The notes: generated from the letters alone by a model not told the origin. Shown: positions 1-64,000, numbered from the stretch's first letter. The stretch: 64,000 bases of DNA from Methanomethylovorans hollandica DSM 15978 (GCF_000328665.1 NC_019977.1:310001-374000), one strand, 5' to 3'. Translations and numbers: made by a program.

Positions 1-1147
1 GCAACCAATAAAGTATAAACTTCCTAATTTTTACAATTTCAAATCTTACCTTAATTATATGATTTTGATGTATGCATGGAGATATTTTTCCATTCCATAT
101 GGCAACTCTACCAATTTGATTAACGCTTCCGTTGCCTTCTACAATTAAAAGGTCTCCTTCTTTCAGTAAAACTCGTGAAACCTCCTGTTCTTCAATGCCT
201 ATATATTTTAAATCATCTAATCTAAGTTCATTAGAATAAACATTAGCAACTCTGAGGTAAGGCAAAGTTGTAGATATTGCATTTCTTTTGGAGTTCTTTG
301 TAAGGCCGCCTGTTACTTCCCCGAGTTCCTCTATCTTCACCCATCCCCACCCCTCTGGCAGCCCTGGAAATTCCACAATTTCATCTTCTGTGAGGGGTTT
401 TACAGGCTTCATTTTCTTGCCGGAATATTTTGCAGCTTCTTCTCTTTCCTTTCGGATATGTTCCAGCAAATCCCGCGCATCCGGCAGATCGGTCTGCTGC
501 TCCCGCCATTTTCTGGTAAGTTCACCCTCAAACGCTTTCTTCAGCACCGCCTGCCTGTAAACTTTAAGTTGTTCCTGTGCCAGCCTTAGGTTGGCGATAC
601 CGTTGTCAAGCTCGCTGAAAAGCTGCTCGATCTTGGAGACAATGGCGCGCTGTTCGGGGAGGGGTGGGAGAGGGAATGGATATTCTTGCAGATATTTTGT
701 TGAAACTCTTGGCAAATTTACGCCACTTGAGTTATGTGTCATATCACTTACAAACTTACGTGACAAAAAGAAATATTTAGAATAGTTAAGATTGGAAATA
801 CTAGCAGATTTAAAAACAAGAATGTCTGTAGAACAAACTCCATCTTCATTAGCTAAATACACTTTATTCAAATAAGGTCTAAGTTTTCCGTAGAGCAGAT
901 CACCTTTTTTAAAACTATTTTTTATAGTAGTGATTGTATCGATTTTAACATCTTGTGTTAATGTTCCTCTATCTTTCTCAATATGTTCTAAACCAATGTA
1001 AAATAAGGATTCTCCTGAGCCATTGTGTTTATCGGACTTTAAAATGTGAGCTTCCCCAAGCCGCACCCATTGCCATCCTTCTGATAATCTTGGTAAATTC
1101 TCTATTCCAGCATTATTGAAAGATATCGAGTTATTCATTTTAAGCAT
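1..1147 (-). CDS. hsdS: Type I restriction-modification specificity subunit S (partial, 3' end off window)
   Basis: The frame is open from 1147 to the left edge, so the C-terminus is missing. HsdS chooses the DNA target of the type I restriction complex through two target-recognition domains. The translation shows the family pattern: an early GWQWVRLGE motif, a first variable domain, then the conserved spacer with PLPPLPEQRAIVSKIEQLFSEL followed by helical sequence, then a second GWGWVKIEELG motif opening the second domain. ATG 1147 is preferred over in-frame ATG 1138 because GAGG lies 6 bases before it. It is the third gene of a leftward set after hsdR and an ATP-binding protein; hsdM is not in the window and probably lies to the left. 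Confidence 0.88.
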   Translation of the reverse strand, partial: MLKMNNSISFNNAGIENLPRLSEGWQWVRLGEAHILKSDKHNGSGESLFYIGLEHIEKDRGTLTQDVKIDTITTIKNSFKKGDLLYGKLRPYLNKVYLANEDGVCSTDILVFKSASISNLNYSKYFFLSRKFVSDMTHNSSGVNLPRVSTKYLQEYPFPLPPLPEQRAIVSKIEQLFSELDNGIANLRLAQEQLKVYRQAVLKKAFEGELTRKWREQQTDLPDARDLLEHIRKEREEAAKYSGKKMKPVKPLTEDEIVEFPGLPEGWGWVKIEELGEVTGGLTKNSKRNAISTTLPYLRVANVYSNELRLDDLKYIGIEEQEVSRVLLKEGDLLIVEGNGSVNQIGRVAIWNGKISPCIHQNHIIKVRFEIVKIRKFILYWL

Positions 1148-1265
1148 CTAATGCCTCAATATTTACTGTCAGATTATAGTTAAACACTCATGGTTTGTAA
1201 CTTATGAACGGTAAAATCAAATTCAATAGGTAGTTATGTCAATACTATAAGTTTCAAACAAAAGG

Positions 1266-2612
1266 TTAACAACTATAATCTATTACTTCCCAATGTCCAC
1301 CTTTTGCAGGACCGATGCGTTTTATCTTTCCTTCAGCTTTCAATTTCCGAAGATTCCATTCAACACCTTGTATGGACAAGCCTGTGATCTGACACAGTTC
1401 TTCACGGGTAACAGTGGGATTATCCCTGATTGCCTCAAGTATTATTTCTGCATTTTTCCCCTTAGTTTTCTCCGAACTTTCACCCAAATCTGCCTCAGAA
1501 GTTCTGTCAAGTTTTCGGAAAATAACAGAAAAACCGCTATTGTATTCAAATTCCACAGACGATTTTTTGTTCTCGTCCACTGCCTGTATAATTCGGCTTA
1601 TGCCCGTACCCACTTTTTCAATGTAGTTTATACGATGCAGCAAAGAAGCGATCAGAGGGTTACGTGTGACACTCTTACGTCCGAACTCGGAAGGTCTAAG
1701 ACCGCTTGGCAGCCCTCCGGGATTGGATATCTGCACCCTGTCATCAAAGACCTCGATAAGCACATTGGAGCTTCTGTCAAAATAATCACGGTGGCAGACA
1801 GCGTTTATTATGGCTTCTCTCAGTGCCACATCAGGAATATCCGGAATCTCTTCCCGCTGCACACCCTCGATCTTATACTGCACGTTGGTGTGCCTTTTCA
1901 CGAAAAGGATGGCATTATCGATGTTTTCGACAATGTTCTCCTTGAAATCCTTCTTGTCAAGGATATGCACCTTCTCCGTACCCTTGTATAGCACGCATAC
2001 CACAATGGCATGATTCATCAGGAAATCAATATCCTTCGCAAAGAACAGCACGCCTGCATTCGTCAGTTTTCCCTCATCATTGATGCAATCGAGGTTTCTA
2101 AGCAGCGACATCCTGTCAATGGACCTGCTGACGCCTGCCATGTTCAGGAAATTTTCAAAAGCCCTCTCATCGAAATCATTATCGAAAACCGCCTTCTCAT
2201 TTCTCAGTTCCTCAAAGCGAATGCGCCCTTCCTTCTGGAAGAAATCAATGATCTCATTGCGTGTAAGTTTCTGGGAGTTCGCCCCGTTGCGGATAAAGAA
2301 GCCTCTTGAGCAGGCATAGGGCTTGTCGCTGCCCTCCGGCACCTCCACGATGATAAGGTTATCCTGCACCCTTATCTCAATATCAAGATACAGCTGCAAC
2401 TGCCTGAGGGAATCCTGCACCCTTGACCTGAAACTGTTATCAGTATGTGTACCTTTTATGGTTCCATTATCAGCAACACCAAGGATGACCCTTCCCCCGC
2501 CGGAATTGGCAAAAGCGCAAACCTCCTCCACAAAGGACTTATCAAGGAATTCCTTGAACTCTATGTGGTATCCTTCGCCAGCCTCTATGATGTCTTTGAT
2601 CGAAAATTCCAT
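1266..2612 (-). CDS. AlbA_2/HATPase_c_4 ATP-binding protein (Schlafen-type putative regulator)
   Basis: This is a 448-residue protein of the family usually annotated as ATP-binding protein or putative transcriptional regulator. Residues about 14-60 form an AlbA_2/Schlafen-like domain (HIEFKE, then ANSGGGRVILGV). Residues about 255-350 form a HATPase_c_4 domain with REAIINAVCHRDY and ISNPGGLP. A winged helix (EELCQITGLSIQGVEWNLRKL) closes the protein at about 395-440. It begins 2 bases after the hsdR stop and is followed by hsdS, so it is translated with the restriction system. Such proteins recur inside type I restriction loci, but their role there is not settled; regulation or an added defence role is inference. 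Confidence 0.85.
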   Translation of the reverse strand: MEFSIKDIIEAGEGYHIEFKEFLDKSFVEEVCAFANSGGGRVILGVADNGTIKGTHTDNSFRSRVQDSLRQLQLYLDIEIRVQDNLIIVEVPEGSDKPYACSRGFFIRNGANSQKLTRNEIIDFFQKEGRIRFEELRNEKAVFDNDFDERAFENFLNMAGVSRSIDRMSLLRNLDCINDEGKLTNAGVLFFAKDIDFLMNHAIVVCVLYKGTEKVHILDKKDFKENIVENIDNAILFVKRHTNVQYKIEGVQREEIPDIPDVALREAIINAVCHRDYFDRSSNVLIEVFDDRVQISNPGGLPSGLRPSEFGRKSVTRNPLIASLLHRINYIEKVGTGISRIIQAVDENKKSSVEFEYNSGFSVIFRKLDRTSEADLGESSEKTKGKNAEIILEAIRDNPTVTREELCQITGLSIQGVEWNLRKLKAEGKIKRIGPAKGGHWEVIDYSC

Positions 2613-2614
2613 TT

Positions 2615-5371
2615 TTAAGCCGCCAGTGCCTCGTTCAGTTCGCTGATAATGCTGTTCATCTCATCGCCAAAGAGCTGATACATCCTGCTACGGCTTCCTT
2701 CTCTATCAAAAGGTCTGTAATCGAGATCGTCTAGTTCCATGTGTACATTGTCAATAATATAATCCTTTATCATACGCAGCCATTGCATCTGCTCCTCATT
2801 GAATTTCACAGTTCCGGCTTGCTTTTTGAACACCCAGTCCCGGAAGTTGCGGTTCACCGTCAGGTCGTATGCAGTAAGTACCGGGTCGATCTCCGTCACC
2901 CTGCGGATCAGGGAGACCAGAGCTGTAAGCTCTTTTTTCGGAGAGTTCCCGTTCACCTTCTCCAGCTGCTCGTAAGCCTGCCATACCCTCAAAGGCGCAA
3001 ACAGCGGTTTTTCCAGTTTCAGCCTCTCCAGCACTTCCTTTATCATGGCAAAAGTAACATCCCTGCGCTGGTAAGGCTGGTTGTAGAATATCCGAAGGGC
3101 TGTGATCTCATCCTTGTGGGCTTCCAGATACTCCCTGAAATCCCGCACAAGCTCATCCGCCCTCACCACAGCATCCTTATCCCATTCGGTCCGTGTCACT
3201 ACGTCAATGTTCACCGTATCAATGATCTGCTCATGCACCCTGCGCACATTCTCAATATACTCGTTAAGCTCTCCCGTAAAAGTGAACCTTGCAACATCGA
3301 TCAATTCCTGCTGCGCCTGCCTGCTCGCCTTCTCCTGCGGCATGTCCGGCTGAATCTCCCTTATCTCAAAAGCCCGACCCTCGATCACATCCGGGTTATA
3401 CGCATTCAGCAGGTCTCTTATGGTCTGGTTGATGGTCTTCCCGCTGGCCTTTTCAGCATACACGATCTTCTCATCGGGAGTTATCATCTTATCCAGCCGC
3501 GCCAGCCGGTTCGCCAGCGAGACATATAGGTCCTCGTCCTGCGCACCAAAGGTCACGGCCGCCAGCAGGTCCTTGAGCGGTGCTCCTTTCTTCCTCTCAA
3601 GCGGTCTGCTGTCTGTTTTCATGGACTTCGTCACGCCCACAGCATCCACAATAACAAAATGCGTCTTGGCAGACACCACCGAAGGTGTCACTTTCCTCAG
3701 GTCATCATACCCCATGACCCGCGTACCGCGGCCTTTCATCTGCTCAAAGTAGTTGCGGCTCTTCACATCCCGCATGAACAGCAGGCATTCCAGCGGCTTT
3801 ACATCCGTACCCGTGGCTATCATGTCCACGGTTACCGCTATCCTGGGGTTGTAGTCATTGCGCAGTGCAGACAGCACAGAATCCGCATCTTCCTCCGCCT
3901 TGTACGTCACCTTCTTGCAGAAAGCATTGCCCTCGCCAAACTCCTCCCGCACGATCTGGATAATATCATCCGCATGGCTGTCTGTCTTGGCAAAGATCAA
4001 AGTTTTCGGTATCTCCTGCCTTCCCGGGAATATCTCCGGCAGCTTATCCCTGAACGCCCTGATTACATTGCGTATCTGGCTCGGGTTCACCACATCCCTG
4101 TCCAGCTGCCTGCCGGTATAGGTAAAAGCCTCATCCAGCTGCTCCCATCTTTTCCTTCGGCTCAGCTTCTCCCTTTTATCCACGAATTCCCTGGCCTTTA
4201 TCTCAGCGCCCTTTTTAGTGATCTCGGTCTCGATGGTGTACACATCATAACCCACGTTCACACCGTCCGCCACAGCATCTTCGTAGCTGTACTCGCTCAC
4301 CACGTTCTCATTGAAAAAACCAAAAGTGCGCTTATCCGGCGTGGCAGTAAGCCCTATCAGGAAAGCATCAAAATAGTCCAGCACCTGCTTCCACAGGTTG
4401 TATATGGAGCGATGGCACTCATCGATGACGATGAAATCGAACTGCTCGATAGGCACTTTCTCATTGTATACCACAGGCAGCGGCTCCTTAGGCTGCCATC
4501 CGCTCTCGGCAGGATTCGTTTCCTCAGTTTCCTCGTCCAGCTCCTCACCTTTCAGGATAGAATACAACCGCTGGATGGTGGAAATACACACCTGGCTGTC
4601 CGAAGCCATATAGCTGGAACGCAGCCGCTGCACGTTGTACAGCTCGGTGAACTTGCGGTTATCGTCATTGGGTGTATATGCCATGAACTCCTGTTCTGCC
4701 TGCTTGCCCAGATTTCGTGTATCTACAAGGAACAATACTCTCTTAGCATCCGCATATTTAAGCAAGCGGTAAATGAACGTAACAGCAGTGTATGTTTTTC
4801 CAGAGCCAGTGGCCATCTGGATCAATGCCCTGGGGTGATTTTCCTTAAATGACCTCTCCAGGTTATTGATCGCCCGTATCTGGCAATCATGCAATCCCTC
4901 TGTCCGAAGCCCCGGGATATCCAGCAATCTGTTTCTCAGTGACCTTTCCTCTTTGAGCCATTCCCTGAAGGTCTCCGGACGATGGAATGAAAAAACAGGT
5001 CTTGATCTTGGTTTCGGGTCGCGGTGGTCAGTGAACCTCGTAAGTGTCCCCGTGCTCTCGTATACAAAAGGCAGAGGGTCATTGTTCAGGTATTTCAGCT
5101 TGCTTGTGGCATACTCCCCTGACTGTTCCTCCACAACAGTTAGTCTGTGGCCTTCTTCTTCCTTCTTGGCCTCTATTATCCCCACAGGGCTTTTATCCAC
5201 GAAAAGCACGTAGTCCGCAGGTCCGACATCTGTAAAGTACTCCTTTACAGCAATACCATCGGCTGCACTCCAGTCTATCCTGTTCCTTTCCTGCACTATC
5301 CAGCCGGAAGCTTCCAGTTTCCCATCGATCCTGTTTCTGGCTTCCTGCTCAGGGCTCTGGTTATGGCTCAT
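2615..5371 (-). CDS. hsdR: Type I restriction endonuclease subunit R
   Basis: HsdR is the motor and nuclease subunit of a type I restriction complex; it translocates DNA and cuts unmethylated DNA. The N-terminal PD-(D/E)XK nuclease is visible as PADYVLFVD (residues about 51-59) followed by EAK (about 67-69). The helicase core has a Walker A motif ATGSGKTYTA (about 186-195) and a DECH box (about 316-319), followed by ATGTDVKPLE and the QMKGRGTR arginine motif typical of superfamily 2. The C-terminal helical region is intact. At 918 residues it is within the family range. ATG 5371 starts the conserved NQSPEQEARNRID region; the ATG at 5431 is in frame but lies too close to the TATA box near 5452. 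Confidence 0.93.
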   Translation of the reverse strand: MSHNQSPEQEARNRIDGKLEASGWIVQERNRIDWSAADGIAVKEYFTDVGPADYVLFVDKSPVGIIEAKKEEEGHRLTVVEEQSGEYATSKLKYLNNDPLPFVYESTGTLTRFTDHRDPKPRSRPVFSFHRPETFREWLKEERSLRNRLLDIPGLRTEGLHDCQIRAINNLERSFKENHPRALIQMATGSGKTYTAVTFIYRLLKYADAKRVLFLVDTRNLGKQAEQEFMAYTPNDDNRKFTELYNVQRLRSSYMASDSQVCISTIQRLYSILKGEELDEETEETNPAESGWQPKEPLPVVYNEKVPIEQFDFIVIDECHRSIYNLWKQVLDYFDAFLIGLTATPDKRTFGFFNENVVSEYSYEDAVADGVNVGYDVYTIETEITKKGAEIKAREFVDKREKLSRRKRWEQLDEAFTYTGRQLDRDVVNPSQIRNVIRAFRDKLPEIFPGRQEIPKTLIFAKTDSHADDIIQIVREEFGEGNAFCKKVTYKAEEDADSVLSALRNDYNPRIAVTVDMIATGTDVKPLECLLFMRDVKSRNYFEQMKGRGTRVMGYDDLRKVTPSVVSAKTHFVIVDAVGVTKSMKTDSRPLERKKGAPLKDLLAAVTFGAQDEDLYVSLANRLARLDKMITPDEKIVYAEKASGKTINQTIRDLLNAYNPDVIEGRAFEIREIQPDMPQEKASRQAQQELIDVARFTFTGELNEYIENVRRVHEQIIDTVNIDVVTRTEWDKDAVVRADELVRDFREYLEAHKDEITALRIFYNQPYQRRDVTFAMIKEVLERLKLEKPLFAPLRVWQAYEQLEKVNGNSPKKELTALVSLIRRVTEIDPVLTAYDLTVNRNFRDWVFKKQAGTVKFNEEQMQWLRMIKDYIIDNVHMELDDLDYRPFDREGSRSRMYQLFGDEMNSIISELNEALAA

Positions 5372-5446
5372 AGGTTTTATCCATGGATTTCTCCGCTTAT
5401 CCTGTCCCCGGGAACTGCATGGAAAATTCATGCAGTTTCAGGAATG

Positions 5447-5457
5447 ATTTTATAAAA
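5447..5457 (-). promoter_or_regulatory. TATA box for the hsdR operon
   Basis: On the minus strand the sequence CTTTTATAAAATC fits an archaeal TATA element. A start of transcription about 25 bases downstream would fall near 5425, after ATG 5431 and before ATG 5371, which supports the shorter HsdR start. Confidence 0.5.
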
Positions 5458-5728
5458 GTCTATGTTCACATTCAATATAAGTATTCTTAGTTCCAGTTGT
5501 ATACGGTTTGCATATCTCTTAACGAAAAATAGAGTCAGTTGCTTCAATTTTGCACAAAGCCAAAAAACAAGAAAGGCCCAATAGGACAAAACATGGAAGG
5601 TTTATAGAATACGAAGATTTTTCAATTATCCATTGACCCCGTATTAGCATGCTTCATGATTCTTTCAACTACAGCATCTGTATTTTAGACTGGTCATGTA
5701 AGAACCCTTCTGCACTGCGGCGGCTAAA

Positions 5729-5741
5729 AGTACTTATATAC
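5729..5741 (+). promoter_or_regulatory. TATA box for the DNA methyltransferase gene
   Basis: The sequence AAGTACTTATATAC centred near 5736 lies about 30 bases before ATG 5766. The predicted leader is therefore very short, and no strong ribosome binding site is needed. Confidence 0.5.
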
Positions 5742-5765
5742 TGCTGCAACATAGTTCCACCCCGG

Positions 5766-6731
5766 ATGAGGGATACATACTATAATCAGGACTGCATAAC
5801 CGGTGCACGTGACCATATTCCTGACCGAAGTGTCGATCTTATCATCACAGATCCTCCATTTGCCATAAATGGTAACAATCTCCACAAACATTATCACAGG
5901 AAAGAAGAGCATGTGTTCGAAGGGTATGTTGAGGTGGATCAGGAAGAATACCGTGATTTTTCCATAAAGTGGATGCATGAGGCCCACAGGGTTCTCAAGG
6001 ACACTGGTTCCATGTATGTGGTCTCAGGATGGAGCAATCTTCTGGATATACTGCTTGCTCTTGAAAAAAATGATTTTGAATTGATCAACCATATTATATG
6101 GAAATATAATTTCGGCGTGAGTACAAGGCACAAGTTCGTTACGTCTCATTACCACATTCTCTACTGTAAAAAATCAGCTGCAAAAAAAGTGAAATTTAAT
6201 ACCTTCTGCAGATTTGGAACATCTGAGAAGCATGACGATAACAGTTCTATGCTTTATAATGACCTGGAAGATGTATGGGTGATCAACAGGGATTTCAAGA
6301 AAGGCAGGTTAAGGAATAAGAACACCCTTCCTGCAGAACTGTTAAAGAAGATGATCCTTTACTCCTCAGATGAAAATGACCTTGTCTGTGATTTTTTCCT
6401 GGGCAGTTTCTCCACGGCAAAGATATCTAAGTCTCTCAACAGATATTCCACAGGCTTTGAGGTAAATAGCGATGTGTATGATTACCAGCTGGAACAAATG
6501 CACAATATAGAACGTGGTTACATACTTAAAGAACTGTGCTCCAATGGGGGAAATCCGCATCACAACCAGAGGAAGCGCTGGACGGAAGAAGAAGCAAATA
6601 AGGTCATTGCACGCTATGATGCTATTAAGAGTGCTGGGCTCACAGACAAAAAAGCCTACCAGTTACTTTCCATGGAATTTGGCCGGGGGTATTTCTCTAT
6701 GATGAACATTACTAAGAAAAACAGGAAATAA
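5766..6731 (+). CDS. Site-specific DNA methyltransferase (N6-adenine or N4-cytosine)
   Basis: This 321-residue protein is an amino-methyltransferase that modifies DNA with SAM. The catalytic motif IV, DPPF, lies at residues 29-32, and the SAM-binding motif I equivalent (DFFLGSFS) comes later, near 209-216, giving the beta-class order. DPPF points to adenine N6 rather than cytosine N4, but this is not decisive. The C-terminus carries an extra basic tail after about residue 265 (NQRKRWTEEE onwards). The start at 5766 is chosen because MRDTYYNQDC opens the domain and a TATA box sits 30 bases upstream; upstream codons lack family similarity. No nuclease gene adjoins it, so it may be a solitary or regulatory methylase. 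Confidence 0.88.
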   Translation: MRDTYYNQDCITGARDHIPDRSVDLIITDPPFAINGNNLHKHYHRKEEHVFEGYVEVDQEEYRDFSIKWMHEAHRVLKDTGSMYVVSGWSNLLDILLALEKNDFELINHIIWKYNFGVSTRHKFVTSHYHILYCKKSAAKKVKFNTFCRFGTSEKHDDNSSMLYNDLEDVWVINRDFKKGRLRNKNTLPAELLKKMILYSSDENDLVCDFFLGSFSTAKISKSLNRYSTGFEVNSDVYDYQLEQMHNIERGYILKELCSNGGNPHHNQRKRWTEEEANKVIARYDAIKSAGLTDKKAYQLLSMEFGRGYFSMMNITKKNRK

Positions 6732-6738
6732 CAATTTC

Positions 6739-7719
6739 TCATTCCAGTTTTTTCATTATATTATAGTCCATGATCGTAGAAACAGGGTATGCTTTTACAG
6801 GAATACCGGCTTCTGCAATAGCTGAGATGGCATTGCTTCCCACTATCACAGGTATGCCTGCTTTTCCTCTTTCCATAGGTACGTTGAAAACATCTTCGCT
6901 GGTCTCCCCTATCTGAAGATATCCGTTGATATCGGAGTCTTTTGCAAGTTCCATTACCTCATGTGCCTTTTCCCTTGCAGAACCCGGTATGTGGCGCAGG
7001 TTAGCAAGCAGCTTTCCATTACCACTTTCAATATAATCGAGCACTGAAGTAGAATGCCTGTTAATGAATATTTTAATAGGATCTATCGATGTTCCGCTGT
7101 AGCCTATGATATCTACAAAACTTACGGGCTGGTGAGCTTCCATCTGCATAAGCCCTCCATATAATGGAGTTGAAGGAATCCCGTTCTTCAGAAGGATACC
7201 GTCATAGGTGATACTACATACATTGGCTATTGCAAATTTACCGTCAGGTACGAAGATATCATCTTCTTCAGAGTCCTCATCCACTATCCTTATCCTGGGG
7301 CTTATGGATATTCCGGCATTAATTGCATATTTCAGCACATCCATAGCTTTCTCATAATCACTTTTGTCAATGATGGATACATTCACTATGACATTACCTT
7401 TCTTTTCCCGAAGGTCGTATGTGGTCTTGTACACCAGTTCTTCTATCCGGGTGATGACCAGATCCAGCCTGTCACTTATAAGTGCGTCACTGAGTTCTTT
7501 CTGTCCGTGTTCCGTTATGGTACGCCCGATATATCCATGCTTCTTGGTGAATCCCCTTTCATCCAGTATGCGCAGGTGATAACGTACAGCCCTTTCTCCA
7601 ATGGCATACCCCCTGTTCTGCAGTTCATCTGCTATCAGGCGAGCTCCTAATGGTTTGTCGCTCTTGCTGATTATCCGCATTATTTCAATAAGTTTCCTTT
7701 CGACATTGGGGTCTGTCAT
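6739..7719 (-). CDS. nrpR: NrpR-type global nitrogen regulator
   Basis: NrpR represses nitrogen-fixation and assimilation genes in methanogens and releases DNA when 2-oxoglutarate is bound. This 326-residue protein has an N-terminal winged helix (about residues 5-80, with GARLIADELQNRGYAIGERA) and one DUF128/NrpR effector domain (about 95-320, with YGGLMQMEAHQPVSFVDIIGYSGTS and AGIPVIVGSNAISAIAEAGIPV). One HTH plus a single effector domain matches the NrpRI form of Methanosarcina; a separate NrpRII would be expected elsewhere. AGGA lies just upstream of ATG 7719. It converges with the DNA methyltransferase gene, 7 bases away. Confidence 0.9.
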   Translation of the reverse strand: MTDPNVERKLIEIMRIISKSDKPLGARLIADELQNRGYAIGERAVRYHLRILDERGFTKKHGYIGRTITEHGQKELSDALISDRLDLVITRIEELVYKTTYDLREKKGNVIVNVSIIDKSDYEKAMDVLKYAINAGISISPRIRIVDEDSEEDDIFVPDGKFAIANVCSITYDGILLKNGIPSTPLYGGLMQMEAHQPVSFVDIIGYSGTSIDPIKIFINRHSTSVLDYIESGNGKLLANLRHIPGSAREKAHEVMELAKDSDINGYLQIGETSEDVFNVPMERGKAGIPVIVGSNAISAIAEAGIPVKAYPVSTIMDYNIMKKLE

Positions 7720-8020
7720 AGTTATTCCTGTCTGTATTTTGTTTCAAAGGTTAGTTTGGGATTAATGGAATATATCCGTCATATCTATAAAGATTATGTA
7801 TCAGGTTCTATTGTGTTTTTTGAGCAAATTGCATGATCATGTTGCATATCCTTAGAATATGTGCTCTTATATGTTTCTTTCTTCATTTGTTTCGTGCATA
7901 AAACTAGGTTACTTTATTATGATTGTAGAAAGTTTCATATTCTATGCCATTCAATTCTTAGTTTGGAGTAGTGGGTAAAAAAGCCCATTCCCATTGAATA
8001 TAAAAGGAGTGTTATAAGAA
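7720..8020. other. Intergenic region between nrpR and the DUF3303 gene
   Basis: This 301-base AT-rich stretch separates divergent genes and should hold the promoters of both. Several TA-rich blocks could be TATA boxes, but none is unambiguous, and I see no RNA gene or long reading frame. Confidence 0.5.
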
Positions 8021-8296
8021 ATGTTATTTATGGACATAAGTACTTGGGCACCGGAACACAGAGAAGATATCCTGAAACACTTCAAGGAAATTAGGCCACC
8101 GGCGGGTATTCATGTTGTCAATCAGTGGCTGGACCTTACAGGCGGCAGATTCTTTATTCTCTATGAGGCTGAGAGTTCAGAGGCATACGCAGCTTTCAAT
8201 CTGCCGTGGTCTGATGTTTGTACCATCGACAGTGTGCCGGTCATGGAGGCAATTGATTTCATAAAACACATGGCAGAACATGGATTGAAATTCTAA
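8021..8296 (+). CDS. DUF3303 family small protein
   Basis: This is a 91-residue soluble protein with the pattern of DUF3303 (MLFMDISTWAPEHREDILKHF; then IHVVNQWLDLTGGRFFILYEA), a ferredoxin-fold-like family of unknown role that is common in methanogens. A GGAG box lies 11 bases before the ATG. It stands alone, with a hairpin and T-rich tract just after the stop, so it is probably monocistronic. Confidence 0.8.
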   Translation: MLFMDISTWAPEHREDILKHFKEIRPPAGIHVVNQWLDLTGGRFFILYEAESSEAYAAFNLPWSDVCTIDSVPVMEAIDFIKHMAEHGLKF

Positions 8297-8313
8297 GTTC
8301 TGAAAAATAATTG

Positions 8314-8345
8314 GTCGGCCTTAAAGGCTGACGCACTTTTCTATT
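8314..8345 (+). terminator. Hairpin with T-rich tail after the DUF3303 gene
   Basis: GTCGGCC and GGCTGAC form a 7-bp stem (one G-T pair) around TTAAA and are followed by a T-rich run. Archaea mainly use T tracts to terminate, so the tail is the more reliable part. Confidence 0.45.
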
Positions 8346-8362
8346 TTTCAATGCATATAGTT

Positions 8363-8971
8363 CTACATTGCTGCTGAAAGAGTTATCTTTCTATCTGAAT
8401 CTCCTACAAGCAAGTTGAAATCCCCGGCAGGCAAAGCCGCAGTATTGTAATCATATGTGAACTTTCCTTCATTGTCAGCATCTATGATCTCCGCAGCTTC
8501 AAGGTAGATGGTCACTTCTTTTTCTCCTTCCTTTGCCTGGCCATGGATGGAAATATCATATTTTCCTGAAGGTACGTTCTCTTCTGAATAAACAGCTTCA
8601 TCACTATTAGCTTCAAATGTCCTTGTGTAGGTAATGAACATCTTCACGCTGAAACTAAGATCCTTGGCTTTACGGCCCTTTATGGTAAACTTGTTCGGAC
8701 CATCGGGTATCTCTACTTTGTCCATATTGTATTCATATTTCCCATCTATGACCGGAACCTTCTTTTCAAAAGATACCTTAACCTTGACCTTGGCCTCAGG
8801 ATCAGTGCTACCTGTAATAGTAAGAGTATCACCAACCAGGGGCAACTCTGGTATGTGTTCCCAATTAACATTCATATTGTTAGTACTGATATCAAGATCA
8901 CGGTATTTTGGACGATTTATAGTTTTCAGCAAATTAAGAAAAGAGCTCTTTTTTTTTTTAGTATTGCTCAC
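8363..8971 (-). CDS. Conserved hypothetical protein with beta-rich Ig-like repeats
   Basis: This is a 202-residue protein of unknown function. After a Lys-rich N-terminus there is a beta-sandwich-like pattern with two similar stretches, GDTLTITGSTDPEAKVKVKVSFEK and SGKYDISIHGQAKEGEKEVTIYLEA, each followed by a 'GKYEYNMDKVEIPDGPN' or 'GKFTYDYNTAALPAGDF' type sequence. There is no signal peptide or membrane segment, so it seems cytoplasmic. The start is GTG 8971, five bases after a G-rich box (GGGGGG). It is followed (after the phasin-like gene upstream) in the same direction, and may be co-transcribed with it. Confidence 0.7.
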   Translation of the reverse strand: MSNTKKKKSSFLNLLKTINRPKYRDLDISTNNMNVNWEHIPELPLVGDTLTITGSTDPEAKVKVKVSFEKKVPVIDGKYEYNMDKVEIPDGPNKFTIKGRKAKDLSFSVKMFITYTRTFEANSDEAVYSEENVPSGKYDISIHGQAKEGEKEVTIYLEAAEIIDADNEGKFTYDYNTAALPAGDFNLLVGDSDRKITLSAAM

Positions 8972-9016
8972 TATTTCCCCCCACAGACCTTAAAATATAT
9001 GGATACAATGGAAGAT

Positions 9017-9397
9017 TTACTCTTCCTGTTCCTTTTTCATTTCTTCTTCTGATTCAGCTTCCTTTTCTACTTCTTCAGTTTCTTCCTTTTTCTCGCCGAT
9101 CATCTCATCAAGCTTATTCTGAAGCTGCTGCATCTGTTCTTTCAGAATTTTGAGGTCATCCTTTTTCACGACTTCTGCACGCTTGAATGTTTCCTGGACC
9201 TTTGCATTGATCTTTTTTTCCATCTCTTCAGTCTGTTTTTTCTGCTCTTCGAGGACTTCTTTAACGAATTTCTTACCTTCCTTCTTATTCATCTCTCCAC
9301 TATCGATTAGCTCCTTTGAAATCTCGTTGATCTTATCCTCAGTAAGGGCCCACAGGCCAATTCCAAAAAGGCCAACTTTTTTTAGAGTATCTTTCAT
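9017..9397 (-). CDS. Phasin-like coiled-coil protein
   Basis: This is a 126-residue, highly charged protein. Residues 5-45 (GLFGIGLWALTEDKINEISKELI, then GEMNKKEGKKFVKEVLEE) match the phasin/PhaF-like superfamily pattern, followed by a long coiled coil (about 50-105) and an acidic Glu-rich tail. In bacteria phasins coat polymer granules; methanogens carry family members without proven polyhydroxyalkanoate synthesis, so the role here is unknown. GAGGT lies before the ATG. The gene sits 45 bases upstream of the Ig-like hypothetical gene, on the same strand. Confidence 0.72.
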   Translation of the reverse strand: MKDTLKKVGLFGIGLWALTEDKINEISKELIDSGEMNKKEGKKFVKEVLEEQKKQTEEMEKKINAKVQETFKRAEVVKKDDLKILKEQMQQLQNKLDEMIGEKKEETEEVEKEAESEEEMKKEQEE

Positions 9398-9525
9398 ACT
9401 ATTTTACCTCGTTATGAGTTGTATTCTGATGAAATAAATATCTTTGTACAAGATACGCATGAGCACAGCTATTTCTTGTGGAACAAAAAAGAAAAGTAAT
9501 ATTGATTTTCAGAATTGTATCAATT

Positions 9526-11244
9526 TCAGGAAATAAGAGATTCTATATTCCTTTCCAAGTACTTGGCATGGCTCATCTCTATAAGGCAATTTGACACTTC
9601 CACAGGGTCTCCATCCATTACTACCTTTGCTTCATCTATAAGGACCACCCTGTGAGATACCTCTTTCACGAAGTCCATATGATGGCTAACGATTATCATA
9701 GTAGTCCCGAACTCCCTATTAATCCTTTTGAGAGCATTCGTAACATCCCTAAGTGTCACAGGGTCCAGGTCACCGAACGGCTCGTCGAGCATAAGTATTT
9801 CCGGATGTGTGGTAAGGGCGAGAGCGATGTAGGCCCTTACATGTTCCCCGCCGCTTATCTGGTAAGGTGTTTTATAAAGGATGCCAAGGGGCAGGTCCAG
9901 AGCTTCAAATATCTTTGATGCATGTTCCTTAACATCTTCGAAGGTGACCTTAGGGAAAAGCTTGGCATAGATCTCAGGTGTTATCTGCATCTGATTCATT
10001 ATCTTATCCTTCTCTTCCTCTGCCATATCAGGTAATGTGTATAGCATATCCAATATCTCTTCAGATACTTCCAGCTCTTTCGCTTTTTTACGGGCATATT
10101 CCAGGGATCCTGGACCTTTTATCTGCATTCTGAACCCGATTTGCTGGCCGATAGTGGAATGTGGAGAAAGAGTAAACTCCTGATGCATTATACTTATTTT
10201 TTTTCTCAATTCCATCCTTCTGGGATTGAAATTAGTGATGTCTATCCATTCTCCATCGTGCAGATATAGTATTTCTCCGGAAGCAGGTGACGTAAGTCCT
10301 TCGATCATCTTAAGCAAAGTAGTTTTGCCAGCCCCCGATTGCCCAATGAGGGATACTATTTCTCCTCTGTTTATATCAAGTGAGAGATTTTTGAAGTTCA
10401 GCACCTCTCCTACTCTTATAAGGGTAAGGCGTTTGTTGATGTCTTTTACTTTGATGATGGTTTCTTTTTTCCCTAAAGAACTGATCTCTACCTGTGGCTG
10501 CATATCCTTGAGAAAATGTTTCAGTACGGTCTCGGTTTTCCCTTCCTCTATTATATGTCCATCTTCCAGATATATGAGGCGATCAGAAATATACATGTGC
10601 AGCTCTGGGAGGTGGGAAACGACTATAATCGGTATGTTTAGCTCTTTTTTTACGTTTTTTATAACGTCAAGAACTTCCTGTTTTGTGCCCGGCCCTGTCA
10701 TTGTCACAGGTTCATCAAGCAATAACAGCTTTGGTTTTGCAACGATCTGACGTGCAAGAATAAGGCGTTGTTTCTCTCCACCGCTAAGAGCGCTTGTCGC
10801 ATGCAAGGCTTTATGTTCAAGACCTACAAGCTTAAGGTATTCCATCGATTCCTCGTACATCTCATCGTAATACGGTGAATCACTTTCAGGTAATCCTTCA
10901 TGTCCCTCGTTTCTGGAGTTTATCTTGCGTATGATGTTCTCTATGGCAGGTCCGTTCCACAAGCCGAAATTACGCTGCAGATGAATTGCAGTGTTCTGTA
11001 TAAGATCCATCATGTCATCTTTATCAGAATCCGGGAAAAACTGTTTCCCTTCAAGCTCGATAACGCCTTCATCAAAACTCTCCACACCTCGGAGTATTCT
11101 TAACAATGTACTTTTTCCGCTTCCGCTTTTTCCCGTTATGCCCAGGATCTCTCCATCATTTACAGTAAAACTGATACCTTCGAGTACTCTCTTTCGTTCA
11201 TCCAGTACATTATAGTCCTTCGCAAGATTTTTTACTCTAAGCAT
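9526..11244 (-). CDS. atwA: Methyl-coenzyme M reductase system component A2 (AtwA-like ABC ATPase)
   Basis: This 572-residue protein has two fused ABC ATPase domains and no membrane part. It resembles component A2, which supports ATP-dependent activation of methyl-CoM reductase. The first domain shows GKSGSGKS and LSGGEKQR; the second shows GQSGAGKT, ISGGEHVR and a LDEPFGDLD Walker B. The long insert between Walker A and the signature of the second domain (about residues 345-450) is typical of this family. ATG 11244 is chosen over GTG 11253 because GGAGAG lies 8 bases upstream. The gene is downstream of L40e and GGGP synthase, separated by a TTA microsatellite. Confidence 0.85.
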   Translation of the reverse strand: MLRVKNLAKDYNVLDERKRVLEGISFTVNDGEILGITGKSGSGKSTLLRILRGVESFDEGVIELEGKQFFPDSDKDDMMDLIQNTAIHLQRNFGLWNGPAIENIIRKINSRNEGHEGLPESDSPYYDEMYEESMEYLKLVGLEHKALHATSALSGGEKQRLILARQIVAKPKLLLLDEPVTMTGPGTKQEVLDVIKNVKKELNIPIIVVSHLPELHMYISDRLIYLEDGHIIEEGKTETVLKHFLKDMQPQVEISSLGKKETIIKVKDINKRLTLIRVGEVLNFKNLSLDINRGEIVSLIGQSGAGKTTLLKMIEGLTSPASGEILYLHDGEWIDITNFNPRRMELRKKISIMHQEFTLSPHSTIGQQIGFRMQIKGPGSLEYARKKAKELEVSEEILDMLYTLPDMAEEEKDKIMNQMQITPEIYAKLFPKVTFEDVKEHASKIFEALDLPLGILYKTPYQISGGEHVRAYIALALTTHPEILMLDEPFGDLDPVTLRDVTNALKRINREFGTTMIIVSHHMDFVKEVSHRVVLIDEAKVVMDGDPVEVSNCLIEMSHAKYLERNIESLIS

Positions 11245-11290
11245 GAGATACACTCTCCAGACATGGTTCCAGAAGCCATAAAAAAGGAAA

Positions 11291-11331
<41 letters not shown>

Positions 11332-11343
11332 ATTGTTATGTAT

Positions 11344-12087
11344 CTACTTTTTGATGGCAGATACAAGTTCCCGGATCTTGCCAGTCACATCGGAAGTTTC
11401 TTCCACTACCGTGCCTGTAACGATCATATCAGCACCAGATTGCACACATTTGCGTGCTGTTTCTGCATCCCTGATGCCTCCTCCTACAATAAGCATGTTG
11501 TTCCCCAGAGCATGCTTGACAGAAGCGATCATCTGAGGAGTTGCAGGACCGTCTGCACCGGATCCGGTTTCCAGATATGTATAGTGCATACCCAGATATT
11601 TGCCTGCAAGAGAATAAGCAACAGCTATTTCAGGCTTGTTCTTCGGAATGAGCCTTGCATCACCTACCCATCCTACTGTGCCTCCAGGCTCGATGATTAT
11701 ATATGCCATGGATATGGCTTCAATACCGCTTTTATACACAAGCGGGGCACCCATAACCTGGTTTCCAGTTATATAATTAATATCTCTTGAGTTGAGCAAG
11801 CTCATGAAGAATATGGCATCTGCATACGCACTCACGCCAGATGCACTTCCGGGAAATAATATTATCGGCAGATCAATAACTTCTTTGATCTTCGATATAG
11901 TTTGGTCAAGGAGCACACCTCCGGCTCCGGTTGACCCCCCTATCATAATCGCATCCGTGCCACCCTGTGCCGCAGCAAAGGCCATGGCCGCCGCCTCTTC
12001 GGGGGACTGGGATGCAGGGTCGATCAGTGTCAAGTGAACTGTACCTTCGCGCTCTGCGATCTCGTTCAGGTACTTTTCCACTTGCAT
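11344..12087 (-). CDS. Geranylgeranylglyceryl phosphate synthase
   Basis: This enzyme joins geranylgeranyl diphosphate to sn-glycerol 1-phosphate, the first committed step of archaeal membrane lipids. The 247-residue TIM barrel shows the family motifs LTLIDPAS (substrate Asp), IMIGGSTG, PIILFPGS, YLETGSGA and LIVGGGIRD. ATG 12087 begins the conserved MQVEKYLNEI; the longer frame upstream is the ribosomal L40e gene read in another frame. It overlaps the 3' end of rpl40e only by a few bases at most (L40e stop at 12096), so the two are one operon. The partner DGGGP synthase is at 19.5 kb. Confidence 0.93.
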   Translation of the reverse strand: MQVEKYLNEIAEREGTVHLTLIDPASQSPEEAAAMAFAAAQGGTDAIMIGGSTGAGGVLLDQTISKIKEVIDLPIILFPGSASGVSAYADAIFFMSLLNSRDINYITGNQVMGAPLVYKSGIEAISMAYIIIEPGGTVGWVGDARLIPKNKPEIAVAYSLAGKYLGMHYTYLETGSGADGPATPQMIASVKHALGNNMLIVGGGIRDAETARKCVQSGADMIVTGTVVEETSDVTGKIRELVSAIKK

Positions 12088-12095
12088 AGACCGGA

Positions 12096-12245
12096 TCAGC
12101 CACCCTTTGCTTCCTTGGATTTGGGACGTAGTGCCTTGCTTCCGCATTTTCTGCATCTGTCTGCACGTGAAGCGTTGCGGGCATTACATTTCATACATAT
12201 CTTTTTGTTAAGTATTCTGTTTTCTGCTTCTGGGAATCTTGCCAT
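12096..12245 (-). CDS. rpl40e: 50S ribosomal protein L40e
   Basis: This 49-residue gene is short and easy to miss. It translates as [15 protein letters not shown] followed by ICMKCNARN and [16 protein letters not shown], ending KGG. The four Cys of two CxxC pairs form the zinc ribbon of L40e, and the length is typical for archaea. GGTG lies 10 bases before the ATG. It is the first gene of the operon with GGGP synthase 8 bases downstream, a neighbourhood I recall from other Methanosarcinales. Confidence 0.93.
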
Positions 12246-12336
12246 GTTAATTCACCTTGATGATATGGAATAAATGATCTTAATAGTAGGCTGCTTACAT
12301 GAAGTTTAAGACATATAATTGTTTTGGACAGACCGC

Positions 12337-13773
12337 TCACTTTGGAGGCAGCTCGCTTATTCTTTCCAATAACATTTCCCTTGTGGTCTTTGCATCGGAT
12401 CTGCCAGCGGTTTTCTTCATAACCTGGCCTACAAGGAAATTCAGTGACTTTTCCTTGCCTCCAAGGTAGTCCTGCAAAGCCTCCGGATTTTCATCGAGTG
12501 CCTCTGTAACCGCCTTTGTGACAATGTCGTCCTCCACTTTTATAAGCCCTTTTTCCTTCACAATGGCTGCAGGAGTGCCTCCATTGTCCAGGATCGTCCT
12601 GATGATCTCAATGCCGCTTCTCTCAGTGATCTTATTTCCGGTTATGAGTTCTATGATCTCTACCATGTCTTCGACCTTGAAGGCATCCACGCTGATGTCC
12701 CGGTAGTTCAATTCTCCTTTAAGGATGTCAGCTACCCACACAGCAGATGCTCCTGGTTCCACCTGCAGGGCTACGTGCTCGTAGAAATTTGCTACCTTTA
12801 TGTCAGATGTAAGTGCTTTCGCATGCATATCAGCGATTCCGTACTGCTTTATGAACCGTTCCTTCTTCGCATCAGGAAGCTCAGGCAGTGTCTTTAGCAC
12901 TTCCGGAACCTTGTCAGCCACTCTCATGGGCACAAGGTCGGGTTCCGGGAAGTAGCGGTAGTCATGTTCTTCCTCCTTCGTACGCATAGAAATTGTGACG
13001 CCTCTGGCTTCATCGAAGTGCCGGGTTTCCAGTGTAATCTTGCCACCACGTCTGATGTGGTTCTTCTGCCTCATTATCTCGTAAAGCAGAGCTCTCTCTG
13101 CTCCCTTGAAGGAGGAGATGTTCTTGACCTCTACACGGTCTCCGTAAAAGACTGAGACGTTAGCATCCACTCTCATAGCTCCCTCAAGATCACCATTGAA
13201 TACGTCAAGGTAGTCAAGAATGCTCCTTAGCTTGTCCAGATAGCGCCTCGCTTCCTTTGGGCTTCTCATATCCGGCTCGCTGACTATCTCAATAAGTGTC
13301 ATTCCGGAGCGGTTGTAGTTAATAAGGGTACCCTTGGACTTATCGATGCTTCCCATATGCTGGAGCCTTCCAGGGTCCTCTTCTATATGAGCACGTGTAA
13401 TCCCTATTTTGCGCTCTCCGTCCTCGCCTTCAATGCTCACTTCACCACCGCTTGCAATAGGGTAGTCGTACTGGGTGGTCTGGAAACCTTTTGGTAGATC
13501 AGGGTAGTAGTAGTTCTTCCTGTGGAACTGAGTTTGCTCCACAATGTTACAGTTCAGTGCAAGCCCTATCTTGATAGCAAACTCAACTGCTCTTTCGTTT
13601 ATGACCGGCAGTGAGCCGGGGAGTCCCAGGCATACGGGACATACGTGCGTGTTGGGTTCGGAGTCATGGTAGTTCGTGGAACAACCGCAGAACAACTTAG
13701 TGTTGAGCTTGTTCAGCTGGACGTGGACCTCCAGTCCTATTCTTACTCCGTCAGGATTCTCGTATACCATCAT
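12337..13773 (-). CDS. gatB: Asp/Glu-tRNA amidotransferase subunit B
   Basis: GatB binds the misacylated tRNA and phosphorylates the acyl group so that ammonia from GatA can form Gln-tRNA or Asn-tRNA. The 478-residue protein begins with [11 protein letters not shown] and carries a four-Cys zinc site (CGC then CPVC, residues about 29-50), the [11 protein letters not shown] region, and a C-terminal YqeY-like tRNA-binding domain ending REMLLERI. It overlaps the gatA stop (ATGATG across TGA), so the two are translationally coupled. The second ATG at 13770 is an equally possible start. Confidence 0.95.
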
Positions 13774-15203
13774 GCCACCTCCGCAGGTCTTCTGGTGTGA
13801 TGTTCTGTGTTCTGCTCAAAGCTGTAAGCAGCTTTCAGTATAGTAGCCTCATCGAAGTGTTTACCGATTATCTGCAGTCCAATGGGCAGACCATCTGTAA
13901 AACCGCAAGGCAGGGATATGGAAGGCACTCCTGCAAGGTTGATAGGTACAGTGTTCACATCTGCCAGGTATAATGCAAGCGGGTCTTCTACTTTTTCTCC
14001 CAGCTTAAAGGCAGGGGTGGGCATGGTAGGTGTTATCAGACAGTCGAACTCTTTGAAAGCAAGATCAAAGTCCTGCTTTACAAGTGTTCTGACCTTCAGG
14101 GCTTTCAGGTAGTATTTATCATGGTATCCTGCGGAGAGGGCATAAGTTCCCAGCAGTATCCTGCGCTTGACCTCAGCACCAAAGCCTTCTGCACGTGTGC
14201 GGGAAGCCATTACATGCCAGTTCTCTCCTTCGTTCCTGTATCCATATCGTGTTCCATCAAATCTGGCAAGGTTAGAGGATGCTTCGCTCATGGCAATGAT
14301 ATAGTAAGCAGCAAGTGCGTATGATGTGTGTGGCAGAGAGACCTGTTCCCATGATGCTCCCATCTCTTCAAAGAGCTGGATGGCATCCCATACGGAGTTC
14401 TCAACTGCCGGGTCAATGCCTGCTCCGAAGTATTCTGCAGGCACACCTATCTTCAGACCGGAGACATCGTCAGCAAGAGCATCTTTGTACACTGTTTCGG
14501 TCTTTATTGAAGTGCTGTCCCTTGCATCATGCCCTCCTATTACGTCCATAAGGGTTGCGATGTCGGAAACGCATGTTGCCAGAGGTCCGATCTGTTCCAG
14601 AGAGTTGGCGTAGGAGATAAGGCCATATCTGGATATTGTTCCGTATGTGGGTTTAAGGCCCACTACTCCACAGAAGGCGGCTGGGCATCTCACTGAGCCT
14701 CCGGTATCAGAACCTACTGATATGGGAGCTTCCCCGGCAGCCACTACAGCAGCGCTGCCACCCGATGAGCCACCTGGCACACGTTCCATGTCCCAGGGAT
14801 TGAGGGTTGGCCCATAGCAGCTGGATTCGGTGGATGTGCCCATAGCGAACTCATCCATGTTCGTCTTGCCCAGAATGATAGCTCCTGCATCCTTGAGCCT
14901 TTCTATGATGTGTGCGTCATAAGGAGGTACATATCCCTGTAATATTTTAGAGGAGCATGTGGTGGATATGCCTTTAGTGGAAATGTTGTCTTTGATCGCT
15001 ATAGGGATGCCTGCAAGTGGTCCGTTGTGGCCCTGCTCGTCTATTTCCCGTGCCTTATCAATTGCCCCTTCCCATACTGTTGTGTAAGCGTTGATCCTGC
15101 TTTTCTTTATCCTTTCGAGGTAGGATGCTGTGACCTCCTCTGCGGATCTCTCTGCTATTTTTTCCTTTATCTGTAAAATGTTTGCCCATCCTGTCATGTC
15201 CAT
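13770..15203 (-). CDS. gatA: Asp/Glu-tRNA amidotransferase subunit A
   Basis: GatA is the glutaminase/amidase of GatCAB. The 477-residue protein contains the Ser-cisSer-Lys triad: Lys in [10 protein letters not shown], the Gly/Ser-rich [12 protein letters not shown], and the nucleophile Ser in [14 protein letters not shown]. The amidase signature is complete. It lies between gatC (4 bases upstream) and gatB (overlapping), giving the order gatC-gatA-gatB on the minus strand. Confidence 0.96.
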
Positions 15204-15206
15204 TCC

Positions 15207-15488
15207 TCACATAATCTTCGGGGCTAAGAAGTTGCCTTCCTGTTTCTTTTCGGTATTGGCGAGCACTTCTTCCTGTGGCATGGACGGTCTTACCACATCT
15301 TCCCTGAACACGTTCACTATATCTGCCACGTGATAAGTTGGGGGTACATTCTCAGTGTCCACCTCATCCAGCTGGCTGAAGTAGTCCAGCACAGCATTCA
15401 GTTTCTCCGCATATGCCTGTGCATCGCTTTCATGGATCTCGATGCGGGCCAGCCATCCCACATGTTCGACCTCTTCTTTTGTGATCAT
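15207..15488 (-). CDS. gatC: Asp/Glu-tRNA amidotransferase subunit C
   Basis: GatC is the small subunit that stabilises GatA on GatB. The 93-residue protein begins ITKEEVEHVGWLARIEI and contains LNAVLDYFSQLDEVDTENVPP and the C-terminal RPSMPQEEVLANTEKKQEGNFLAPKI, all standard for the family. GAGG lies 9 bases before ATG 15488, and a TATA box near 15537 would give a leader of about 20 bases. Confidence 0.95.
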   Translation of the reverse strand: MITKEEVEHVGWLARIEIHESDAQAYAEKLNAVLDYFSQLDEVDTENVPPTYHVADIVNVFREDVVRPSMPQEEVLANTEKKQEGNFLAPKIM

Positions 15489-15531
15489 TGTAAGTTCCTC
15501 TGAATATGAAATGCATTTTCATTTGGTATAT

Positions 15532-15541
15532 GGTATATAAG
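15532..15541 (-). promoter_or_regulatory. TATA box for gatCAB (possibly shared)
   Basis: On the minus strand CCTTATATACC fits an archaeal TATA box about 48 bases before gatC. Being nearly palindromic, it might also serve the divergent methyltransferase gene, though its distance to 15645 is large. Confidence 0.5.
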
Positions 15542-15644
15542 GCTTACAAAAGCGTACATCCTATATTAAAAATGTGGGTTCTTTTCACCGGCGTTTTATC
15601 ATCCGGCGACATCTCTTTTATTCATTGCCTTACAATTATTGTTT

Positions 15645-16319
15645 ATGGCTATTCCTGATTACTGGAAGCACACAAAAGCCAAAGCTATCCCCACAACAGT
15701 GAAACTGCAGCAGGTATTCTATCAATACGCAATTCATGGTGACAAGGTAATTGACATCGGATGTGCATGCGGTGATGTATGTGATAAGCTTGGATCTGCC
15801 GGTTTTTATGTTATCGGAGTGGATATCAACCAGGACGCTCTGAGGCAGGCAGACTTATCCTCAAAAGAAAAAGAACATCTCAGGGATCCCTTTTTCCTGC
15901 AGGCAGATGCTTCACTGCTTCCTTTTGCCAATGGAACATTTGACATTGCCATAATGCAGGCTTTCCTCACTACAGTTGCTACAAAAGAGGTCCGTCACAG
16001 GATCATCCGGGAAGCCTGCAGGATACTGAAACCGGGGGGCTATCTCTATCTTGCGGATTTCGGACAGACGTGGCACTCAAAGATATATCGGGAACGCTAC
16101 ATCAATGATCTGCCATTGACAAAAGAGGAAGGTTCCATCATTGCCTATGACCAGAAAACAGGGGATAAAGCCTACATCTCTCATCATTTCACAGAAAAGG
16201 AACTTGTGTTCCTGCTGGTTGAGAACGGTTTTGAGATAGAGTTCTTCAGGAACGAGGAGTTTACGACAAGAACGGGTAACAGGATCAATGGATTTGTGAT
16301 TGTGGGGAGAAAAGGTTAG
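15645..16319 (+). CDS. Class I SAM-dependent methyltransferase
   Basis: This 224-residue protein has a Rossmann-type SAM fold. Motif I is VIDIGCACGDV (about residues 36-46), motif II is VIGVDIN, DASLLPF gives the adenine-contact Asp, and RILKPGGYLYLADFG is motif III. The substrate cannot be predicted. ATG 15645 is preferred over the TTG two codons upstream. It is divergent from gatCAB and followed 115 bases later by the sulfite-reductase-like gene. Confidence 0.8.
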   Translation: MAIPDYWKHTKAKAIPTTVKLQQVFYQYAIHGDKVIDIGCACGDVCDKLGSAGFYVIGVDINQDALRQADLSSKEKEHLRDPFFLQADASLLPFANGTFDIAIMQAFLTTVATKEVRHRIIREACRILKPGGYLYLADFGQTWHSKIYRERYINDLPLTKEEGSIIAYDQKTGDKAYISHHFTEKELVFLLVENGFEIEFFRNEEFTTRTGNRINGFVIVGRKG

Positions 16320-16433
16320 ACAGTATTCTTCTGATTCTCATTTATGTGGTTTTAGTGGACAATGAACAGAAAACGATTTCTATCTGTTTTTACAATATTT
16401 GCTCTTCTTATACATCAGAGTAAAGGGATTCGA

Positions 16434-17306
16434 ATGGCAAAAAAAAGAGGTAATGATTATCTGAAAGACAAAGGCTTTCTTTCTCAGAAGCAGGATGGTT
16501 ATTTTTCACTTCGTCTGCACGTTGCAGGAGGAAATCTTACATCTGAAAACCTCAGATACATCGCTGATGCAGCGGATAAATATGGCAAGGGGTATGTCCA
16601 TGTGACCTCAAGACAGGGTATTGAGGTTCCTTTTGTACATAATAATAATACGGAAGCCATCAGTTCTTTAATGGATAATGCAGGTATTGCTCCCGGAGCA
16701 TCCGGAAAAAAGATAAGGGCGATAGTTGCATGCCAGGGTAACAGAGTATGTAGTAATGGTATTATAGATTGTCAGGACATATGCGAAAAAATAGATAAAA
16801 AATACTTTGGACAACCGGTTCCTTACAAATTCAAGATCGCAGTAACAGGTTGTCCTGCCTCATGCCTGAGAGTCCAGGAGAACGATTTTGGCATCATGGG
16901 AACTGTGCAGCCGAAGTTTGTTGAAGAAAATTGCGTTACATGTGGCCTGTGCAAAAAAGTCTGCAAAGTAGATGCTATAGATATCACTGATGGTGTGCTG
17001 ACCATTGATCCTGATAAATGTATAATGTGCGGGGAGTGCATCAGGGTCTGCAAAAAGGATGCCATGCAGATTGCAAATGAGGGTTTTACTATCTATGTGG
17101 GAGGAAAGGTTGGGAGAAAACCACGCATGGGGATAAGGATCCTTAAAACGGTAAGTGAGCCTGTAATGTATGAAGTATTTGAAAGGACCGTTGCTTATTA
17201 TCGGGAGCATGCTCTTGAGGGCGAAAGGATCATTGATGTGATAGACAGATACGGTATCAATCACTTTGAGAGAGAGATAGGTTATTCTTTTGATCTGATG
17301 AGATAA
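16434..17306 (+). CDS. Dissimilatory sulfite reductase-like siroheme/ferredoxin protein (Dsr-LP group)
   Basis: This 290-residue protein has a small sulfite/nitrite reductase module followed by ferredoxin sequence. The N-terminal half contains the ferredoxin-like half-domain (GYFSLRLHVAGG, then YVHVTSRQGIEVPF) and the siroheme-[4Fe-4S] ligands C-x5-C (CQGNRVC) and C-x3-C (CPASC). Two further [4Fe-4S] motifs follow: CVTCGLCKKVC and CIMCGECIRVC. It fits the short Dsr-like proteins found in methanogens, whose function is mostly untested. ATG 16434 is chosen because AAGGGA lies 7 bases before it; the longer frame adds an unrelated hydrophobic leader. No sulfate-reduction partner genes adjoin it. 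Confidence 0.87.
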   Translation: MAKKRGNDYLKDKGFLSQKQDGYFSLRLHVAGGNLTSENLRYIADAADKYGKGYVHVTSRQGIEVPFVHNNNTEAISSLMDNAGIAPGASGKKIRAIVACQGNRVCSNGIIDCQDICEKIDKKYFGQPVPYKFKIAVTGCPASCLRVQENDFGIMGTVQPKFVEENCVTCGLCKKVCKVDAIDITDGVLTIDPDKCIMCGECIRVCKKDAMQIANEGFTIYVGGKVGRKPRMGIRILKTVSEPVMYEVFERTVAYYREHALEGERIIDVIDRYGINHFEREIGYSFDLMR

Positions 17307-17402
17307 AATATACTATTATTCAGAGTTAAAAACAGGATTGTTTCATGTGTCAAGTTGTGGATAGAGACTATCAGCTGTTGCCACAACGCCACATAGAGAA
17401 TC

Positions 17403-18663
17403 TCAAATTAGGATTTTGATTTAAAAACCTATTCCTTTTTTCGTTGATACTGCTATTCTCTTTTTTTTTGGTCAGTGGTAGCTATAAATATAAAAAATTT
17501 TGCTTCTTTATGGATAAAAAATCTATCGAGTATAGAGGAGTCCTCTTCGAGGACTCCATAGAAAACTATCTTTACAGAGAAACTGCCTCTATTTGCCAAT
17601 TTCTTCATTTTCTCTGTATAGAAGACATTTCACAATACGTTGAACGTACTGTGTATACCAACAAACGTTGGCATTTTAAATATAACGTTTCCTCAATGAT
17701 AAAGCTCTTTATTGTAAAGTGCTTCAGGAATCTCTCTTATGAAAAAACAGTATCCAGTTTAACAGAAGAAGAAGCTATTATGCTATCGTTCTGTGATAAA
17801 AATGGGCAAATAAGACTTCCTTCAGCTGGAACCCTCCATCATTTTGTAAAATATAGACTTGGAGAAGATGGGGTCAATGAACTAATAATAATGGTAGGCG
17901 AAAAGATTCTTAAAAGCTCAAAGTTAAAAGACGCCAAGATAGATTCAACACCTCTTGAAGCTTCACGATATGACAAATATGCGGATTATAATCCGCATTA
18001 TAAATGTAAAATGGACAAAGCTCACATTACAATGATTGGAACTTATCCGGTATTTATGACATATACTAATGGCCTTAGTTCTGATTCTACGGAACTTATC
18101 AAACACATACACGCATTAAAGAAAATGGAAGCTAATATTGAATTTTATGCTGCGGATGGAGCTTATGACTCATTCCAAAACAATGCAGATATATGGTATC
18201 ATCTGAATGCAAAACCAATTATTTCCTACTCTTGTGATGCAGTATTGCACAAAGAAGGTGAAGTAGAGAGGATTGATCATTGGGTGAACAAAATGTGGAA
18301 ACTTGGTGGAGAGGTTCATACCAAAATAGAAAATAAGCTGAAGTTTCTGTATGAAAATGGAAGACAAGAACAAGTTGGGATGTACCTAAGAAATCAAAAC
18401 ATCCTCGATGAATTATTTTGGGAGTTATACAAGAAAAGAGTAGAATGCGAAAAAGTACATGGCCACATGAAAGATACGATGAACTTCGATGTCAGAAGAA
18501 TAAGAGTAGAGAGCAGAGCTCTCTACTCTCTGCTGAATTTCGTTTCCTATCAACTATTAGTGCTTACTGAATTGCAAAATAAAGTTAAACTCAGGAATTC
18601 GTTTGGGAGGCTATTCTAAAAAAGTACATCAAATTAGAATAGAAATATAAGGAGCTAATTTGA
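17403..18663 (+). mobile_element. Insertion sequence with DDE-type transposase
   Basis: A transposase gene fills most of this 1.26-kb unit. Its proposed ends carry a short inverted repeat, TCAAATTAG at 17403-17411 and CTAATTTGA at 18655-18663. No clear target duplication was seen, and the element edges are therefore tentative. It lies between two unrelated housekeeping genes. Confidence 0.45.
17510..18619 (+). CDS. Transposase, DDE type (IS4/IS1182-like)
   Basis: This 369-residue protein looks like an intact DDE transposase. Visible features are the N-terminal helical region with KCFRNLSYEKTVSSL, a first Asp in DAKIDSTPLE, a second in AADGAYDS, and a C-terminal Y-K-R-x2-E-x3-G-H pattern (YKKRVECEKVHGHMK) that supplies the Glu. 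The start is ATG 17510, close to a TATA-like TATAAATATAAAA; upstream in-frame codons look non-coding. No frameshift or stop interrupts it, so the element could still be active. Confidence 0.82.
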   Translation: MDKKSIEYRGVLFEDSIENYLYRETASICQFLHFLCIEDISQYVERTVYTNKRWHFKYNVSSMIKLFIVKCFRNLSYEKTVSSLTEEEAIMLSFCDKNGQIRLPSAGTLHHFVKYRLGEDGVNELIIMVGEKILKSSKLKDAKIDSTPLEASRYDKYADYNPHYKCKMDKAHITMIGTYPVFMTYTNGLSSDSTELIKHIHALKKMEANIEFYAADGAYDSFQNNADIWYHLNAKPIISYSCDAVLHKEGEVERIDHWVNKMWKLGGEVHTKIENKLKFLYENGRQEQVGMYLRNQNILDELFWELYKKRVECEKVHGHMKDTMNFDVRRIRVESRALYSLLNFVSYQLLVLTELQNKVKLRNSFGRLF

Positions 18664-18665
18664 TG
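18627..18665. repeat. Perfect 11-bp inverted repeat downstream of the transposase
   Basis: CATCAAATTAG and CTAATTTGATG flank a 17-base spacer right after the transposase stop. It could be the structured right end of the insertion sequence or its terminator; its outer arm matches the proposed left end of the element. Confidence 0.75.
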
Positions 18666-18741
18666 GCCTCCACATAATCCTTTAAACCCAGCCCATTCCT
18701 TAATATAACAGCAAGTACCAATTAAATATTCAGGGAGCTCC

Positions 18742-19458
18742 ATGTTAAGACAACGTTTTGTTCTGGATACTACTGCCCTTACTGACCTGCAGGCAAGGGA
18801 GGCAATGGGAGTAGATAGCCTGTGTGAAGGCATGAAGAATATGCTGGAAATGATAGCAAGCGCACGGCTTAAGCTTGGCATTAGTTGCTATGTACCTTTT
18901 CCTTCTGTATACAACGAACTTCAGGAATTTGCTAAGAACAATGGATGTGAAACGGATGTCATAGCAAAGATAGACACATGGCTTGTGAAAAAAGCTCCTG
19001 ACAGATATAATGTCATGATTAATTCCCGCATCTTCCACGAATACGTCTCCTATATGAGAGAGCGCATCAACAAAGGCATGGTAGTCGCCGAAGAGGCCAT
19101 CTGGGAAGGCTCTACAAAATGTCTTTTGCTGACCACAAAAGCAGAGGACACACAGCAGATTGATTTCGAAATAGAAAAAGGTGTTATAGGGCCGATAGTC
19201 GGGAAGTTCAGGAACAAATACCGATCAGCGTTGAGATATGGCATTCTAGACAGCGCTCCAGATATCGATGTGCTCATACTTGCCAAGGAACTGGATGCAG
19301 CGGTGGTGGCAAGTGATTTTGGCATACAGAAGTGGGCTGAAGAACTGGGAGTGCGCTTCGTACCGGCACACACATTTCCTATGATATTAAAGGAATATCT
19401 GGCTCATGCAAGAGATGCTAATAATCAGATAAAGGATGTTTTTCACGAAAACCTTTAG
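18742..19458 (+). CDS. HARP family protein-only RNase P (RNA ligase partner protein)
   Basis: HARPs (homologs of Aquifex RNase P) are PIN-domain metallonucleases that remove the 5' leader of precursor tRNAs. This 238-residue protein has the first catalytic Asp in [13 protein letters not shown] (Asp9), and the C-terminal acidic cluster [14 protein letters not shown] and [16 protein letters not shown], with the helical insertion between them (about residues 75-130) that mediates oligomerisation. Length is typical. GGGAG lies 5 bases before the ATG. It stands alone after an insertion sequence; the RNA ligase with which the family was first linked is not nearby. Archaea normally also have RNA-based RNase P, so this is likely an auxiliary enzyme. 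Confidence 0.9.
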
Positions 19459-19481
19459 TTATGTCATCCGAACAAGATAAT

Positions 19482-20330
19482 TCATGTCCCAACCAGGAAA
19501 GCTATTAAAGCTGCAAACATTGCCATTTTGAAAAGCCTTGAAGACTTAGCAGCATTCTTTTCTTTTAATATGCCAGCTACTGCTACAACAAAAAGTATGT
19601 CAGCTATAAAGACAACAGCCAGATATCTCACGGATAACAGGGATTGCAGATAAGGCAAGGGGCTTGCAAGCACAGCTATAAAACCGATAATAGAAGCAAC
19701 ATAAGCAGCCTTTTCAGGTCCAATGCTTATTGCCAGAGTACTGGCTCCATCCTGCCTGTCCCCTTCAATATCTTCAATGTCCTTGACTATTTCTCTGGCA
19801 ACGGTGGCAAGGGTTGCAAGCAGGAACAGTACAGATACTGCTTCAATGCCGCCATTGGTATAAAAAACCGCACCTCCGAATAGAAAAGTAGACCCAGTAA
19901 GATATCCTACACTAAGATTACCGATGAGTGCAGTGCGTTTTAGTGTTGCAGCATAAAATATCAGCAACAATGAATTGAATAAGGCAATAGCTCCGCATAT
20001 TGTATTGATGAAAAAAGCAATCATTGTTCCTACAGCAAAAAGTGATATCGAAAAATAGAAAGCTTTAGACTTACTTATCCTACCGGACGGTATTGGCCTT
20101 TCAGGTTTGTTAATCCGGTCTATCTCAATATCATAATAGTCGTTTATACCATTTCCGGCTCCTGTTATCAGAAAAACGACTGATCCCACATATATTATCT
20201 CATTTAATGGAAAAGGTATTGTTGCAGCATTGCCACTGATTATATTGTATGCTATAAGCACTCCCAAAGCCGCGGAAAAGGCAGCCATCAGGCAGTTCCC
20301 ATATCTTATCAACTGCAAATATGCACGCAT
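19482..20330 (-). CDS. Digeranylgeranylglyceryl phosphate synthase (UbiA family)
   Basis: This integral membrane prenyltransferase adds the second geranylgeranyl chain to GGGP, giving the archaeal diether lipid core. The 282-residue protein has about eight membrane helices. The first Asp-rich motif is [21 protein letters not shown] (about residues 62-82) and the second is [12 protein letters not shown] (about 190-200), both binding Mg-diphosphate. ATG 20330 is preferred to a longer frame that would overlap nadA. It follows nadA by 10 bases in the same direction, so nadX-nadA-DGGGPS may be one transcript. The longer ORF start at 20375 would lie inside nadA. Confidence 0.88.
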
Positions 20331-20340
20331 ATGAAGCCTG

Positions 20341-21261
20341 TTATCTTTTCCTTTTAACAGCAAGCATTCTGTCAAGTGACTGTTTTGCCTTGAATCTTAT
20401 ATCTTCCGGCACGGAGATCACATATCTCATATGTTCCATTGAATCTGCAACCGCTCTGAGGTCTATCATCTTCATGTCAGGACACATAGAATAAGGTGAT
20501 ACCGGGTAGAATCTTTTGTTTGGATTCTCTTTCTTAAGCCTGTGCAGAAGACCACTTTCAGTAGCTATTATAAACTCAGTGTTGCTGGATGTTCTTACAT
20601 AATTGACCATGCCTGTGGTACTGAATATCATGTCGGACATATCAAGCACCTCACGTCTGCATTCAGGATGGGCCAGCACTTCTGCCATGGGGTGCAGGCT
20701 CTTAGCTCTCTGCACATCTATTGGAAGTATCTGGTTATGGGTAGGGCAATATCCGACCCAAGGTATGATCTGTTTGTCAGTGTGTCTTGCTACGTAGTCT
20801 GCCAGATTCTTGTCCGGTACGAAGATGACTTTATTCTGTTCTACTGAATTCACAACTTCAATAGCATTAGCTGAAGTGCAGCAGATGTCACACTCTGCTT
20901 TGATTTCAGCTGTCGTATTCACATAGCATACTACAGCAGCATCAGGATGTTCTTTCTTAAGACTGCGCAGGTCATCCACCCTGGCCATATCGGCCATGGG
21001 ACACCTTGCATCTATTTCCGGAAGCAGCACTGTCTTACCTGGGCTGAGCACTGCAGCGCTTTCTGCCATGAAATGCACTCCGCAGAAAACTATAACATCT
21101 GCTTCAAGCTCTACAGCCTTCTGGCTGAGTTCAAGGGAATCTCCTACAAAATCGGCAACATCCTGTATCTCCTCGCGCTCATAGTTGTGGGCAAGGATCA
21201 CAGCATTACGCTCTTTTTTGATTTCAGCTATCTTTTCGATCAATTCTCTTGTATCCTGCAT
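20341..21261 (-). CDS. nadA: Quinolinate synthase A
   Basis: NadA condenses iminoaspartate with dihydroxyacetone phosphate to quinolinate, using a [4Fe-4S] cluster. The 306-residue protein shows [23 protein letters not shown], the Cys ligands in [18 protein letters not shown] and [10 protein letters not shown], and the [10 protein letters not shown] substrate loop. It lies downstream of nadX (aspartate dehydrogenase), which supplies the iminoaspartate; nadC is separate at 56.4 kb. Confidence 0.95.
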
Positions 21262-21363
21262 ATGATCACTGCATTGAGATATTGTTTTGATTTATCTGTT
21301 TTCTAACTAATTGATACACTCAAAATACATTATCAAAATTAATAGCAACTATCTGCTGCCCTT

Positions 21364-22179
21364 TCAGGTACCTATTTGAAGCGGATCTATAATCTTTTTC
21401 AATGTAGCAATGGCAGAAAGAGGTGCAAGATAACTACTCTTTGGATTATTGGGTGAAGGTACATTCTCAACTTTAGACGTCAATTTCCCAAAGGCACCCT
21501 CCACTGTGATCTCATGGATGTTACGGCAGAGTGCCGGATTGGCTATGATCTTTACTTTTGTTTTTTCGAACCCTGTTCCAGCTAGGCTGAGCGTGGCAGC
21601 AACATTCACATTTGCCGGAAATCCTTTTACAGCTTCACTTGCCTTACCTTCAAAGATAACGGTTTTGCTTTTGATCTCATCCAGCTTTATTTTGTTTTGT
21701 ACCACATAGGGAGCACCGGCTAGTCCCGCAGGAGGTTTCTGTGTTGTCAGTGTAACGGAGTATATCTGTTCTGATGCCGCTGATTTAAGTCCATCGAGCC
21801 CCGCAATGGCTCCGGATGGCAAATATATCTTACAGTTCATTTCTTTTGCAATCCCATAAACGGTCTTGAAAAGCCTTTCATCAGCAAAAGCCCCCACGCT
21901 CATTATCATTACATCGCATCTCGCATGCAAAGCAGCAGGTACTACTTCATAGACAGCCTCCTGAGAGGCACATTCCACTAACAGGTCTATATGTTTAATC
22001 ATTTCTTCCGCTTCCATCACGGCAGGCTGAAGATTTACCAAAGAGGATTGCAGTCTTTCAACGTTCTCAGCATTCCTATCATAGATAGCATAAACTTCAG
22101 CTTCCATCAATCCATCATCGATCGCTTTACAGATGCAGGTGCCTATTGTGCCACATCCGATTATTCCTATCTTCAGCAT
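21364..22179 (-). CDS. nadX: L-aspartate dehydrogenase
   Basis: NadX oxidises L-aspartate to iminoaspartate with NAD(P), replacing the flavin enzyme NadB. The 271-residue protein starts with the Rossmann motif KIGIIGCGTIGTCICKAI, has the catalytic region SGAIAGLDGLKSA, and ends with the substrate-binding TSKVENVPSPNNPKSS region. ATG 22179 starts the Rossmann strand and has GGA upstream; codons before it are not conserved. The gene is 102 bases upstream of nadA. Confidence 0.93.
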   Translation of the reverse strand: MLKIGIIGCGTIGTCICKAIDDGLMEAEVYAIYDRNAENVERLQSSLVNLQPAVMEAEEMIKHIDLLVECASQEAVYEVVPAALHARCDVMIMSVGAFADERLFKTVYGIAKEMNCKIYLPSGAIAGLDGLKSAASEQIYSVTLTTQKPPAGLAGAPYVVQNKIKLDEIKSKTVIFEGKASEAVKGFPANVNVAATLSLAGTGFEKTKVKIIANPALCRNIHEITVEGAFGKLTSKVENVPSPNNPKSSYLAPLSAIATLKKIIDPLQIGT

Positions 22180-22212
22180 TATTGATTCCTTCAGGACAGT
22201 TTTTTGACCCAC

Positions 22213-23388
22213 AATGGTCTGTTATATTTATGTGCTAGGGACCTTTATCTCGGATAATAAGTTGTTTGAAAGTTGGGGTGAACGGTTCGTTCTGGATTTT
22301 ATGGAAAGGCATCGTATATCCTCCAGAGTGTTCCTTGAGTCTAATGCGCCACATGCAACAGGCGAAGAGCTGTTGAATGAAGGCAGAAGCGATAGGAAGA
22401 GCGATGCCTCGTCCATAGGGTACATGTATGTCAGAAGATTGTCCAAGTATAAAAAATACTTGCTGAACAGAACTCGTAAGAAAACTGGCAAACAATTTTC
22501 CTCGAATCACCTTCAATGGAATGAATCAAAGGAAAGGCTTGTTAAAGTTGAGGATTACAATTTTGATTTGCAGGTACTTTTTGTTGTCTAGCTGTTACAA
22601 AATAGCAAAAATCATATGATACATCTGGTGACAGAAAACTTTATATAGTCCCTGTCTCTCTCAAAGAGAGTTGATCTACTTTCAAGCTTCTAATTTCGCC
22701 GTCAATGTAAATAACTCTTTATATATAATATTTAAATCTTCATGCTCATTTTGAATAAAAAGTTCATATAATACTTTATGATACTTTATTATAAGTAATA
22801 ATACTTTAAAAACATCTTTTTTTATATCTTATTCACAATGTGGTCTTAAAATTTAATTTTAAACTCTATAATAGTTTTATTGTATAATTAAGTTCATATG
22901 GCCTCCTTGAAGTAACTTCATAGATACTTTTTTCCTATTATTTTTGGTGTGGTACATTTAATATAAGGTTCTAATATGGCTTTAATAAAAAAAAAAGAAC
23001 GCATAAGGTAAAATATAGAGTATTAGATGTCTTTTTAATCTTTAAATCTATTTTATTGTTTTTTATATCTCCTATTTTTAAATCAAAGGTGTATTTATAT
23101 TTATTGGTAATAAGTATATTTATATATATCAAATCCAACCTGAATTCATATTAAACGATTAATATTGGTAATTGGGTAGGAACAATCGTATAATGAAATT
23201 AGATATTTGTGGGCTGTAGTTTTCAAAATTACAGCTATAGAACATAAATGAAATAGGTTTGATTGCTGCAATATCCTGTTCATGGATATTTGTTCACAGT
23301 CGAATCCTTTCTCTCTAAAATAATGTGACATAAGCGGCTATTAATTGCACAAACTAATTTCAATAAATAAAAATAGAGGTACAAATAT
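22213..23388. other. Long AT-rich intergenic region before the giant surface-protein gene
   Basis: This stretch of about 1.2 kb has no gene I can support. A 125-codon frame at 22214-22591 shows no family pattern. From about 22600 onward the base composition is very AT-rich with runs of T and A. A TATA-like TTTATATAG near 22643 followed by a short CTCTCTCAAAGAGAG hairpin could mark a small transcript. The last 15 bases contain the GAGGT ribosome site of the next gene. Confidence 0.5.
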
Positions 23389-26300
23389 ATGGATAACATC
23401 AGTTTCAACTTTTTCGAAAGATTTAGTGCCCACAGGTGGGCTAAATCCCGTCATGTGTTGCTGATTGCTTTATGGTTGAAAAGTTATTTCTTCTCGACAA
23501 AAGCTTTATCTACAAAATACAATTTCTCTAGAAATAAAAACAACACCACCTTTAAAAAAATCTCTTCCTCTGTTCTTGGCTTGATATTTTGTTTTCTGTG
23601 TTTTTCAGTAGTCGGATCCGGTCTATCTTCAGCAGCAACGGTATATGTCGCTGCGGATGGAAGTGGCGACTACAATTGTAACGGAACGAACGATCACGTT
23701 GAAATAAATGAAGCACTTGCATACATAAAAAGTACTGGTGGCGGTACTGTTTATCTTAAGGGTCCAAATACATACTGGATAGATAGCACTCTTAATATCG
23801 GTTCAAACATAAAACTCACAGGTGACTCAACCGCTGAAATAAAACTTGTTCCGAAGGCAGGCTGGTCCAGCGGTGTTCCAATGATCCGGGGTGAAACCAG
23901 AGCAAGTAATATCGTAATCACTGGCTTTACTATCGATGGAAATAGTGAAAACCAGGGTGTTTCTTTTGGAAGAGGGTATTATGATCTAATATATTTAGAA
24001 CGTTCTAATAACGTAGAAGTATCTCACATGCTTCTTGAGTGGGGATGCAATGATGGATTAAAAATTAAATGGGGCAACAACGTTGTTTTTACTCACAACA
24101 ATGTGTACAAAATGGGTCATGATGCTTTTTATGCACTTTACTATAATACAGGTGAAGTTGCATACAACACTGTCTTCACACGGACAAATAGTGCGTGCAG
24201 GTTATCCGGTGGTGTATCTGATTTTACTGTCCATGACAATACATTCTATTCTGACGGGGGCGGCACATCAACAGGACCGGCAATAGAGATAGACAAAACC
24301 GGTAGCTCAGGAACTTTATCCTTTAATAATATAGATATATATAATAATAAGATACACAGCATAAGGGGTTCAGGTATCTGGATGTTTGCAGCATATACTG
24401 ACAATGTCATACGGGCAAAGAACGTCCATATACATCACAATACATTTACAAAAGTAGGCCAACACGCTTTAAATACCGGATATACCAATGCAGCGATCAC
24501 AATGCAGAATTTTGATAATACTATCATCGAGAATAATGTATTTGATGATGGTGGTAATGCTGCAATAAAATGGTATGCATGGTCTCCGATTCCACAGCAA
24601 AAGGCACAGTTCACCACCTATGTTAGGAACAATATAATAAAGAACAATGATGGAATGAGTGGAGTTCCAGGCTCAGGAGTGGGTATATGGAATACACAGC
24701 CATCCTATGCAAAGTTCATACTTCAGAACAACGAGTTTTACAACAATAAGAATGGTGCTACTAATGCTCCAGTTGCAAATGGCGGAGCTGACAAAACCGT
24801 AACTGTTGAATCACCTGTCACTTTCGATGCCAGTGCATCTACTGATGATATCGGCATAGTTTCTTACTCCTGGGATTTCGATGCATCAAATGGCATAACC
24901 TCTGAAGCTACAGCTAGGACAACTACAAAGACATATGCAACAGCAGGAACGTATACTGTGACGCTTACTGTTACGGATACGACTGGGCAGAAAGCCACAG
25001 ACAGAGTAACTGTAGTTGTGAATGCAGCAACAACTACCACTGCTCCATCTATACCACCATCTACGACCACTCCCTCTACAATTCCCAGCCAGGCAGATGC
25101 TGCTCCGGTTGCAAATGGCGGAGCTGATAAAACCGTAACTGTTGGCTCACCTGTCGCTTTCGATGCCAGTGCATCTACAGATGATGTTGGCATAGCTTCT
25201 TACTCCTGGGATTTCGATGCATCAAATGGCATTACATCTGAAGCTACAGCTAGGACAGCTACAAAGACATATGCAACAGCAGGAACGTATACTGTGACAC
25301 TTACTGTTACGGATACGACTGGGCAGAAAGCCACAGACAGAGTAACTGTAGTTGTGAATGTAGCAACAACTACCACCGCTCCATCTACATCTACAACTAC
25401 ACCTGCAGTTCCCACCAAAGTAGATACCGTTCCAGTTGCAAATGGCGGAGCTGATAAAACCATAACTGTTGGCTCACCTGTCACTTTCGATGCCAGTGCA
25501 TCTACAGATGATGTTGGCATAGTTTCTTACTCCTGGGATTTCGATGCATCAAATGGCATAACCTCTGAAGCTACAGCTAGGACAGCTACAAAGACATACA
25601 CAACAGCAGGGACGTATACTGTGACACTTACTGTTACGGATACGACTGGGCAGAAAGCCACAGATAGAGTAACTGTAGTCGTGAGGGCAGCAACAACTAC
25701 CACCGCTCCATCTACAACTACACCTGCAGTTCCCACCAAAGTAGATACCGTTCCAGTTGCAAATGGCGGAGCTGATAAAACCGTAACTGTTGGCTCACCT
25801 GTCACTTTCGATGCCAGTGCGTCTACAGATGATGTTGGCGTAGCTTCTTACTCCTGGGATTTCGATGCATCAAATGGCATTACATCTGAAGCTACAGCTA
25901 GGACAGCTACAAAGACATATGCAACAGTAGGAACGTATACTGCGACACTTACTGTTACGGATACGACTGGACAGAAAGCCACAGACAGAGTAACTGTAGT
26001 TGTGAATGCAGCAACAACTACCACCGCTCCATCTACAACTACACCAACTACACCAACATCTCCAGCAGGATCGGTCTCATATTCTCCGACGTATGACAAT
26101 GGTCTGCGGACTTCATCCCCTACCAGTGTTTTCTCCACTATGAACTATATTGATATTGGAGCGAGTTCAGCTAGTTGCAGGGATCTGATGATGTTCGATC
26201 TGAGTAACTACAAAACAACAGATGTAATCTCAAAGGCTACCCTCTCACTATACTGGTATTATCCTGCTACCACACGTACTTCAGATACAGTGGTACAGAT

Positions 26301-28227
26301 CTACAGACCAGCAGCTGACTGGGATCCAAGATATGTAAGCTGGACAAACCGCGCATCCGGCACTTCATGGACCACAGCAGGAGGAAACTGGTATGACAAG
26401 AATGGAGCAGCCCAGGGCAGTACACCGTATGCATCCGTTACATTCGCAGCTAGCACAGTGCCCGGTAACAGGTACTATGATTTCGATGTAACTCAGCTGG
26501 TACAGGAATATGTGAGTGGCAAGTTCAAGAACACCGGATTTTTCCTGAAGGCCAGGACAGAGAGCGGCAATTACATTGCTTTCTACAGCTCAGAATGGTC
26601 TAATGCTGCACAGAGACCTAAGTTAACAGTTTCAACAGGTCAATCCAGCAGTTCAACAGTTCTCAGCCATGCAGATGCTGCTCCAGTTGCAAATGGCGGA
26701 GCTGACAAAACCATAACTGTTGGCTCACCTGTCACTTTCGATGCCAGTGCATCTACAGATGATGTTGGCATAGCTTCTTACTCCTGGGATTTCGATGCAT
26801 CAAATGGCATTACATCTGAAGCTACAGCTAGGACAGCTACAAAGACATACACAACAGCAGGAACGTATACTGCGACACTTACTGTTACGGATACGACTGG
26901 GCAGAAAGCCACAGACAGAGTAACTGTAGTTGTGAATGCAGCAACAACTACCACCGCTCCATCTACAACTACACCTACACCTGCAGTTCCCACCAAAGTA
27001 GATACCGTTCCAGTTGCAAATGGCGGAGCTGACAAAACCGTAACTGTTGGCTCACCTGTCACTTTCGATGCCAGTGCATCTACAGATGATGTTGGCATAG
27101 CTTCTTACTCCTGGGATTTCGATGCATCAAATGGCATTACATCTGAAGCTACAGCTAGGACAGCTACAAAGACATATGCAACAGCAGGAACGTATACTGC
27201 GACACTTACTGTTACGGATACGACTGGGCAGAAAGCCACAGACAGAGTAACTGTAGTCGTGAGGGCAGCAACAACTACCACCGCTCCATCTACATCTACA
27301 ACTACACCTGCAGTTCCCACCAAAGTAGATACCGTTCCAGTTGCAAATGGCGGAGCTGATAAAACCGTAACTGTTGGCTCACCTGTCGCTTTCGATGCCA
27401 GTGCATCTACTGATGATGTTGGCATAGCTTCTTACTCCTGGGATTTCGATGCATCAAATGGCATAACCTCTGAAGCTACCGGTAGGACAACTACAAAGAC
27501 ATACACAACAGCAGGAACGTATACTGTGACACTTACTGTTACGGATACGACTGGGCAGAAAGCCACAGACAGAGTAACTGTAGTTGTGAATGCAGCAACA
27601 ACTACCACCGCTCCATCTACAACTACACCAACTACACCAACATCTCCAGCAGGATCGGTCTCATATTCTCCGACCTATGACAATGGTCTGCGGACTTCAT
27701 CCCCTACTAGTGTTTTCTCCACTACTAACTATATTGATATTGGAGCGAGTTCAGCTAGTTGCAGGGATCTAATGATGTTCGATTTGAGTAAGTATAAAAC
27801 CACAGATAAAATCTCCAAGGCTACTCTCTCACTATACTGGTATCACCCATCAGATACCACACGTGCTTCAGACACAGTGGTAGAGATATACAGGCCAGCT
27901 GCTGACTGGGATCCCGGGTATGTAAGCTGGAACAACCGTGCATCTGGTACTCTATGGACCACAGCAGGAGGAAACTGGTATGATCGAAACGGAGCTGCTC
28001 AGGGCATTACGCCGTATGCATCCGTTACATTCCCGGCCCGGGCAGTGCCCGGTAACAGGTACTATGATTTCGATGTCACTCAGCTGGTGCAGGAATATGT
28101 GAGTGCTAAGTACAAGAACACCGGTTTCTTCCTCAAGGCCAGGACAGAGGGCGGTAATTATATTGCATTCTACAGTTCTGAATGGTCCAATGCTGCACAG
28201 AGGCCAAAGTTAACTGTGACCATCTGA
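23389..28227 (+). CDS. Secreted disaggregatase-like protein with beta-helix, 7 PKD and 2 DNRLRE domains
   Basis: This 1612-residue surface protein has a modular layout. Residues 1-60 are an unusual basic/aromatic extension; a Sec-type hydrophobic segment with an Ala cleavage site follows (about 61-84). A right-handed parallel beta-helix (about 85-455) has repeated NN-V/I-F/Y turns like polysaccharide lyases and disaggregatase. Seven PKD domains (YSWDFDASNG core) begin near residues 461, 573, 682, 789, 1099, 1208 and 1317, joined by Thr/Pro linkers. Two DNRLRE/disaggregatase-repeat domains lie at about 894-1083 and 1422-1612. In Methanosarcina, disaggregatase loosens cell packets by cutting methanochondroitin; a similar or adhesive role here is inference. 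ATG 23389 is supported by GAGGT 8 bases upstream. Confidence 0.88.
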   Translation: MDNISFNFFERFSAHRWAKSRHVLLIALWLKSYFFSTKALSTKYNFSRNKNNTTFKKISSSVLGLIFCFLCFSVVGSGLSSAATVYVAADGSGDYNCNGTNDHVEINEALAYIKSTGGGTVYLKGPNTYWIDSTLNIGSNIKLTGDSTAEIKLVPKAGWSSGVPMIRGETRASNIVITGFTIDGNSENQGVSFGRGYYDLIYLERSNNVEVSHMLLEWGCNDGLKIKWGNNVVFTHNNVYKMGHDAFYALYYNTGEVAYNTVFTRTNSACRLSGGVSDFTVHDNTFYSDGGGTSTGPAIEIDKTGSSGTLSFNNIDIYNNKIHSIRGSGIWMFAAYTDNVIRAKNVHIHHNTFTKVGQHALNTGYTNAAITMQNFDNTIIENNVFDDGGNAAIKWYAWSPIPQQKAQFTTYVRNNIIKNNDGMSGVPGSGVGIWNTQPSYAKFILQNNEFYNNKNGATNAPVANGGADKTVTVESPVTFDASASTDDIGIVSYSWDFDASNGITSEATARTTTKTYATAGTYTVTLTVTDTTGQKATDRVTVVVNAATTTTAPSIPPSTTTPSTIPSQADAAPVANGGADKTVTVGSPVAFDASASTDDVGIASYSWDFDASNGITSEATARTATKTYATAGTYTVTLTVTDTTGQKATDRVTVVVNVATTTTAPSTSTTTPAVPTKVDTVPVANGGADKTITVGSPVTFDASASTDDVGIVSYSWDFDASNGITSEATARTATKTYTTAGTYTVTLTVTDTTGQKATDRVTVVVRAATTTTAPSTTTPAVPTKVDTVPVANGGADKTVTVGSPVTFDASASTDDVGVASYSWDFDASNGITSEATARTATKTYATVGTYTATLTVTDTTGQKATDRVTVVVNAATTTTAPSTTTPTTPTSPAGSVSYSPTYDNGLRTSSPTSVFSTMNYIDIGASSASCRDLMMFDLSNYKTTDVISKATLSLYWYYPATTRTSDTVVQIYRPAADWDPRYVSWTNRASGTSWTTAGGNWYDKNGAAQGSTPYASVTFAASTVPGNRYYDFDVTQLVQEYVSGKFKNTGFFLKARTESGNYIAFYSSEWSNAAQRPKLTVSTGQSSSSTVLSHADAAPVANGGADKTITVGSPVTFDASASTDDVGIASYSWDFDASNGITSEATARTATKTYTTAGTYTATLTVTDTTGQKATDRVTVVVNAATTTTAPSTTTPTPAVPTKVDTVPVANGGADKTVTVGSPVTFDASASTDDVGIASYSWDFDASNGITSEATARTATKTYATAGTYTATLTVTDTTGQKATDRVTVVVRAATTTTAPSTSTTTPAVPTKVDTVPVANGGADKTVTVGSPVAFDASASTDDVGIASYSWDFDASNGITSEATGRTTTKTYTTAGTYTVTLTVTDTTGQKATDRVTVVVNAATTTTAPSTTTPTTPTSPAGSVSYSPTYDNGLRTSSPTSVFSTTNYIDIGASSASCRDLMMFDLSKYKTTDKISKATLSLYWYHPSDTTRASDTVVEIYRPAADWDPGYVSWNNRASGTLWTTAGGNWYDRNGAAQGITPYASVTFPARAVPGNRYYDFDVTQLVQEYVSAKYKNTGFFLKARTEGGNYIAFYSSEWSNAAQRPKLTVTI
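24769..26067 (+). repeat. Four tandem PKD-coding repeats, first block
   Basis: Units begin near 24769, 25105, 25432 and 25753 with periods of about 336, 327, 321 and 315 bases. Over most of each unit the DNA itself, not just the protein, is nearly identical, which points to recent duplication or gene conversion. Confidence 0.9.
26683..27651 (+). repeat. Three tandem PKD-coding repeats, second block
   Basis: Units begin near 26683, 27010 and 27337. Together with the DNRLRE segment that follows (27652-28227) this block mirrors the earlier PKD2-4 plus DNRLRE1 segment (about 25105-26639), so a segment of about 1.5 kb was duplicated as a whole. Confidence 0.88.
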
Positions 28228-28244
28228 TGAAATACAATCTGTTG

Positions 28245-28285
28245 AGAGCGAAAAATAACTTCGCTCTGCCCTTTTATCTTTTTAT
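28245..28285 (+). terminator. Hairpin and T-rich tail after the giant surface gene
   Basis: AGAGCGAA (28245-28252) and TTCGCTCT (28260-28267) form a perfect 8-bp stem, followed by CCCTTTTATCTTTTT. It lies 18 bases after the stop codon. Confidence 0.6.
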
Positions 28286-28413
28286 GCAGTGTATTTGTTT
28301 AAATCTTAATATATATGTGGGCCTGGCACGCCCTTTTATTTTAAAAAATCTTAAAGGTCATAGTTTACCTGGAATTTGAAAATGATATATCTGCATATAC
28401 CAATAATGAAGTA

Positions 28414-30786
28414 TCAGGTTGTGAGCCTCTTATACAGCATTGGAAGGATCTCTGGAAGTGAACTGGCATCATCTATTATTGTGTATCCGGCATCAGAGAA
28501 AATATTATCTAGATATTTGCCGGGACTCTGATCCACAGTTATGCAGAACAAATGTATTCCCTTGGAGTTTGCTTCCTTTATTGCTACTCTGGCATCCTCT
28601 TCAGCAATTCTTTCTTTGTATGCACTTTCTCCCAAGGAACTATCGAAGGGTTCACCATCGGATAACAGTATTATTATCTTTGTTTTCGCATCTATCTTAT
28701 TAAGTTTTCGTACCGAATGGCGGATAGCAGACCCGAGCCTTGTGTTGGATACCGGCTCCATCAGACTTATCCTGCGTGCAACGTTGTCCGATAGTTTCTC
28801 ATTGAACTCCTTTATGATAAAGTATTCAACATCATCCCTTGTCTGACCGGAAAATGCATAGATGGCATACTTGTCTCCTATACTTTCAAGAGCCTGTATC
28901 ATGATGATAAGAGAGTCTTTTTCAACATCAACTATACTCTTTTCCTCATAGCCCACAATTTTATGGGTGGAATAACTGACATCTATAAGAAAAAGAGTTG
29001 CCACATCCCTTTCATGCTTATCCCATCTGAGATACAGCCTGCCATCAGGATTTACCCCGCATTTTTTCTGTATCAGGGAATCGATGAAGGCATCGATATC
29101 GATCTCACTTCCATCGATCTGTTCCTTAACCCTGCGGAATGCTTCCGGCTTCATCTCCTTGAATACATGCTTTATCAGGGAGATCTCATGTCTGTAATGT
29201 TCTGATGAATTTTTATAATAATCACTGGACATGCCAAAAGGCTCGATCTCGCTGACCGTACACCAGTCCTTTTTGTAGTCATTGATCACTGCATCCCATT
29301 CATCATACCTGTAACTACCCAGTATCTTCCAGTTCCTGGAAGTGGCATAGGTTGGCTTAAGTTTTAACTTTCTTTCCTTTAACATTTCCTTATCTGCTTC
29401 CGGCCCCACTTCACTTTCGGGAATGAAACTCCTTATAACATTCTCATGCGAATTGGGCGAAAAGGGGTCCTGCCTGCTATACGTTTCGATATCTACTCCG
29501 CGATAATCTATGTTCTTCAGTACCTCGTACTCCTTCTGGCTTAACGGCCCCATCTTGTCATCAAGCATGGTATATATTTTGAAGGTCGTATCAAGGGAGT
29601 CAAGGATAGACGATCCTTCGTAGAAGATCCTGTCCTTCAGCAGAATCCCTGCCTGATCAAGAAGATCTTTTGTAGCTTTGTTTATCTTGTAAACAGGTTC
29701 ATGTCCTATGGAGATCCACAGAAGTGATTCCATGAATGTTTCAAGGTCGCCTTTTGGGGCAGACCTTGTCAGAAGCATCTGGTATCTTATTCTCTCAAGG
29801 TCTAAGCGAACACCCTTGTAACATTGCATTATCCTGTACTCGACCCTGGTGTCTTCCAGAATGCCGAGTATTGTTCCTGCCAGTACTTTGTTGGGAAACA
29901 GAGCTATGATCTCAGCGATATCAATGATACCTTCAGGCTGCAGCCCTGAAAAATGAGTTCTTTTAATAATGGTAGTGTACCTGCTTCTGATATCCCCCAT
30001 CAGCCTTGCTGCCACATCATGTTCTATCTTATGGGAACTGAACTGTAAATGGCCGACTTCATGCATTATGCTCAGCTTGTATATCCTGAAGTTATCTTCA
30101 ATATCACCATATTTTTTGATCATGGGTGAAAGGTAGATGGTCTTGCCTGCAATCACAGGATTTATGTCATTGGTTTCTTGCTCTATCTGTAACATCCTTC
30201 GGGGTAGAATGTTAAAATTAACACCTGACAATCCAAGGGCATAATATCTTAGGATGCTTATGGTCTCATTGAGTGCCGCTGACCCCTTAAGCTCTTCAAT
30301 TAACTCCTTTGATCTATCAGAATTCAGGGAAAAATAAGTTTTTCCAATGAATGGATCCTCTTCAAAGAGAACTATACCTTTCAGGGCCCACTCTTCCAGT
30401 TCACTGACCTGAAGGTCCTTTAAGAGCTCAGCTGAATGTAAAAAATAATCAATTGCCAGGTCCTTGCCCTGATCAAATATTTTTATGCCGATACCTACCC
30501 ATTTCCTGATGCTATCAGGTCCTGTGTTCTGCATTGCCTCAGGAAGCTTCTCAAAAAAAGCTCCTGCAAGATCGAGGTCCTTATCAAGCAGCATACGGGC
30601 AGTTCTGAGCAGTTCGTCATGATATGTTGAACTGCTTTTTTGCAGAGCACTTATAAAACTCCTGTAATAAGCGAGCTCCAAAATACAGCTTTCTTTTGAG
30701 CTGTCTTCTTTGGGGAACAGGGCTTCTATTACTTCTTCAAGCTCTTCTTCACCGGGATCTGTTTGTTTGGCGATATCTTCTGACAA
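28414..30786 (-). CDS. NorD/CbbO-like von Willebrand factor A domain protein
   Basis: This 790-residue protein has a C-terminal VWA domain (from about residue 590) with the metal-ion site DVSYS and a later T-R-L-G-S and LLSDGEPFD. The long N-terminal part is helical and includes a HEVGH sequence at about 242-246, which resembles a zinc-protease motif. NorD and CbbO proteins work with an AAA+ ATPase (NorQ/CbbQ) to mature metalloenzymes, but no such ATPase gene is next to it here. The likely start is TTG 30786 with GGAGTGA upstream; no better in-frame ATG is near. It converges with the surface-protein gene. Confidence 0.78.
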   Translation of the reverse strand: MSEDIAKQTDPGEEELEEVIEALFPKEDSSKESCILELAYYRSFISALQKSSSTYHDELLRTARMLLDKDLDLAGAFFEKLPEAMQNTGPDSIRKWVGIGIKIFDQGKDLAIDYFLHSAELLKDLQVSELEEWALKGIVLFEEDPFIGKTYFSLNSDRSKELIEELKGSAALNETISILRYYALGLSGVNFNILPRRMLQIEQETNDINPVIAGKTIYLSPMIKKYGDIEDNFRIYKLSIMHEVGHLQFSSHKIEHDVAARLMGDIRSRYTTIIKRTHFSGLQPEGIIDIAEIIALFPNKVLAGTILGILEDTRVEYRIMQCYKGVRLDLERIRYQMLLTRSAPKGDLETFMESLLWISIGHEPVYKINKATKDLLDQAGILLKDRIFYEGSSILDSLDTTFKIYTMLDDKMGPLSQKEYEVLKNIDYRGVDIETYSRQDPFSPNSHENVIRSFIPESEVGPEADKEMLKERKLKLKPTYATSRNWKILGSYRYDEWDAVINDYKKDWCTVSEIEPFGMSSDYYKNSSEHYRHEISLIKHVFKEMKPEAFRRVKEQIDGSEIDIDAFIDSLIQKKCGVNPDGRLYLRWDKHERDVATLFLIDVSYSTHKIVGYEEKSIVDVEKDSLIIMIQALESIGDKYAIYAFSGQTRDDVEYFIIKEFNEKLSDNVARRISLMEPVSNTRLGSAIRHSVRKLNKIDAKTKIIILLSDGEPFDSSLGESAYKERIAEEDARVAIKEANSKGIHLFCITVDQSPGKYLDNIFSDAGYTIIDDASSLPEILPMLYKRLTT

Positions 30787-31079
30787 GATGTCTCTTCACT
30801 CCAGGATATCATTGCTTCTATCATCGATACTCTTCTGCAGGTCAAGATTCTTCTCGATAACCTTTCCTTTATGTGAGATATCCTTGGATCAACTCCAAGG
30901 CATCCTGTTTGATAAGATCTTTAAAAAACTTGTTGTTACTTCTTTATATTAACTGTGCCGGAATAACTACAGGTCTATGTTGCTGGTATCTTATTTGTCT
31001 AATAAAGTAAAAATCAATGCATTTCTGCATACTCTAATTAAAAATGAATACTATCTTGGTTGATAAGATTAATAAGTTT

Positions 31080-31877
31080 CTATAGTTCTTTAAGGAGGCG
31101 CAGACCAACACGGCTGCTATTGCGGCGGGCATCTGGAGGGTAGTAATAACGACTTGCACATCTGCAGCCCACAGCAGATGTTTGCCAGCTTCCACCACGC
31201 AAAACCCGCATCATTTTGGAAGAACTCTCAATATCCTCCCGAGGACTACCATCTACAGGCGCACCTTCGTAACTATCCTTGTAAACGTCCAGTACCCATT
31301 CCCAGAGATTTCCGTGCATGTCATATAATCCCCATAGGTTAGGTTTCTTTTGTCCCACAGGATGGGTTCCGACATCTAAGTTCTCACAATAACAATATTC
31401 CTCTAATTTTGACTCACTGTCGCCAAATGCATATCTGGTAGAAGTACCAGCTCTACAGGCATACTCCCATTCAGCCTCAGAGGGTAGACGGTATTTATCA
31501 GTACCCTCTTTTTCATTGATCTTTTTTACAAATTCCTGTGCATTATTCCACGAAACCCTGTCAACTGGCCTGTCATCCCCTCTAAATTTAGAAGGATTAC
31601 TATCCATTATCTCAACCCACTGTTTTTGTGTTACCAAATACTTACCTAGATAGAAAGATTTTTTTATTTTTACCGTATGAACAGGTTGCTCATTGTTGTA
31701 CCAGTTATTTTCATGCGATAATGAACCCATTTCAAATTCACCCGCAGGAATTTGTATAAATTTCATATCAATAGAATTGGTATAAATTATAGGAAATCCA
31801 TCTCTCATTTCTTCCTTTGTCAGCCATTTAGTTACTTCTTCTTCTTTTCTGGTATCTCTTTTCTCCATTGCCTTCAT
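31080..31877 (-). CDS. SUMF1/formylglycine-generating enzyme-like protein
   Basis: This 265-residue protein is a member of the SUMF1/FGE-sulfatase superfamily: FIQIPAGEFEMGS, PVHTVKIKKSFYLGKYLVTQKQWVE, DRPVDRVSWNNAQEF, YRLPSEAEWEYACRAG, WGLYDMHGNLWEWV, VLRGGSW and the closing SRVGLRLLK. In true FGE two Cys five residues apart bind copper and do the oxidation. Here the equivalent region is GCRCASR: the second Cys is present but the first seems to be Ala, with an extra Cys two before instead. It may thus be a non-catalytic or different family member. An in-frame ATG at 31868 is also possible. Confidence 0.85.
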   Translation of the reverse strand: MKAMEKRDTRKEEEVTKWLTKEEMRDGFPIIYTNSIDMKFIQIPAGEFEMGSLSHENNWYNNEQPVHTVKIKKSFYLGKYLVTQKQWVEIMDSNPSKFRGDDRPVDRVSWNNAQEFVKKINEKEGTDKYRLPSEAEWEYACRAGTSTRYAFGDSESKLEEYCYCENLDVGTHPVGQKKPNLWGLYDMHGNLWEWVLDVYKDSYEGAPVDGSPREDIESSSKMMRVLRGGSWQTSAVGCRCASRYYYPPDARRNSSRVGLRLLKEL

Positions 31878-31974
31878 CCCAATCTAATTATAATAGAAGT
31901 AATATAAACAGTCTAAATTTGTTACTCCTCATTGGTAGTTGCAGTAAGCAACATATGCTACTGTGAAAAGCAGT

Positions 31975-32289
31975 TCATAGAAAATCGATACTGATGCTTC
32001 CCATCTTTTTGGTGAGGGTACCAGACATGAAACCTGCCTCTATGAAACAAACGTGCATAACTGCACATGGAACAAGACATGTGGAAGTACATCTCGCTTC
32101 CCTGGCCTTTTGCATAACAATGTTCTCTTTTATATCAAATAACTCCATCATTGGAACTTCCAGATGGGATATTTCTTTAATCTTCTCACAAGGTGTATCG
32201 ATATCTACAATTATGTTTTGTCCATTCATTTTTCCCCTTATTATATGAGTGAACCCACATATCTTGGAATTAACCTTCACTTCAGTCAT
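31975..32289 (-). CDS. Small Cys-rich conserved protein beside a UroD-family methyltransferase
   Basis: This 104-residue protein has no function I can name. It has seven Cys, including KICGFTH near the N-terminus, TPCEKI, and a cluster CTSTCLVPCAVMHVC in the second half, suggesting metal or cluster binding. GGAGGAG lies before the ATG. It follows the UroD-family methyltransferase gene by 25 bases on the same strand, so the two are probably co-expressed; a role in corrinoid or methyl transfer is inference from that only. Confidence 0.72.
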   Translation of the reverse strand: MTEVKVNSKICGFTHIIRGKMNGQNIIVDIDTPCEKIKEISHLEVPMMELFDIKENIVMQKAREARCTSTCLVPCAVMHVCFIEAGFMSGTLTKKMGSISIDFL

Positions 32290-32314
32290 GAAACTCCTCC
32301 TGGTTTTATTGTCA

Positions 32315-33433
32315 TTAAGGTTTTTTAAAACAAGATTTCATCGATTCCCATAGGATTTCCATCTCTTCCGGAGGCGTATTCAGTGGTATCTCACATCCGG
32401 TGGATAATATGAATCCCTTCTCAGGAGCTGCAGCCATACAACTCTTTACTTCGGCGGCAACATTGCTGACACATCCGGAATGGAATGAATAGGGATTGAT
32501 ATTTCCCATAAGGCATATTGAATCGTTCAAGTCTTTGAAATCCCTGAAACAATATCTTGCATTACAACCAATGTGCTTCTGATTGTGGAGTTTAAGGCAA
32601 TCGATCCCATATTTCTTACCGAGTGATTCCACATTTCCAAAGGAGAAATTCAAAGCATCAGGTTCAAGAGCCATTTCCAGTTCATGGAATGCATGGTTTG
32701 CACAGTTATGAGATATTACATAACCGCCCCTATCCTGTATGTGTGAGTATAATTTCTTAGAGTAATCAAAACCAAATTCCTTTGCCATTTCCAAACTGAA
32801 AAGGTCCGAAGTGCTGCCGCCGTTCTCAATGAATGCACCGTCTGCTCCTGCATCAAGCAATACATCTGCAAAGGTGATACAACTATCAGTGAGAACATCA
32901 AGCAGTGCATGAAAATTATCTCTATCCGTCATCATTTCGATGAACACCCTGCTTACATCCATTAACTGGGAAGCAAGCATGAAAGGAGTCAGGATTGCAC
33001 AGCTGATAAAAACCTCATCTCCAAGCTGTTTTTTGAGTAACACTATGGATTCTTTAATGGTTTTTACTCTTTCTGAGCGTTCTATGTGAATCGGATCTAT
33101 ATTCTCATATTCTTTTACAGATTTTAACGGAAATTTTGCAATTGAAGGATAACCATCTTTCTTGATGTTTATTTTAGCCCCTAAGGCCTCTGCTTCCACA
33201 AGCAAACATCCCCATGGGGACATTACATTATCATGGTGATACATTTCCCTTGCTAATATTTGTGCTCTGGTGATCCCTTTAGCGGAGTAGTAAACATCCC
33301 CCATGGTTGCATTCATGCGGTTAAGTACCGCATTACCGGCCCCAAACCACAAATAGCCCAATGGTACCCTGTCCACTTCTTTTAATTCAAGAGCGTTGAT
33401 AAAACGTTCCTTTGAAGTCATCTCATCAAGCAT
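32315..33433 (-). CDS. UroD-family (MtaA/MtbA-like) methyltransferase
   Basis: This 372-residue TIM-barrel protein belongs to the uroporphyrinogen decarboxylase superfamily. It begins with SKERFINALELKEVDRVPLG and has the H-x-C zinc ligands (SHNCANH) and a late Cys (STGCEIPLNTPPEEM), the pattern of methylcobamide:CoM methyltransferases. Heme UroD does not have this Zn site. Which corrinoid or acceptor it uses is unknown. ATG 33433 is chosen because GAGGAG lies 8 bases upstream. It is close to a sensor kinase and RamA on the same strand. Confidence 0.85.
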   Translation of the reverse strand: MLDEMTSKERFINALELKEVDRVPLGYLWFGAGNAVLNRMNATMGDVYYSAKGITRAQILAREMYHHDNVMSPWGCLLVEAEALGAKINIKKDGYPSIAKFPLKSVKEYENIDPIHIERSERVKTIKESIVLLKKQLGDEVFISCAILTPFMLASQLMDVSRVFIEMMTDRDNFHALLDVLTDSCITFADVLLDAGADGAFIENGGSTSDLFSLEMAKEFGFDYSKKLYSHIQDRGGYVISHNCANHAFHELEMALEPDALNFSFGNVESLGKKYGIDCLKLHNQKHIGCNARYCFRDFKDLNDSICLMGNINPYSFHSGCVSNVAAEVKSCMAAAPEKGFILSTGCEIPLNTPPEEMEILWESMKSCFKKP

Positions 33434-33574
33434 AAAAATTCTCCTCATGACTTTTGAAAAGTATCTGTTACTGTGATGGACGCAAGGCCTATAGTGTCTT
33501 TGCATACAAAAAGTTCGGTGCTTTTTGTTTTAAGGTAATCTTCCAATTAATTAAAATACTCTTTTTTGAACCTT

Positions 33575-36085
33575 TCAAAACTTCCACTTTGGAAGTTTTA
33601 AGTGGACTGTAGTTCCTTTGTTAATTTCACTTTCTATCCAGATCTCCCCTTCATGTGCAAGTATAATATTCTTAGAAATATACAGGCCGGATTCAAGTCC
33701 CTGGTACTTACCACTCATCGAGTTATCCAGCTGATAGAACTTATGAAAAAGATGGGGAATGATATCTTTTTGTATGCCAGGTCCATTATCGGTTATCCTT
33801 ACGTGGAGGTCGTCGTTTTCTTCCCGGACATTTATGTTTATGTTCCCGCCATTTGGAGTGAATCTAATGGCATTGTCTATAAGATTGACCAATGTTTCAG
33901 CCATTTTGTCTCTGTCTGCTCTAATGGGAGGCAATCCATGAGGTACATCAACTTCCAGGGTGATCTCTTTCTCCTCTATCAGCAGTATCAGGTCTATCAA
34001 CGCTTCCGAAATAAGATTTGCTACATAAGCACTCGAAAAAGAATACTTCATCTTCCCGGATTGCTCCATGCTCATATACAGAAGTGAATCTATCAGACGT
34101 TTCAATCTTTCAGATTTTACTAATATAGAGTTGATAGCTTTTGTCTGCTGGTTATCGATGGCCTTGATCATCTCCTCATCCAAAATACTACATTCAGAGC
34201 TTCCTGTTCCAAGGGACATATTTAGTCTTTCAGCAAGGAATTCGGTTTTAATTCTGTTGATAGACCGTAGTTTCTGGTTTGCTGATGTTAGGTTTTCGGA
34301 GTATTTCTGCAGCGCGTTTTCCATGTGTTTTCTCTGCATGAGCGTCCACATACCCTGCATCAATAAAGTAAGCTGGCGCAGATCAGACTCATTATAATCC
34401 TCTTCTTTATTACCTACACCTGTAACAGCTATTATATGATCTCCATCGAATAATGGAACATTCATGTGTCTTAAAAGTTTCACGTGATTTTCTGGATAGC
34501 CTTTCTTTAATGGACTGGGTGCTGGATAGTCATTTGTGATTATAGGTTTACGCTGTCTTACAGCTTCGCCCCAGAGGCCGGTAGTTTTTATTGGATAGAT
34601 GAAACGTTTATCTTTGATCCCGCATTCTTTCATGGCACTTTCGGACCAAGAGTGCATTATGAGCTCTGTTTCATCAGTATTCATAAACGCAAGGTACCCA
34701 AGCCTGCTTTCAGTCAGTCTTACAGTTTCTTCTCTTACAAAGTCAGTTATTTCGTCCAAAGATGAACCTGTCATTTCATTGAGCTTCACAAGAGCTGCAA
34801 GCCTTTCTTCTTCAAGGAGGCGCATTCTTTCTGCTTTTTTGCGTTCGCTTATATCACGGGAAACAGAAAGAACCATTTTTCTTCCTTCATATACTATGAA
34901 CCGTGCATTGACTTCTAAGGGTATAATTGTTCCATCTTTGCATATAGCTTCGGTTTCGTATATTGCACGGCCATCAGTTTCAATTATTTTCATAAGCTCA
35001 TACATACGCTGTATGTACTTAGAAGAAATTATATCTGCAAGATATGTATTTAGTATCTCTTCTTTGCTGTAACCCAGTGTATCAACTACAACCTGGTTCA
35101 CGTCGATCAGTTTTCCGTTGAGTTCGCGAATATATATCTGATCATTTATGTTATTGAAAATACCTTTGAACTTTTGCTCAGATTCAGACACAGCATTTAT
35201 TGCCATCTTATGACTTATTGCAATCGCAGCAAGATTGGAATTTGCCTGGAGGATCTCTATCTCTTCTTTGGTAGGTTGGCGTGCTTCATGGAAATATATG
35301 CCAATAGTTCCCAGTACCTCATTACTTGAACTTATAATAGGTTCACAACAGCTGGCCTTTAGACCTGTCTGAGAAGCAAGTTCTTTAAGGTCTTTCCAGT
35401 AAGGATGTTCCATTATATTCTCTACGATCACTCTTTTTCCGGTGTATGCGGCTGTTCCGCAGGAGCCTATACCTTCTCCTATTAACAAACCTTCTATTGC
35501 TTTTTTATAGAAATCCGGAAGAAGCGGAGAAATTGTATTTGCAATATGTTTTTTCTCCTTGTCCAACAGCATGACAAAGCTTATTGCTCCAGGCATCATG
35601 TTCTCTGTCGTTTTTACCAGAAGCGTAAGCAACTCTTCAAGGGATGAGCCAGAAGCCAGTGCTTCAAGAACCCTGTTGCGACTCTCGATACGCATCTCCG
35701 AGAACTTCCTCTGGGTTATATCCAGGATAATGCCTTCATAATATTGAGCCTTGCCATTTTCATCCCGTCTTATGATCGTTCTCTCTTCTACCCATCTTAT
35801 TTCACCCGATTTGGTGAGAATCCTGTACTCCTGTAAGAAATCATCATTTACTTCTTTAGAACACCTAGCCATCTCTGTACGCACGTTTTTAATATCCAAC
35901 GAATGAATAATATCACCAAATATCATCTTGCCGGATAGAAAATCCTCTGGTGAATAGCCAAAACGCATGATGTTCTTTGATACAAACTTTATAGGCCAAT
36001 CTTCTTCTGCACTCCAAATAAAGACAATAACCGGACTATCATCAATTATTTTTGCTATTTCAGAATTGACATCCAATGGTTTCAT
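33575..36085 (-). CDS. PAS/GAF multidomain sensor kinase (MsmS/RdmS-like)
   Basis: This 836-residue soluble protein has the order PAS (about 1-130), GAF (140-310), PAS (315-425), GAF (about 435-600), a helical linker and an HATPase_c domain (about 690-836; VNLIDNAIRFTPNGG, ITDNGPGI). The second GAF contains SWSESAMKECGI and a WGEAVRQRKPII stretch like the redox-sensing GAF of the methyltransferase-linked kinases MsmS and RdmS of Methanosarcina acetivorans. The usual H-box (HELRTP) is not recognisable in the linker after NRIKTEFLAERL; no His appears there. GAGGG precedes the ATG. It lies between the UroD-family methyltransferase and ramA, all on one strand. Confidence 0.85.
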   Translation of the reverse strand: MKPLDVNSEIAKIIDDSPVIVFIWSAEEDWPIKFVSKNIMRFGYSPEDFLSGKMIFGDIIHSLDIKNVRTEMARCSKEVNDDFLQEYRILTKSGEIRWVEERTIIRRDENGKAQYYEGIILDITQRKFSEMRIESRNRVLEALASGSSLEELLTLLVKTTENMMPGAISFVMLLDKEKKHIANTISPLLPDFYKKAIEGLLIGEGIGSCGTAAYTGKRVIVENIMEHPYWKDLKELASQTGLKASCCEPIISSSNEVLGTIGIYFHEARQPTKEEIEILQANSNLAAIAISHKMAINAVSESEQKFKGIFNNINDQIYIRELNGKLIDVNQVVVDTLGYSKEEILNTYLADIISSKYIQRMYELMKIIETDGRAIYETEAICKDGTIIPLEVNARFIVYEGRKMVLSVSRDISERKKAERMRLLEEERLAALVKLNEMTGSSLDEITDFVREETVRLTESRLGYLAFMNTDETELIMHSWSESAMKECGIKDKRFIYPIKTTGLWGEAVRQRKPIITNDYPAPSPLKKGYPENHVKLLRHMNVPLFDGDHIIAVTGVGNKEEDYNESDLRQLTLLMQGMWTLMQRKHMENALQKYSENLTSANQKLRSINRIKTEFLAERLNMSLGTGSSECSILDEEMIKAIDNQQTKAINSILVKSERLKRLIDSLLYMSMEQSGKMKYSFSSAYVANLISEALIDLILLIEEKEITLEVDVPHGLPPIRADRDKMAETLVNLIDNAIRFTPNGGNININVREENDDLHVRITDNGPGIQKDIIPHLFHKFYQLDNSMSGKYQGLESGLYISKNIILAHEGEIWIESEINKGTTVHLKLPKWKF

Positions 36086-36268
36086 TCGTTTCCCTCGGTA
36101 ATTTATAAATCAATGGCTATATAGACATCCTGCTCCCATTAGTAATATAGTTATGTTAATAGTTATATTAAAAATCCTCTTGTGCAAAACTGTTATAATC
36201 TATATTGAAATAATTGTTGCTTTTTACATGATCTTTCTGAAAACTTAAATAGAAAAAAAGAAACGTAG

Positions 36269-37894
36269 TTATAGAGATACAGGAAGCAATTCTCTGTAAC
36301 TTATAGCTTTAACTGGGCATATGCCAACACATCTCTTGCAGCTCATACCCAAACATAGATGGGCAGTGTAGTCCGCGTACATGTTCCCATTTTTATAAAC
36401 GGTCCTTATAGCTCTCTCCGGACATTCCTGTTCACATTTATGACATCCAATACACCCGATTGCCTTCTCTTCAATGACTGTATCCAGGGCTCTAAATATT
36501 TCCATTCCTTTATACCCTGTATCTACAATGTCTTTTTTCTCCCTTCTCTCTACAATATGCTCAAAGTCAACTTTAGGAATCCTTGGTAAATTATAAGATT
36601 CAAGGACACTGTTATACATTTCTTCTGGCATGCCTTCGGTCCAATATGCCAGTTCACAAGTATAGAATTGTATGAACGTTTCATTGGAAGCTAGCATAAT
36701 ATGATCTGCTTTTATCTTATCTGCAAGCATTGCTATTTCTTCCAATTTGAAATTCTCAAGGACAACATCTCTTGCAAGTGCCAGGGAGGTATTACCAAAC
36801 TGTACTATTTTATGTGAGAGCATGGGGATAAGGCCGATCTTCCTTGCCTTGTTGGCATCTACATAAGCCCCTGATGCACCTGACATATACATATTCTCCA
36901 GATCCTCATATTTGACGCCAGCTTCCACTAGCAGTGTAAGATGTGCTGCCCTTATTGCCCCAATAGCCTTCCCAGCCTCTTCAACATCTGTTTCACTGAG
37001 GATGACTCCTTCGCCCAAGAACAATTTACCATTAGGAAGTTTTGGTGGAGTCCTGATCAGACCCATATCCACAGCCAGAGATATTGCAGAGATAACTCCT
37101 GTTCCTGTTATTCCCCTAGGCTTCATCTTGCTCTCTTCATGGATCTCTCCTGTCACCGGGTCAATGAGATGCCCTTTGCTCTCGGCCATATTCTCATCAA
37201 GCACTGTGAGTCTCCACAGACCATTTTCTTCATTCACATCGGAAATAGCCCCAGGGCTTGCAAGCATGCCGCATTTTATACCCTGTCCTTCGATAGCTGG
37301 TCCAGCTGCAGCACTGCAAGTTATAATCCGGTCACCAACTTTCAAAGCCATTTCAGCATTCGTACCATAATCAGTAACTAAAGATGCTCCTGATTGTTTG
37401 AGGAAGTCGGTTTTGATCATCATGGCAAGAGCATCTGCACCAATTTCATGTTCTATTGATGGAAGAACAATTATATCGCAATCTTTCAAACCGAAAGAAT
37501 CTCCGAAAATGGCATTTCCATCATAAACCTTCAGATCTCTTTTAACAGTTTCTATTCCAAGCCTTTTTTGCATATTTTTGCCAGCGTACGCGAGGTCCCT
37601 TATTTCTATATTCTGGAATAGTGACAGTTGAATGGGATTTCCACATACTGCCATCCTTTTGATCAACTGGGGGGGAACATTGAACATATCGATCATGTCT
37701 TTAAGGGTGCGGACCATAATGTGATTTGCGACCTCCTGGCCTGCACGAACAGCAAATTCGAGATGATCGATAACATTGCCCCCTGGCAATGGATGTCTCA
37801 TTGTCATTACTGTTTTTATAACTTCTTTAGTTTGAAGATCCAGCAGTTGCAATCTAAAACCACTTGTTCCCAAATCTATTGCAATACCATACAC
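36269..37894 (-). CDS. ramA: Corrinoid protein reductive activase RamA
   Basis: RamA reduces inactive Co(II) corrinoid proteins of methylamine pathways to Co(I) with ATP. The 541-residue protein has an ASKHA-type ATPase fold (GIAIDLGTSGFRLQLLDL; TDYGTNAEMAL; GITGTGVISAI; MYMSGASGAYVD) and, at the C-terminus, two [4Fe-4S] motifs (CIGCHKCEQECPE and CLGMSCKRCVGICP). The start is GTG 37894, with GGAGG 7 bases upstream; the nearby ATG is out of frame. It serves the corrinoid protein at 43.4 kb and others elsewhere. Its upstream region is long and structured. Confidence 0.95.
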   Translation of the reverse strand: MYGIAIDLGTSGFRLQLLDLQTKEVIKTVMTMRHPLPGGNVIDHLEFAVRAGQEVANHIMVRTLKDMIDMFNVPPQLIKRMAVCGNPIQLSLFQNIEIRDLAYAGKNMQKRLGIETVKRDLKVYDGNAIFGDSFGLKDCDIIVLPSIEHEIGADALAMMIKTDFLKQSGASLVTDYGTNAEMALKVGDRIITCSAAAGPAIEGQGIKCGMLASPGAISDVNEENGLWRLTVLDENMAESKGHLIDPVTGEIHEESKMKPRGITGTGVISAISLAVDMGLIRTPPKLPNGKLFLGEGVILSETDVEEAGKAIGAIRAAHLTLLVEAGVKYEDLENMYMSGASGAYVDANKARKIGLIPMLSHKIVQFGNTSLALARDVVLENFKLEEIAMLADKIKADHIMLASNETFIQFYTCELAYWTEGMPEEMYNSVLESYNLPRIPKVDFEHIVERREKKDIVDTGYKGMEIFRALDTVIEEKAIGCIGCHKCEQECPERAIRTVYKNGNMYADYTAHLCLGMSCKRCVGICPVKAISYRELLPVSL

Positions 37895-38666
37895 AATATC
37901 TCCTCCATGAAATATTTAATGATGTCCAGGTGCTCGATCAATCGGTCCCACGATGTAATGTTGCATACTAAGTCTCTGCAGTTCCACGTATAAATAACGA
38001 TTTCAGAAAAAAAAACGAAATCGATGCCAGTATCAATCATGACTGGAAAAACATCAGTAATATTATTATCAATGGTGTTATCAAAATAGGCAATATCGTC
38101 AAAATCAACACAATTGTTCATTGTTATTAATGCAAAAACCATAACCAACTTTACTAATTAGTAAGATCAATATCAAAAAATGTACAAGAGCATATGTGCA
38201 ATATATATAAATGCATATATACACATATTCGAAAATCCTGTAATTAAAGCAAATTGTAAAGTTCTTAAGGGACCTGGTAACATGAATTGGAGAAAGCGGT
38301 CCCTTAAGAAGGAGTAGGTAATCACGTATTCATATCACGTGATCATGCAGGCGATATTTGGGAAGTGTGGTTTTACCCTTTATTATGGAGGTAAGCTGGA
38401 TTGACCCATTTATGGTATAACCATAAGCTGCACTACTCCGCTTTTTACCCTTTGTGGGGTTTGAGCAATAAAATGTATCAGTACAATGGCATATATAACG
38501 ACTTGTAGCTAATAATCAAACACATTTCGATTATTTATTATATTGATGTTGTTCAAATTGCTTGTAATGTATGATCCATGATCTTTATTCACTTTGGCTG
38601 AGAATATTTAACCATTGAAAAAAGTAAAGTCTTTGATAAAAACAAAGTGACTTACTTAATATTAAA
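37895..38666. other. Long structured intergenic region upstream of ramA
   Basis: This 772-base gap has no convincing protein gene. It contains a near-palindromic TATA region (38198-38222), a 13-bp perfect stem (38262-38310), an ATCACGTGAT palindrome near 38333, a TTATGGT/ACCATAA hairpin (38409-38425), and two TTTACCCTTT copies about 70 bases apart. Either a long ramA leader on the minus strand or a small RNA on the plus strand would fit. Confidence 0.6.
38262..38310. repeat. 13-bp perfect inverted repeat (stem-loop)
   Basis: TTCTTAAGGGACC (38262-38274) and GGTCCCTTAAGAA (38298-38310) flank a 23-base loop. A stem this long and perfect in a gap between genes suggests a structured RNA or a dimer-binding operator. 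Confidence 0.9.
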
Positions 38667-39470
38667 TTATTGTATTGGGTTTGGGTATTTCTCTACTTTA
38701 TATAACATTTCTTTAAAGTACAAAAAGAGATCCATGCCCCATATACGTGCACTTTCATTAAAAGAGATCACCTTTTTGTGATCAAACATCCCCTGTTTAT
38801 TGAAAAAAGCTATATTCACAAGGTCATCAGTAATTGAAAGAGCACCTAATTTTATTATATCATCATCGCATATGAACAGATTTGAATTCTTAGATGTCAT
38901 CATTGCATTATATTGTTCAGTATATTCTTCTTTCAATCTGTCATAAACAGACTTGGTCAGAATCATCTCAAAATTTACTTCTTTTTTAGCTAGCTTCGAG
39001 TAATTATTTGGGCATGAAGGACAAAAATATGAATATAATGTAGATACATTTTTTGTTTTTTCAAGGCTCAATAACAATTCCTTGGGTGGCTCAAAGAGAT
39101 GGCTAAGATCCGGGTCATGTATAATTACCTTACCTACTTCTCCAATTCTGTCCAGCAATGAATCTGGCACTGAGCTTAAATCTCTGTTCACCCAATAATT
39201 CTTATTCTCTTCCAGTACATCCAGTGTACTGATCAATGGATGTATTTTTTTCATCAGGATCTGGCCAACATAAGTTAATTTGTATTTACCATCATTCTGT
39301 TCAATGAGGCCATGTTCAAAAAGTATTTTTATCTGGGCCATTATTGCACTGGTCGTACCTGTCAGAGATTCTTTTATTTCTTCGATAGTAGCTGGCCCAT
39401 TAATTAATATCAGAAGAGTGTTTTTCCTCTTTTCAGATAGAAATACAGTGCTTACCAATTCGTCTTTCAT
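38667..39470 (-). CDS. Msr-type methyltransferase-specific transcription regulator (HTH + DUF1724)
   Basis: This 267-residue protein has an N-terminal winged helix (residues about 8-70; GPATIEEIKESLTGTTSAIMAQIKILFEHGLIE) and a C-terminal DUF1724-type domain (about 135-260) with SYFCPSCPNNYSK and DDIIKLGALSITDDLVNIAFFNK. Proteins of this kind (MsrA to MsrG in Methanosarcina) control substrate-specific methyltransferase operons. It is paralogous to the gene at 55.2 kb over its full length. The next gene on this strand is ramA, 770 bases downstream. It is likely to act on nearby one-carbon genes. Confidence 0.87.
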   Translation of the reverse strand: MKDELVSTVFLSEKRKNTLLILINGPATIEEIKESLTGTTSAIMAQIKILFEHGLIEQNDGKYKLTYVGQILMKKIHPLISTLDVLEENKNYWVNRDLSSVPDSLLDRIGEVGKVIIHDPDLSHLFEPPKELLLSLEKTKNVSTLYSYFCPSCPNNYSKLAKKEVNFEMILTKSVYDRLKEEYTEQYNAMMTSKNSNLFICDDDIIKLGALSITDDLVNIAFFNKQGMFDHKKVISFNESARIWGMDLFLYFKEMLYKVEKYPNPIQ

Positions 39471-39720
39471 TTTATTGCCCCACCACTTTCTTTTGTTTCA
39501 AAGGATCGTGCACACAGTTATCGCACAATTCTATGTCTCATGTTTTTTGAATTCAATATCTTGCGACTTGTTTTATCTGGAATATAGTCTCATAAAGGCA
39601 ATTCACAAAAAAATAATTTCAAGACAGTCTAAACACAGTTTTGTACCTACAATATACACATTCTACCAGGAATGTATATATGAAAGCTAATTTACATACT
39701 TATATCTTGGATTTTTGCTT

Positions 39721-40107
39721 CTACCTGCCAGGTCCCTCTCCAAATGTGTTATTATACCTCTTTACTACTGATCCTATATAGCTGGACACATTTCGTGAAG
39801 ATGTTTTAGACATATAATTCTTAAGAGGGAATTCGGTGTGGCAGTATGTACATCTGGCAAGTTCACAGCCCCGTGCAAGACTTGGGCAGTCTGTGCAATA
39901 TTTTGCTCTTGAATAAAAAAGATTGAAGGAATTCCCACACTCTGGACAAAGAAGCATTCTGTTAGAGTCATAGAACTGCTTGCTAACACCTCTTCTTTGT
40001 AGTTCATCAGAATACCTGTTATCGCGGGATAAATCATCAACATATCTATTTTCTTTTTGGCGCACTTTTCTACACCTCATTACAACTACATTTTTACTAT
40101 CATTCAA
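39721..40107 (-). CDS. Zinc-ribbon hypothetical protein
   Basis: This 128-residue basic protein has Cys pairs LLCPECGNSF, YCTDCPSL and a CELARCTYCHTEF motif (residues about 54-95), which suggests two small zinc ribbons. Both ends are basic and low in hydrophobics, so nucleic-acid binding is plausible but not shown. The start could be one of several codons near 40107. It is divergent from msrA. Confidence 0.6.
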   Translation of the reverse strand: MNDSKNVVVMRCRKVRQKENRYVDDLSRDNRYSDELQRRGVSKQFYDSNRMLLCPECGNSFNLFYSRAKYCTDCPSLARGCELARCTYCHTEFPLKNYMSKTSSRNVSSYIGSVVKRYNNTFGEGPGR

Positions 40108-40198
40108 ACAGTATATATAACAAAGTATTCGTAATAATCAATGACAGCTAAAATATCAATAATATGCACGATGTTAAAGCTGTGGATTTTACCTGTCA

Positions 40199-40213
40199 GA
40201 AGTATATATATTT
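40199..40213 (+). promoter_or_regulatory. TATA box for msrA
   Basis: AAGTATATATATTTG lies about 25-35 bases before ATG 40238 and 37-50 before ATG 40250. The predicted transcript has almost no leader if the first ATG is used. Confidence 0.5.
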
Positions 40214-40249
40214 GATTTGGTTCAAAATAAACATAAAATGGAAATTGCA

Positions 40250-40798
40250 ATGCAAAAAGCTACATTTGCTGCGGGCTGTTTTTGGGGAGTAGAAGACGCT
40301 TTCAGGAAGATTGGCGGTGTACTCAGCACTCGTGTTGGGTACATAGGGGGCTTACTGGAAAATCCCGGCTATATTAAAGTATTAAGCGGGAAGACAGGTC
40401 ATGCCGAGGCAGTAGAGGTTACCTTTGATCCTTCTATAGTAACCTTTGATGAGTTACTTGCAACTTTCTGGAGCATTCATGACCCCACCCTTACACACAG
40501 AGAATTGGTCATGAGTCTATGGAACATCCATGATCCTTCTACATTGGACAACTTGCCGAATGCTGTTAGTCATTACAGGTCATCTATATTTTACCATAAC
40601 GATGATCAAAAATCAAAATCAATAAAGTCCATGGAAAAGATGGAAAGAAGCCTGGGACGGGGGAAAAGGATACTTACGGAAATTGTCCCTGTGACCACGT
40701 TCTATCAGGCGGAAGAGGAACACCAGCAATACGCTGAGAAAAACACAGCAAAAGATAAAGTTAATATGTGCAGCTTAAAGAACTGTCCGATAAAGTGA
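40250..40798 (+). CDS. msrA: Peptide methionine sulfoxide reductase MsrA, aberrant
   Basis: MsrA reduces methionine-S-sulfoxide in proteins. This 182-residue protein has the active site TFAAGCFWGVE, GYIGG, and SGKTGHAEAVEV. It has an unusual stretch where the text WSIHDPT recurs 17 residues later as WNIHDPS, giving an insertion, and the family's GNDxGTQYRS becomes LPNAVSHYRSS, losing a conserved Asp. The C-terminus has two Cys (MCSLKNCPIK) that could resolve the disulfide. ATG 40238 is an alternative start. It lies just before the flavin oxidoreductase gene on the same strand. Confidence 0.85.
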   Translation: MQKATFAAGCFWGVEDAFRKIGGVLSTRVGYIGGLLENPGYIKVLSGKTGHAEAVEVTFDPSIVTFDELLATFWSIHDPTLTHRELVMSLWNIHDPSTLDNLPNAVSHYRSSIFYHNDDQKSKSIKSMEKMERSLGRGKRILTEIVPVTTFYQAEEEHQQYAEKNTAKDKVNMCSLKNCPIK

Positions 40799-40858
40799 TT
40801 AATCTTTTACCAATGGGAACATTGAATATCAAATGATTACAGGGGGTTAGTGGTAAAT

Positions 40859-43027
40859 ATGCCCTTTGAAAAACTATTCGAACCTGACAATATAGGGAAA
40901 TGCAAGTTGATGAACAGGATTGTCATGGCTCCTATAGGTAATATCAATATGGCCGATCCCATAGGCCGTCCTCTGGATAAAATGATAGAATATTTTATCG
41001 AGCGGGCAAAAGGCGGAGCAGGCCTTTTAATAACGGGTCTTGTGCCCGTTTCTTTTGGGATTGATCCCACAGTATCTGAAGATAATCATACTACTTATTT
41101 ACCACGCATCGATGGTACTTCACGTACCCGTCTTTCAGGTTGGAGGGATCTTACCGCCGGAGTACATCCTTACGGGTCAAAGATCTTCATCCAGCTTAGT
41201 GCAGGCCTTGGGAGGGTCGGTTCTCCTGAGCCGGCGCTAAAGGGAAAGATTCTCAGATCATCTTCATGGAACCGGAACTTCTATGTACCTCAGATCCCTC
41301 ATGCTCCATTTTCTGACAGAAGCATCAAAAAGATTGTAAGAAGCTTTGGTCAATGTGCAGCTAACGCAAAATCTGCAGGCTTTGATGGCGTGCAGATACA
41401 CGGCCACGAAGGGTACCTAATGGATCAGCTGACCTCTTACCCATGGAACCGGAGAATATTTGGTCGGTATAAAGATAAGAATCAGTTTGGGATAGATGTT
41501 GTAAAGGAGATCAAAAAGCGCTGTGGAGATGATTTTCCAGTCCTTTATAGGATAGATCTGACCCAGGCTTTGCAGGAAACATATGGGGATGCGATATTCA
41601 GGAAACTTTTCCATGGTAAGGAAAGGACAATTGAGCAGGGTCTTGAATTTTGCAGGGTTCTTTATGAAGCCGGAGTTGACGCATTCGATGTGGATAAGGG
41701 CTGTTATGATAACTGGTTCTGGCCACATCCTCCTGCTTACTTTGATGATGCGATCTATGTTAAAGAGATGGCAGGCTTCTTAAAGGATTTCTTCCGCAGG
41801 GAAGACATTAATGCAAAAGTGATAGCTGTCGGAAAGATGGGTAAACCGGAGTGTGCCGAAGAAGTATTGGAAAAAGGCTGGGCAGATTTTGTAATGCTGG
41901 GCAGGCCACTACTGGCTGACCCCCACTGGCCTGCAAAGGTCAGGCAGGGCAGAACAAAGGAGATCATTCATTGTATTGGTGATCAGGAAGGATGCCTCGA
42001 ATCAATTAAAAAAGGAGGGCATCCCTGCTGTGCAGTGAATCCTTACACAGGCTTCGAGGAAAAGAAAAAACTGGTGAGAGCGGAAAAGATCAAGAAAGTC
42101 GCTGTCATAGGTGCCGGACCCGCAGGCTGTGAAGCTGCAATGACAGCTTTCAAAAGAGGACATGAAGTGACGCTTTTTGAAAAGAGTGGCAAAATAGGCG
42201 GACAGTTATACACAGCCAGCCAGCTTGCAATTAAGCACGATATTAAAAGGTATCTTGAAAACCTTGAATATCAAATGAGCTTATTGCAAAAAGAGGGTCT
42301 GAAAGTTGTGTTTAACACATATGTCAGGCCTGAAAACATAGGAAGCATGTTCGATGTGATAATATGCTGCACTGGACTCAGAAAAGTTATCCCTTCCATC
42401 GAAGGGCTGGATATGATCAGGAATCTGGAAGCCAGGGAGTTTCTTGATAAGGGCATGGAATTGCCTTCTGATGTGCATAACGTCCTTATTATCGGAGGGG
42501 GGATAATCGGCTGTGAGGTGGCCTATTCCCTTGCCTATGAAAAAGGTGTCAATGTCACTATAGTGGGAAAAAATGATGCATTGATGCCTGATACCGTAAT
42601 GGCTAACAGAGGTCAGATGTTGTGGATGATGTTTGGAGGAGGTTCTCCTTCAGGAAAGAAGGAAGACGCTCTTAAAGAGCCGATTACAGTATATAACGCT
42701 TCAAATGTCATCAGGTTCACAGAAAGCAAGGTTCATATTCTGGCAAATAGGGGCAGAGGCGATCCTTACACACCATGGAAGGCACTGATTCCTTCAAATG
42801 TTAAAAATCCATTCAACAGAAAACTTGATCCAGATAATGTAGAGGAATTAACTCTGGATACAGACATGGTAATAATAGCAACCGGAGCACAAGCCGATGA
42901 TTCGCTTTACTATAGGCTTCTACAAGAGAAGGCAGCAGATGAAATATACTCCGCAGGAGATGCAAAAGAGCCTGGCAGGGTATGGGAGGCCATCACGGGA
43001 GCTAACGAGATTGCAAGGAATATATGA
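40859..43027 (+). CDS. Old-yellow-enzyme/iron-sulfur flavoprotein oxidoreductase with altered cluster motif
   Basis: This 722-residue protein has the layout of 2,4-dienoyl-CoA reductase and trimethylamine dehydrogenase: an FMN TIM barrel (1-360; IHGHEGYLMDQL, FVMLGRPLLADP), a [4Fe-4S] motif, and a FAD/NAD fold (VAVIGAGPAGCEAA and VLIIGGGIIGCEVA). The cluster motif should read C-x2-C-x3-C-x11-C; here it is Cys372, Asp375, Cys379, Cys391, so one Cys ligand is Asp. An extra Cys390 adjoins. Substrate is unknown, but its place beside methylamine-type genes suggests oxidation or reduction of a methylated or unsaturated compound. ATG 40859 is chosen; GTG 40850 is very close to the GGGGG box. Confidence 0.9.
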   Translation: MPFEKLFEPDNIGKCKLMNRIVMAPIGNINMADPIGRPLDKMIEYFIERAKGGAGLLITGLVPVSFGIDPTVSEDNHTTYLPRIDGTSRTRLSGWRDLTAGVHPYGSKIFIQLSAGLGRVGSPEPALKGKILRSSSWNRNFYVPQIPHAPFSDRSIKKIVRSFGQCAANAKSAGFDGVQIHGHEGYLMDQLTSYPWNRRIFGRYKDKNQFGIDVVKEIKKRCGDDFPVLYRIDLTQALQETYGDAIFRKLFHGKERTIEQGLEFCRVLYEAGVDAFDVDKGCYDNWFWPHPPAYFDDAIYVKEMAGFLKDFFRREDINAKVIAVGKMGKPECAEEVLEKGWADFVMLGRPLLADPHWPAKVRQGRTKEIIHCIGDQEGCLESIKKGGHPCCAVNPYTGFEEKKKLVRAEKIKKVAVIGAGPAGCEAAMTAFKRGHEVTLFEKSGKIGGQLYTASQLAIKHDIKRYLENLEYQMSLLQKEGLKVVFNTYVRPENIGSMFDVIICCTGLRKVIPSIEGLDMIRNLEAREFLDKGMELPSDVHNVLIIGGGIIGCEVAYSLAYEKGVNVTIVGKNDALMPDTVMANRGQMLWMMFGGGSPSGKKEDALKEPITVYNASNVIRFTESKVHILANRGRGDPYTPWKALIPSNVKNPFNRKLDPDNVEELTLDTDMVIIATGAQADDSLYYRLLQEKAADEIYSAGDAKEPGRVWEAITGANEIARNI

Positions 43028-43444
43028 AATAGCTATCAGAAAGCGTGAGATACTTTATTTGGACCCCAATTTTCTCCTTTTTATTGCTTTTGCCCAAAAT
43101 ACCATCTGTTTTTTGTGCCCGTTATATTCATGTTTTTGATTTTATCAACTGCATTGTTTTGCATTCAGCCTAGATTTTTTGACGCCCAATGGTTTCAGAA
43201 TATACACCCATAAAAATTCACAATTTCAATGAGGAATTCAGTATTGATAATAATGATATCATTGGCTGATAACCATGAGTTATTATATATACGTATACCA
43301 GAATATGTGTTTTGTTGATAAGTGGCTTGCCATTTTATTGACCTGAAATATGCTTGTCAGATATATGGCCAAAAGCGGAGAAAGTGAAGAAGCCAACATG
43401 CTTCGCATTAATGGCCATTATTAAATGGAATATGGAGGCATTCT
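43028..43444. other. Long leader region of the corrinoid protein gene
   Basis: A TATA-like TTATTATATATACG at 43280-43293 would start transcription near 43312 and give a leader of about 130 bases. No other gene is visible. The final bases contain GGAGG, 6 bases before ATG 43445. Confidence 0.55.
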
Positions 43445-44110
43445 ATGGAAGAAAGTGAAATACTCAACGGATTAACGGATGCGGTAGTCAATGGGAAGAA
43501 GGATCTGGCTGTCGAGCTGGCAAACCAGGCACTTGCAGCAGGCATTCCTCCTTACAAGGCAATCATCGAAGGCCTTGCAGCAGGCATGGAGATCATGGGA
43601 AAGAAGTACGACTGTAAACAGGCATTTATACCACACCTCCTGATGGCATCCAATGCAATGTATGGTGGAATGGATGTACTTACTCCTCATATGAAAGCTG
43701 AAGATGACTCAAAGAGAGCAGTCCTTGTAATCGGTTCTGCAGAAGGGGATGTACATGACATCGGCAAGAACCTTGTTAAGACCATGATGAGTGCAATGGG
43801 CTTTGAAGCGATCGACCTGGGCAAGGATGTTCCAATTGGTAAATTTGCTGAAGCTGCAATCGAGCACAAGGCAGATGTCGTATCTATAAGCACACTAATG
43901 ACCTCCACAATGGATAATATGGAGAAAACAGTAAAGAGCTTCTCAGAGAAGGGCATCAGGGACAAGGTCAAGATCATTGTTGGCGGAGCACCTATAACAG
44001 CTGACTATGCAGCAGAGATTGGAGCAGATGCATCCAAGAAGGATGCAATGGAAGCTGCAAAGTGGGCCAAGGAAGCCTTACAAGGCCTTCCTGACAACAG
44101 GTGGAACTAA
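43445..44110 (+). CDS. Methylamine-type corrinoid protein
   Basis: This 221-residue protein carries the methyl group on cobalt between a substrate methyltransferase and MtbA. It has the N-terminal helical cap (residues 1-90) and the B12-binding Rossmann domain with GDVHDIGKNLV, where His104 is the lower cobalt ligand, then TLMTSTMDNM and IVGGAPIT. It fits the MtmC/MtbC/MttC group. The substrate-specific partner gene is not adjacent, so the substrate is unknown. The next gene is MtbA, after a hairpin terminator. Confidence 0.9.
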   Translation: MEESEILNGLTDAVVNGKKDLAVELANQALAAGIPPYKAIIEGLAAGMEIMGKKYDCKQAFIPHLLMASNAMYGGMDVLTPHMKAEDDSKRAVLVIGSAEGDVHDIGKNLVKTMMSAMGFEAIDLGKDVPIGKFAEAAIEHKADVVSISTLMTSTMDNMEKTVKSFSEKGIRDKVKIIVGGAPITADYAAEIGADASKKDAMEAAKWAKEALQGLPDNRWN

Positions 44111-44120
44111 AGCAGATCAA

Positions 44121-44168
44121 AGGAATTTGCGGATCAATTGAAATCATCCGCATATTCCTGATTTTTTT
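44121..44168 (+). terminator. Hairpin and T-run after the corrinoid gene
   Basis: AGGAATTTGCGGAT (44121-44134) and ATCCGCATATTCCT (44146-44159) pair almost fully, followed by a T run (44162-44168). It would separate the corrinoid transcript from MtbA or allow partial read-through. Confidence 0.7.
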
Positions 44169-44332
44169 ATATCATCAAAACAAAAAGATATTCCTCAGGA
44201 ACCGAGGCACGTTTCAGGAATGAACGCTACCTTCCTGTGGAATACTTACCTAAAAAGCCTGTAATTAGTAACCCTACGTAAGGCCAGGCTTCACTACCCC
44301 ATCAATATAAATTATTACAGGAGTTTGCTTAA

Positions 44333-45349
44333 ATGGTAACATACACGCCAAAAGAGAGATTGGCACGCGCACTTACAGGAAAACCTGTTGACAGGATGCC
44401 AGCAATCTCTGTCACACAGACCGGAACTGTAGAACAGATGGAAGCAGTTGGGGCATTCTGGCCAGAAGCCAACGATAATGCAGAAGTCATGGCAAAGTTA
44501 GCAGAAGCAGGTCACACAATAATCGGTTTCGAAGCTGTACGTGTCCCCTTCGACATCAGCGCAGAAGCTGAGTTCTTCGGCTGCGGCATCAAACCAGGTA
44601 CAAAAGAACAACAGCCATCCGTGACTAGCCATTGCGTAAAGGACATGTCAGATATCGAGAGGCTTAAGGACTTCGACATCAATCGGGGCAGAGTAGCTAC
44701 TATCTGTAAAGCGATCAAGATCCTCGCAGATAAATATGGCACAAAAATACCTGTCATGGCAAGTATGCTCGGCCCATTCTCCCTTGCACAGCACATGAAC
44801 GGTGATGACTGGTTCATGGCAATCATGACAGATGAGGATTTTGCAACGGCACTAATGAACCTTGCAACAGAGTTTAACATCACATATGCAAAGAAGATGG
44901 TAGAGAACGGTGCAGACACAATGGTCATCATCGACCCCACAGCAAGTGCAATGCTCATTGGTGATGCATATTATGAAAAATATGTAGTTCCTGCGCACAA
45001 GAGGATAGTCGATGCAATGCACGAATTGAACGTACCGGTAGTACTCCATATATGTGGTGACACTACGATGAGTATCGAGCTCATGGAGTCATCAGGTGTC
45101 GATGGCATCAGTATAGACCAAAGCGTAGATGTTGCGACCGCAAAGAGCAAGGTCAAAAAGGCAGTTATAGTTGGTAACCTGGACCCTGTGAATGTGCTCT
45201 GGAACAAGACACCTGAGTTCATCAAAGAGAAGTCAAAGGAAGTCCTTGATGCAGGAGTCTCATTGCTCGCGCCAGGTTGTGGTATTGTCAGCAAGACGCC
45301 AAATGCCAACCTGCAGACAATGGTGGAGATGGCAAGGAATCATAAATAA
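44333..45349 (+). CDS. mtbA: Methylcobamide:CoM methyltransferase MtbA
   Basis: MtbA moves the methyl group from a methylated corrinoid protein to coenzyme M. The 338-residue UroD-fold protein starts [19 protein letters not shown], has the Zn-site HICGDT (His and Cys near residues 240-242), and a late Cys in [10 protein letters not shown]. Length and motifs match the methylamine-pathway enzyme. GGAG lies 10 bases before ATG 44333. It follows the corrinoid gene by 222 bases. Confidence 0.93.
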
Positions 45350-45358
45350 TTACTAAAG

Positions 45359-45415
45359 CTCCGGGCTGGTTCATTCAGGTTTTTGGCTGCCAACTGCCCC
45401 GGAGTTTGTTTTTGG
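45359..45415 (+). terminator. Terminator-like stem after mtbA
   Basis: CTCCGGG (45359-45365) and CCCGGAG (45398-45404) pair, with AAA and TTT continuing outside, followed by TTTGTTTTTG. It lies just after the mtbA stop. Confidence 0.6.
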
Positions 45416-45582
45416 GATCCGGAGGAGATAAGATTTGATAAGATCTGTTCATTTTTGTTTTTATCAGAATATCTGCCTCTATCCATCCCTGGTCGGCGAA
45501 ACTCATTGACTTTTTATGAACAGCACATCTCAAACATCTGAAAATATCAAAATGCAAATTGCACCCTGAAGTAGTGATTTGA

Positions 45583-46434
45583 ATGTTATCGAAAGTGATA
45601 AGACAAATACCACAAAAAAAAGAAATAATTAATTCAAATATGCCACTTTTTCATTCCTTAAGCATATTTCTAGAAAAGAAAAGCCATTTACTTCTTAACA
45701 ATGTGTGGTACTTTGCTGTATTCATGCTCACAGTTATAGTTGGTATTCTGTTATTCTACAGACACACAGAGAATGAGATCATACCTGCTTTCATACTTGG
45801 GGCCCTATGGTTACTTTTCTGGAACAACAGCATGCTTAAAGGACGTATGCTCCTGGTGATAGCCTCGGTTTTCGGGTACGTTCATGAGCTATTGGGTGTT
45901 CAGCATGGCTATTTTACGTATCTTGGCGGAGCTATAGGTGGTGCTCCTATATGGCTCATCCCGGGTTACGGCGCAATATTCTGGTCATCCTACAATCTTT
46001 GGAAGATATTCCAGGAAAGATACTCTCAAAAGACATGGTTCCACAGGGTCAACTACTTCATATTTGGAACTGTTGCTTTACTGATACTTACAGACTACAT
46101 TATGTTCGATCTGTCTGCACAAACAGTTGGAATATTGCTTAAACTATTCCTTGCACTAATGCTGTTTATTAACCTTGAAGGCATCAGGCTTGCGTATTTC
46201 ACAGGTTTCTTCACTGTTCTTACAGAATTTACAGGGGAGATGCTTGGAACATGGAGTCACCCGGATTTCTCATTGATCTCCCTGATGGCAGGATATGTGT
46301 TCCTTCTATGGATTTGTATTACGCTAAGTGATATTATTAAAAGAAGAAAGGAATGGGGAAAAATTGAAGGCATGTCGGCTTTTGCTCTTACATCCTTCTA
46401 CATATTGTTATTACTTGGAATAGTAGCTGTCTGA
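45583..46434 (+). CDS. Integral membrane protein with seven or eight helices, unknown function
   Basis: This 283-residue protein is nearly all membrane helices from about residue 40, with conserved-looking polar segments HELLGVQHGYFTYLGGAIGGAPIWLIPGYG and FTEFTGEMLGTWSHPDFSL between them. I do not recognise the family; the Glu/His pairs inside helices suggest a membrane enzyme, perhaps acting on lipids. An in-frame Met is at residue 20. It is followed after 41 bases by an aldehyde dehydrogenase and then an SDR, all on the plus strand. Confidence 0.7.
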   Translation: MLSKVIRQIPQKKEIINSNMPLFHSLSIFLEKKSHLLLNNVWYFAVFMLTVIVGILLFYRHTENEIIPAFILGALWLLFWNNSMLKGRMLLVIASVFGYVHELLGVQHGYFTYLGGAIGGAPIWLIPGYGAIFWSSYNLWKIFQERYSQKTWFHRVNYFIFGTVALLILTDYIMFDLSAQTVGILLKLFLALMLFINLEGIRLAYFTGFFTVLTEFTGEMLGTWSHPDFSLISLMAGYVFLLWICITLSDIIKRRKEWGKIEGMSAFALTSFYILLLLGIVAV

Positions 46435-46475
46435 ACAAGAAGTATCTAAATAAGTGTACACAAAGATGAAATGTC

Positions 46476-47885
46476 ATGCATCATGAGATCAAACGAGTGT
46501 TCTGCCTTCAGCAGGAAAAGTGGCCACAACTGGCACGTCTGGGAGTCTCCGAGAGAATCGAGAGATTGATGCGTATTGACAAATATCTCCGGGATGAAAG
46601 GCATCTTCTTGAATTGTACCAGGCAATGTTCATGGATCTGCATAAACCCGAAGTAGAAGTAATTGCTACAGAAGTGGGTATAGTTCAGGCTCAGATATCT
46701 TACATAAAAAAACATCTGAGCAATTGGATGCGACCACGTAAGGTGCCCACACCCCTGCCTCTTATCGGTACACGCTCTTTTACCCGGTATGAACCCAAGG
46801 GAGTGATACTCATCATGTCTCCCTGGAACTTCCCCCTTAATCTTTCCCTGGTGCCCCTTGTCTATGCGATAGCTGCCGGTAACGCGGTCATACTCAAGCC
46901 CAGCGAAATCTCATCCCATACCTCTGCATTTATAAAGCATATGATGGACGAGCTCTTCCCTGAGAGCGAAGTTATGGTTTTCGAAGGCGATGCTTCTGTT
47001 GCCAGTTCACTTCTTGAGCAGCCATTCAACCACATATTTTTCACGGGCAGTCCCAGGGTCGGAAAACTCGTCATGACAGCAGCTGCCAAGCACTTGTCCG
47101 GAGTTACTCTGGAGCTGGGGGGAAAATCACCTGCTATTATAGATGAGACCGCTGATATCAGCCTTATAGCTAGACGTGTTGCCTGGGCCAAGTGTGTCAA
47201 CAACGGACAGACCTGTATAACTCCCGATTATTTACTTCTCCATGAATCAGTGTGTGATTCTTTCATCCATGAATTCGGTGCTGCTGTTAAGCAGTTATAC
47301 GATCCTGAAGGTGAGGGAATAAAAAATTCTCCAGATTATTGTCGCATTATCAACGGTATGCACTTTAGACGGCTGAGATCCATTTATGATGATGCTATCT
47401 CTAAAGGTGCATGTTTATCCCTGGGAGGGGATTTCGATGAATCTGACCGTTTTATCTCTCCCACCCTGCTGGAAGGGGTAACTTGTGACATGAACATTAT
47501 GAATGAAGAAATTTTTGGCCCCCTATTGCCGATAATTACCTACAGGAACAGGAAGGAAGCCAAAGATATGATACGTCGCCTTCCAAACCCACTGACATTG
47601 TATATCGCCAGCCGGGACCAGGCTAATATAGACTATTTTATGGACGGTATATCTGCCGGAGGTACTGTGATCAATGACTACATGCTTGGTTACAGTAATC
47701 CGTCCTTGCCATTTGGGGGAATTAATAACAGTGGTATAGGCAGGTCATTAGGATTGCACTGCTTTGCAGGCTTTTCCAATGAGCGTAGCATCATACACCG
47801 CAGATGGGGCTCACTGAACATTATCTATCCACCATACAATGAGCGGGTCCTGAGATTGATCAACACACTTTACCGATGGATGTGA
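46476..47885 (+). CDS. Aldehyde dehydrogenase, class 3-like
   Basis: This 469-residue enzyme should oxidise an aldehyde with NAD(P). It shows the nucleotide loop SPWNFPLNLSL, Lys/Glu positions ILKPSE and FFTGSPRVGK, the general base in LELGGKSPAI, and the catalytic Cys in NNGQTCITPDY. The form is that of fatty-aldehyde/coniferyl-type dehydrogenases, and the C-terminus ends without a clear membrane anchor. It lies between a membrane protein and an SDR, which suggests a pathway for a hydrophobic alcohol or aldehyde. Confidence 0.88.
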   Translation: MHHEIKRVFCLQQEKWPQLARLGVSERIERLMRIDKYLRDERHLLELYQAMFMDLHKPEVEVIATEVGIVQAQISYIKKHLSNWMRPRKVPTPLPLIGTRSFTRYEPKGVILIMSPWNFPLNLSLVPLVYAIAAGNAVILKPSEISSHTSAFIKHMMDELFPESEVMVFEGDASVASSLLEQPFNHIFFTGSPRVGKLVMTAAAKHLSGVTLELGGKSPAIIDETADISLIARRVAWAKCVNNGQTCITPDYLLLHESVCDSFIHEFGAAVKQLYDPEGEGIKNSPDYCRIINGMHFRRLRSIYDDAISKGACLSLGGDFDESDRFISPTLLEGVTCDMNIMNEEIFGPLLPIITYRNRKEAKDMIRRLPNPLTLYIASRDQANIDYFMDGISAGGTVINDYMLGYSNPSLPFGGINNSGIGRSLGLHCFAGFSNERSIIHRRWGSLNIIYPPYNERVLRLINTLYRWM

Positions 47886-47907
47886 GGAAAGCAGGAGTTA
47901 CCTTATA

Positions 47908-48711
47908 ATGAAAGATAACAGAAAGACGATGCTGATAACTGGCGGCTCCGGCGGAATTGGAATTGAGCTTGGAAAAATTTTTGCATCCGCTGGCTATCAC
48001 CTGGTGTTGGTAGCTCTGCCTGGCGATGACATGCAACAAGCAAAGAACATACTTCAGGATCTCAATCCATTTATTAATATACTTTTGCTGAAAAAGGATC
48101 TTTCCATTCACGGAGCAGCTACGGAGGTTTATGAGTTCACCCAAAGCCATAAACTAACAGTGAATGTATTGGTCAACTGTGCCGGATTTGGCACTTACGG
48201 TCATGTCAATGAAATATGCATTGACAGAGAACTCGCGATGATACAGCTCAATACCAGTACTCTCTACCACCTTACAAGACTTTATCTGCGGGATATGATC
48301 GAAAGGGATGAGGGTCAGATCATTAATATGTCCTCTATCTCAGCTTTTCAGCCCAATCCATCTTTTGCAACCTACGGCGCCTGTAAGAGCTTTGTGCTGA
48401 ACTTCAGTAGGGCCTTAAATTATGAATTACATGAGCGTGGGTCTAGGGTAAGAGTTTTGGCCGTTTGCCCTACTGCTGTCAAAGACACAGGTTTCCAGGT
48501 AACAGCCGGAATGGAGCATGCCAGAGCATTCAGTTCTTTTATGGCTACGACATCTGCAACTGTAGCCCGTGATACATACGAAGCTATGAAGCAAGGCAGG
48601 GATGTGGTAATCCCCGGAAGAGGACTTGGTTTTGGACATGCCCTGGTAAACCTCCTTCCTGCAAGCTGGAAGATGCGCATTTCTAAATATCAGTTGCAAG
48701 AGACCTTGTAG
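47908..48711 (+). CDS. Short-chain dehydrogenase/reductase
   Basis: This 267-residue SDR has the coenzyme motif TGGSGGIG, the NCAGFG structural motif, Ser in MSSISAF and the catalytic Y-x3-K in YGACKSF. It is 22 bases after the ALDH gene with GGAG upstream, so both belong to one operon. The C-terminal region (LGFGHALVNLLPASWKMRI) resembles SDRs that act on lipid-like substrates. Exact substrate unknown. Confidence 0.9.
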   Translation: MKDNRKTMLITGGSGGIGIELGKIFASAGYHLVLVALPGDDMQQAKNILQDLNPFINILLLKKDLSIHGAATEVYEFTQSHKLTVNVLVNCAGFGTYGHVNEICIDRELAMIQLNTSTLYHLTRLYLRDMIERDEGQIINMSSISAFQPNPSFATYGACKSFVLNFSRALNYELHERGSRVRVLAVCPTAVKDTGFQVTAGMEHARAFSSFMATTSATVARDTYEAMKQGRDVVIPGRGLGFGHALVNLLPASWKMRISKYQLQETL

Positions 48712-48756
48712 GTACAAAAGATTTTGCTACATATAAGTATAAGCAGGTGAAATAAG

Positions 48757-49479
48757 ATGATCATCATTGATGCTTCGTGCAATGAGAAAAGCAATTGTAT
48801 GCTATGCGGAAACGGGATAGTTCATTCATGTCGGGCAATTACTGCAAAATGCCACTACTGTGGCGTTGAAGAGGAAGCTTATATCCAATGTAAGGACGGA
48901 CATTATGTTTGCAATAACTGTCATTCACAGGATGCATTAAAAGTAATTGAGAACATCTGTTTGAACACCGACCTGCAGAATCCTGTTATTCTGGCTGAAA
49001 GGATCATGGAACATCCAAGTGTACATATGCATGGTCCTGAGCATCATGCACTGGTGCCTGCAGTACTTATAGCTGCTTACCAGAACTATACCGGAAAAAG
49101 GAAAGAAGAAGATATTTCAGAGGCTATTAAAAGAGGTAGCAAGGTCCCGGGAGGTTACTGCGGTATCTATGGTGCCTGCGGCGCAGGAATCGGGGTAGGT
49201 GTTGCTGTAAGTATCCTTTTAGGAGCTACACCCTTCACATCTTCCGAACGCTCCCAAGCAAACCGGGCAACATCTGGTGCTCTTCGATGCATTGCAGATG
49301 CAGGGGGAGTAAGATGCTGTAAAAAAGCAACTCGCATTTCTCTGAGGAAAGGAGTGGCATATCTGTCAGATGTTTTCGGCCTGATCTGGTATCAAAAACT
49401 CGACATGGGAATGAATTGTACTTATACAGATTTGAATAGGGAATGTGATGAGAATTGTGAATACAGGAACAAATCCTAA
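48757..49479 (+). CDS. DUF5714-like Cys-rich protein
   Basis: This 240-residue protein has many Cys: an N-terminal ribbon CMLCGNGIVHSC, CHYCG, then C-x-DGHYVCNNC, and a central GGYCGIYGACGAGIG, a variant of the C-GCAxxG motif, then CCKKA and a C-terminal CDENC. I recall such proteins beside the radical SAM/ligase cluster found convergently here, but the link is from memory. The gene is 46 bases after the SDR gene, and it may be co-transcribed with it. Confidence 0.72.
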   Translation: MIIIDASCNEKSNCMLCGNGIVHSCRAITAKCHYCGVEEEAYIQCKDGHYVCNNCHSQDALKVIENICLNTDLQNPVILAERIMEHPSVHMHGPEHHALVPAVLIAAYQNYTGKRKEEDISEAIKRGSKVPGGYCGIYGACGAGIGVGVAVSILLGATPFTSSERSQANRATSGALRCIADAGGVRCCKKATRISLRKGVAYLSDVFGLIWYQKLDMGMNCTYTDLNRECDENCEYRNKS

Positions 49480-49679
49480 ATGTGTAAAAGCTAGACCGAG
49501 CAGTGATCACTGGTCAAAGCATCAATCTGCCGAGTATGCGGGCTTTTTTCCCGGGACAGAAGCACGTATATCCCTCCCAGTTTGGGTCAGCAGGTAAATC
49601 CCATAAAATTATGTTGTCCGCAAAGATTAGACTTCTTTTTCTATACTTTTCAGTTTTTTATGTAGGATGTAATATTACT

Positions 49680-50372
49680 TCAGTCATTTTTCCGGAGAGC
49701 TACCCGGTAGAGCCTTTTTGGAAGAAGGCCTTCTTCGAATTCAGTAATATCTTCAGTTATGTACCCTTCGGAAATAAAGGCAATTTTTTCCCGGCTCAGG
49801 AAGTGTACTATAAATCCGCCCTGTATCTCCCACATATCCTCACTTATGTGGATGCCTGTTCGGTATTGAGGGTCCTGTGTATGTCTTGTGGTAAATACGT
49901 TCAGTCCCCCTGGCCTAAGGACTCTCTTGATTTCCGATGATAGTGCTCGGAGTTCTGAAATCTTCAAAGGCATGCAGTAAAGCATGTGGGAAAAGCATGC
50001 ATCAAATGTTGCATCCTCAAAAGGAAGCCTTTTCCTTACATCGTGTACTAAAGTTTTTATGGAGCCACGTAAGTGCTCGTTAACAGCTCTGGCTTTTATA
50101 TATTCGACTCCTTTTTCGCAGTAGTCCAGAGCAAATACCTCAAAACCATTTCTCGCAAAATAGAAAGTGTCCCTTCCCTGGCCAGCCCCGAGCTCAAGAA
50201 TCTTTATTTTGCCTTCATCCTTAAAAAGCTGGGCAGCCCACTGAGCCGGGCTGCTTGGTTCTTCGCCGAACATGGATTCATTGCATGAGAAAACACTCTC
50301 CCAGTGTTGCTGCTGCCTGTTAAGGTCCTTTTTGTCTACACCAGGTTCATTATGGTTCATTTTGTCATCCAT
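49680..50372 (-). CDS. Class I SAM-dependent methyltransferase in the radical SAM cluster
   Basis: This methyltransferase has SAM motif ILELGAGQGRDTFYF, VFALDYCEKGVEYI, and HDVRKRLPFEDATFDACFSHMLYC, RVLRPGGLNVFTTRHT. Its substrate is unknown. The start is uncertain: ATG 50372 (AAGGG one base before it) or ATG 50360, preceded by GGATGA at good spacing. It is the last gene of the leftward run redox protein, radical SAM enzyme, ligase, methyltransferase and may be the methyl donor enzyme of that set. Confidence 0.8.
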   Translation of the reverse strand: MDDKMNHNEPGVDKKDLNRQQQHWESVFSCNESMFGEEPSSPAQWAAQLFKDEGKIKILELGAGQGRDTFYFARNGFEVFALDYCEKGVEYIKARAVNEHLRGSIKTLVHDVRKRLPFEDATFDACFSHMLYCMPLKISELRALSSEIKRVLRPGGLNVFTTRHTQDPQYRTGIHISEDMWEIQGGFIVHFLSREKIAFISEGYITEDITEFEEGLLPKRLYRVALRKND

Positions 50373-50402
50373 GCCCTTTAATGCACACACTATTTCAATT
50401 TT

Positions 50403-51539
50403 TCAGGAAGTCATTCTCTTTATGTCACTTATGCGCTGATCAAGACAGGCACCACAAGTACATGGCTCTTCAATGAGAGTTGTTATATCCCTTGTCCTGT
50501 AACGGATGAGGGGCATACATCTTCTCCTGAGGGTCGTGACAACAAGCTCTCCTTCCTCTCCTGGGAGCAACTGCTTTCCGGTTTTCGGGTCTATTATCTC
50601 CACCAGAAAATCAGGATTATTCAGATGGAAGCCATTCTGCTCTACACATTCGATGGCATTGGCCAGTCCCAGTTCGGTCATACCCCATTGTCTGAGGGTC
50701 TTGCATCCCCATACTTCCTCAATTTCTTTTCTCATGGAAGGTGTAAGGGGTTCGGATGAGCAGATGATACGCTTGATCCCAAGCTCACCTGGCTGTATAA
50801 GTTCACGGGCAGCCTTAGATAATTCGTACAAAAAGGAAGAAGTTCCTATAATAATAGTCGTGCCAGATTCTCTCATGGTCTTTATCTGTTCATCTGCATC
50901 AAGAGAATCATTGATAACAGAATTGTAGCCTGAGAGAGCGCAAGCCTTGCTCAGTACCAAACCAGGATCCCAGGTAGCTGTTATAGTTGGATACATTATC
51001 TGTAATGTATCATCCTTTGCATCCATTCCTGCCATCTTAAGACCAGATATCACCGAATCCACGATTTCCAGCAGCTCATGCTGGGTGTAAGCCATCCTCT
51101 TAAGCATGTTTGTGGTGCCGGAGCTTGTAAACTCCCTCACGATCTCCCTCCTTGATACACAAAGGAAATGATATGGATGATCAGCCAGTTGCTTCTGTTC
51201 GGTAAGTGGTAGATTCTTCAGATCTTCATACTTTGTGATCTGAGATGGGTTTATGCCAGTCTTTTCATACAGCTCCTTATAATAGGGGCTATTTTCCATG
51301 ACATACCCCATAAGTTCTCTGAACCTGAATAGTTTGTACTCATTGATGAGTTCCCTGTCAAGCTCCTGATTACCGAATAACTCTTTCAGTTCCTTGCTGT
51401 TCTTTATATCATTCCTGATCTTGGCCAGTCCCCATTGCTCCAAGGGATTCCCGGCACCACTTTCTATTTTACGGGACTCCAGTCTTCTCTTTGCTATATT
51501 CATTCTAACAGCAGTATTAATTTTTGCAGAAAGACTCAT
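50403..51539 (-). CDS. PaaK-like AMP-dependent ligase (DVU_1553-like)
   Basis: This 378-residue protein belongs to the phenylacetate-CoA-ligase-like adenylating enzymes: FTSSGTTNMLKRMAYT (phosphate loop), CSSEPLTPSMRKEIEEVWG, QWGMTELGLANAIEC, and YRTRDIT. It stops soon after LIRYRTRDITTLIEEPCTCGACLDQR, so it is shorter than ordinary PaaK by most of the C-terminal lid. This shorter form matches, from memory, the DVU_1553 group. It activates an unknown carboxylate. The gene is 12 bases after the methyltransferase start downstream of it on the strand. Confidence 0.82.
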   Translation of the reverse strand: MSLSAKINTAVRMNIAKRRLESRKIESGAGNPLEQWGLAKIRNDIKNSKELKELFGNQELDRELINEYKLFRFRELMGYVMENSPYYKELYEKTGINPSQITKYEDLKNLPLTEQKQLADHPYHFLCVSRREIVREFTSSGTTNMLKRMAYTQHELLEIVDSVISGLKMAGMDAKDDTLQIMYPTITATWDPGLVLSKACALSGYNSVINDSLDADEQIKTMRESGTTIIIGTSSFLYELSKAARELIQPGELGIKRIICSSEPLTPSMRKEIEEVWGCKTLRQWGMTELGLANAIECVEQNGFHLNNPDFLVEIIDPKTGKQLLPGEEGELVVTTLRRRCMPLIRYRTRDITTLIEEPCTCGACLDQRISDIKRMTS

Positions 51540-51575
51540 ATCACTATTCCTGTTCTAATCATGAATGAAATGAAT

Positions 51576-53018
51576 TTAAGCGGTGTTCCTGTAAAGGAAG
51601 TTTCCATTGCAGTCAGTCATGTTATAATTACAGAAGGGGACAAATCTTCCGTCGCGTGTGACCACATGTATGCAGCAGTTCTCTACCCTTTCTCTCTCGT
51701 ATGACCAGACGTCCTGGAAAGCCATTGTTGAGATTGTAAGATAGCTGTTCATGCTTTTCTCTATGAAATCTGCCCATCCGCCACCCAGGCGGGTATTCTT
51801 CGGAAGGACTTCAGTTATTGGTTTTTCACAGCATGAACCCTTTACAGTAAGCTGGCTTATCGGCTTCTCGCAGCAAGAACTCTTGATAAGGAGATCGCCA
51901 CACGATGACTTCTGGTCTTCTTTCCCGGAACCTTTCCACCTGCCCATAATGGACTTCTTCGTTTTGCTCGCTACATCGGAAGCAGACTTGATGGCTCCAA
52001 GCGAGACATTGGTCAGTGGAAGGAAACCTCCGTTATCTATAAGCGTCAGGCAGGTAGCCCCGCAATGGGCATGGGGCATGAGTGAAGGTGTGAAATTCTC
52101 AACCTTGAGCTGTCCGCTGGTCTGCTTCTCTATTTCCCTAAGTAGCTCCAGTATGGTTATCCTCCCTTCGCGGGCCGAAGGAGCACGGCCGGAATAGAAT
52201 ACAGGCTGGAAGTGCACTCCCCTAACAGTGGGTACCCTGCTGCCTGCAAACTCTATGATCTTGCCGACTTGGTGCAGGTTATAGTTTCTGGCTACCAATG
52301 GTACAAGGACAACACCGATTCCTGCCTTTTCACATCTGTTTATGACCTCGGCCTTGAAATCAAAGAGCTTCTTTCCAGTCCTTTGCTTGTAAATATCATC
52401 GGATACACCGTCGAATCCAAGGTAGATAGCATCTACACCCGCTGAGGCGATCCTGTTAAAATAATCCTGATCAGTAGCTATTCTGCGACCATTGGTGTTC
52501 AATTCTATGTGATCGATTCCTACTTCCTTTCCCATCTTTATTATCTCAGGCAGATCATCCCTCATGGTGGGCTCTCCTCCTGAGATTTGTATACAGGTGG
52601 GTTTGTTCTGACATTTTTTCACAGTCTCGAACATGAATCTTATTGTTTCTATATCGGGGTCGAGGCTTTTGTCAATAGAAGAGCTGGCGAAACAATAAGT
52701 ACATCCCATATCACACCTGTCGGTCACTTCGACAATTGCCAGACAGGTATCTTGTTTGTGAGAGGGACAGAGGCCGCAGTCGAAGGGACAGCCTTTTTCT
52801 GTATCCCTAAGGGATGCTTTGGCACGCGATCTATTGACATCGAAACATTCCTCCATTTGGAGGTAGTGCCCTACATCCTCAGATATCATGGTTGTAAAGC
52901 TGCCATGGTCAGGGCATGTTTTTTTGAGGTAAACTTTTCCCTCCTCCACGTATTTGATGCCATCTATTTTGCCAAGGCACTCAGGACAAAGGCTTTCAAC
53001 TGTACTTATCGGTTCCAT
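51576..53018 (-). CDS. Radical SAM protein with SCC repeats (TrsS-like)
   Basis: This 480-residue radical SAM enzyme begins with SLCPECLGK and TCPDHG, then GCPFDCGLCPSHKQDTC and the radical SAM Cys motif CDMGCTYC. Later comes QISGGEPTMR and the iron-sulfur/ SPASM-like region. At about residues 375-415 it has repeats SSCGDLLIK, SSCCEKPISQLTVK, GSCCEKPITEV, then C-terminal CCIHVV and CNYNMTDC. The repeats fit the TrsS family, where Sec may replace a Cys in bacteria. Substrate unknown. The N-terminal half also resembles MJ0619/tetraether-type enzymes, which is the main alternative. Confidence 0.82.
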   Translation of the reverse strand: MEPISTVESLCPECLGKIDGIKYVEEGKVYLKKTCPDHGSFTTMISEDVGHYLQMEECFDVNRSRAKASLRDTEKGCPFDCGLCPSHKQDTCLAIVEVTDRCDMGCTYCFASSSIDKSLDPDIETIRFMFETVKKCQNKPTCIQISGGEPTMRDDLPEIIKMGKEVGIDHIELNTNGRRIATDQDYFNRIASAGVDAIYLGFDGVSDDIYKQRTGKKLFDFKAEVINRCEKAGIGVVLVPLVARNYNLHQVGKIIEFAGSRVPTVRGVHFQPVFYSGRAPSAREGRITILELLREIEKQTSGQLKVENFTPSLMPHAHCGATCLTLIDNGGFLPLTNVSLGAIKSASDVASKTKKSIMGRWKGSGKEDQKSSCGDLLIKSSCCEKPISQLTVKGSCCEKPITEVLPKNTRLGGGWADFIEKSMNSYLTISTMAFQDVWSYERERVENCCIHVVTRDGRFVPFCNYNMTDCNGNFLYRNTA

Positions 53019-53082
53019 CTGTTCCCTCTCTGGTTGGTGTGGTGGTAATCTACCTGAGAACCCCTTGAATTCTCAGGTATTC

Positions 53083-53544
53083 TTAAGCTCTCTTTTCTTC
53101 AAGGATCGCTTCCGCAGTTTTTAGCGTTGACTTTGCCATGCCGGCTGATACATACATATCGCCGCATTTTGCACAGACAAGTCCGGGACCTGGCCTTGTG
53201 ACCCCCATATAGCTCATGTCAACGTTCCTCTCCAGTGCGACCTCATTGCACTTTGCACATATCCACTCACTTTCATCATCGTATTCCACTGGCTTGATCT
53301 CTCCGCCGGTTATACCGAGGATGTTCATCTTGTGGGTGTAGACATCAAGCAGTTCAGTTGCAGAATAGACGGCATAGATGGTCAGATTCTCTGATACGCC
53401 TTTTGCAATACAGGTGCTGCCATCCTTTGCTATGAGTTTGTGCCCACTGGACTCTGCATTCTTGATAATTTCCAGTATCTCCTCTTTTTTCACGCCGTTG
53501 TCTTTGAGTAAATTGTCCGCTTGTTCAGTTATCTTTATATCCAT
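53083..53544 (-). CDS. DVU_1557-like redox/rubredoxin-type protein
   Basis: This 153-residue protein has an N-terminal alpha/beta domain (MDIKITEQADNLLKDNG; then CIAKGVSENLTIYAVY) and a C-terminal rubredoxin-like ribbon CAKCNE ... CAKCGD. It matches my recollection of the DVU_1557 family. It may carry electrons or bind Zn. ATG 53544 is chosen because GAGGG lies 5 bases upstream; the ORF from 53556 is less likely. It lies between the methyltransferase-type gene at 53.6 kb and the radical SAM gene on the same strand. Confidence 0.78.
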   Translation of the reverse strand: MDIKITEQADNLLKDNGVKKEEILEIIKNAESSGHKLIAKDGSTCIAKGVSENLTIYAVYSATELLDVYTHKMNILGITGGEIKPVEYDDESEWICAKCNEVALERNVDMSYMGVTRPGPGLVCAKCGDMYVSAGMAKSTLKTAEAILEEKRA

Positions 53545-53587
53545 AATAACCCTCACTGATTTATACTATTATTTTTCATCCCTTTTC

Positions 53588-54703
53588 TCAGAACTTTTCA
53601 TACTTACCAAAATCCTTTGCAGCTCTTACAAGTGCATGGACATTAACAGGTGGGGCATTGGTCGGACATTCACATGCTGTTCCTAATATGAATCCTCTCG
53701 GACTGTCCTTGCCGGCAAGTACCTGTTCCTTGGCCTGTGCGTAGACCTGAGCAGGTGTACCGCGGTCAATGAGTTTTGTATCAACAGTTCCGAAGCATGT
53801 GCACCTGTCTCCGAAATTCTCTACAAGTTTTGAAGTGGGGAATATGTCCTGTCCGTCGTATCCTATCTGAACAATAGTGAACGGGCTCATTGGTGCATCT
53901 CTCCACAGGTCGAAGTCGTCGGTGTGGTTTCCACATAGATGGTAATAGACACCAGGGCCTGCACCTGTGTTCAGGACTTTCCTGACAGCTCTTGATACTG
54001 GCTGGTAGCTGAACCTCTTGATCTGTTCCCTGTCCATGAGGTCACCACTTGCTATTACTGAACCAGTGATCATCACGTTTGCACCATACCTCTCGGCTGT
54101 TGCTTTACATGCGTTTACCATGTGGTCTCCGGCTTTTATGCAAAGCTTGTCCACAAGTTCTGGCTCTGTGATCATCCACATGAATACATCCTCAATGGCA
54201 GCCCAGTTAGTAGCCACTTCCATGGTACCACCCAGCTGGGTGATTGGGGCAAACATCTGTGGGTATTCGTTCTTTACTGTGTCCAATGCTCTGTAGTGTG
54301 TAGTGAGGGTCGGCCCCTTCACCAGTTCTTCAGTGCTTAGTACTTCAAAATTATCTACATCTTCCGCAGTCTTTATTGGGCGTTTTGTAATACCTGGAGG
54401 AGCATTTGTCTGGATCTTTAGCTCAGCTCCGTAGTCGGCTCCCCAGTAATCTGCATAAAGGAAGTGCCCAACCGGAGTAACATCATAAAGCTCACAGGCA
54501 GCACACACCATCCTTACTGCTTCTTCCGGATTCGAATAGAAGTATCCTGCATTCTTTCTGAACAGAGTAGCTGCGTGAGACAGAATAATAGGGTCTACTA
54601 TAACTCTATCCGATGGTTTGTCTACCCATGGTGTGGTCCATAAGTTTCCTGCATTTTCTAGCCAATTTTGATCTATTGGGATATAGTCTTGTGCTGGCAT
54701 CAT
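53588..54703 (-). CDS. UroD-family methyltransferase beside the radical SAM cluster
   Basis: This 371-residue TIM-barrel protein has the H-x-C motif HLCGNHTDD and a late Cys in [14 protein letters not shown], which are the Zn ligands of MtaA/MtbA-type methyltransferases. The N-terminal part ([21 protein letters not shown]) differs from MtbA. It is the first gene of the leftward set with the redox protein, radical SAM enzyme, ligase and methyltransferase; GGTGAT precedes ATG 54703 or ATG 54700. Its corrinoid partner is unclear. Confidence 0.85.
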
Positions 54704-55159
54704 TTATCACCAATCGTTTGTTGTTCTGGTTACGAATGGTGAAAATAGTAAACCTTTTCCATTCATAACCATCAATTTGAAATCAAATCTTTTTGCAGTC
54801 TATCATGCAAATTCAGTTTTTGTCACTATTGACAACAAACGTTATTTTGGTGTAGACATATATGTAATAACTCCTAGTAATTAATCAAAACAATTATTAT
54901 TATCAATAGTATGTTCGCGGTTTAAATTATGGATTTTCCCGGAAGTATATTTTTTATCTAAGTAGTTCAGGAAAACGGTAGCTAGAAAAAAATAGACACC
55001 TTCGATAATATCAAGACTGTGAATATTAACAAAAGTAAATTTAAAAGTAAGTTCTAGAACAGGCATCTATAGCTGTTGATCAAAAATATTGCATGGAATT
55101 GTGGCAGAAAGATCTATTGATGAAGAAGTAGAATTTTTAAAATCAATGATGATCCAGTT
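54704..55159. other. Intergenic region before the radical SAM operon
   Basis: A TATA-like TTACATATATG on the minus strand near 54862 would give a leader of about 130 bases for the UroD-family gene. No reading frame in the rest has support. Confidence 0.5.
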
Positions 55160-55942
55160 TTACTTAACCTTCTCTGACATTTCTTTATATTGTTCAAACA
55201 GGTCTTTTCCCCATTTACGGGCACTATCTTCGAAACTAATTACTTTTTTGTGATCAAATATTCCTTTTTTATTAAAAAAAGCTATCAGCATAAGATTGTC
55301 CGTAATTGAAAGAGCACCCAGTTTAATTATATTATCATCACATACGAACAAATTCGAATTTGCAGACCTCATCATTGCATTATATTGTTCTGCATACTCA
55401 TCTCTCAATCGTTCATATACCGATTGAGTTAAAATGAGATCAAATTTAACTTCTTTATTTGCAAGTTCTGAATAATTATTAGGGCAAGATGGGCAAAAAT
55501 ATGAATAAAAAGTACACGCATTTTTTGTTTCTTTTAAACTGGTCAGTAGTTCTTTTGGTGGTTCGAAAAGATGATTTAGATCCGGTTCATACACCATTAC
55601 CTTTCCTAAATCTCCAATTCTATCCAGTAATAAGTCAGGGATACCACTCAGATCTCTGGTTCCCCAGAATTCTTTGTTTTCTTCCAGTATATTAAGTGCC
55701 TCAATCAAAGGTTTTACTTTTTTAAGTATGATCCTTCCAACAAAAGTTAACCCGTATTTATCTTCTTTTTGTTCTATAAGACCCTCTTCGATAAGGATTT
55801 TTATCTGAGCCATTATAGCACTAGTTGTTCCGGTTAAAGAATCTTTTATCTCATCAACAGTAGCCGGTCCTTCCAATAACATAAGAAGGGCCATCTTTCT
55901 TTTTTCAGATAAAAACACCGTACTCATCAATTCAGTTTTCAT
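55160..55942 (-). CDS. Msr-type transcription regulator, second copy
   Basis: This 260-residue HTH plus DUF1724 regulator is a paralogue of the one at 38.7 kb, aligning from MSTVFLSEKRK to the end with the same SYFCPSCPNNYS signature. ATG 55942 matches the paralogue start; GTG 55951 is an alternative. It lies 456 bases upstream of the UroD-family methyltransferase gene on the same strand, which makes that operon a likely target. Paralogues often respond to different methyl substrates. Confidence 0.87.
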   Translation of the reverse strand: MKTELMSTVFLSEKRKMALLMLLEGPATVDEIKDSLTGTTSAIMAQIKILIEEGLIEQKEDKYGLTFVGRIILKKVKPLIEALNILEENKEFWGTRDLSGIPDLLLDRIGDLGKVMVYEPDLNHLFEPPKELLTSLKETKNACTFYSYFCPSCPNNYSELANKEVKFDLILTQSVYERLRDEYAEQYNAMMRSANSNLFVCDDNIIKLGALSITDNLMLIAFFNKKGIFDHKKVISFEDSARKWGKDLFEQYKEMSEKVK

Positions 55943-56420
55943 GGTCTTCACTTTTGTTATGAAATATTGTTAACTCTGTGTTCATTTCTATAATAACAGA
56001 TTATCAACATACTCCTCAATTCTCACCCACATATTTGCTTCAATGTGTTCCATGAGTGTATTTACATATGTGAAATCTAGGTTTTAACTCTTTTTATGCT
56101 CTGATAGTACTTGGTTGATCTCATTAAATCCTGTAAGTGGGTTTGATTTCCCTCACTTTCATTTTAGATCCTTAAAATATTAACATACAATCATTTAACT
56201 GCTATCTGTATATAATAGTTCTTATTTGAAAATCGAATTTAAATAAAGATCACTAAAAAAATCAATATCAATAGCCCAAAGTTGGCACTTATCTTCATAT
56301 ACATGAAATTAACATTATTGTTGTCCCAATAATTCAAAGCAGGTAAATAAGAGGTCTATGTGATTAAGACCGAATTTTACAATGTACTAGAAAACTCTTG
56401 GACAAAACTGGTGGTAAAAG
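55943..56420. other. Intergenic region between the Msr gene and nadC
   Basis: A 478-base AT-rich gap with divergent flanking genes. No protein gene or RNA was recognised; TA-rich elements near 56220 might be promoters. Confidence 0.5.
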
Positions 56421-57245
56421 ATGCTTAACAGTGAATTGGAACGTTTCATTCAGGAAGACCTTGGTCCATATGACCTCTCATGTACCCTTGTTCCAGAGAG
56501 GGAAGTGGAAGCTTTTATCTTGGCTAAGGAATACTGTACTCTGGCAGGCATTGATGTTGCAATGTCTATATTTAAATACTTTGGTTTGCAGGCTGTGCCA
56601 TCACATAGTGATGGTGACCAGGTACAGGCCGGAAACACAATAATCTCTCTCAGAGGAAGTTCTGTATCGATTTTAAGAGCAGAGAGACTCTCCTTGAACT
56701 TTTTAGGTCATCTCAGTGGCATTGCCACTATGACAAGTAAATGTGTGCAGATCGTCAGGTCGTTTTCGGACACAAGGGTTGCCTGTACCCGTAAGACAAT
56801 ACCTGGGATGCGTAGCCTGGAAAAGATGGCTGTTGTTGCTGGTGGGGGCGATACACATAGGTTCAGCCTGTCTGACTGTATCATGCTCAAGGATAACCAC
56901 ATCACGCTAATGGGTTTTGAAGCAGCCATAAGCGAAGCAAAGAAGAGGGCGAGTTTCACCCAGAAGATCGAGGTAGAGGTAGAGTCCATGGAAGAAGCTT
57001 TATTGGTGGCCAGGATGGGTGTGGATATTATCATGCTTGATAACATGAGTCCCACAGAGGTACTGAGGACTGTCCAGAAAATCAAAAAAGAAGGGTTAAA
57101 AGAACATGTGATCATTGAGGTATCAGGTAATATTACTATTGAGAACCTTGAAGAATACGCAAAGACGGGTGTTGATGTGATCTCCATGGGTTCGCTTATC
57201 CATGCTGCACGATGGATAGACCTTAGTATGGAGTTCTCTGCATAA
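56421..57245 (+). CDS. nadC: Nicotinate-nucleotide pyrophosphorylase (quinolinate phosphoribosyltransferase)
   Basis: NadC turns quinolinate and PRPP into nicotinate mononucleotide, completing de novo NAD synthesis started by NadX and NadA at 20-22 kb. The 274-residue protein has RAERLSLNFLGHLSGIAT, the active-site TRKTIPGMRSLEKMAV, GGGDTHRFSLSD, LKDNHI, and the closing DVISMGSLIHAA. ModD-type paralogues differ in these motifs, so NadC is the better call. Confidence 0.93.
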   Translation: MLNSELERFIQEDLGPYDLSCTLVPEREVEAFILAKEYCTLAGIDVAMSIFKYFGLQAVPSHSDGDQVQAGNTIISLRGSSVSILRAERLSLNFLGHLSGIATMTSKCVQIVRSFSDTRVACTRKTIPGMRSLEKMAVVAGGGDTHRFSLSDCIMLKDNHITLMGFEAAISEAKKRASFTQKIEVEVESMEEALLVARMGVDIIMLDNMSPTEVLRTVQKIKKEGLKEHVIIEVSGNITIENLEEYAKTGVDVISMGSLIHAARWIDLSMEFSA

Positions 57246-57410
57246 TAATATTGATATTTGTGGAGGATATCGTTTCTTCAATAAATTTAGGAATTTACAA
57301 TACCCGGGATCATGAAATAGTATACATAATTACAGCATTAATTCTTCATTTCATATCTGGGACAGGTCTGATAGCAGAGTATTTGAGTGCAGAGATAGTT
57401 GAGTTCTTGC

Positions 57411-57857
57411 ATGGAGTATACTACAGGTACTATTGGCAGGGTCTTTTTCCTGCGTGTTGATCATGGTGAAGATCTGATCGAGGCATTGCAAACAGTTTCA
57501 CGAAAAGAGAAAATAAGATCTGCTTTTTTCTTTCTGCTGGGTGCAATTGAAAAGGGAGAGCTTGTTTCAGGTCCAAGGGATGCTTGCGTACCTCCTGTTC
57601 CCATGTGGGTCAAAATAGACACTCCTCATGAAATCATAGGCATAGGTAATGTTTTTTACGAAGGGGAGGATCCCAAGGTACATCTGCACTGCAGTATAGG
57701 CAGGGATGAAATCGTCAGGACCGGTTGCCTGAGGAATAATAGTAAAGCATTTATGGTAAATGAAGTCTTCCTTCTCGAAATATCAGGGATGGTCGCAACA
57801 AGGGTTAATGATAGTATAAAAGGTTACTCACCGGTGACATTTGGGGAAAACATTTAA
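57411..57857 (+). CDS. PPC-domain (DUF296) protein
   Basis: This 148-residue protein is a PPC/DUF296 fold: GRVFFLRVDHGEDLIEALQ, AFFFLLGAIEKGELV, and KVHLHCSIGRDE with the metal-ligand-like His pair. In plants this domain links to AT-hook proteins; archaeal stand-alone forms have no settled role. ATG 57411 is preferred to a TTG upstream. It follows nadC at 166 bases. Confidence 0.82.
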   Translation: MEYTTGTIGRVFFLRVDHGEDLIEALQTVSRKEKIRSAFFFLLGAIEKGELVSGPRDACVPPVPMWVKIDTPHEIIGIGNVFYEGEDPKVHLHCSIGRDEIVRTGCLRNNSKAFMVNEVFLLEISGMVATRVNDSIKGYSPVTFGENI

Positions 57858-58060
57858 CAGACTAACAGAATATTTTCTATCAGAGCTTTTTCATGTCTTT
57901 CAAATGCCTGAATTTTTCTTTCATTTCTTTATTTTTCTGCCGGATATCTGCTGCAAAGGCAAGCGATAGAATTAGCTTCTGTTTTGCCGACTTCCAGATT
58001 TTGCAACAATTAGATTATTTCTTCACCTATTTTAGTTCAAAAGGAAACGCTTACAATAAA

Positions 58061-58071
58061 CAATATATACA
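58061..58071 (+). promoter_or_regulatory. TATA box for enolase
   Basis: AAACAATATATACAC near 58066 lies about 47 bases before ATG 58113; transcription would start near 58092, just before the GGAGGTGG ribosome site. Confidence 0.6.
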
Positions 58072-58112
58072 CTAATAGCTTTTTATGGGATAGAACATGG
58101 AGGTGGAACTGG

Positions 58113-59390
58113 ATGGTTTACATTGCTGATGAACGTAAGTACAAGATAGAAAGGGTGCATGCTAGAGAGATCCTTGATTCACGAGGAAACCCCACGGTAG
58201 AAGTGGATGTTTATACTGGCTGCGGTTTTGGACGTGCCAGTGTTCCCTCGGGTGCTTCCACCGGTACCCATGAGGCTATTGAGCTGAGGGATAAGGAGGC
58301 AGACCGCTATAGAGGAAAAGGTGTTCTTGACGCGGTAGACAACGTGAACACCACTCTTGAAAGTGACCTGGTGGGAATGGACGTTCGCCACCAGCGCGGC
58401 ATTGATGCTCTCATGATAGCCCTGGATGGTACTGATAATAAGATGACTTTAGGCGCGAATGCTATTCTGGGCGTTTCGATGGCAGTTGCAAAGGCAGCTG
58501 CGGATTCCCTGAACATTCCTCTGTACAGGTATCTTGGAGGTAATAACGCATATAATCTTCCTGTTCCTACAATGAATGTCATAAATGGCGGTAAACATGC
58601 AGGTAATGACCTTGCGATCCAGGAATTCATGATTCAGCCAAAAGGTTCTGATGCTTATGGCGAAGCCCTGAGGATGGGAGCTGAGACTTATCATGCTTTA
58701 CGGAAGATACTTGAAGATAAATATGGTGCTTCAGGAACGAACGTTGGGTATGAAGGCGGGTATGCTCCACCACTATCCATGACCACAGATGCCCTTGATG
58801 CCCTGATGAGCGCAATAGATGAGGCAGGCTATACAGAATCAGATATAACTATTGGTATCGATGCTGCTGCATCTGAGTTCTTTGAAGGTGAAGCATATTC
58901 TATCGATGGTAAGTTACTTGACGGCGGAGAACTTACTGATTTCTACCTCGAATTGATAGACAGCTACCCTATCATCTATATAGAGGACCCTTTCCATGAG
59001 GAAGCTTTCGAGGATTTTGCAAACCTGACATCTGAGGCGTGGGAGACCCTTATTGTGGGTGATGATCTGTTCGTGACCAATACTAATCGTCTTGCAAAAG
59101 GTATTGAAATGGGTGCTGCAAATGCCCTGCTTTTGAAAGTGAACCAGATCGGTACAATCTCTGAAGCTTTTGATGCTGCGACTCTTGCAAACCGCAATGG
59201 ATATGCTGTGGTGGTCAGTCATCGTTCTGCAGAGACCGAGGACACTACCATTTCAGATATTTCGGTGGCTATCGGAGCAGATCTCATTAAGACGGGAGCT
59301 CCTGCACGCAGTGAACGTACTGCAAAGTATAACCAGTTGCTAAGGATAGAGGAAGACCTTGGAGACATTGCCAGATACGTGCAACTCTAA
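58113..59390 (+). CDS. eno: Phosphopyruvate hydratase (enolase)
   Basis: Enolase interconverts 2-phosphoglycerate and phosphoenolpyruvate. The 425-residue protein has AREILDSRGNPTVEVDV, SVPSGASTGTHEAIELRD, GDDLFVTN, LLKVNQIGT, SHRSAETED and the Lys in DLIKTGAPARSER. GGAGGTGG lies 8 bases before the ATG, one of the strongest in the window. Confidence 0.97.
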   Translation: MVYIADERKYKIERVHAREILDSRGNPTVEVDVYTGCGFGRASVPSGASTGTHEAIELRDKEADRYRGKGVLDAVDNVNTTLESDLVGMDVRHQRGIDALMIALDGTDNKMTLGANAILGVSMAVAKAAADSLNIPLYRYLGGNNAYNLPVPTMNVINGGKHAGNDLAIQEFMIQPKGSDAYGEALRMGAETYHALRKILEDKYGASGTNVGYEGGYAPPLSMTTDALDALMSAIDEAGYTESDITIGIDAAASEFFEGEAYSIDGKLLDGGELTDFYLELIDSYPIIYIEDPFHEEAFEDFANLTSEAWETLIVGDDLFVTNTNRLAKGIEMGAANALLLKVNQIGTISEAFDAATLANRNGYAVVVSHRSAETEDTTISDISVAIGADLIKTGAPARSERTAKYNQLLRIEEDLGDIARYVQL

Positions 59391-59448
59391 TTTTTCTCTT
59401 TCACCTTTTTCTTTGTTTCATTTTTATTTTTAAGGGGCAGGTGAGTTA

Positions 59449-60072
59449 TTGATAGAATCAGCGCAACTTCTCTATTTTATTGCTGCCTCTGTTGCCCTAA
59501 CTTTACTTCCTGGCCCAGATATTCTTTTTGTTCTTTCCATCAGTATTTCACAGGGAAAAAAAGCTGGAATGGCAACAGCATCGGGTCTGTGTACCGGATT
59601 GCTGTTCCATACCACTGCAGCAGCACTTGGTATATCTGCCATTGTGTATGGATCTGCACTTGCATTTACAATTGTAAAATATGCTGGTGCTCTTTATCTG
59701 ATCTACCTGGCTTTTAAGGCAATAAAAGAAAGTGGAAGTTTCTTGTCATCTTTTGAAATTACAGAAACTGATGTGTATCTTCTTTATAAAAGAGGCATTG
59801 TAATGAACATTTTGAATCCAAAAGTTTCACTTTTTTTCCTTGCGTTCCTTCCACAATTCGTAAATACAGGTTCCGCAAACATACCTCTGCAAATGATATT
59901 TCTGGGAATCGTTTTCCTTATCCAGGCGTTGTTCATATTCTTCCTGGTATCAATATTTGCAGGGCTTATTGGTTCCAGGATCATGGCAATGCCAAAAGCT
60001 GGAAAATATGTAAATTGGGCAAAAGCAGGCATATTTTCAATAATAGGACTTGAATTGGCTCTTTCCAGTTGA
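59449..60072 (+). CDS. LysE/RhtB-type amino acid exporter
   Basis: This 207-residue protein has about six membrane helices and the family motif LLPGPDILFVLSISISQGKKAGMATASG near the N-terminus, then YLIYLAFKAIKES and MNILNPKVSLFFLAFLPQF. Such proteins export amino acids or similar solutes. The start is TTG 59449 with a GGTG element upstream; the ATG in frame would cut off the first helix. Confidence 0.87.
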   Translation: MIESAQLLYFIAASVALTLLPGPDILFVLSISISQGKKAGMATASGLCTGLLFHTTAAALGISAIVYGSALAFTIVKYAGALYLIYLAFKAIKESGSFLSSFEITETDVYLLYKRGIVMNILNPKVSLFFLAFLPQFVNTGSANIPLQMIFLGIVFLIQALFIFFLVSIFAGLIGSRIMAMPKAGKYVNWAKAGIFSIIGLELALSS

Positions 60073-60185
60073 TGATCCTCGATAAAACATATTTTTTTCT
60101 TCATGCACAAGGATGTAATCCTGCAAACCAGGTACGATATTTTATGAACAATAATCATTTTTAACGATTATGTTCAATACCTTGC

Positions 60186-60596
60186 ATGAAGGTTGTGATC
60201 GAGACTCCAAAATACAGTTTTTTTAAATATAACAGGTCAGGAGAACACTACATAAAGGTATTTTTCTCCCCGGTCCCTACCATATTTAACTATGGATATA
60301 TAGAGGGTATAAAAGGCGCCGATGGTATGGAGGTGGATGCGGTTGTTCTGGGTCCGCGGGTGACACAGGGTACAGTGATGGATTTCCCTCATTGCCACGG
60401 AGTTGTAAGGTTCATAGATGACTCTGTGAAGGATGATAAATATCTTTTCTATATTGATGGTTTTAACTCTTCACAGGTAATTTCCTTCTATTTTAAGGTA
60501 TATGCTCTCTTCAAAACCTTTGTATACATCATATCTAAAAAAAGGATATCAAAATGTAAGTTCCTGGGCATAGAACAGTTCGAAGATGGCGTTTGA
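60186..60596 (+). CDS. Degenerate inorganic pyrophosphatase-like protein
   Basis: This 136-residue protein resembles class A inorganic pyrophosphatase (PTIFNYGYIEGI; MEVDAVVLGP; DDSVKDDKYLFYIDG) but the metal-binding D-x-D-x2-D segment reads ADGMEVD, so one Asp is missing. The C-terminus is short and divergent. It may be a non-catalytic relative or have a different substrate. ATG 60186 is the natural start. Confidence 0.65.
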   Translation: MKVVIETPKYSFFKYNRSGEHYIKVFFSPVPTIFNYGYIEGIKGADGMEVDAVVLGPRVTQGTVMDFPHCHGVVRFIDDSVKDDKYLFYIDGFNSSQVISFYFKVYALFKTFVYIISKKRISKCKFLGIEQFEDGV

Positions 60597-60684
60597 TTTC
60601 TTTCTGTAGAAATGCTCATGAGTGCACCAGCATTTTGATAAGTATCAACAAAGTACAGTGTTGCAATTAACTGGTTAGGGGTAA

Positions 60685-62652
60685 ATGAAGGGCATGATCA
60701 ACTATCGGAAGAATGCAGAAATTGAGTGCATATGTAAAATATCGGATATAATAGCAAATAGTAATGATTTTAAATATGTAATGCAACAGACAGCGGAAGC
60801 ATTACCTTCCGGTTTTCAGTTCCCTTCCATTACTTGTATAAGAATAACGATAAACAACAGAACATTCAAAAACTCTCATTTCAAGATCACTCACAGGAAA
60901 CTTTCCTGTTCATGTACTGGTCAGGATTCAGCAGTTATATCTATTGAGGCTTTTTACCGGGAGGAACGGCCAGAGGCAGACGAAGGGCCATTTCTTTCAG
61001 GAGAGAAAACCATGCTCTTTTCAGTTTGCAACTGCTTAAAATGTTTCTATGAAAGGGTAGATATGCTGCAACTTTTAGCTGAAAGTGAGGAAAAATGTAA
61101 AGCTTTCATGAACAATGCTCTTGATGGAATGATGGTGCTGGATTTCAAAGGTAATATCTTGCTATACAACATGGCTTTAGCCAGGATGTTTGAAGTCGAT
61201 GATCCAAAGTCATCCATAGGCTACAGTATTCTTGAATATATTTGCGAAGAATATAAACTTAAGGCTATAAAAGACCAGCTGAATGTCATGAGGGGTAAAG
61301 GGGGCTATCTCAGCACATATAAAGTACGTTCAAGAAAAGGACGCGAATTCTGGGTGGAAGGTCTGGGAACGAAAATCCTCTATAATGATAATCTGGCTAA
61401 CATAGTTGTTATACGTGATATCACTGAGAGAATGGTTGCAGAAGAGAAACTAATATCTTATCGTCAAAACATAAACAAACTTGTGCTGGAGCGTAGCATC
61501 AATGTATCTTATGCAAACGAAAAATTAAAAGAAGACGTCAAAATATGGCAGCATATCAACCATATTTTAGTTCATGAAACAAATAAACTTTCTGAATATC
61601 TTGGTAGCATTGGGGTAATGGTAGTAGTCCTTGGCCAAGATTGTCATGTATCTTTCATAAACAAAAAAGGTTGTGAAATTCTTGGTTACAATGAGGATGG
61701 GATCGTTGGACAGGATTGGATAGAATCTTTCGTTCCTGACAATTATCGTGATCATACAAAAGATCTACTTCTAAAGTGCCTCAGCGGCAATTGTGTGACA
61801 AAATGTGAATATCCCGTGCTTAGATTTTATGGTGAAGATAGGATGATATTATGGGCAAATGTCCCTTTGGTAGATGAAAATGAGAATATCATAGGGATAG
61901 TCAGCACCGGTGAGGATGTTACGGATCTCAGGGATTCCCAGGAAGCACTTCAGCAATATGTTGACGATCTAAAAAAGAGCAATGAATTTAAGATGCTTTT
62001 TATTGATATTTTACGTCATGATCTGCTAAACCCTGCCACCATTATCAAAGGTTATTCCGAGCTTCTGCTGGAAAGAATAACAACAGATGAAGAAAAATCC
62101 ATTATTAAAACAATTTATGCTCAAAACGAGAATCTTATACAGATCATTAATACTGCTTCGATGTTAGGTAAACTTGAAAGCACTGATATGGTGAGTTTTG
62201 AGAATCTTGACCTGCTTGATCTGCTTAAGAAAGTTTCCAGCGGGTTTACACCACTGCTGGACAAAAAAGGTATAACAGTAGAGTATCCAGCAAGGGACAG
62301 TTGTCCGGCTGATGTAAACCCTATGATCGAGGAAGCCTTTTCTAATCTAATATCCAATGCTATCAAGTTCAGTCCCTATGGAGGCAAGCTTATTTTAGAC
62401 ATAGAGGATGCAGGACCTTCATGGAAAATAACGTTCACTGATTTCGGTATGGGGATCAGTGATGAGAACAAGGATGCTATATTCAGAAGATTTAAGCAGG
62501 TTTCCACTGAAGGGACTAAAGGAAGCGGGTTGGGTCTTGCTATCGTAAAGAAAATAATAGAACTTCACCATGGAGAAGTTGGTGTGTATGATAATCCTTC
62601 GGGTTCTGGTGCTGTTTTCTGGATAAAATTGAATAAAAGACAGTCTTTTTAA
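60685..62652 (+). CDS. PAS-domain sensor histidine kinase
   Basis: This 655-residue soluble kinase has an N-terminal region of about 130 residues with Cys, two PAS domains (about 140-255 and 300-420), an H-box FIDILRHDLLNPATII with His445, and an HATPase domain with N-box SNLISNAIKFSP, G1 FTDFGMGISDE and G2 GTKGSGLGLAIVKKI. It is complete and canonical, unlike the kinase at 33.6 kb. A response regulator is not adjacent. Confidence 0.9.
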   Translation: MKGMINYRKNAEIECICKISDIIANSNDFKYVMQQTAEALPSGFQFPSITCIRITINNRTFKNSHFKITHRKLSCSCTGQDSAVISIEAFYREERPEADEGPFLSGEKTMLFSVCNCLKCFYERVDMLQLLAESEEKCKAFMNNALDGMMVLDFKGNILLYNMALARMFEVDDPKSSIGYSILEYICEEYKLKAIKDQLNVMRGKGGYLSTYKVRSRKGREFWVEGLGTKILYNDNLANIVVIRDITERMVAEEKLISYRQNINKLVLERSINVSYANEKLKEDVKIWQHINHILVHETNKLSEYLGSIGVMVVVLGQDCHVSFINKKGCEILGYNEDGIVGQDWIESFVPDNYRDHTKDLLLKCLSGNCVTKCEYPVLRFYGEDRMILWANVPLVDENENIIGIVSTGEDVTDLRDSQEALQQYVDDLKKSNEFKMLFIDILRHDLLNPATIIKGYSELLLERITTDEEKSIIKTIYAQNENLIQIINTASMLGKLESTDMVSFENLDLLDLLKKVSSGFTPLLDKKGITVEYPARDSCPADVNPMIEEAFSNLISNAIKFSPYGGKLILDIEDAGPSWKITFTDFGMGISDENKDAIFRRFKQVSTEGTKGSGLGLAIVKKIIELHHGEVGVYDNPSGSGAVFWIKLNKRQSF

Positions 62653-63077
62653 TGTGAGGCACTTCGTCCTCGTTAACTATCATACATTCCATGCCAAAGG
62701 GCACTGCTTCCTTTAGCTTGATCATTATACTGAAAGCCTGCGAGTTTACACTGAGGTCATTTACATTTATTCTGGGTATGGTCCTGCTGCCGTAAATGCA
62801 ATCATATTTTGTGACCGCTATTTCTTCATCATTTTTCAATGTTCAGGCTGAAACGCTATACTGCTCATCCCTTGTTTCAGCGGTGCTTCACAGCACCATT
62901 TTCATGATCTCTTTATTAGGATCGATCTAGACTATTGATATTTTCTTTGTTTTAAGTGTGTTTCTTTTTTAAAGCAATGCCAGTGCCAGGTGGGTGGCAG
63001 CAGGTGCCATAAGGGAGCTTACTGGAGAAAAAGTGCAGCAGAAGCTACAATCCCGGAAAGAAAAGTGAGTTTTATAT
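62653..63077. other. Gap between a kinase and an ABC permease, with a possible gene remnant
   Basis: No full gene is seen. A short open frame at 62973-63068 reads like the end of a protein (ARWVAAGAIRELTGEKV...), and a minus-strand frame from 62839 into the kinase end has coding-like text but no family match. Confidence 0.45.
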
Positions 63078-64000
63078 TTATTCATATCGCAGTGCATCCA
63101 GTGGTCTCATCTGGGCAGCTTTCCAGGCAGGATATACACCGCCTGCAACACCTGTAAGTATGCCAAACCCTATTCCCACTATAATATAAGCTAAACTTGA
63201 TGGTGCGAAGAGATAGGATGCCTGTTTCATGATAAGCACGGTTATCAAAAATCCACCTCCAAAACTCAATATTCCTCCAATTAGGCTTGCAGCCGTTCCC
63301 AAAAACAGTGCTTCCAGCAGGAACATCTTGAGCACATCTTTTCTTGAAGCTCCCACCGCTTTCATTATGCCAATTTCGCGGGTGCGCTCCATGGTGGACA
63401 TGAGCATGACGTTAAGAATGCTCACCCCAGCCACAAGCAGGGAAATGGAGCTTATCCCCATCAGGAACAGGGAAATGTATCTGGAGATCTCATCAATACT
63501 TGAAAGGATCGTATTTGTCGCCAAAACGAACACTTCTTCATCTTTCTTGTTGAGCCTGTCCTCGAGGTCAGCTTTGACAATGTCTATCTCATCGATATCC
63601 TTTACCTGGATTATCACATTATTATAACCTTCATCTGTATCCTTATAGACCTTGATGAATGTCTGAGAATCCATAAAAACCGCACTATCGGCACTGATGT
63701 CAAAGCCCATGCCCCGCTCTTTAAGGATGCCTATTACTCTGAACTTAGTATCTTCTACGGTTATTTTTCCACCAATTTTGACATCAAGATCTTCTGCAAG
63801 TCGTGAACCTATCACACAATCCGAAGAGCCACGCTTGTACATGCGGCCTTTTTCCATCTGTACAAGAGTTAAAAGGTCATCACCTCCCATGCCATATACA
63901 TTCGCATAAGCATCCTTATTCTTGTATTCAGCTATTGAACCGCCGGAATGTATGGGTACCAGGTTCTCTATGCCAGCAACCTTATATATTTTTTCAACTT
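63078..64000 (-). CDS. MacB/FtsX-type ABC transporter permease (partial, 5' end off window)
   Basis: The frame is open to the right edge, so the N-terminus is missing. What is present is a MacB-type extracellular core (GSRLAEDLDVKIGGKITV; RVIGILKERG) and four-helix FtsX permease: SLLVAGVSILNVMLMSTMERTREIGIMKAVGASRKDVLKMFLLEA, then helices and YPAWKAAQMRPLDALRYE. The ATPase partner should lie to the right or adjacent. Confidence 0.9.
   Translation of the reverse strand, partial: VEKIYKVAGIENLVPIHSGGSIAEYKNKDAYANVYGMGGDDLLTLVQMEKGRMYKRGSSDCVIGSRLAEDLDVKIGGKITVEDTKFRVIGILKERGMGFDISADSAVFMDSQTFIKVYKDTDEGYNNVIIQVKDIDEIDIVKADLEDRLNKKDEEVFVLATNTILSSIDEISRYISLFLMGISSISLLVAGVSILNVMLMSTMERTREIGIMKAVGASRKDVLKMFLLEALFLGTAASLIGGILSFGGGFLITVLIMKQASYLFAPSSLAYIIVGIGFGILTGVAGGVYPAWKAAQMRPLDALRYE

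Follow-up and report, generated by a model that had tools for sequence, protein, structure and literature searches.

A candidate corrinoid methyltransfer island in Methanomethylovorans hollandica pairing a UroD-family methyltransferase with a TrsS-type radical SAM enzyme

The radical SAM gene cluster at 48757-54703 in the stretch of Methanomethylovorans hollandica DNA analysed here (the window, 64,000 nucleotides, G000:C2:310001-374000, from a genome of 2,428,904 + 285,109 bp) has about an even chance of making up one half of a corrinoid methyltransfer island under inducible control. One block of genes, UroD-DVU1557-TrsS-ligase, and a second block encoding a corrinoid protein, MtbA, a membrane protein, ALDH, SDR and a DUF5714 protein lie under a shared promoter element, and the proposed island also encodes RamA, two FilR1-type regulators and an 8-Cys protein of small size (Table 1). 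On the best reading UroD either loads a methyl group onto the corrinoid protein or takes one from it. The combination of a methyltransferase of the cobalt-cofactor type with a lipid-synthase-like radical enzyme has not been described before, and a literature search by locus tag and gene name found no study of the TrsS/UroD cluster.

The initial annotation had identified a run of five genes on the minus strand facing one convergent gene between 48757 and 54703, and all six are present where it placed them. As an outline of the module this interval was too short, with the functional unit extending leftward to approximately 36 kb and 48757-54703 making up about half of it. The families named at that stage were right or near threshold in profile scans, those run with the TrsS, DVU_1557, DVU_1553 and DUF5714 models upholding the assignments with most scores slightly below the curated cut-offs, and the Msr-type regulator reported at 55.2 kb carries a FilR1 middle domain. 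An Rfam scan over the island gave no match.

Table 1. Genes and promoter elements of the proposed island, in window coordinates.
Feature	Coordinates	Strand	Evidence
RamA corrinoid-protein reductive activase	36269..37894	-	TIGR04270 756 bits, cut-off 500
Second FilR1-type regulator, paralogue of the 55160 regulator	38667..39470	-	sequence similarity
Small 8-Cys Zn-ribbon-like protein, no family name	39721..40107	-	co-occurs with TrsS
Old-yellow-enzyme (OYE)/BaiCD-like flavoenzyme	40850..43027	+	island member
Promoter element, corrinoid gene	43126..43179	+	palindrome 43136-43148 TTGATTTTATCAA
Methyltransferase cognate corrinoid protein, MtbC/MtgC-like	43445..44110	+	TIGR02370 204 bits
MtbA methylcobamide:CoM methyltransferase, probably Metho_0355	44333..45349	+	NF041608 628 bits, cut-off 600
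Conserved membrane protein	45583..46434	+	matches no family; island member
Aldehyde dehydrogenase (ALDH), nearest model benzaldehyde dehydrogenase MdlD	46476..47885	+	
Short-chain dehydrogenase (SDR)	47908..48711	+	profile match and island conservation
DUF5714/MbdU-like protein	48757..49479	+	PF18978 207 bits
MduS-like SAM methyltransferase, accessory	49680..50390	-	nearest model NF045649
DVU_1553-family adenylating enzyme (PaaK-like), without C-terminal lid domain	50403..51539	-	NF045666
TrsS-type radical SAM enzyme, Tes-like	51576..53018	-	NF045646 484 bits
DVU1557-like protein	53083..53556	-	DVU_1557/PF24292 profile matches
URO-D family methyltransferase, own lineage	53588..54703	-	PF01208, Zn-type triad H255-x-C257 ... 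C344
Promoter element, UroD operon	54971..55024	-	palindrome 55002-55014 TTGATATTATCGA
FilR1/Msr-type transcription regulator, upstream of UroD operon	55160..55951	-	PF08350 122 bits

Alignment of the regions upstream of the UroD operon revealed a conserved palindrome, TTGATA-N-TATCAA, together with a TATA-like box. With up to one mismatch the palindrome is found only twice in the window, at 43136, 303 nt upstream of the corrinoid gene, and at 55002, 305 nt upstream of UroD. It is present upstream of both genes in 11 of 11 island genomes, 293-312 nt from UroD and 246-360 nt from the corrinoid gene, and some islands have extra sites upstream of RamA or in the interval separating the 8-Cys gene from OYE. 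The UroD and corrinoid promoters also have downstream blocks in common (TTGATAATAAT, TTGATTAATTAC and AAGTTATTATATATA). When the corrinoid promoters of ten other genomes were made into a matrix, it ranked the window UroD promoter second with 32.9 bits (next 17.1), and the converse matrix, built from UroD promoters, placed the window corrinoid promoter second with 30.8 bits (next 14.7). Genome-wide there are eight matches to TTGATWWTATCRA, and the six besides the two promoters all lie inside coding frames. Since the promoter element is common to both operons, the matrix matches are reciprocal and the other sites are intragenic, the operon with the radical SAM gene very probably forms one regulon with the corrinoid operon, such that the UroD-TrsS block is apparently switched on together with the corrinoid methyl carrier. 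From their position the FilR1 regulators presumably bind the palindrome. Scans for bacterial sigma-70 promoters and terminators, the models for which are wrong for archaea, gave hits at about chance level.

The link to a methyl-group and corrinoid pathway proposed in the initial annotation is now strong, given the promoter shared with the corrinoid gene and the presence of both RamA and MtbA in the island. MtbA-type genes at 7.2, 41.9 and 354.3 kb match Metho_0007, Metho_0037 and Metho_0355 (PMC5748143). In the proteome of tetramethylammonium-fed cells Metho_0007 was detected and Metho_0355, probably the MtbA of the island, was not (PMC5748143), a weak hint that methylamines do not switch the island on.

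The genes UroD-DVU1557-TrsS-ligase occur in identical order in every complete locus from five Methanosarcinaceae genera, order and orientation having been compared across the Methanolobus, Methanococcoides, Methanohalophilus and Methanosalsum TrsS loci not cut by a contig end, and judged by this gene order they are a real operon. Among 120 related genomes TrsS and UroD were both present in 13 and both missing from the other 107 (Fisher p about 1e-14 within the family, a statistic that ignores kinship, the pattern spanning five genera), and the window's own genus is represented by five further genomes, none of which has either gene. The 8-Cys protein was found in the 13 TrsS genomes and in one 72%-complete genome of these 120 relatives, while DUF5714 was found in 13 of 13 TrsS-positive genomes and in 4 of 60 other members of the family. 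UroD is the most conserved protein with 75-90% identity, TrsS showing 67-80%. As such the joint conservation on which the cluster had been staked is borne out in related genomes, and UroD also adjoins TrsS in Methanomassiliicoccales, Nitrososphaeria and Hadarchaeota. A count across archaea placed UroD beside TrsS in 43 of 52 tree rows; a further row retains the end of UroD where the contig stops, in seven the contig breaks off on the side in question, and L126 alone has no UroD within 3 kb. In a quick tree against bacterial TrsS, built without a Tes outgroup, archaeal TrsS formed one clade (SH-aLRT 100) covering Hadarchaeota, Nitrososphaerota, Methanomassiliicoccales and Methanosarcinaceae, and because the clade spans these four groups the UroD-TrsS pairing is old in archaea. 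The 8-Cys protein, with eight invariant cysteines (seven to eight by alignment column), is encoded directly next to TrsS in Methanomassiliicoccales, Nitrososphaeria and Hadarchaeota.

The wider island was compared in ten further genomes from four other genera over 60 kb each, a few members lying beyond 60 kb in single genomes. The set recurs in all ten with the order of the blocks shuffled and comprises a PAS protein, RamA (mostly), FilR1, the 8-Cys protein, OYE, the corrinoid protein (10 of 10 genomes), the membrane protein, ALDH, SDR (9 of 10, in the tenth not within the stretch read), usually DUF5714, the UroD operon and FilR1. MtbA is part of the island in Methanolobus and in the window and is missing from it in Methanosalsum, Methanohalophilus and Methanococcoides. 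What follows the ligase differs: some genomes have a MIP channel there, others a further radical SAM protein together with an ABC transporter of the SsuA/NMT1 type, and since the downstream transporter varies in this way it points to no substrate. The MduS-like SAM methyltransferase (251 bits to NF045649, cut-off 380) had been counted as a core member; it is confined to the window genome and a few close loci. Outside Methanosarcinaceae the corrinoid protein was adjacent to the core in no locus read except L112, no SDR was seen beside the core in the loci read and ALDH was near it only in two Nitrososphaeria. RamA was above cut-off in 9 of 12 other TrsS-bearing archaeal genomes tested and was not found above it in two Hadarchaea and one Nitrososphaeria that have the core. 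The mcrA gene was present in 6 of 10 TrsS-bearing archaeal genomes examined outside Methanosarcinaceae, with none seen in Hadarchaea having the core. RamA in the nine genomes favours the corrinoid reading, and the absences named here count against it.

TrsS scored 484 bits over its full length against NF045646 (cut-off 490) and 382 bits against the Tes model NF045702, below the cut-off of 450, and its neighbours, the DVU_1553 ligase and the DVU_1557 protein, are those expected for the TrsS family. Orthologues in the same archaeal family scored 464-493 bits, one Methanosarcinaceae orthologue reaching 493, against at most about 395 bits for Tes-like proteins, and on these scores the two groups separate. 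The tetraether lipid synthase Tes (GDGT-MAS, MJ0619; PDB 7tol, E=7e-100) has the same length and domain order as TrsS, and its metal ligands are all kept in 33 of 33 TrsS sequences. The features that TrsS keeps from Tes are the rubredoxin site, an N-terminal cluster that includes a His, the radical SAM motif and a C-terminal cluster that includes a labile Met. The ligands shared with Tes are C11, C14, C35 and H38; C77, C81, C84 and H87; C102, C106 and C109; and, probably, C319, C448 and C463 with M432 for Tes Met439 at the C-terminal cluster. From this pattern TrsS is predicted to hold three Fe4S4 clusters and a rubredoxin-like site, and by analogy Tes-like chemistry on an unactivated C-H would be the natural guess. 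TrsS is nevertheless a separate family by score (484 versus 382), its gene neighbourhood differs from that of Tes and Cys92, invariant in all 33 TrsS, is Ile in Tes 7tol. No in-frame TGA (selenocysteine) was found in TrsS in the 32 loci checked.

The bacterial TrsS or DVU_1551-1557 cluster (NCBIfam NF045645, NF045646 and NF045663-NF045669) has TrsS, the DVU_1553 ligase and the DVU_1557 domain in common with the archaeal clusters and likewise has C-GCAxxG-C-C and methyltransferase genes alongside and an aldehyde-oxidising enzyme nearby. The archaeal clusters differ in having UroD and the 8-Cys protein and in being without the Mo aldehyde oxidoreductase, XdhC and MocA-like protein of bacteria. 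No UroD was seen in the bacterial TrsS loci read, most of which have the DVU_1553 ligase and a Mo aldehyde oxidoreductase, with DVU_1555, DVU_1556 and DVU_1557 in varying number and, variably, a disulfide oxidoreductase/dicluster protein, XdhC and a MocA-like protein. That bacterial TrsS functions without UroD counts against assigning the genes to a corrinoid methyltransfer island.

UroD scored 125 bits against PF01208 (cut-off 23.9) and 76 bits against the MtaA/CmuA model TIGR01463, below the cut-off of 235, and by model score it is a lineage of its own. All 39 archaeal sequences compared have the triad His255-x-Cys257 and Cys344, which lines up with its counterpart in MtaA (4ay7) and matches the His-x-Cys ... 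Cys pattern of UroD-fold Zn thiol methyltransferases. An AlphaFold model (pLDDT 82) had MtaA 4ay7/4ay8 as its best fold match with a TM score of 0.73-0.81. The nearest solved relative of UroD is thus a CoM-side enzyme (MTII) and not an MTI, which counts against a substrate-side role. UroD-superfamily MTIs are established in MtvB, OdmB, MtoB, CdmB and CmuA (PMC13222342; PMC8630106). The systems MtoABCD, MtvABC, CdmBCA, CmuAB, Mts and MtaA/MtbA have a UroD-fold enzyme, a corrinoid protein, an activase and an MTII in one regulon, as here, and unlike the island have, in the accounts consulted, no radical SAM enzyme or adenylating ligase; the UroD lineage is separate by score from their enzymes. 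The island corrinoid protein itself scored just below the TIGR02370 cut-off of 215 and had 184 bits to MtbC (cut-off 350).

The ligase scored 272 bits against the DVU_1553 model NF045666 (cut-off 300). A C-terminal lid domain is present in the bacterial and Methanomassiliicoccales forms and missing in Methanosarcinaceae and Nitrososphaeria, and because the protein ends before this domain a classical CoA-ligase cycle is doubtful in the latter two groups, such that a CoA ester as the product of the ligase is not supported for the Methanosarcinaceae form. For the interrupted ligase of Methanococcoides seepicolus readthrough by Pyl or Sec was considered and rejected as the codon reads TAA. The DVU1557-like protein (NF045645 40 bits, cut-off 60; PF24292 66 bits, cut-off 27) combines an N-terminal part resembling the tail of the bacterial disulfide-oxidoreductase/dicluster protein with a DVU_1557/DUF7479 part whose conserved C-terminus ends in KRA, and Foldseek with its model found nothing below E=0.3. 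A CX2C...CX2C site is present in the window protein and most Methanosarcinaceae and lost in most Methanomassiliicoccales sequences, so a role as electron carrier cannot be general and the initial description as a redox protein is doubtful. The DUF5714 protein is well above its cut-off of 26 and has weak C-GCAxxG-C-C similarity.

Tentatively, these genes may represent a new corrinoid-dependent methylotrophy in which a UroD-superfamily enzyme and a Tes-like TrsS act on one carboxylated, methylated substrate. UroD would be the substrate-side methyltransferase: a sulfur (or oxygen) methyl substrate would bind at its Zn(His,Cys,Cys) site and give up its methyl group to the corrinoid protein in the Co(I) state. 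RamA would keep the corrinoid protein reduced, and MtbA would transfer the methyl from it to coenzyme M for methane formation. The rest of the substrate molecule would be a carboxylic acid or aldehyde, with SDR and ALDH oxidising this non-methyl part and the adenylating enzyme activating the carboxylate as acyl-AMP, probably not as a CoA ester in Methanosarcinaceae. The 5'-deoxyadenosyl radical of TrsS would abstract hydrogen from an unactivated carbon, as in Tes, the carbon radical perhaps being caught on cluster sulfur, and the DVU1557-like and 8-Cys proteins would be likely docking or electron-transfer partners of TrsS.

It is rather unlikely, though a serious alternative, that the product of the core (UroD, DVU1557, TrsS, the 8-Cys protein and the ligase) is a modified lipid or a small cofactor, with the ligase activating an acid, TrsS forming a C-C or C-S bond like Tes and UroD methylating or demethylating an intermediate, the corrinoid protein serving as methyl donor. 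The enzyme closest to TrsS is Tes, a lipid enzyme, the core is found in archaea without RamA or mcrA, bacterial TrsS clusters are without methylotrophic genes and in Methanomassiliicoccales the core adjoins the archaeal lipid genes for GGGP synthase and UbiA, although these are convergent and may be chance neighbours. The patchy, accessory-type distribution within genera and a regulation that looks inducible, together with FilR1, RamA and MtbA, are a better fit to catabolism.

The invariant triad and the nearest fold, MtaA, could also be explained if UroD were a second corrinoid:thiol methyltransferase (MTII or MtsA-like, acting on CoM or another thiol), an improbable arrangement in which the substrate-side enzyme would be the OYE-type flavoenzyme, DUF5714 or a protein encoded elsewhere, and TrsS and the ligase would build or repair a partner of it. 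The lack of the usual MTII, MtbA, from the Methanosalsum, Methanohalophilus and Methanococcoides islands is in its favour, whereas the window island already has a dedicated MtbA, which scores 398 bits to MtaA/CmuA against the 76 of UroD. Demethylation or detoxification of an organoarsenic or other organometal compound is very improbable; it would draw on the MIP channel that follows the UroD operon in several genomes, on the demethylation of dimethylarsenate by Methanomassiliicoccus (PMC10579292) and on the resemblance of flanking proteins to the selenoproteins MduS and MbdU, but among the island genes none for arsenic or mercury was recognised, and the adenylating ligase and Tes-like radical enzyme would be left without an evident role.

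Methanogenic substrates have so far been discovered one at a time. The UroD-TrsS block suggests that some methylated compound is used by a pathway not yet described. About a dozen genes make up the regulon, and its full corrinoid system, promoter element and phylogenetic profile point to one more such substrate, with culturable carriers of the island available in M. hollandica, Methanolobus and Methanosalsum. TrsS, a radical SAM family lacking an assigned function, would be tied to a methyl pathway and two small uncharacterised proteins would gain a context. If UroD and TrsS do act on one carboxylated, methylated substrate, obligately methylotrophic archaea would be using a compound not so far known to support methanogenesis.

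Genes for GGGP synthase, UbiA and a RadA-like protein are convergent with the UroD-TrsS-ligase core in Methanomassiliicoccales (TrsS loci L095-L126), with DUF169 and the gene for the small Zn-ribbon-like 8-Cys protein often lying between TrsS and the ligase. Homologues of the PCC-domain protein occur shortly upstream of UroD in several Methanomassiliicoccales (loci L103, L106, L110, L117, L118, L119 and L125). At L075-L079, L082, L084, L088 and L129, a BioB/PylB-like radical SAM protein and an SsuA/NMT1-type ABC transporter, which is SaoX/SaoP-like, follow or adjoin the operon.

In the Methanococcoides seepicolus LLY contig, an in-frame TAA at the position of a conserved Glu codon breaks the ligase gene (L055:3237-4364), reflecting either a pseudogene or a sequencing error.

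Downstream of the further URO-D methyltransferase gene in the window lie DUF6951 and an FGE-sulfatase-domain gene; in Methanolobus and Methanohalophilus, too, the island is accompanied by the FGE gene.

Features flanking the island
Feature	Window position	Placement
URO-D methyltransferase	32315-33505	farther out than RamA block
URO-D methyltransferase, DUF6951, FGE-sulfatase-domain group	31080-33505	past RamA block
PCC-domain (PF03479) protein	57399-57857	close to island
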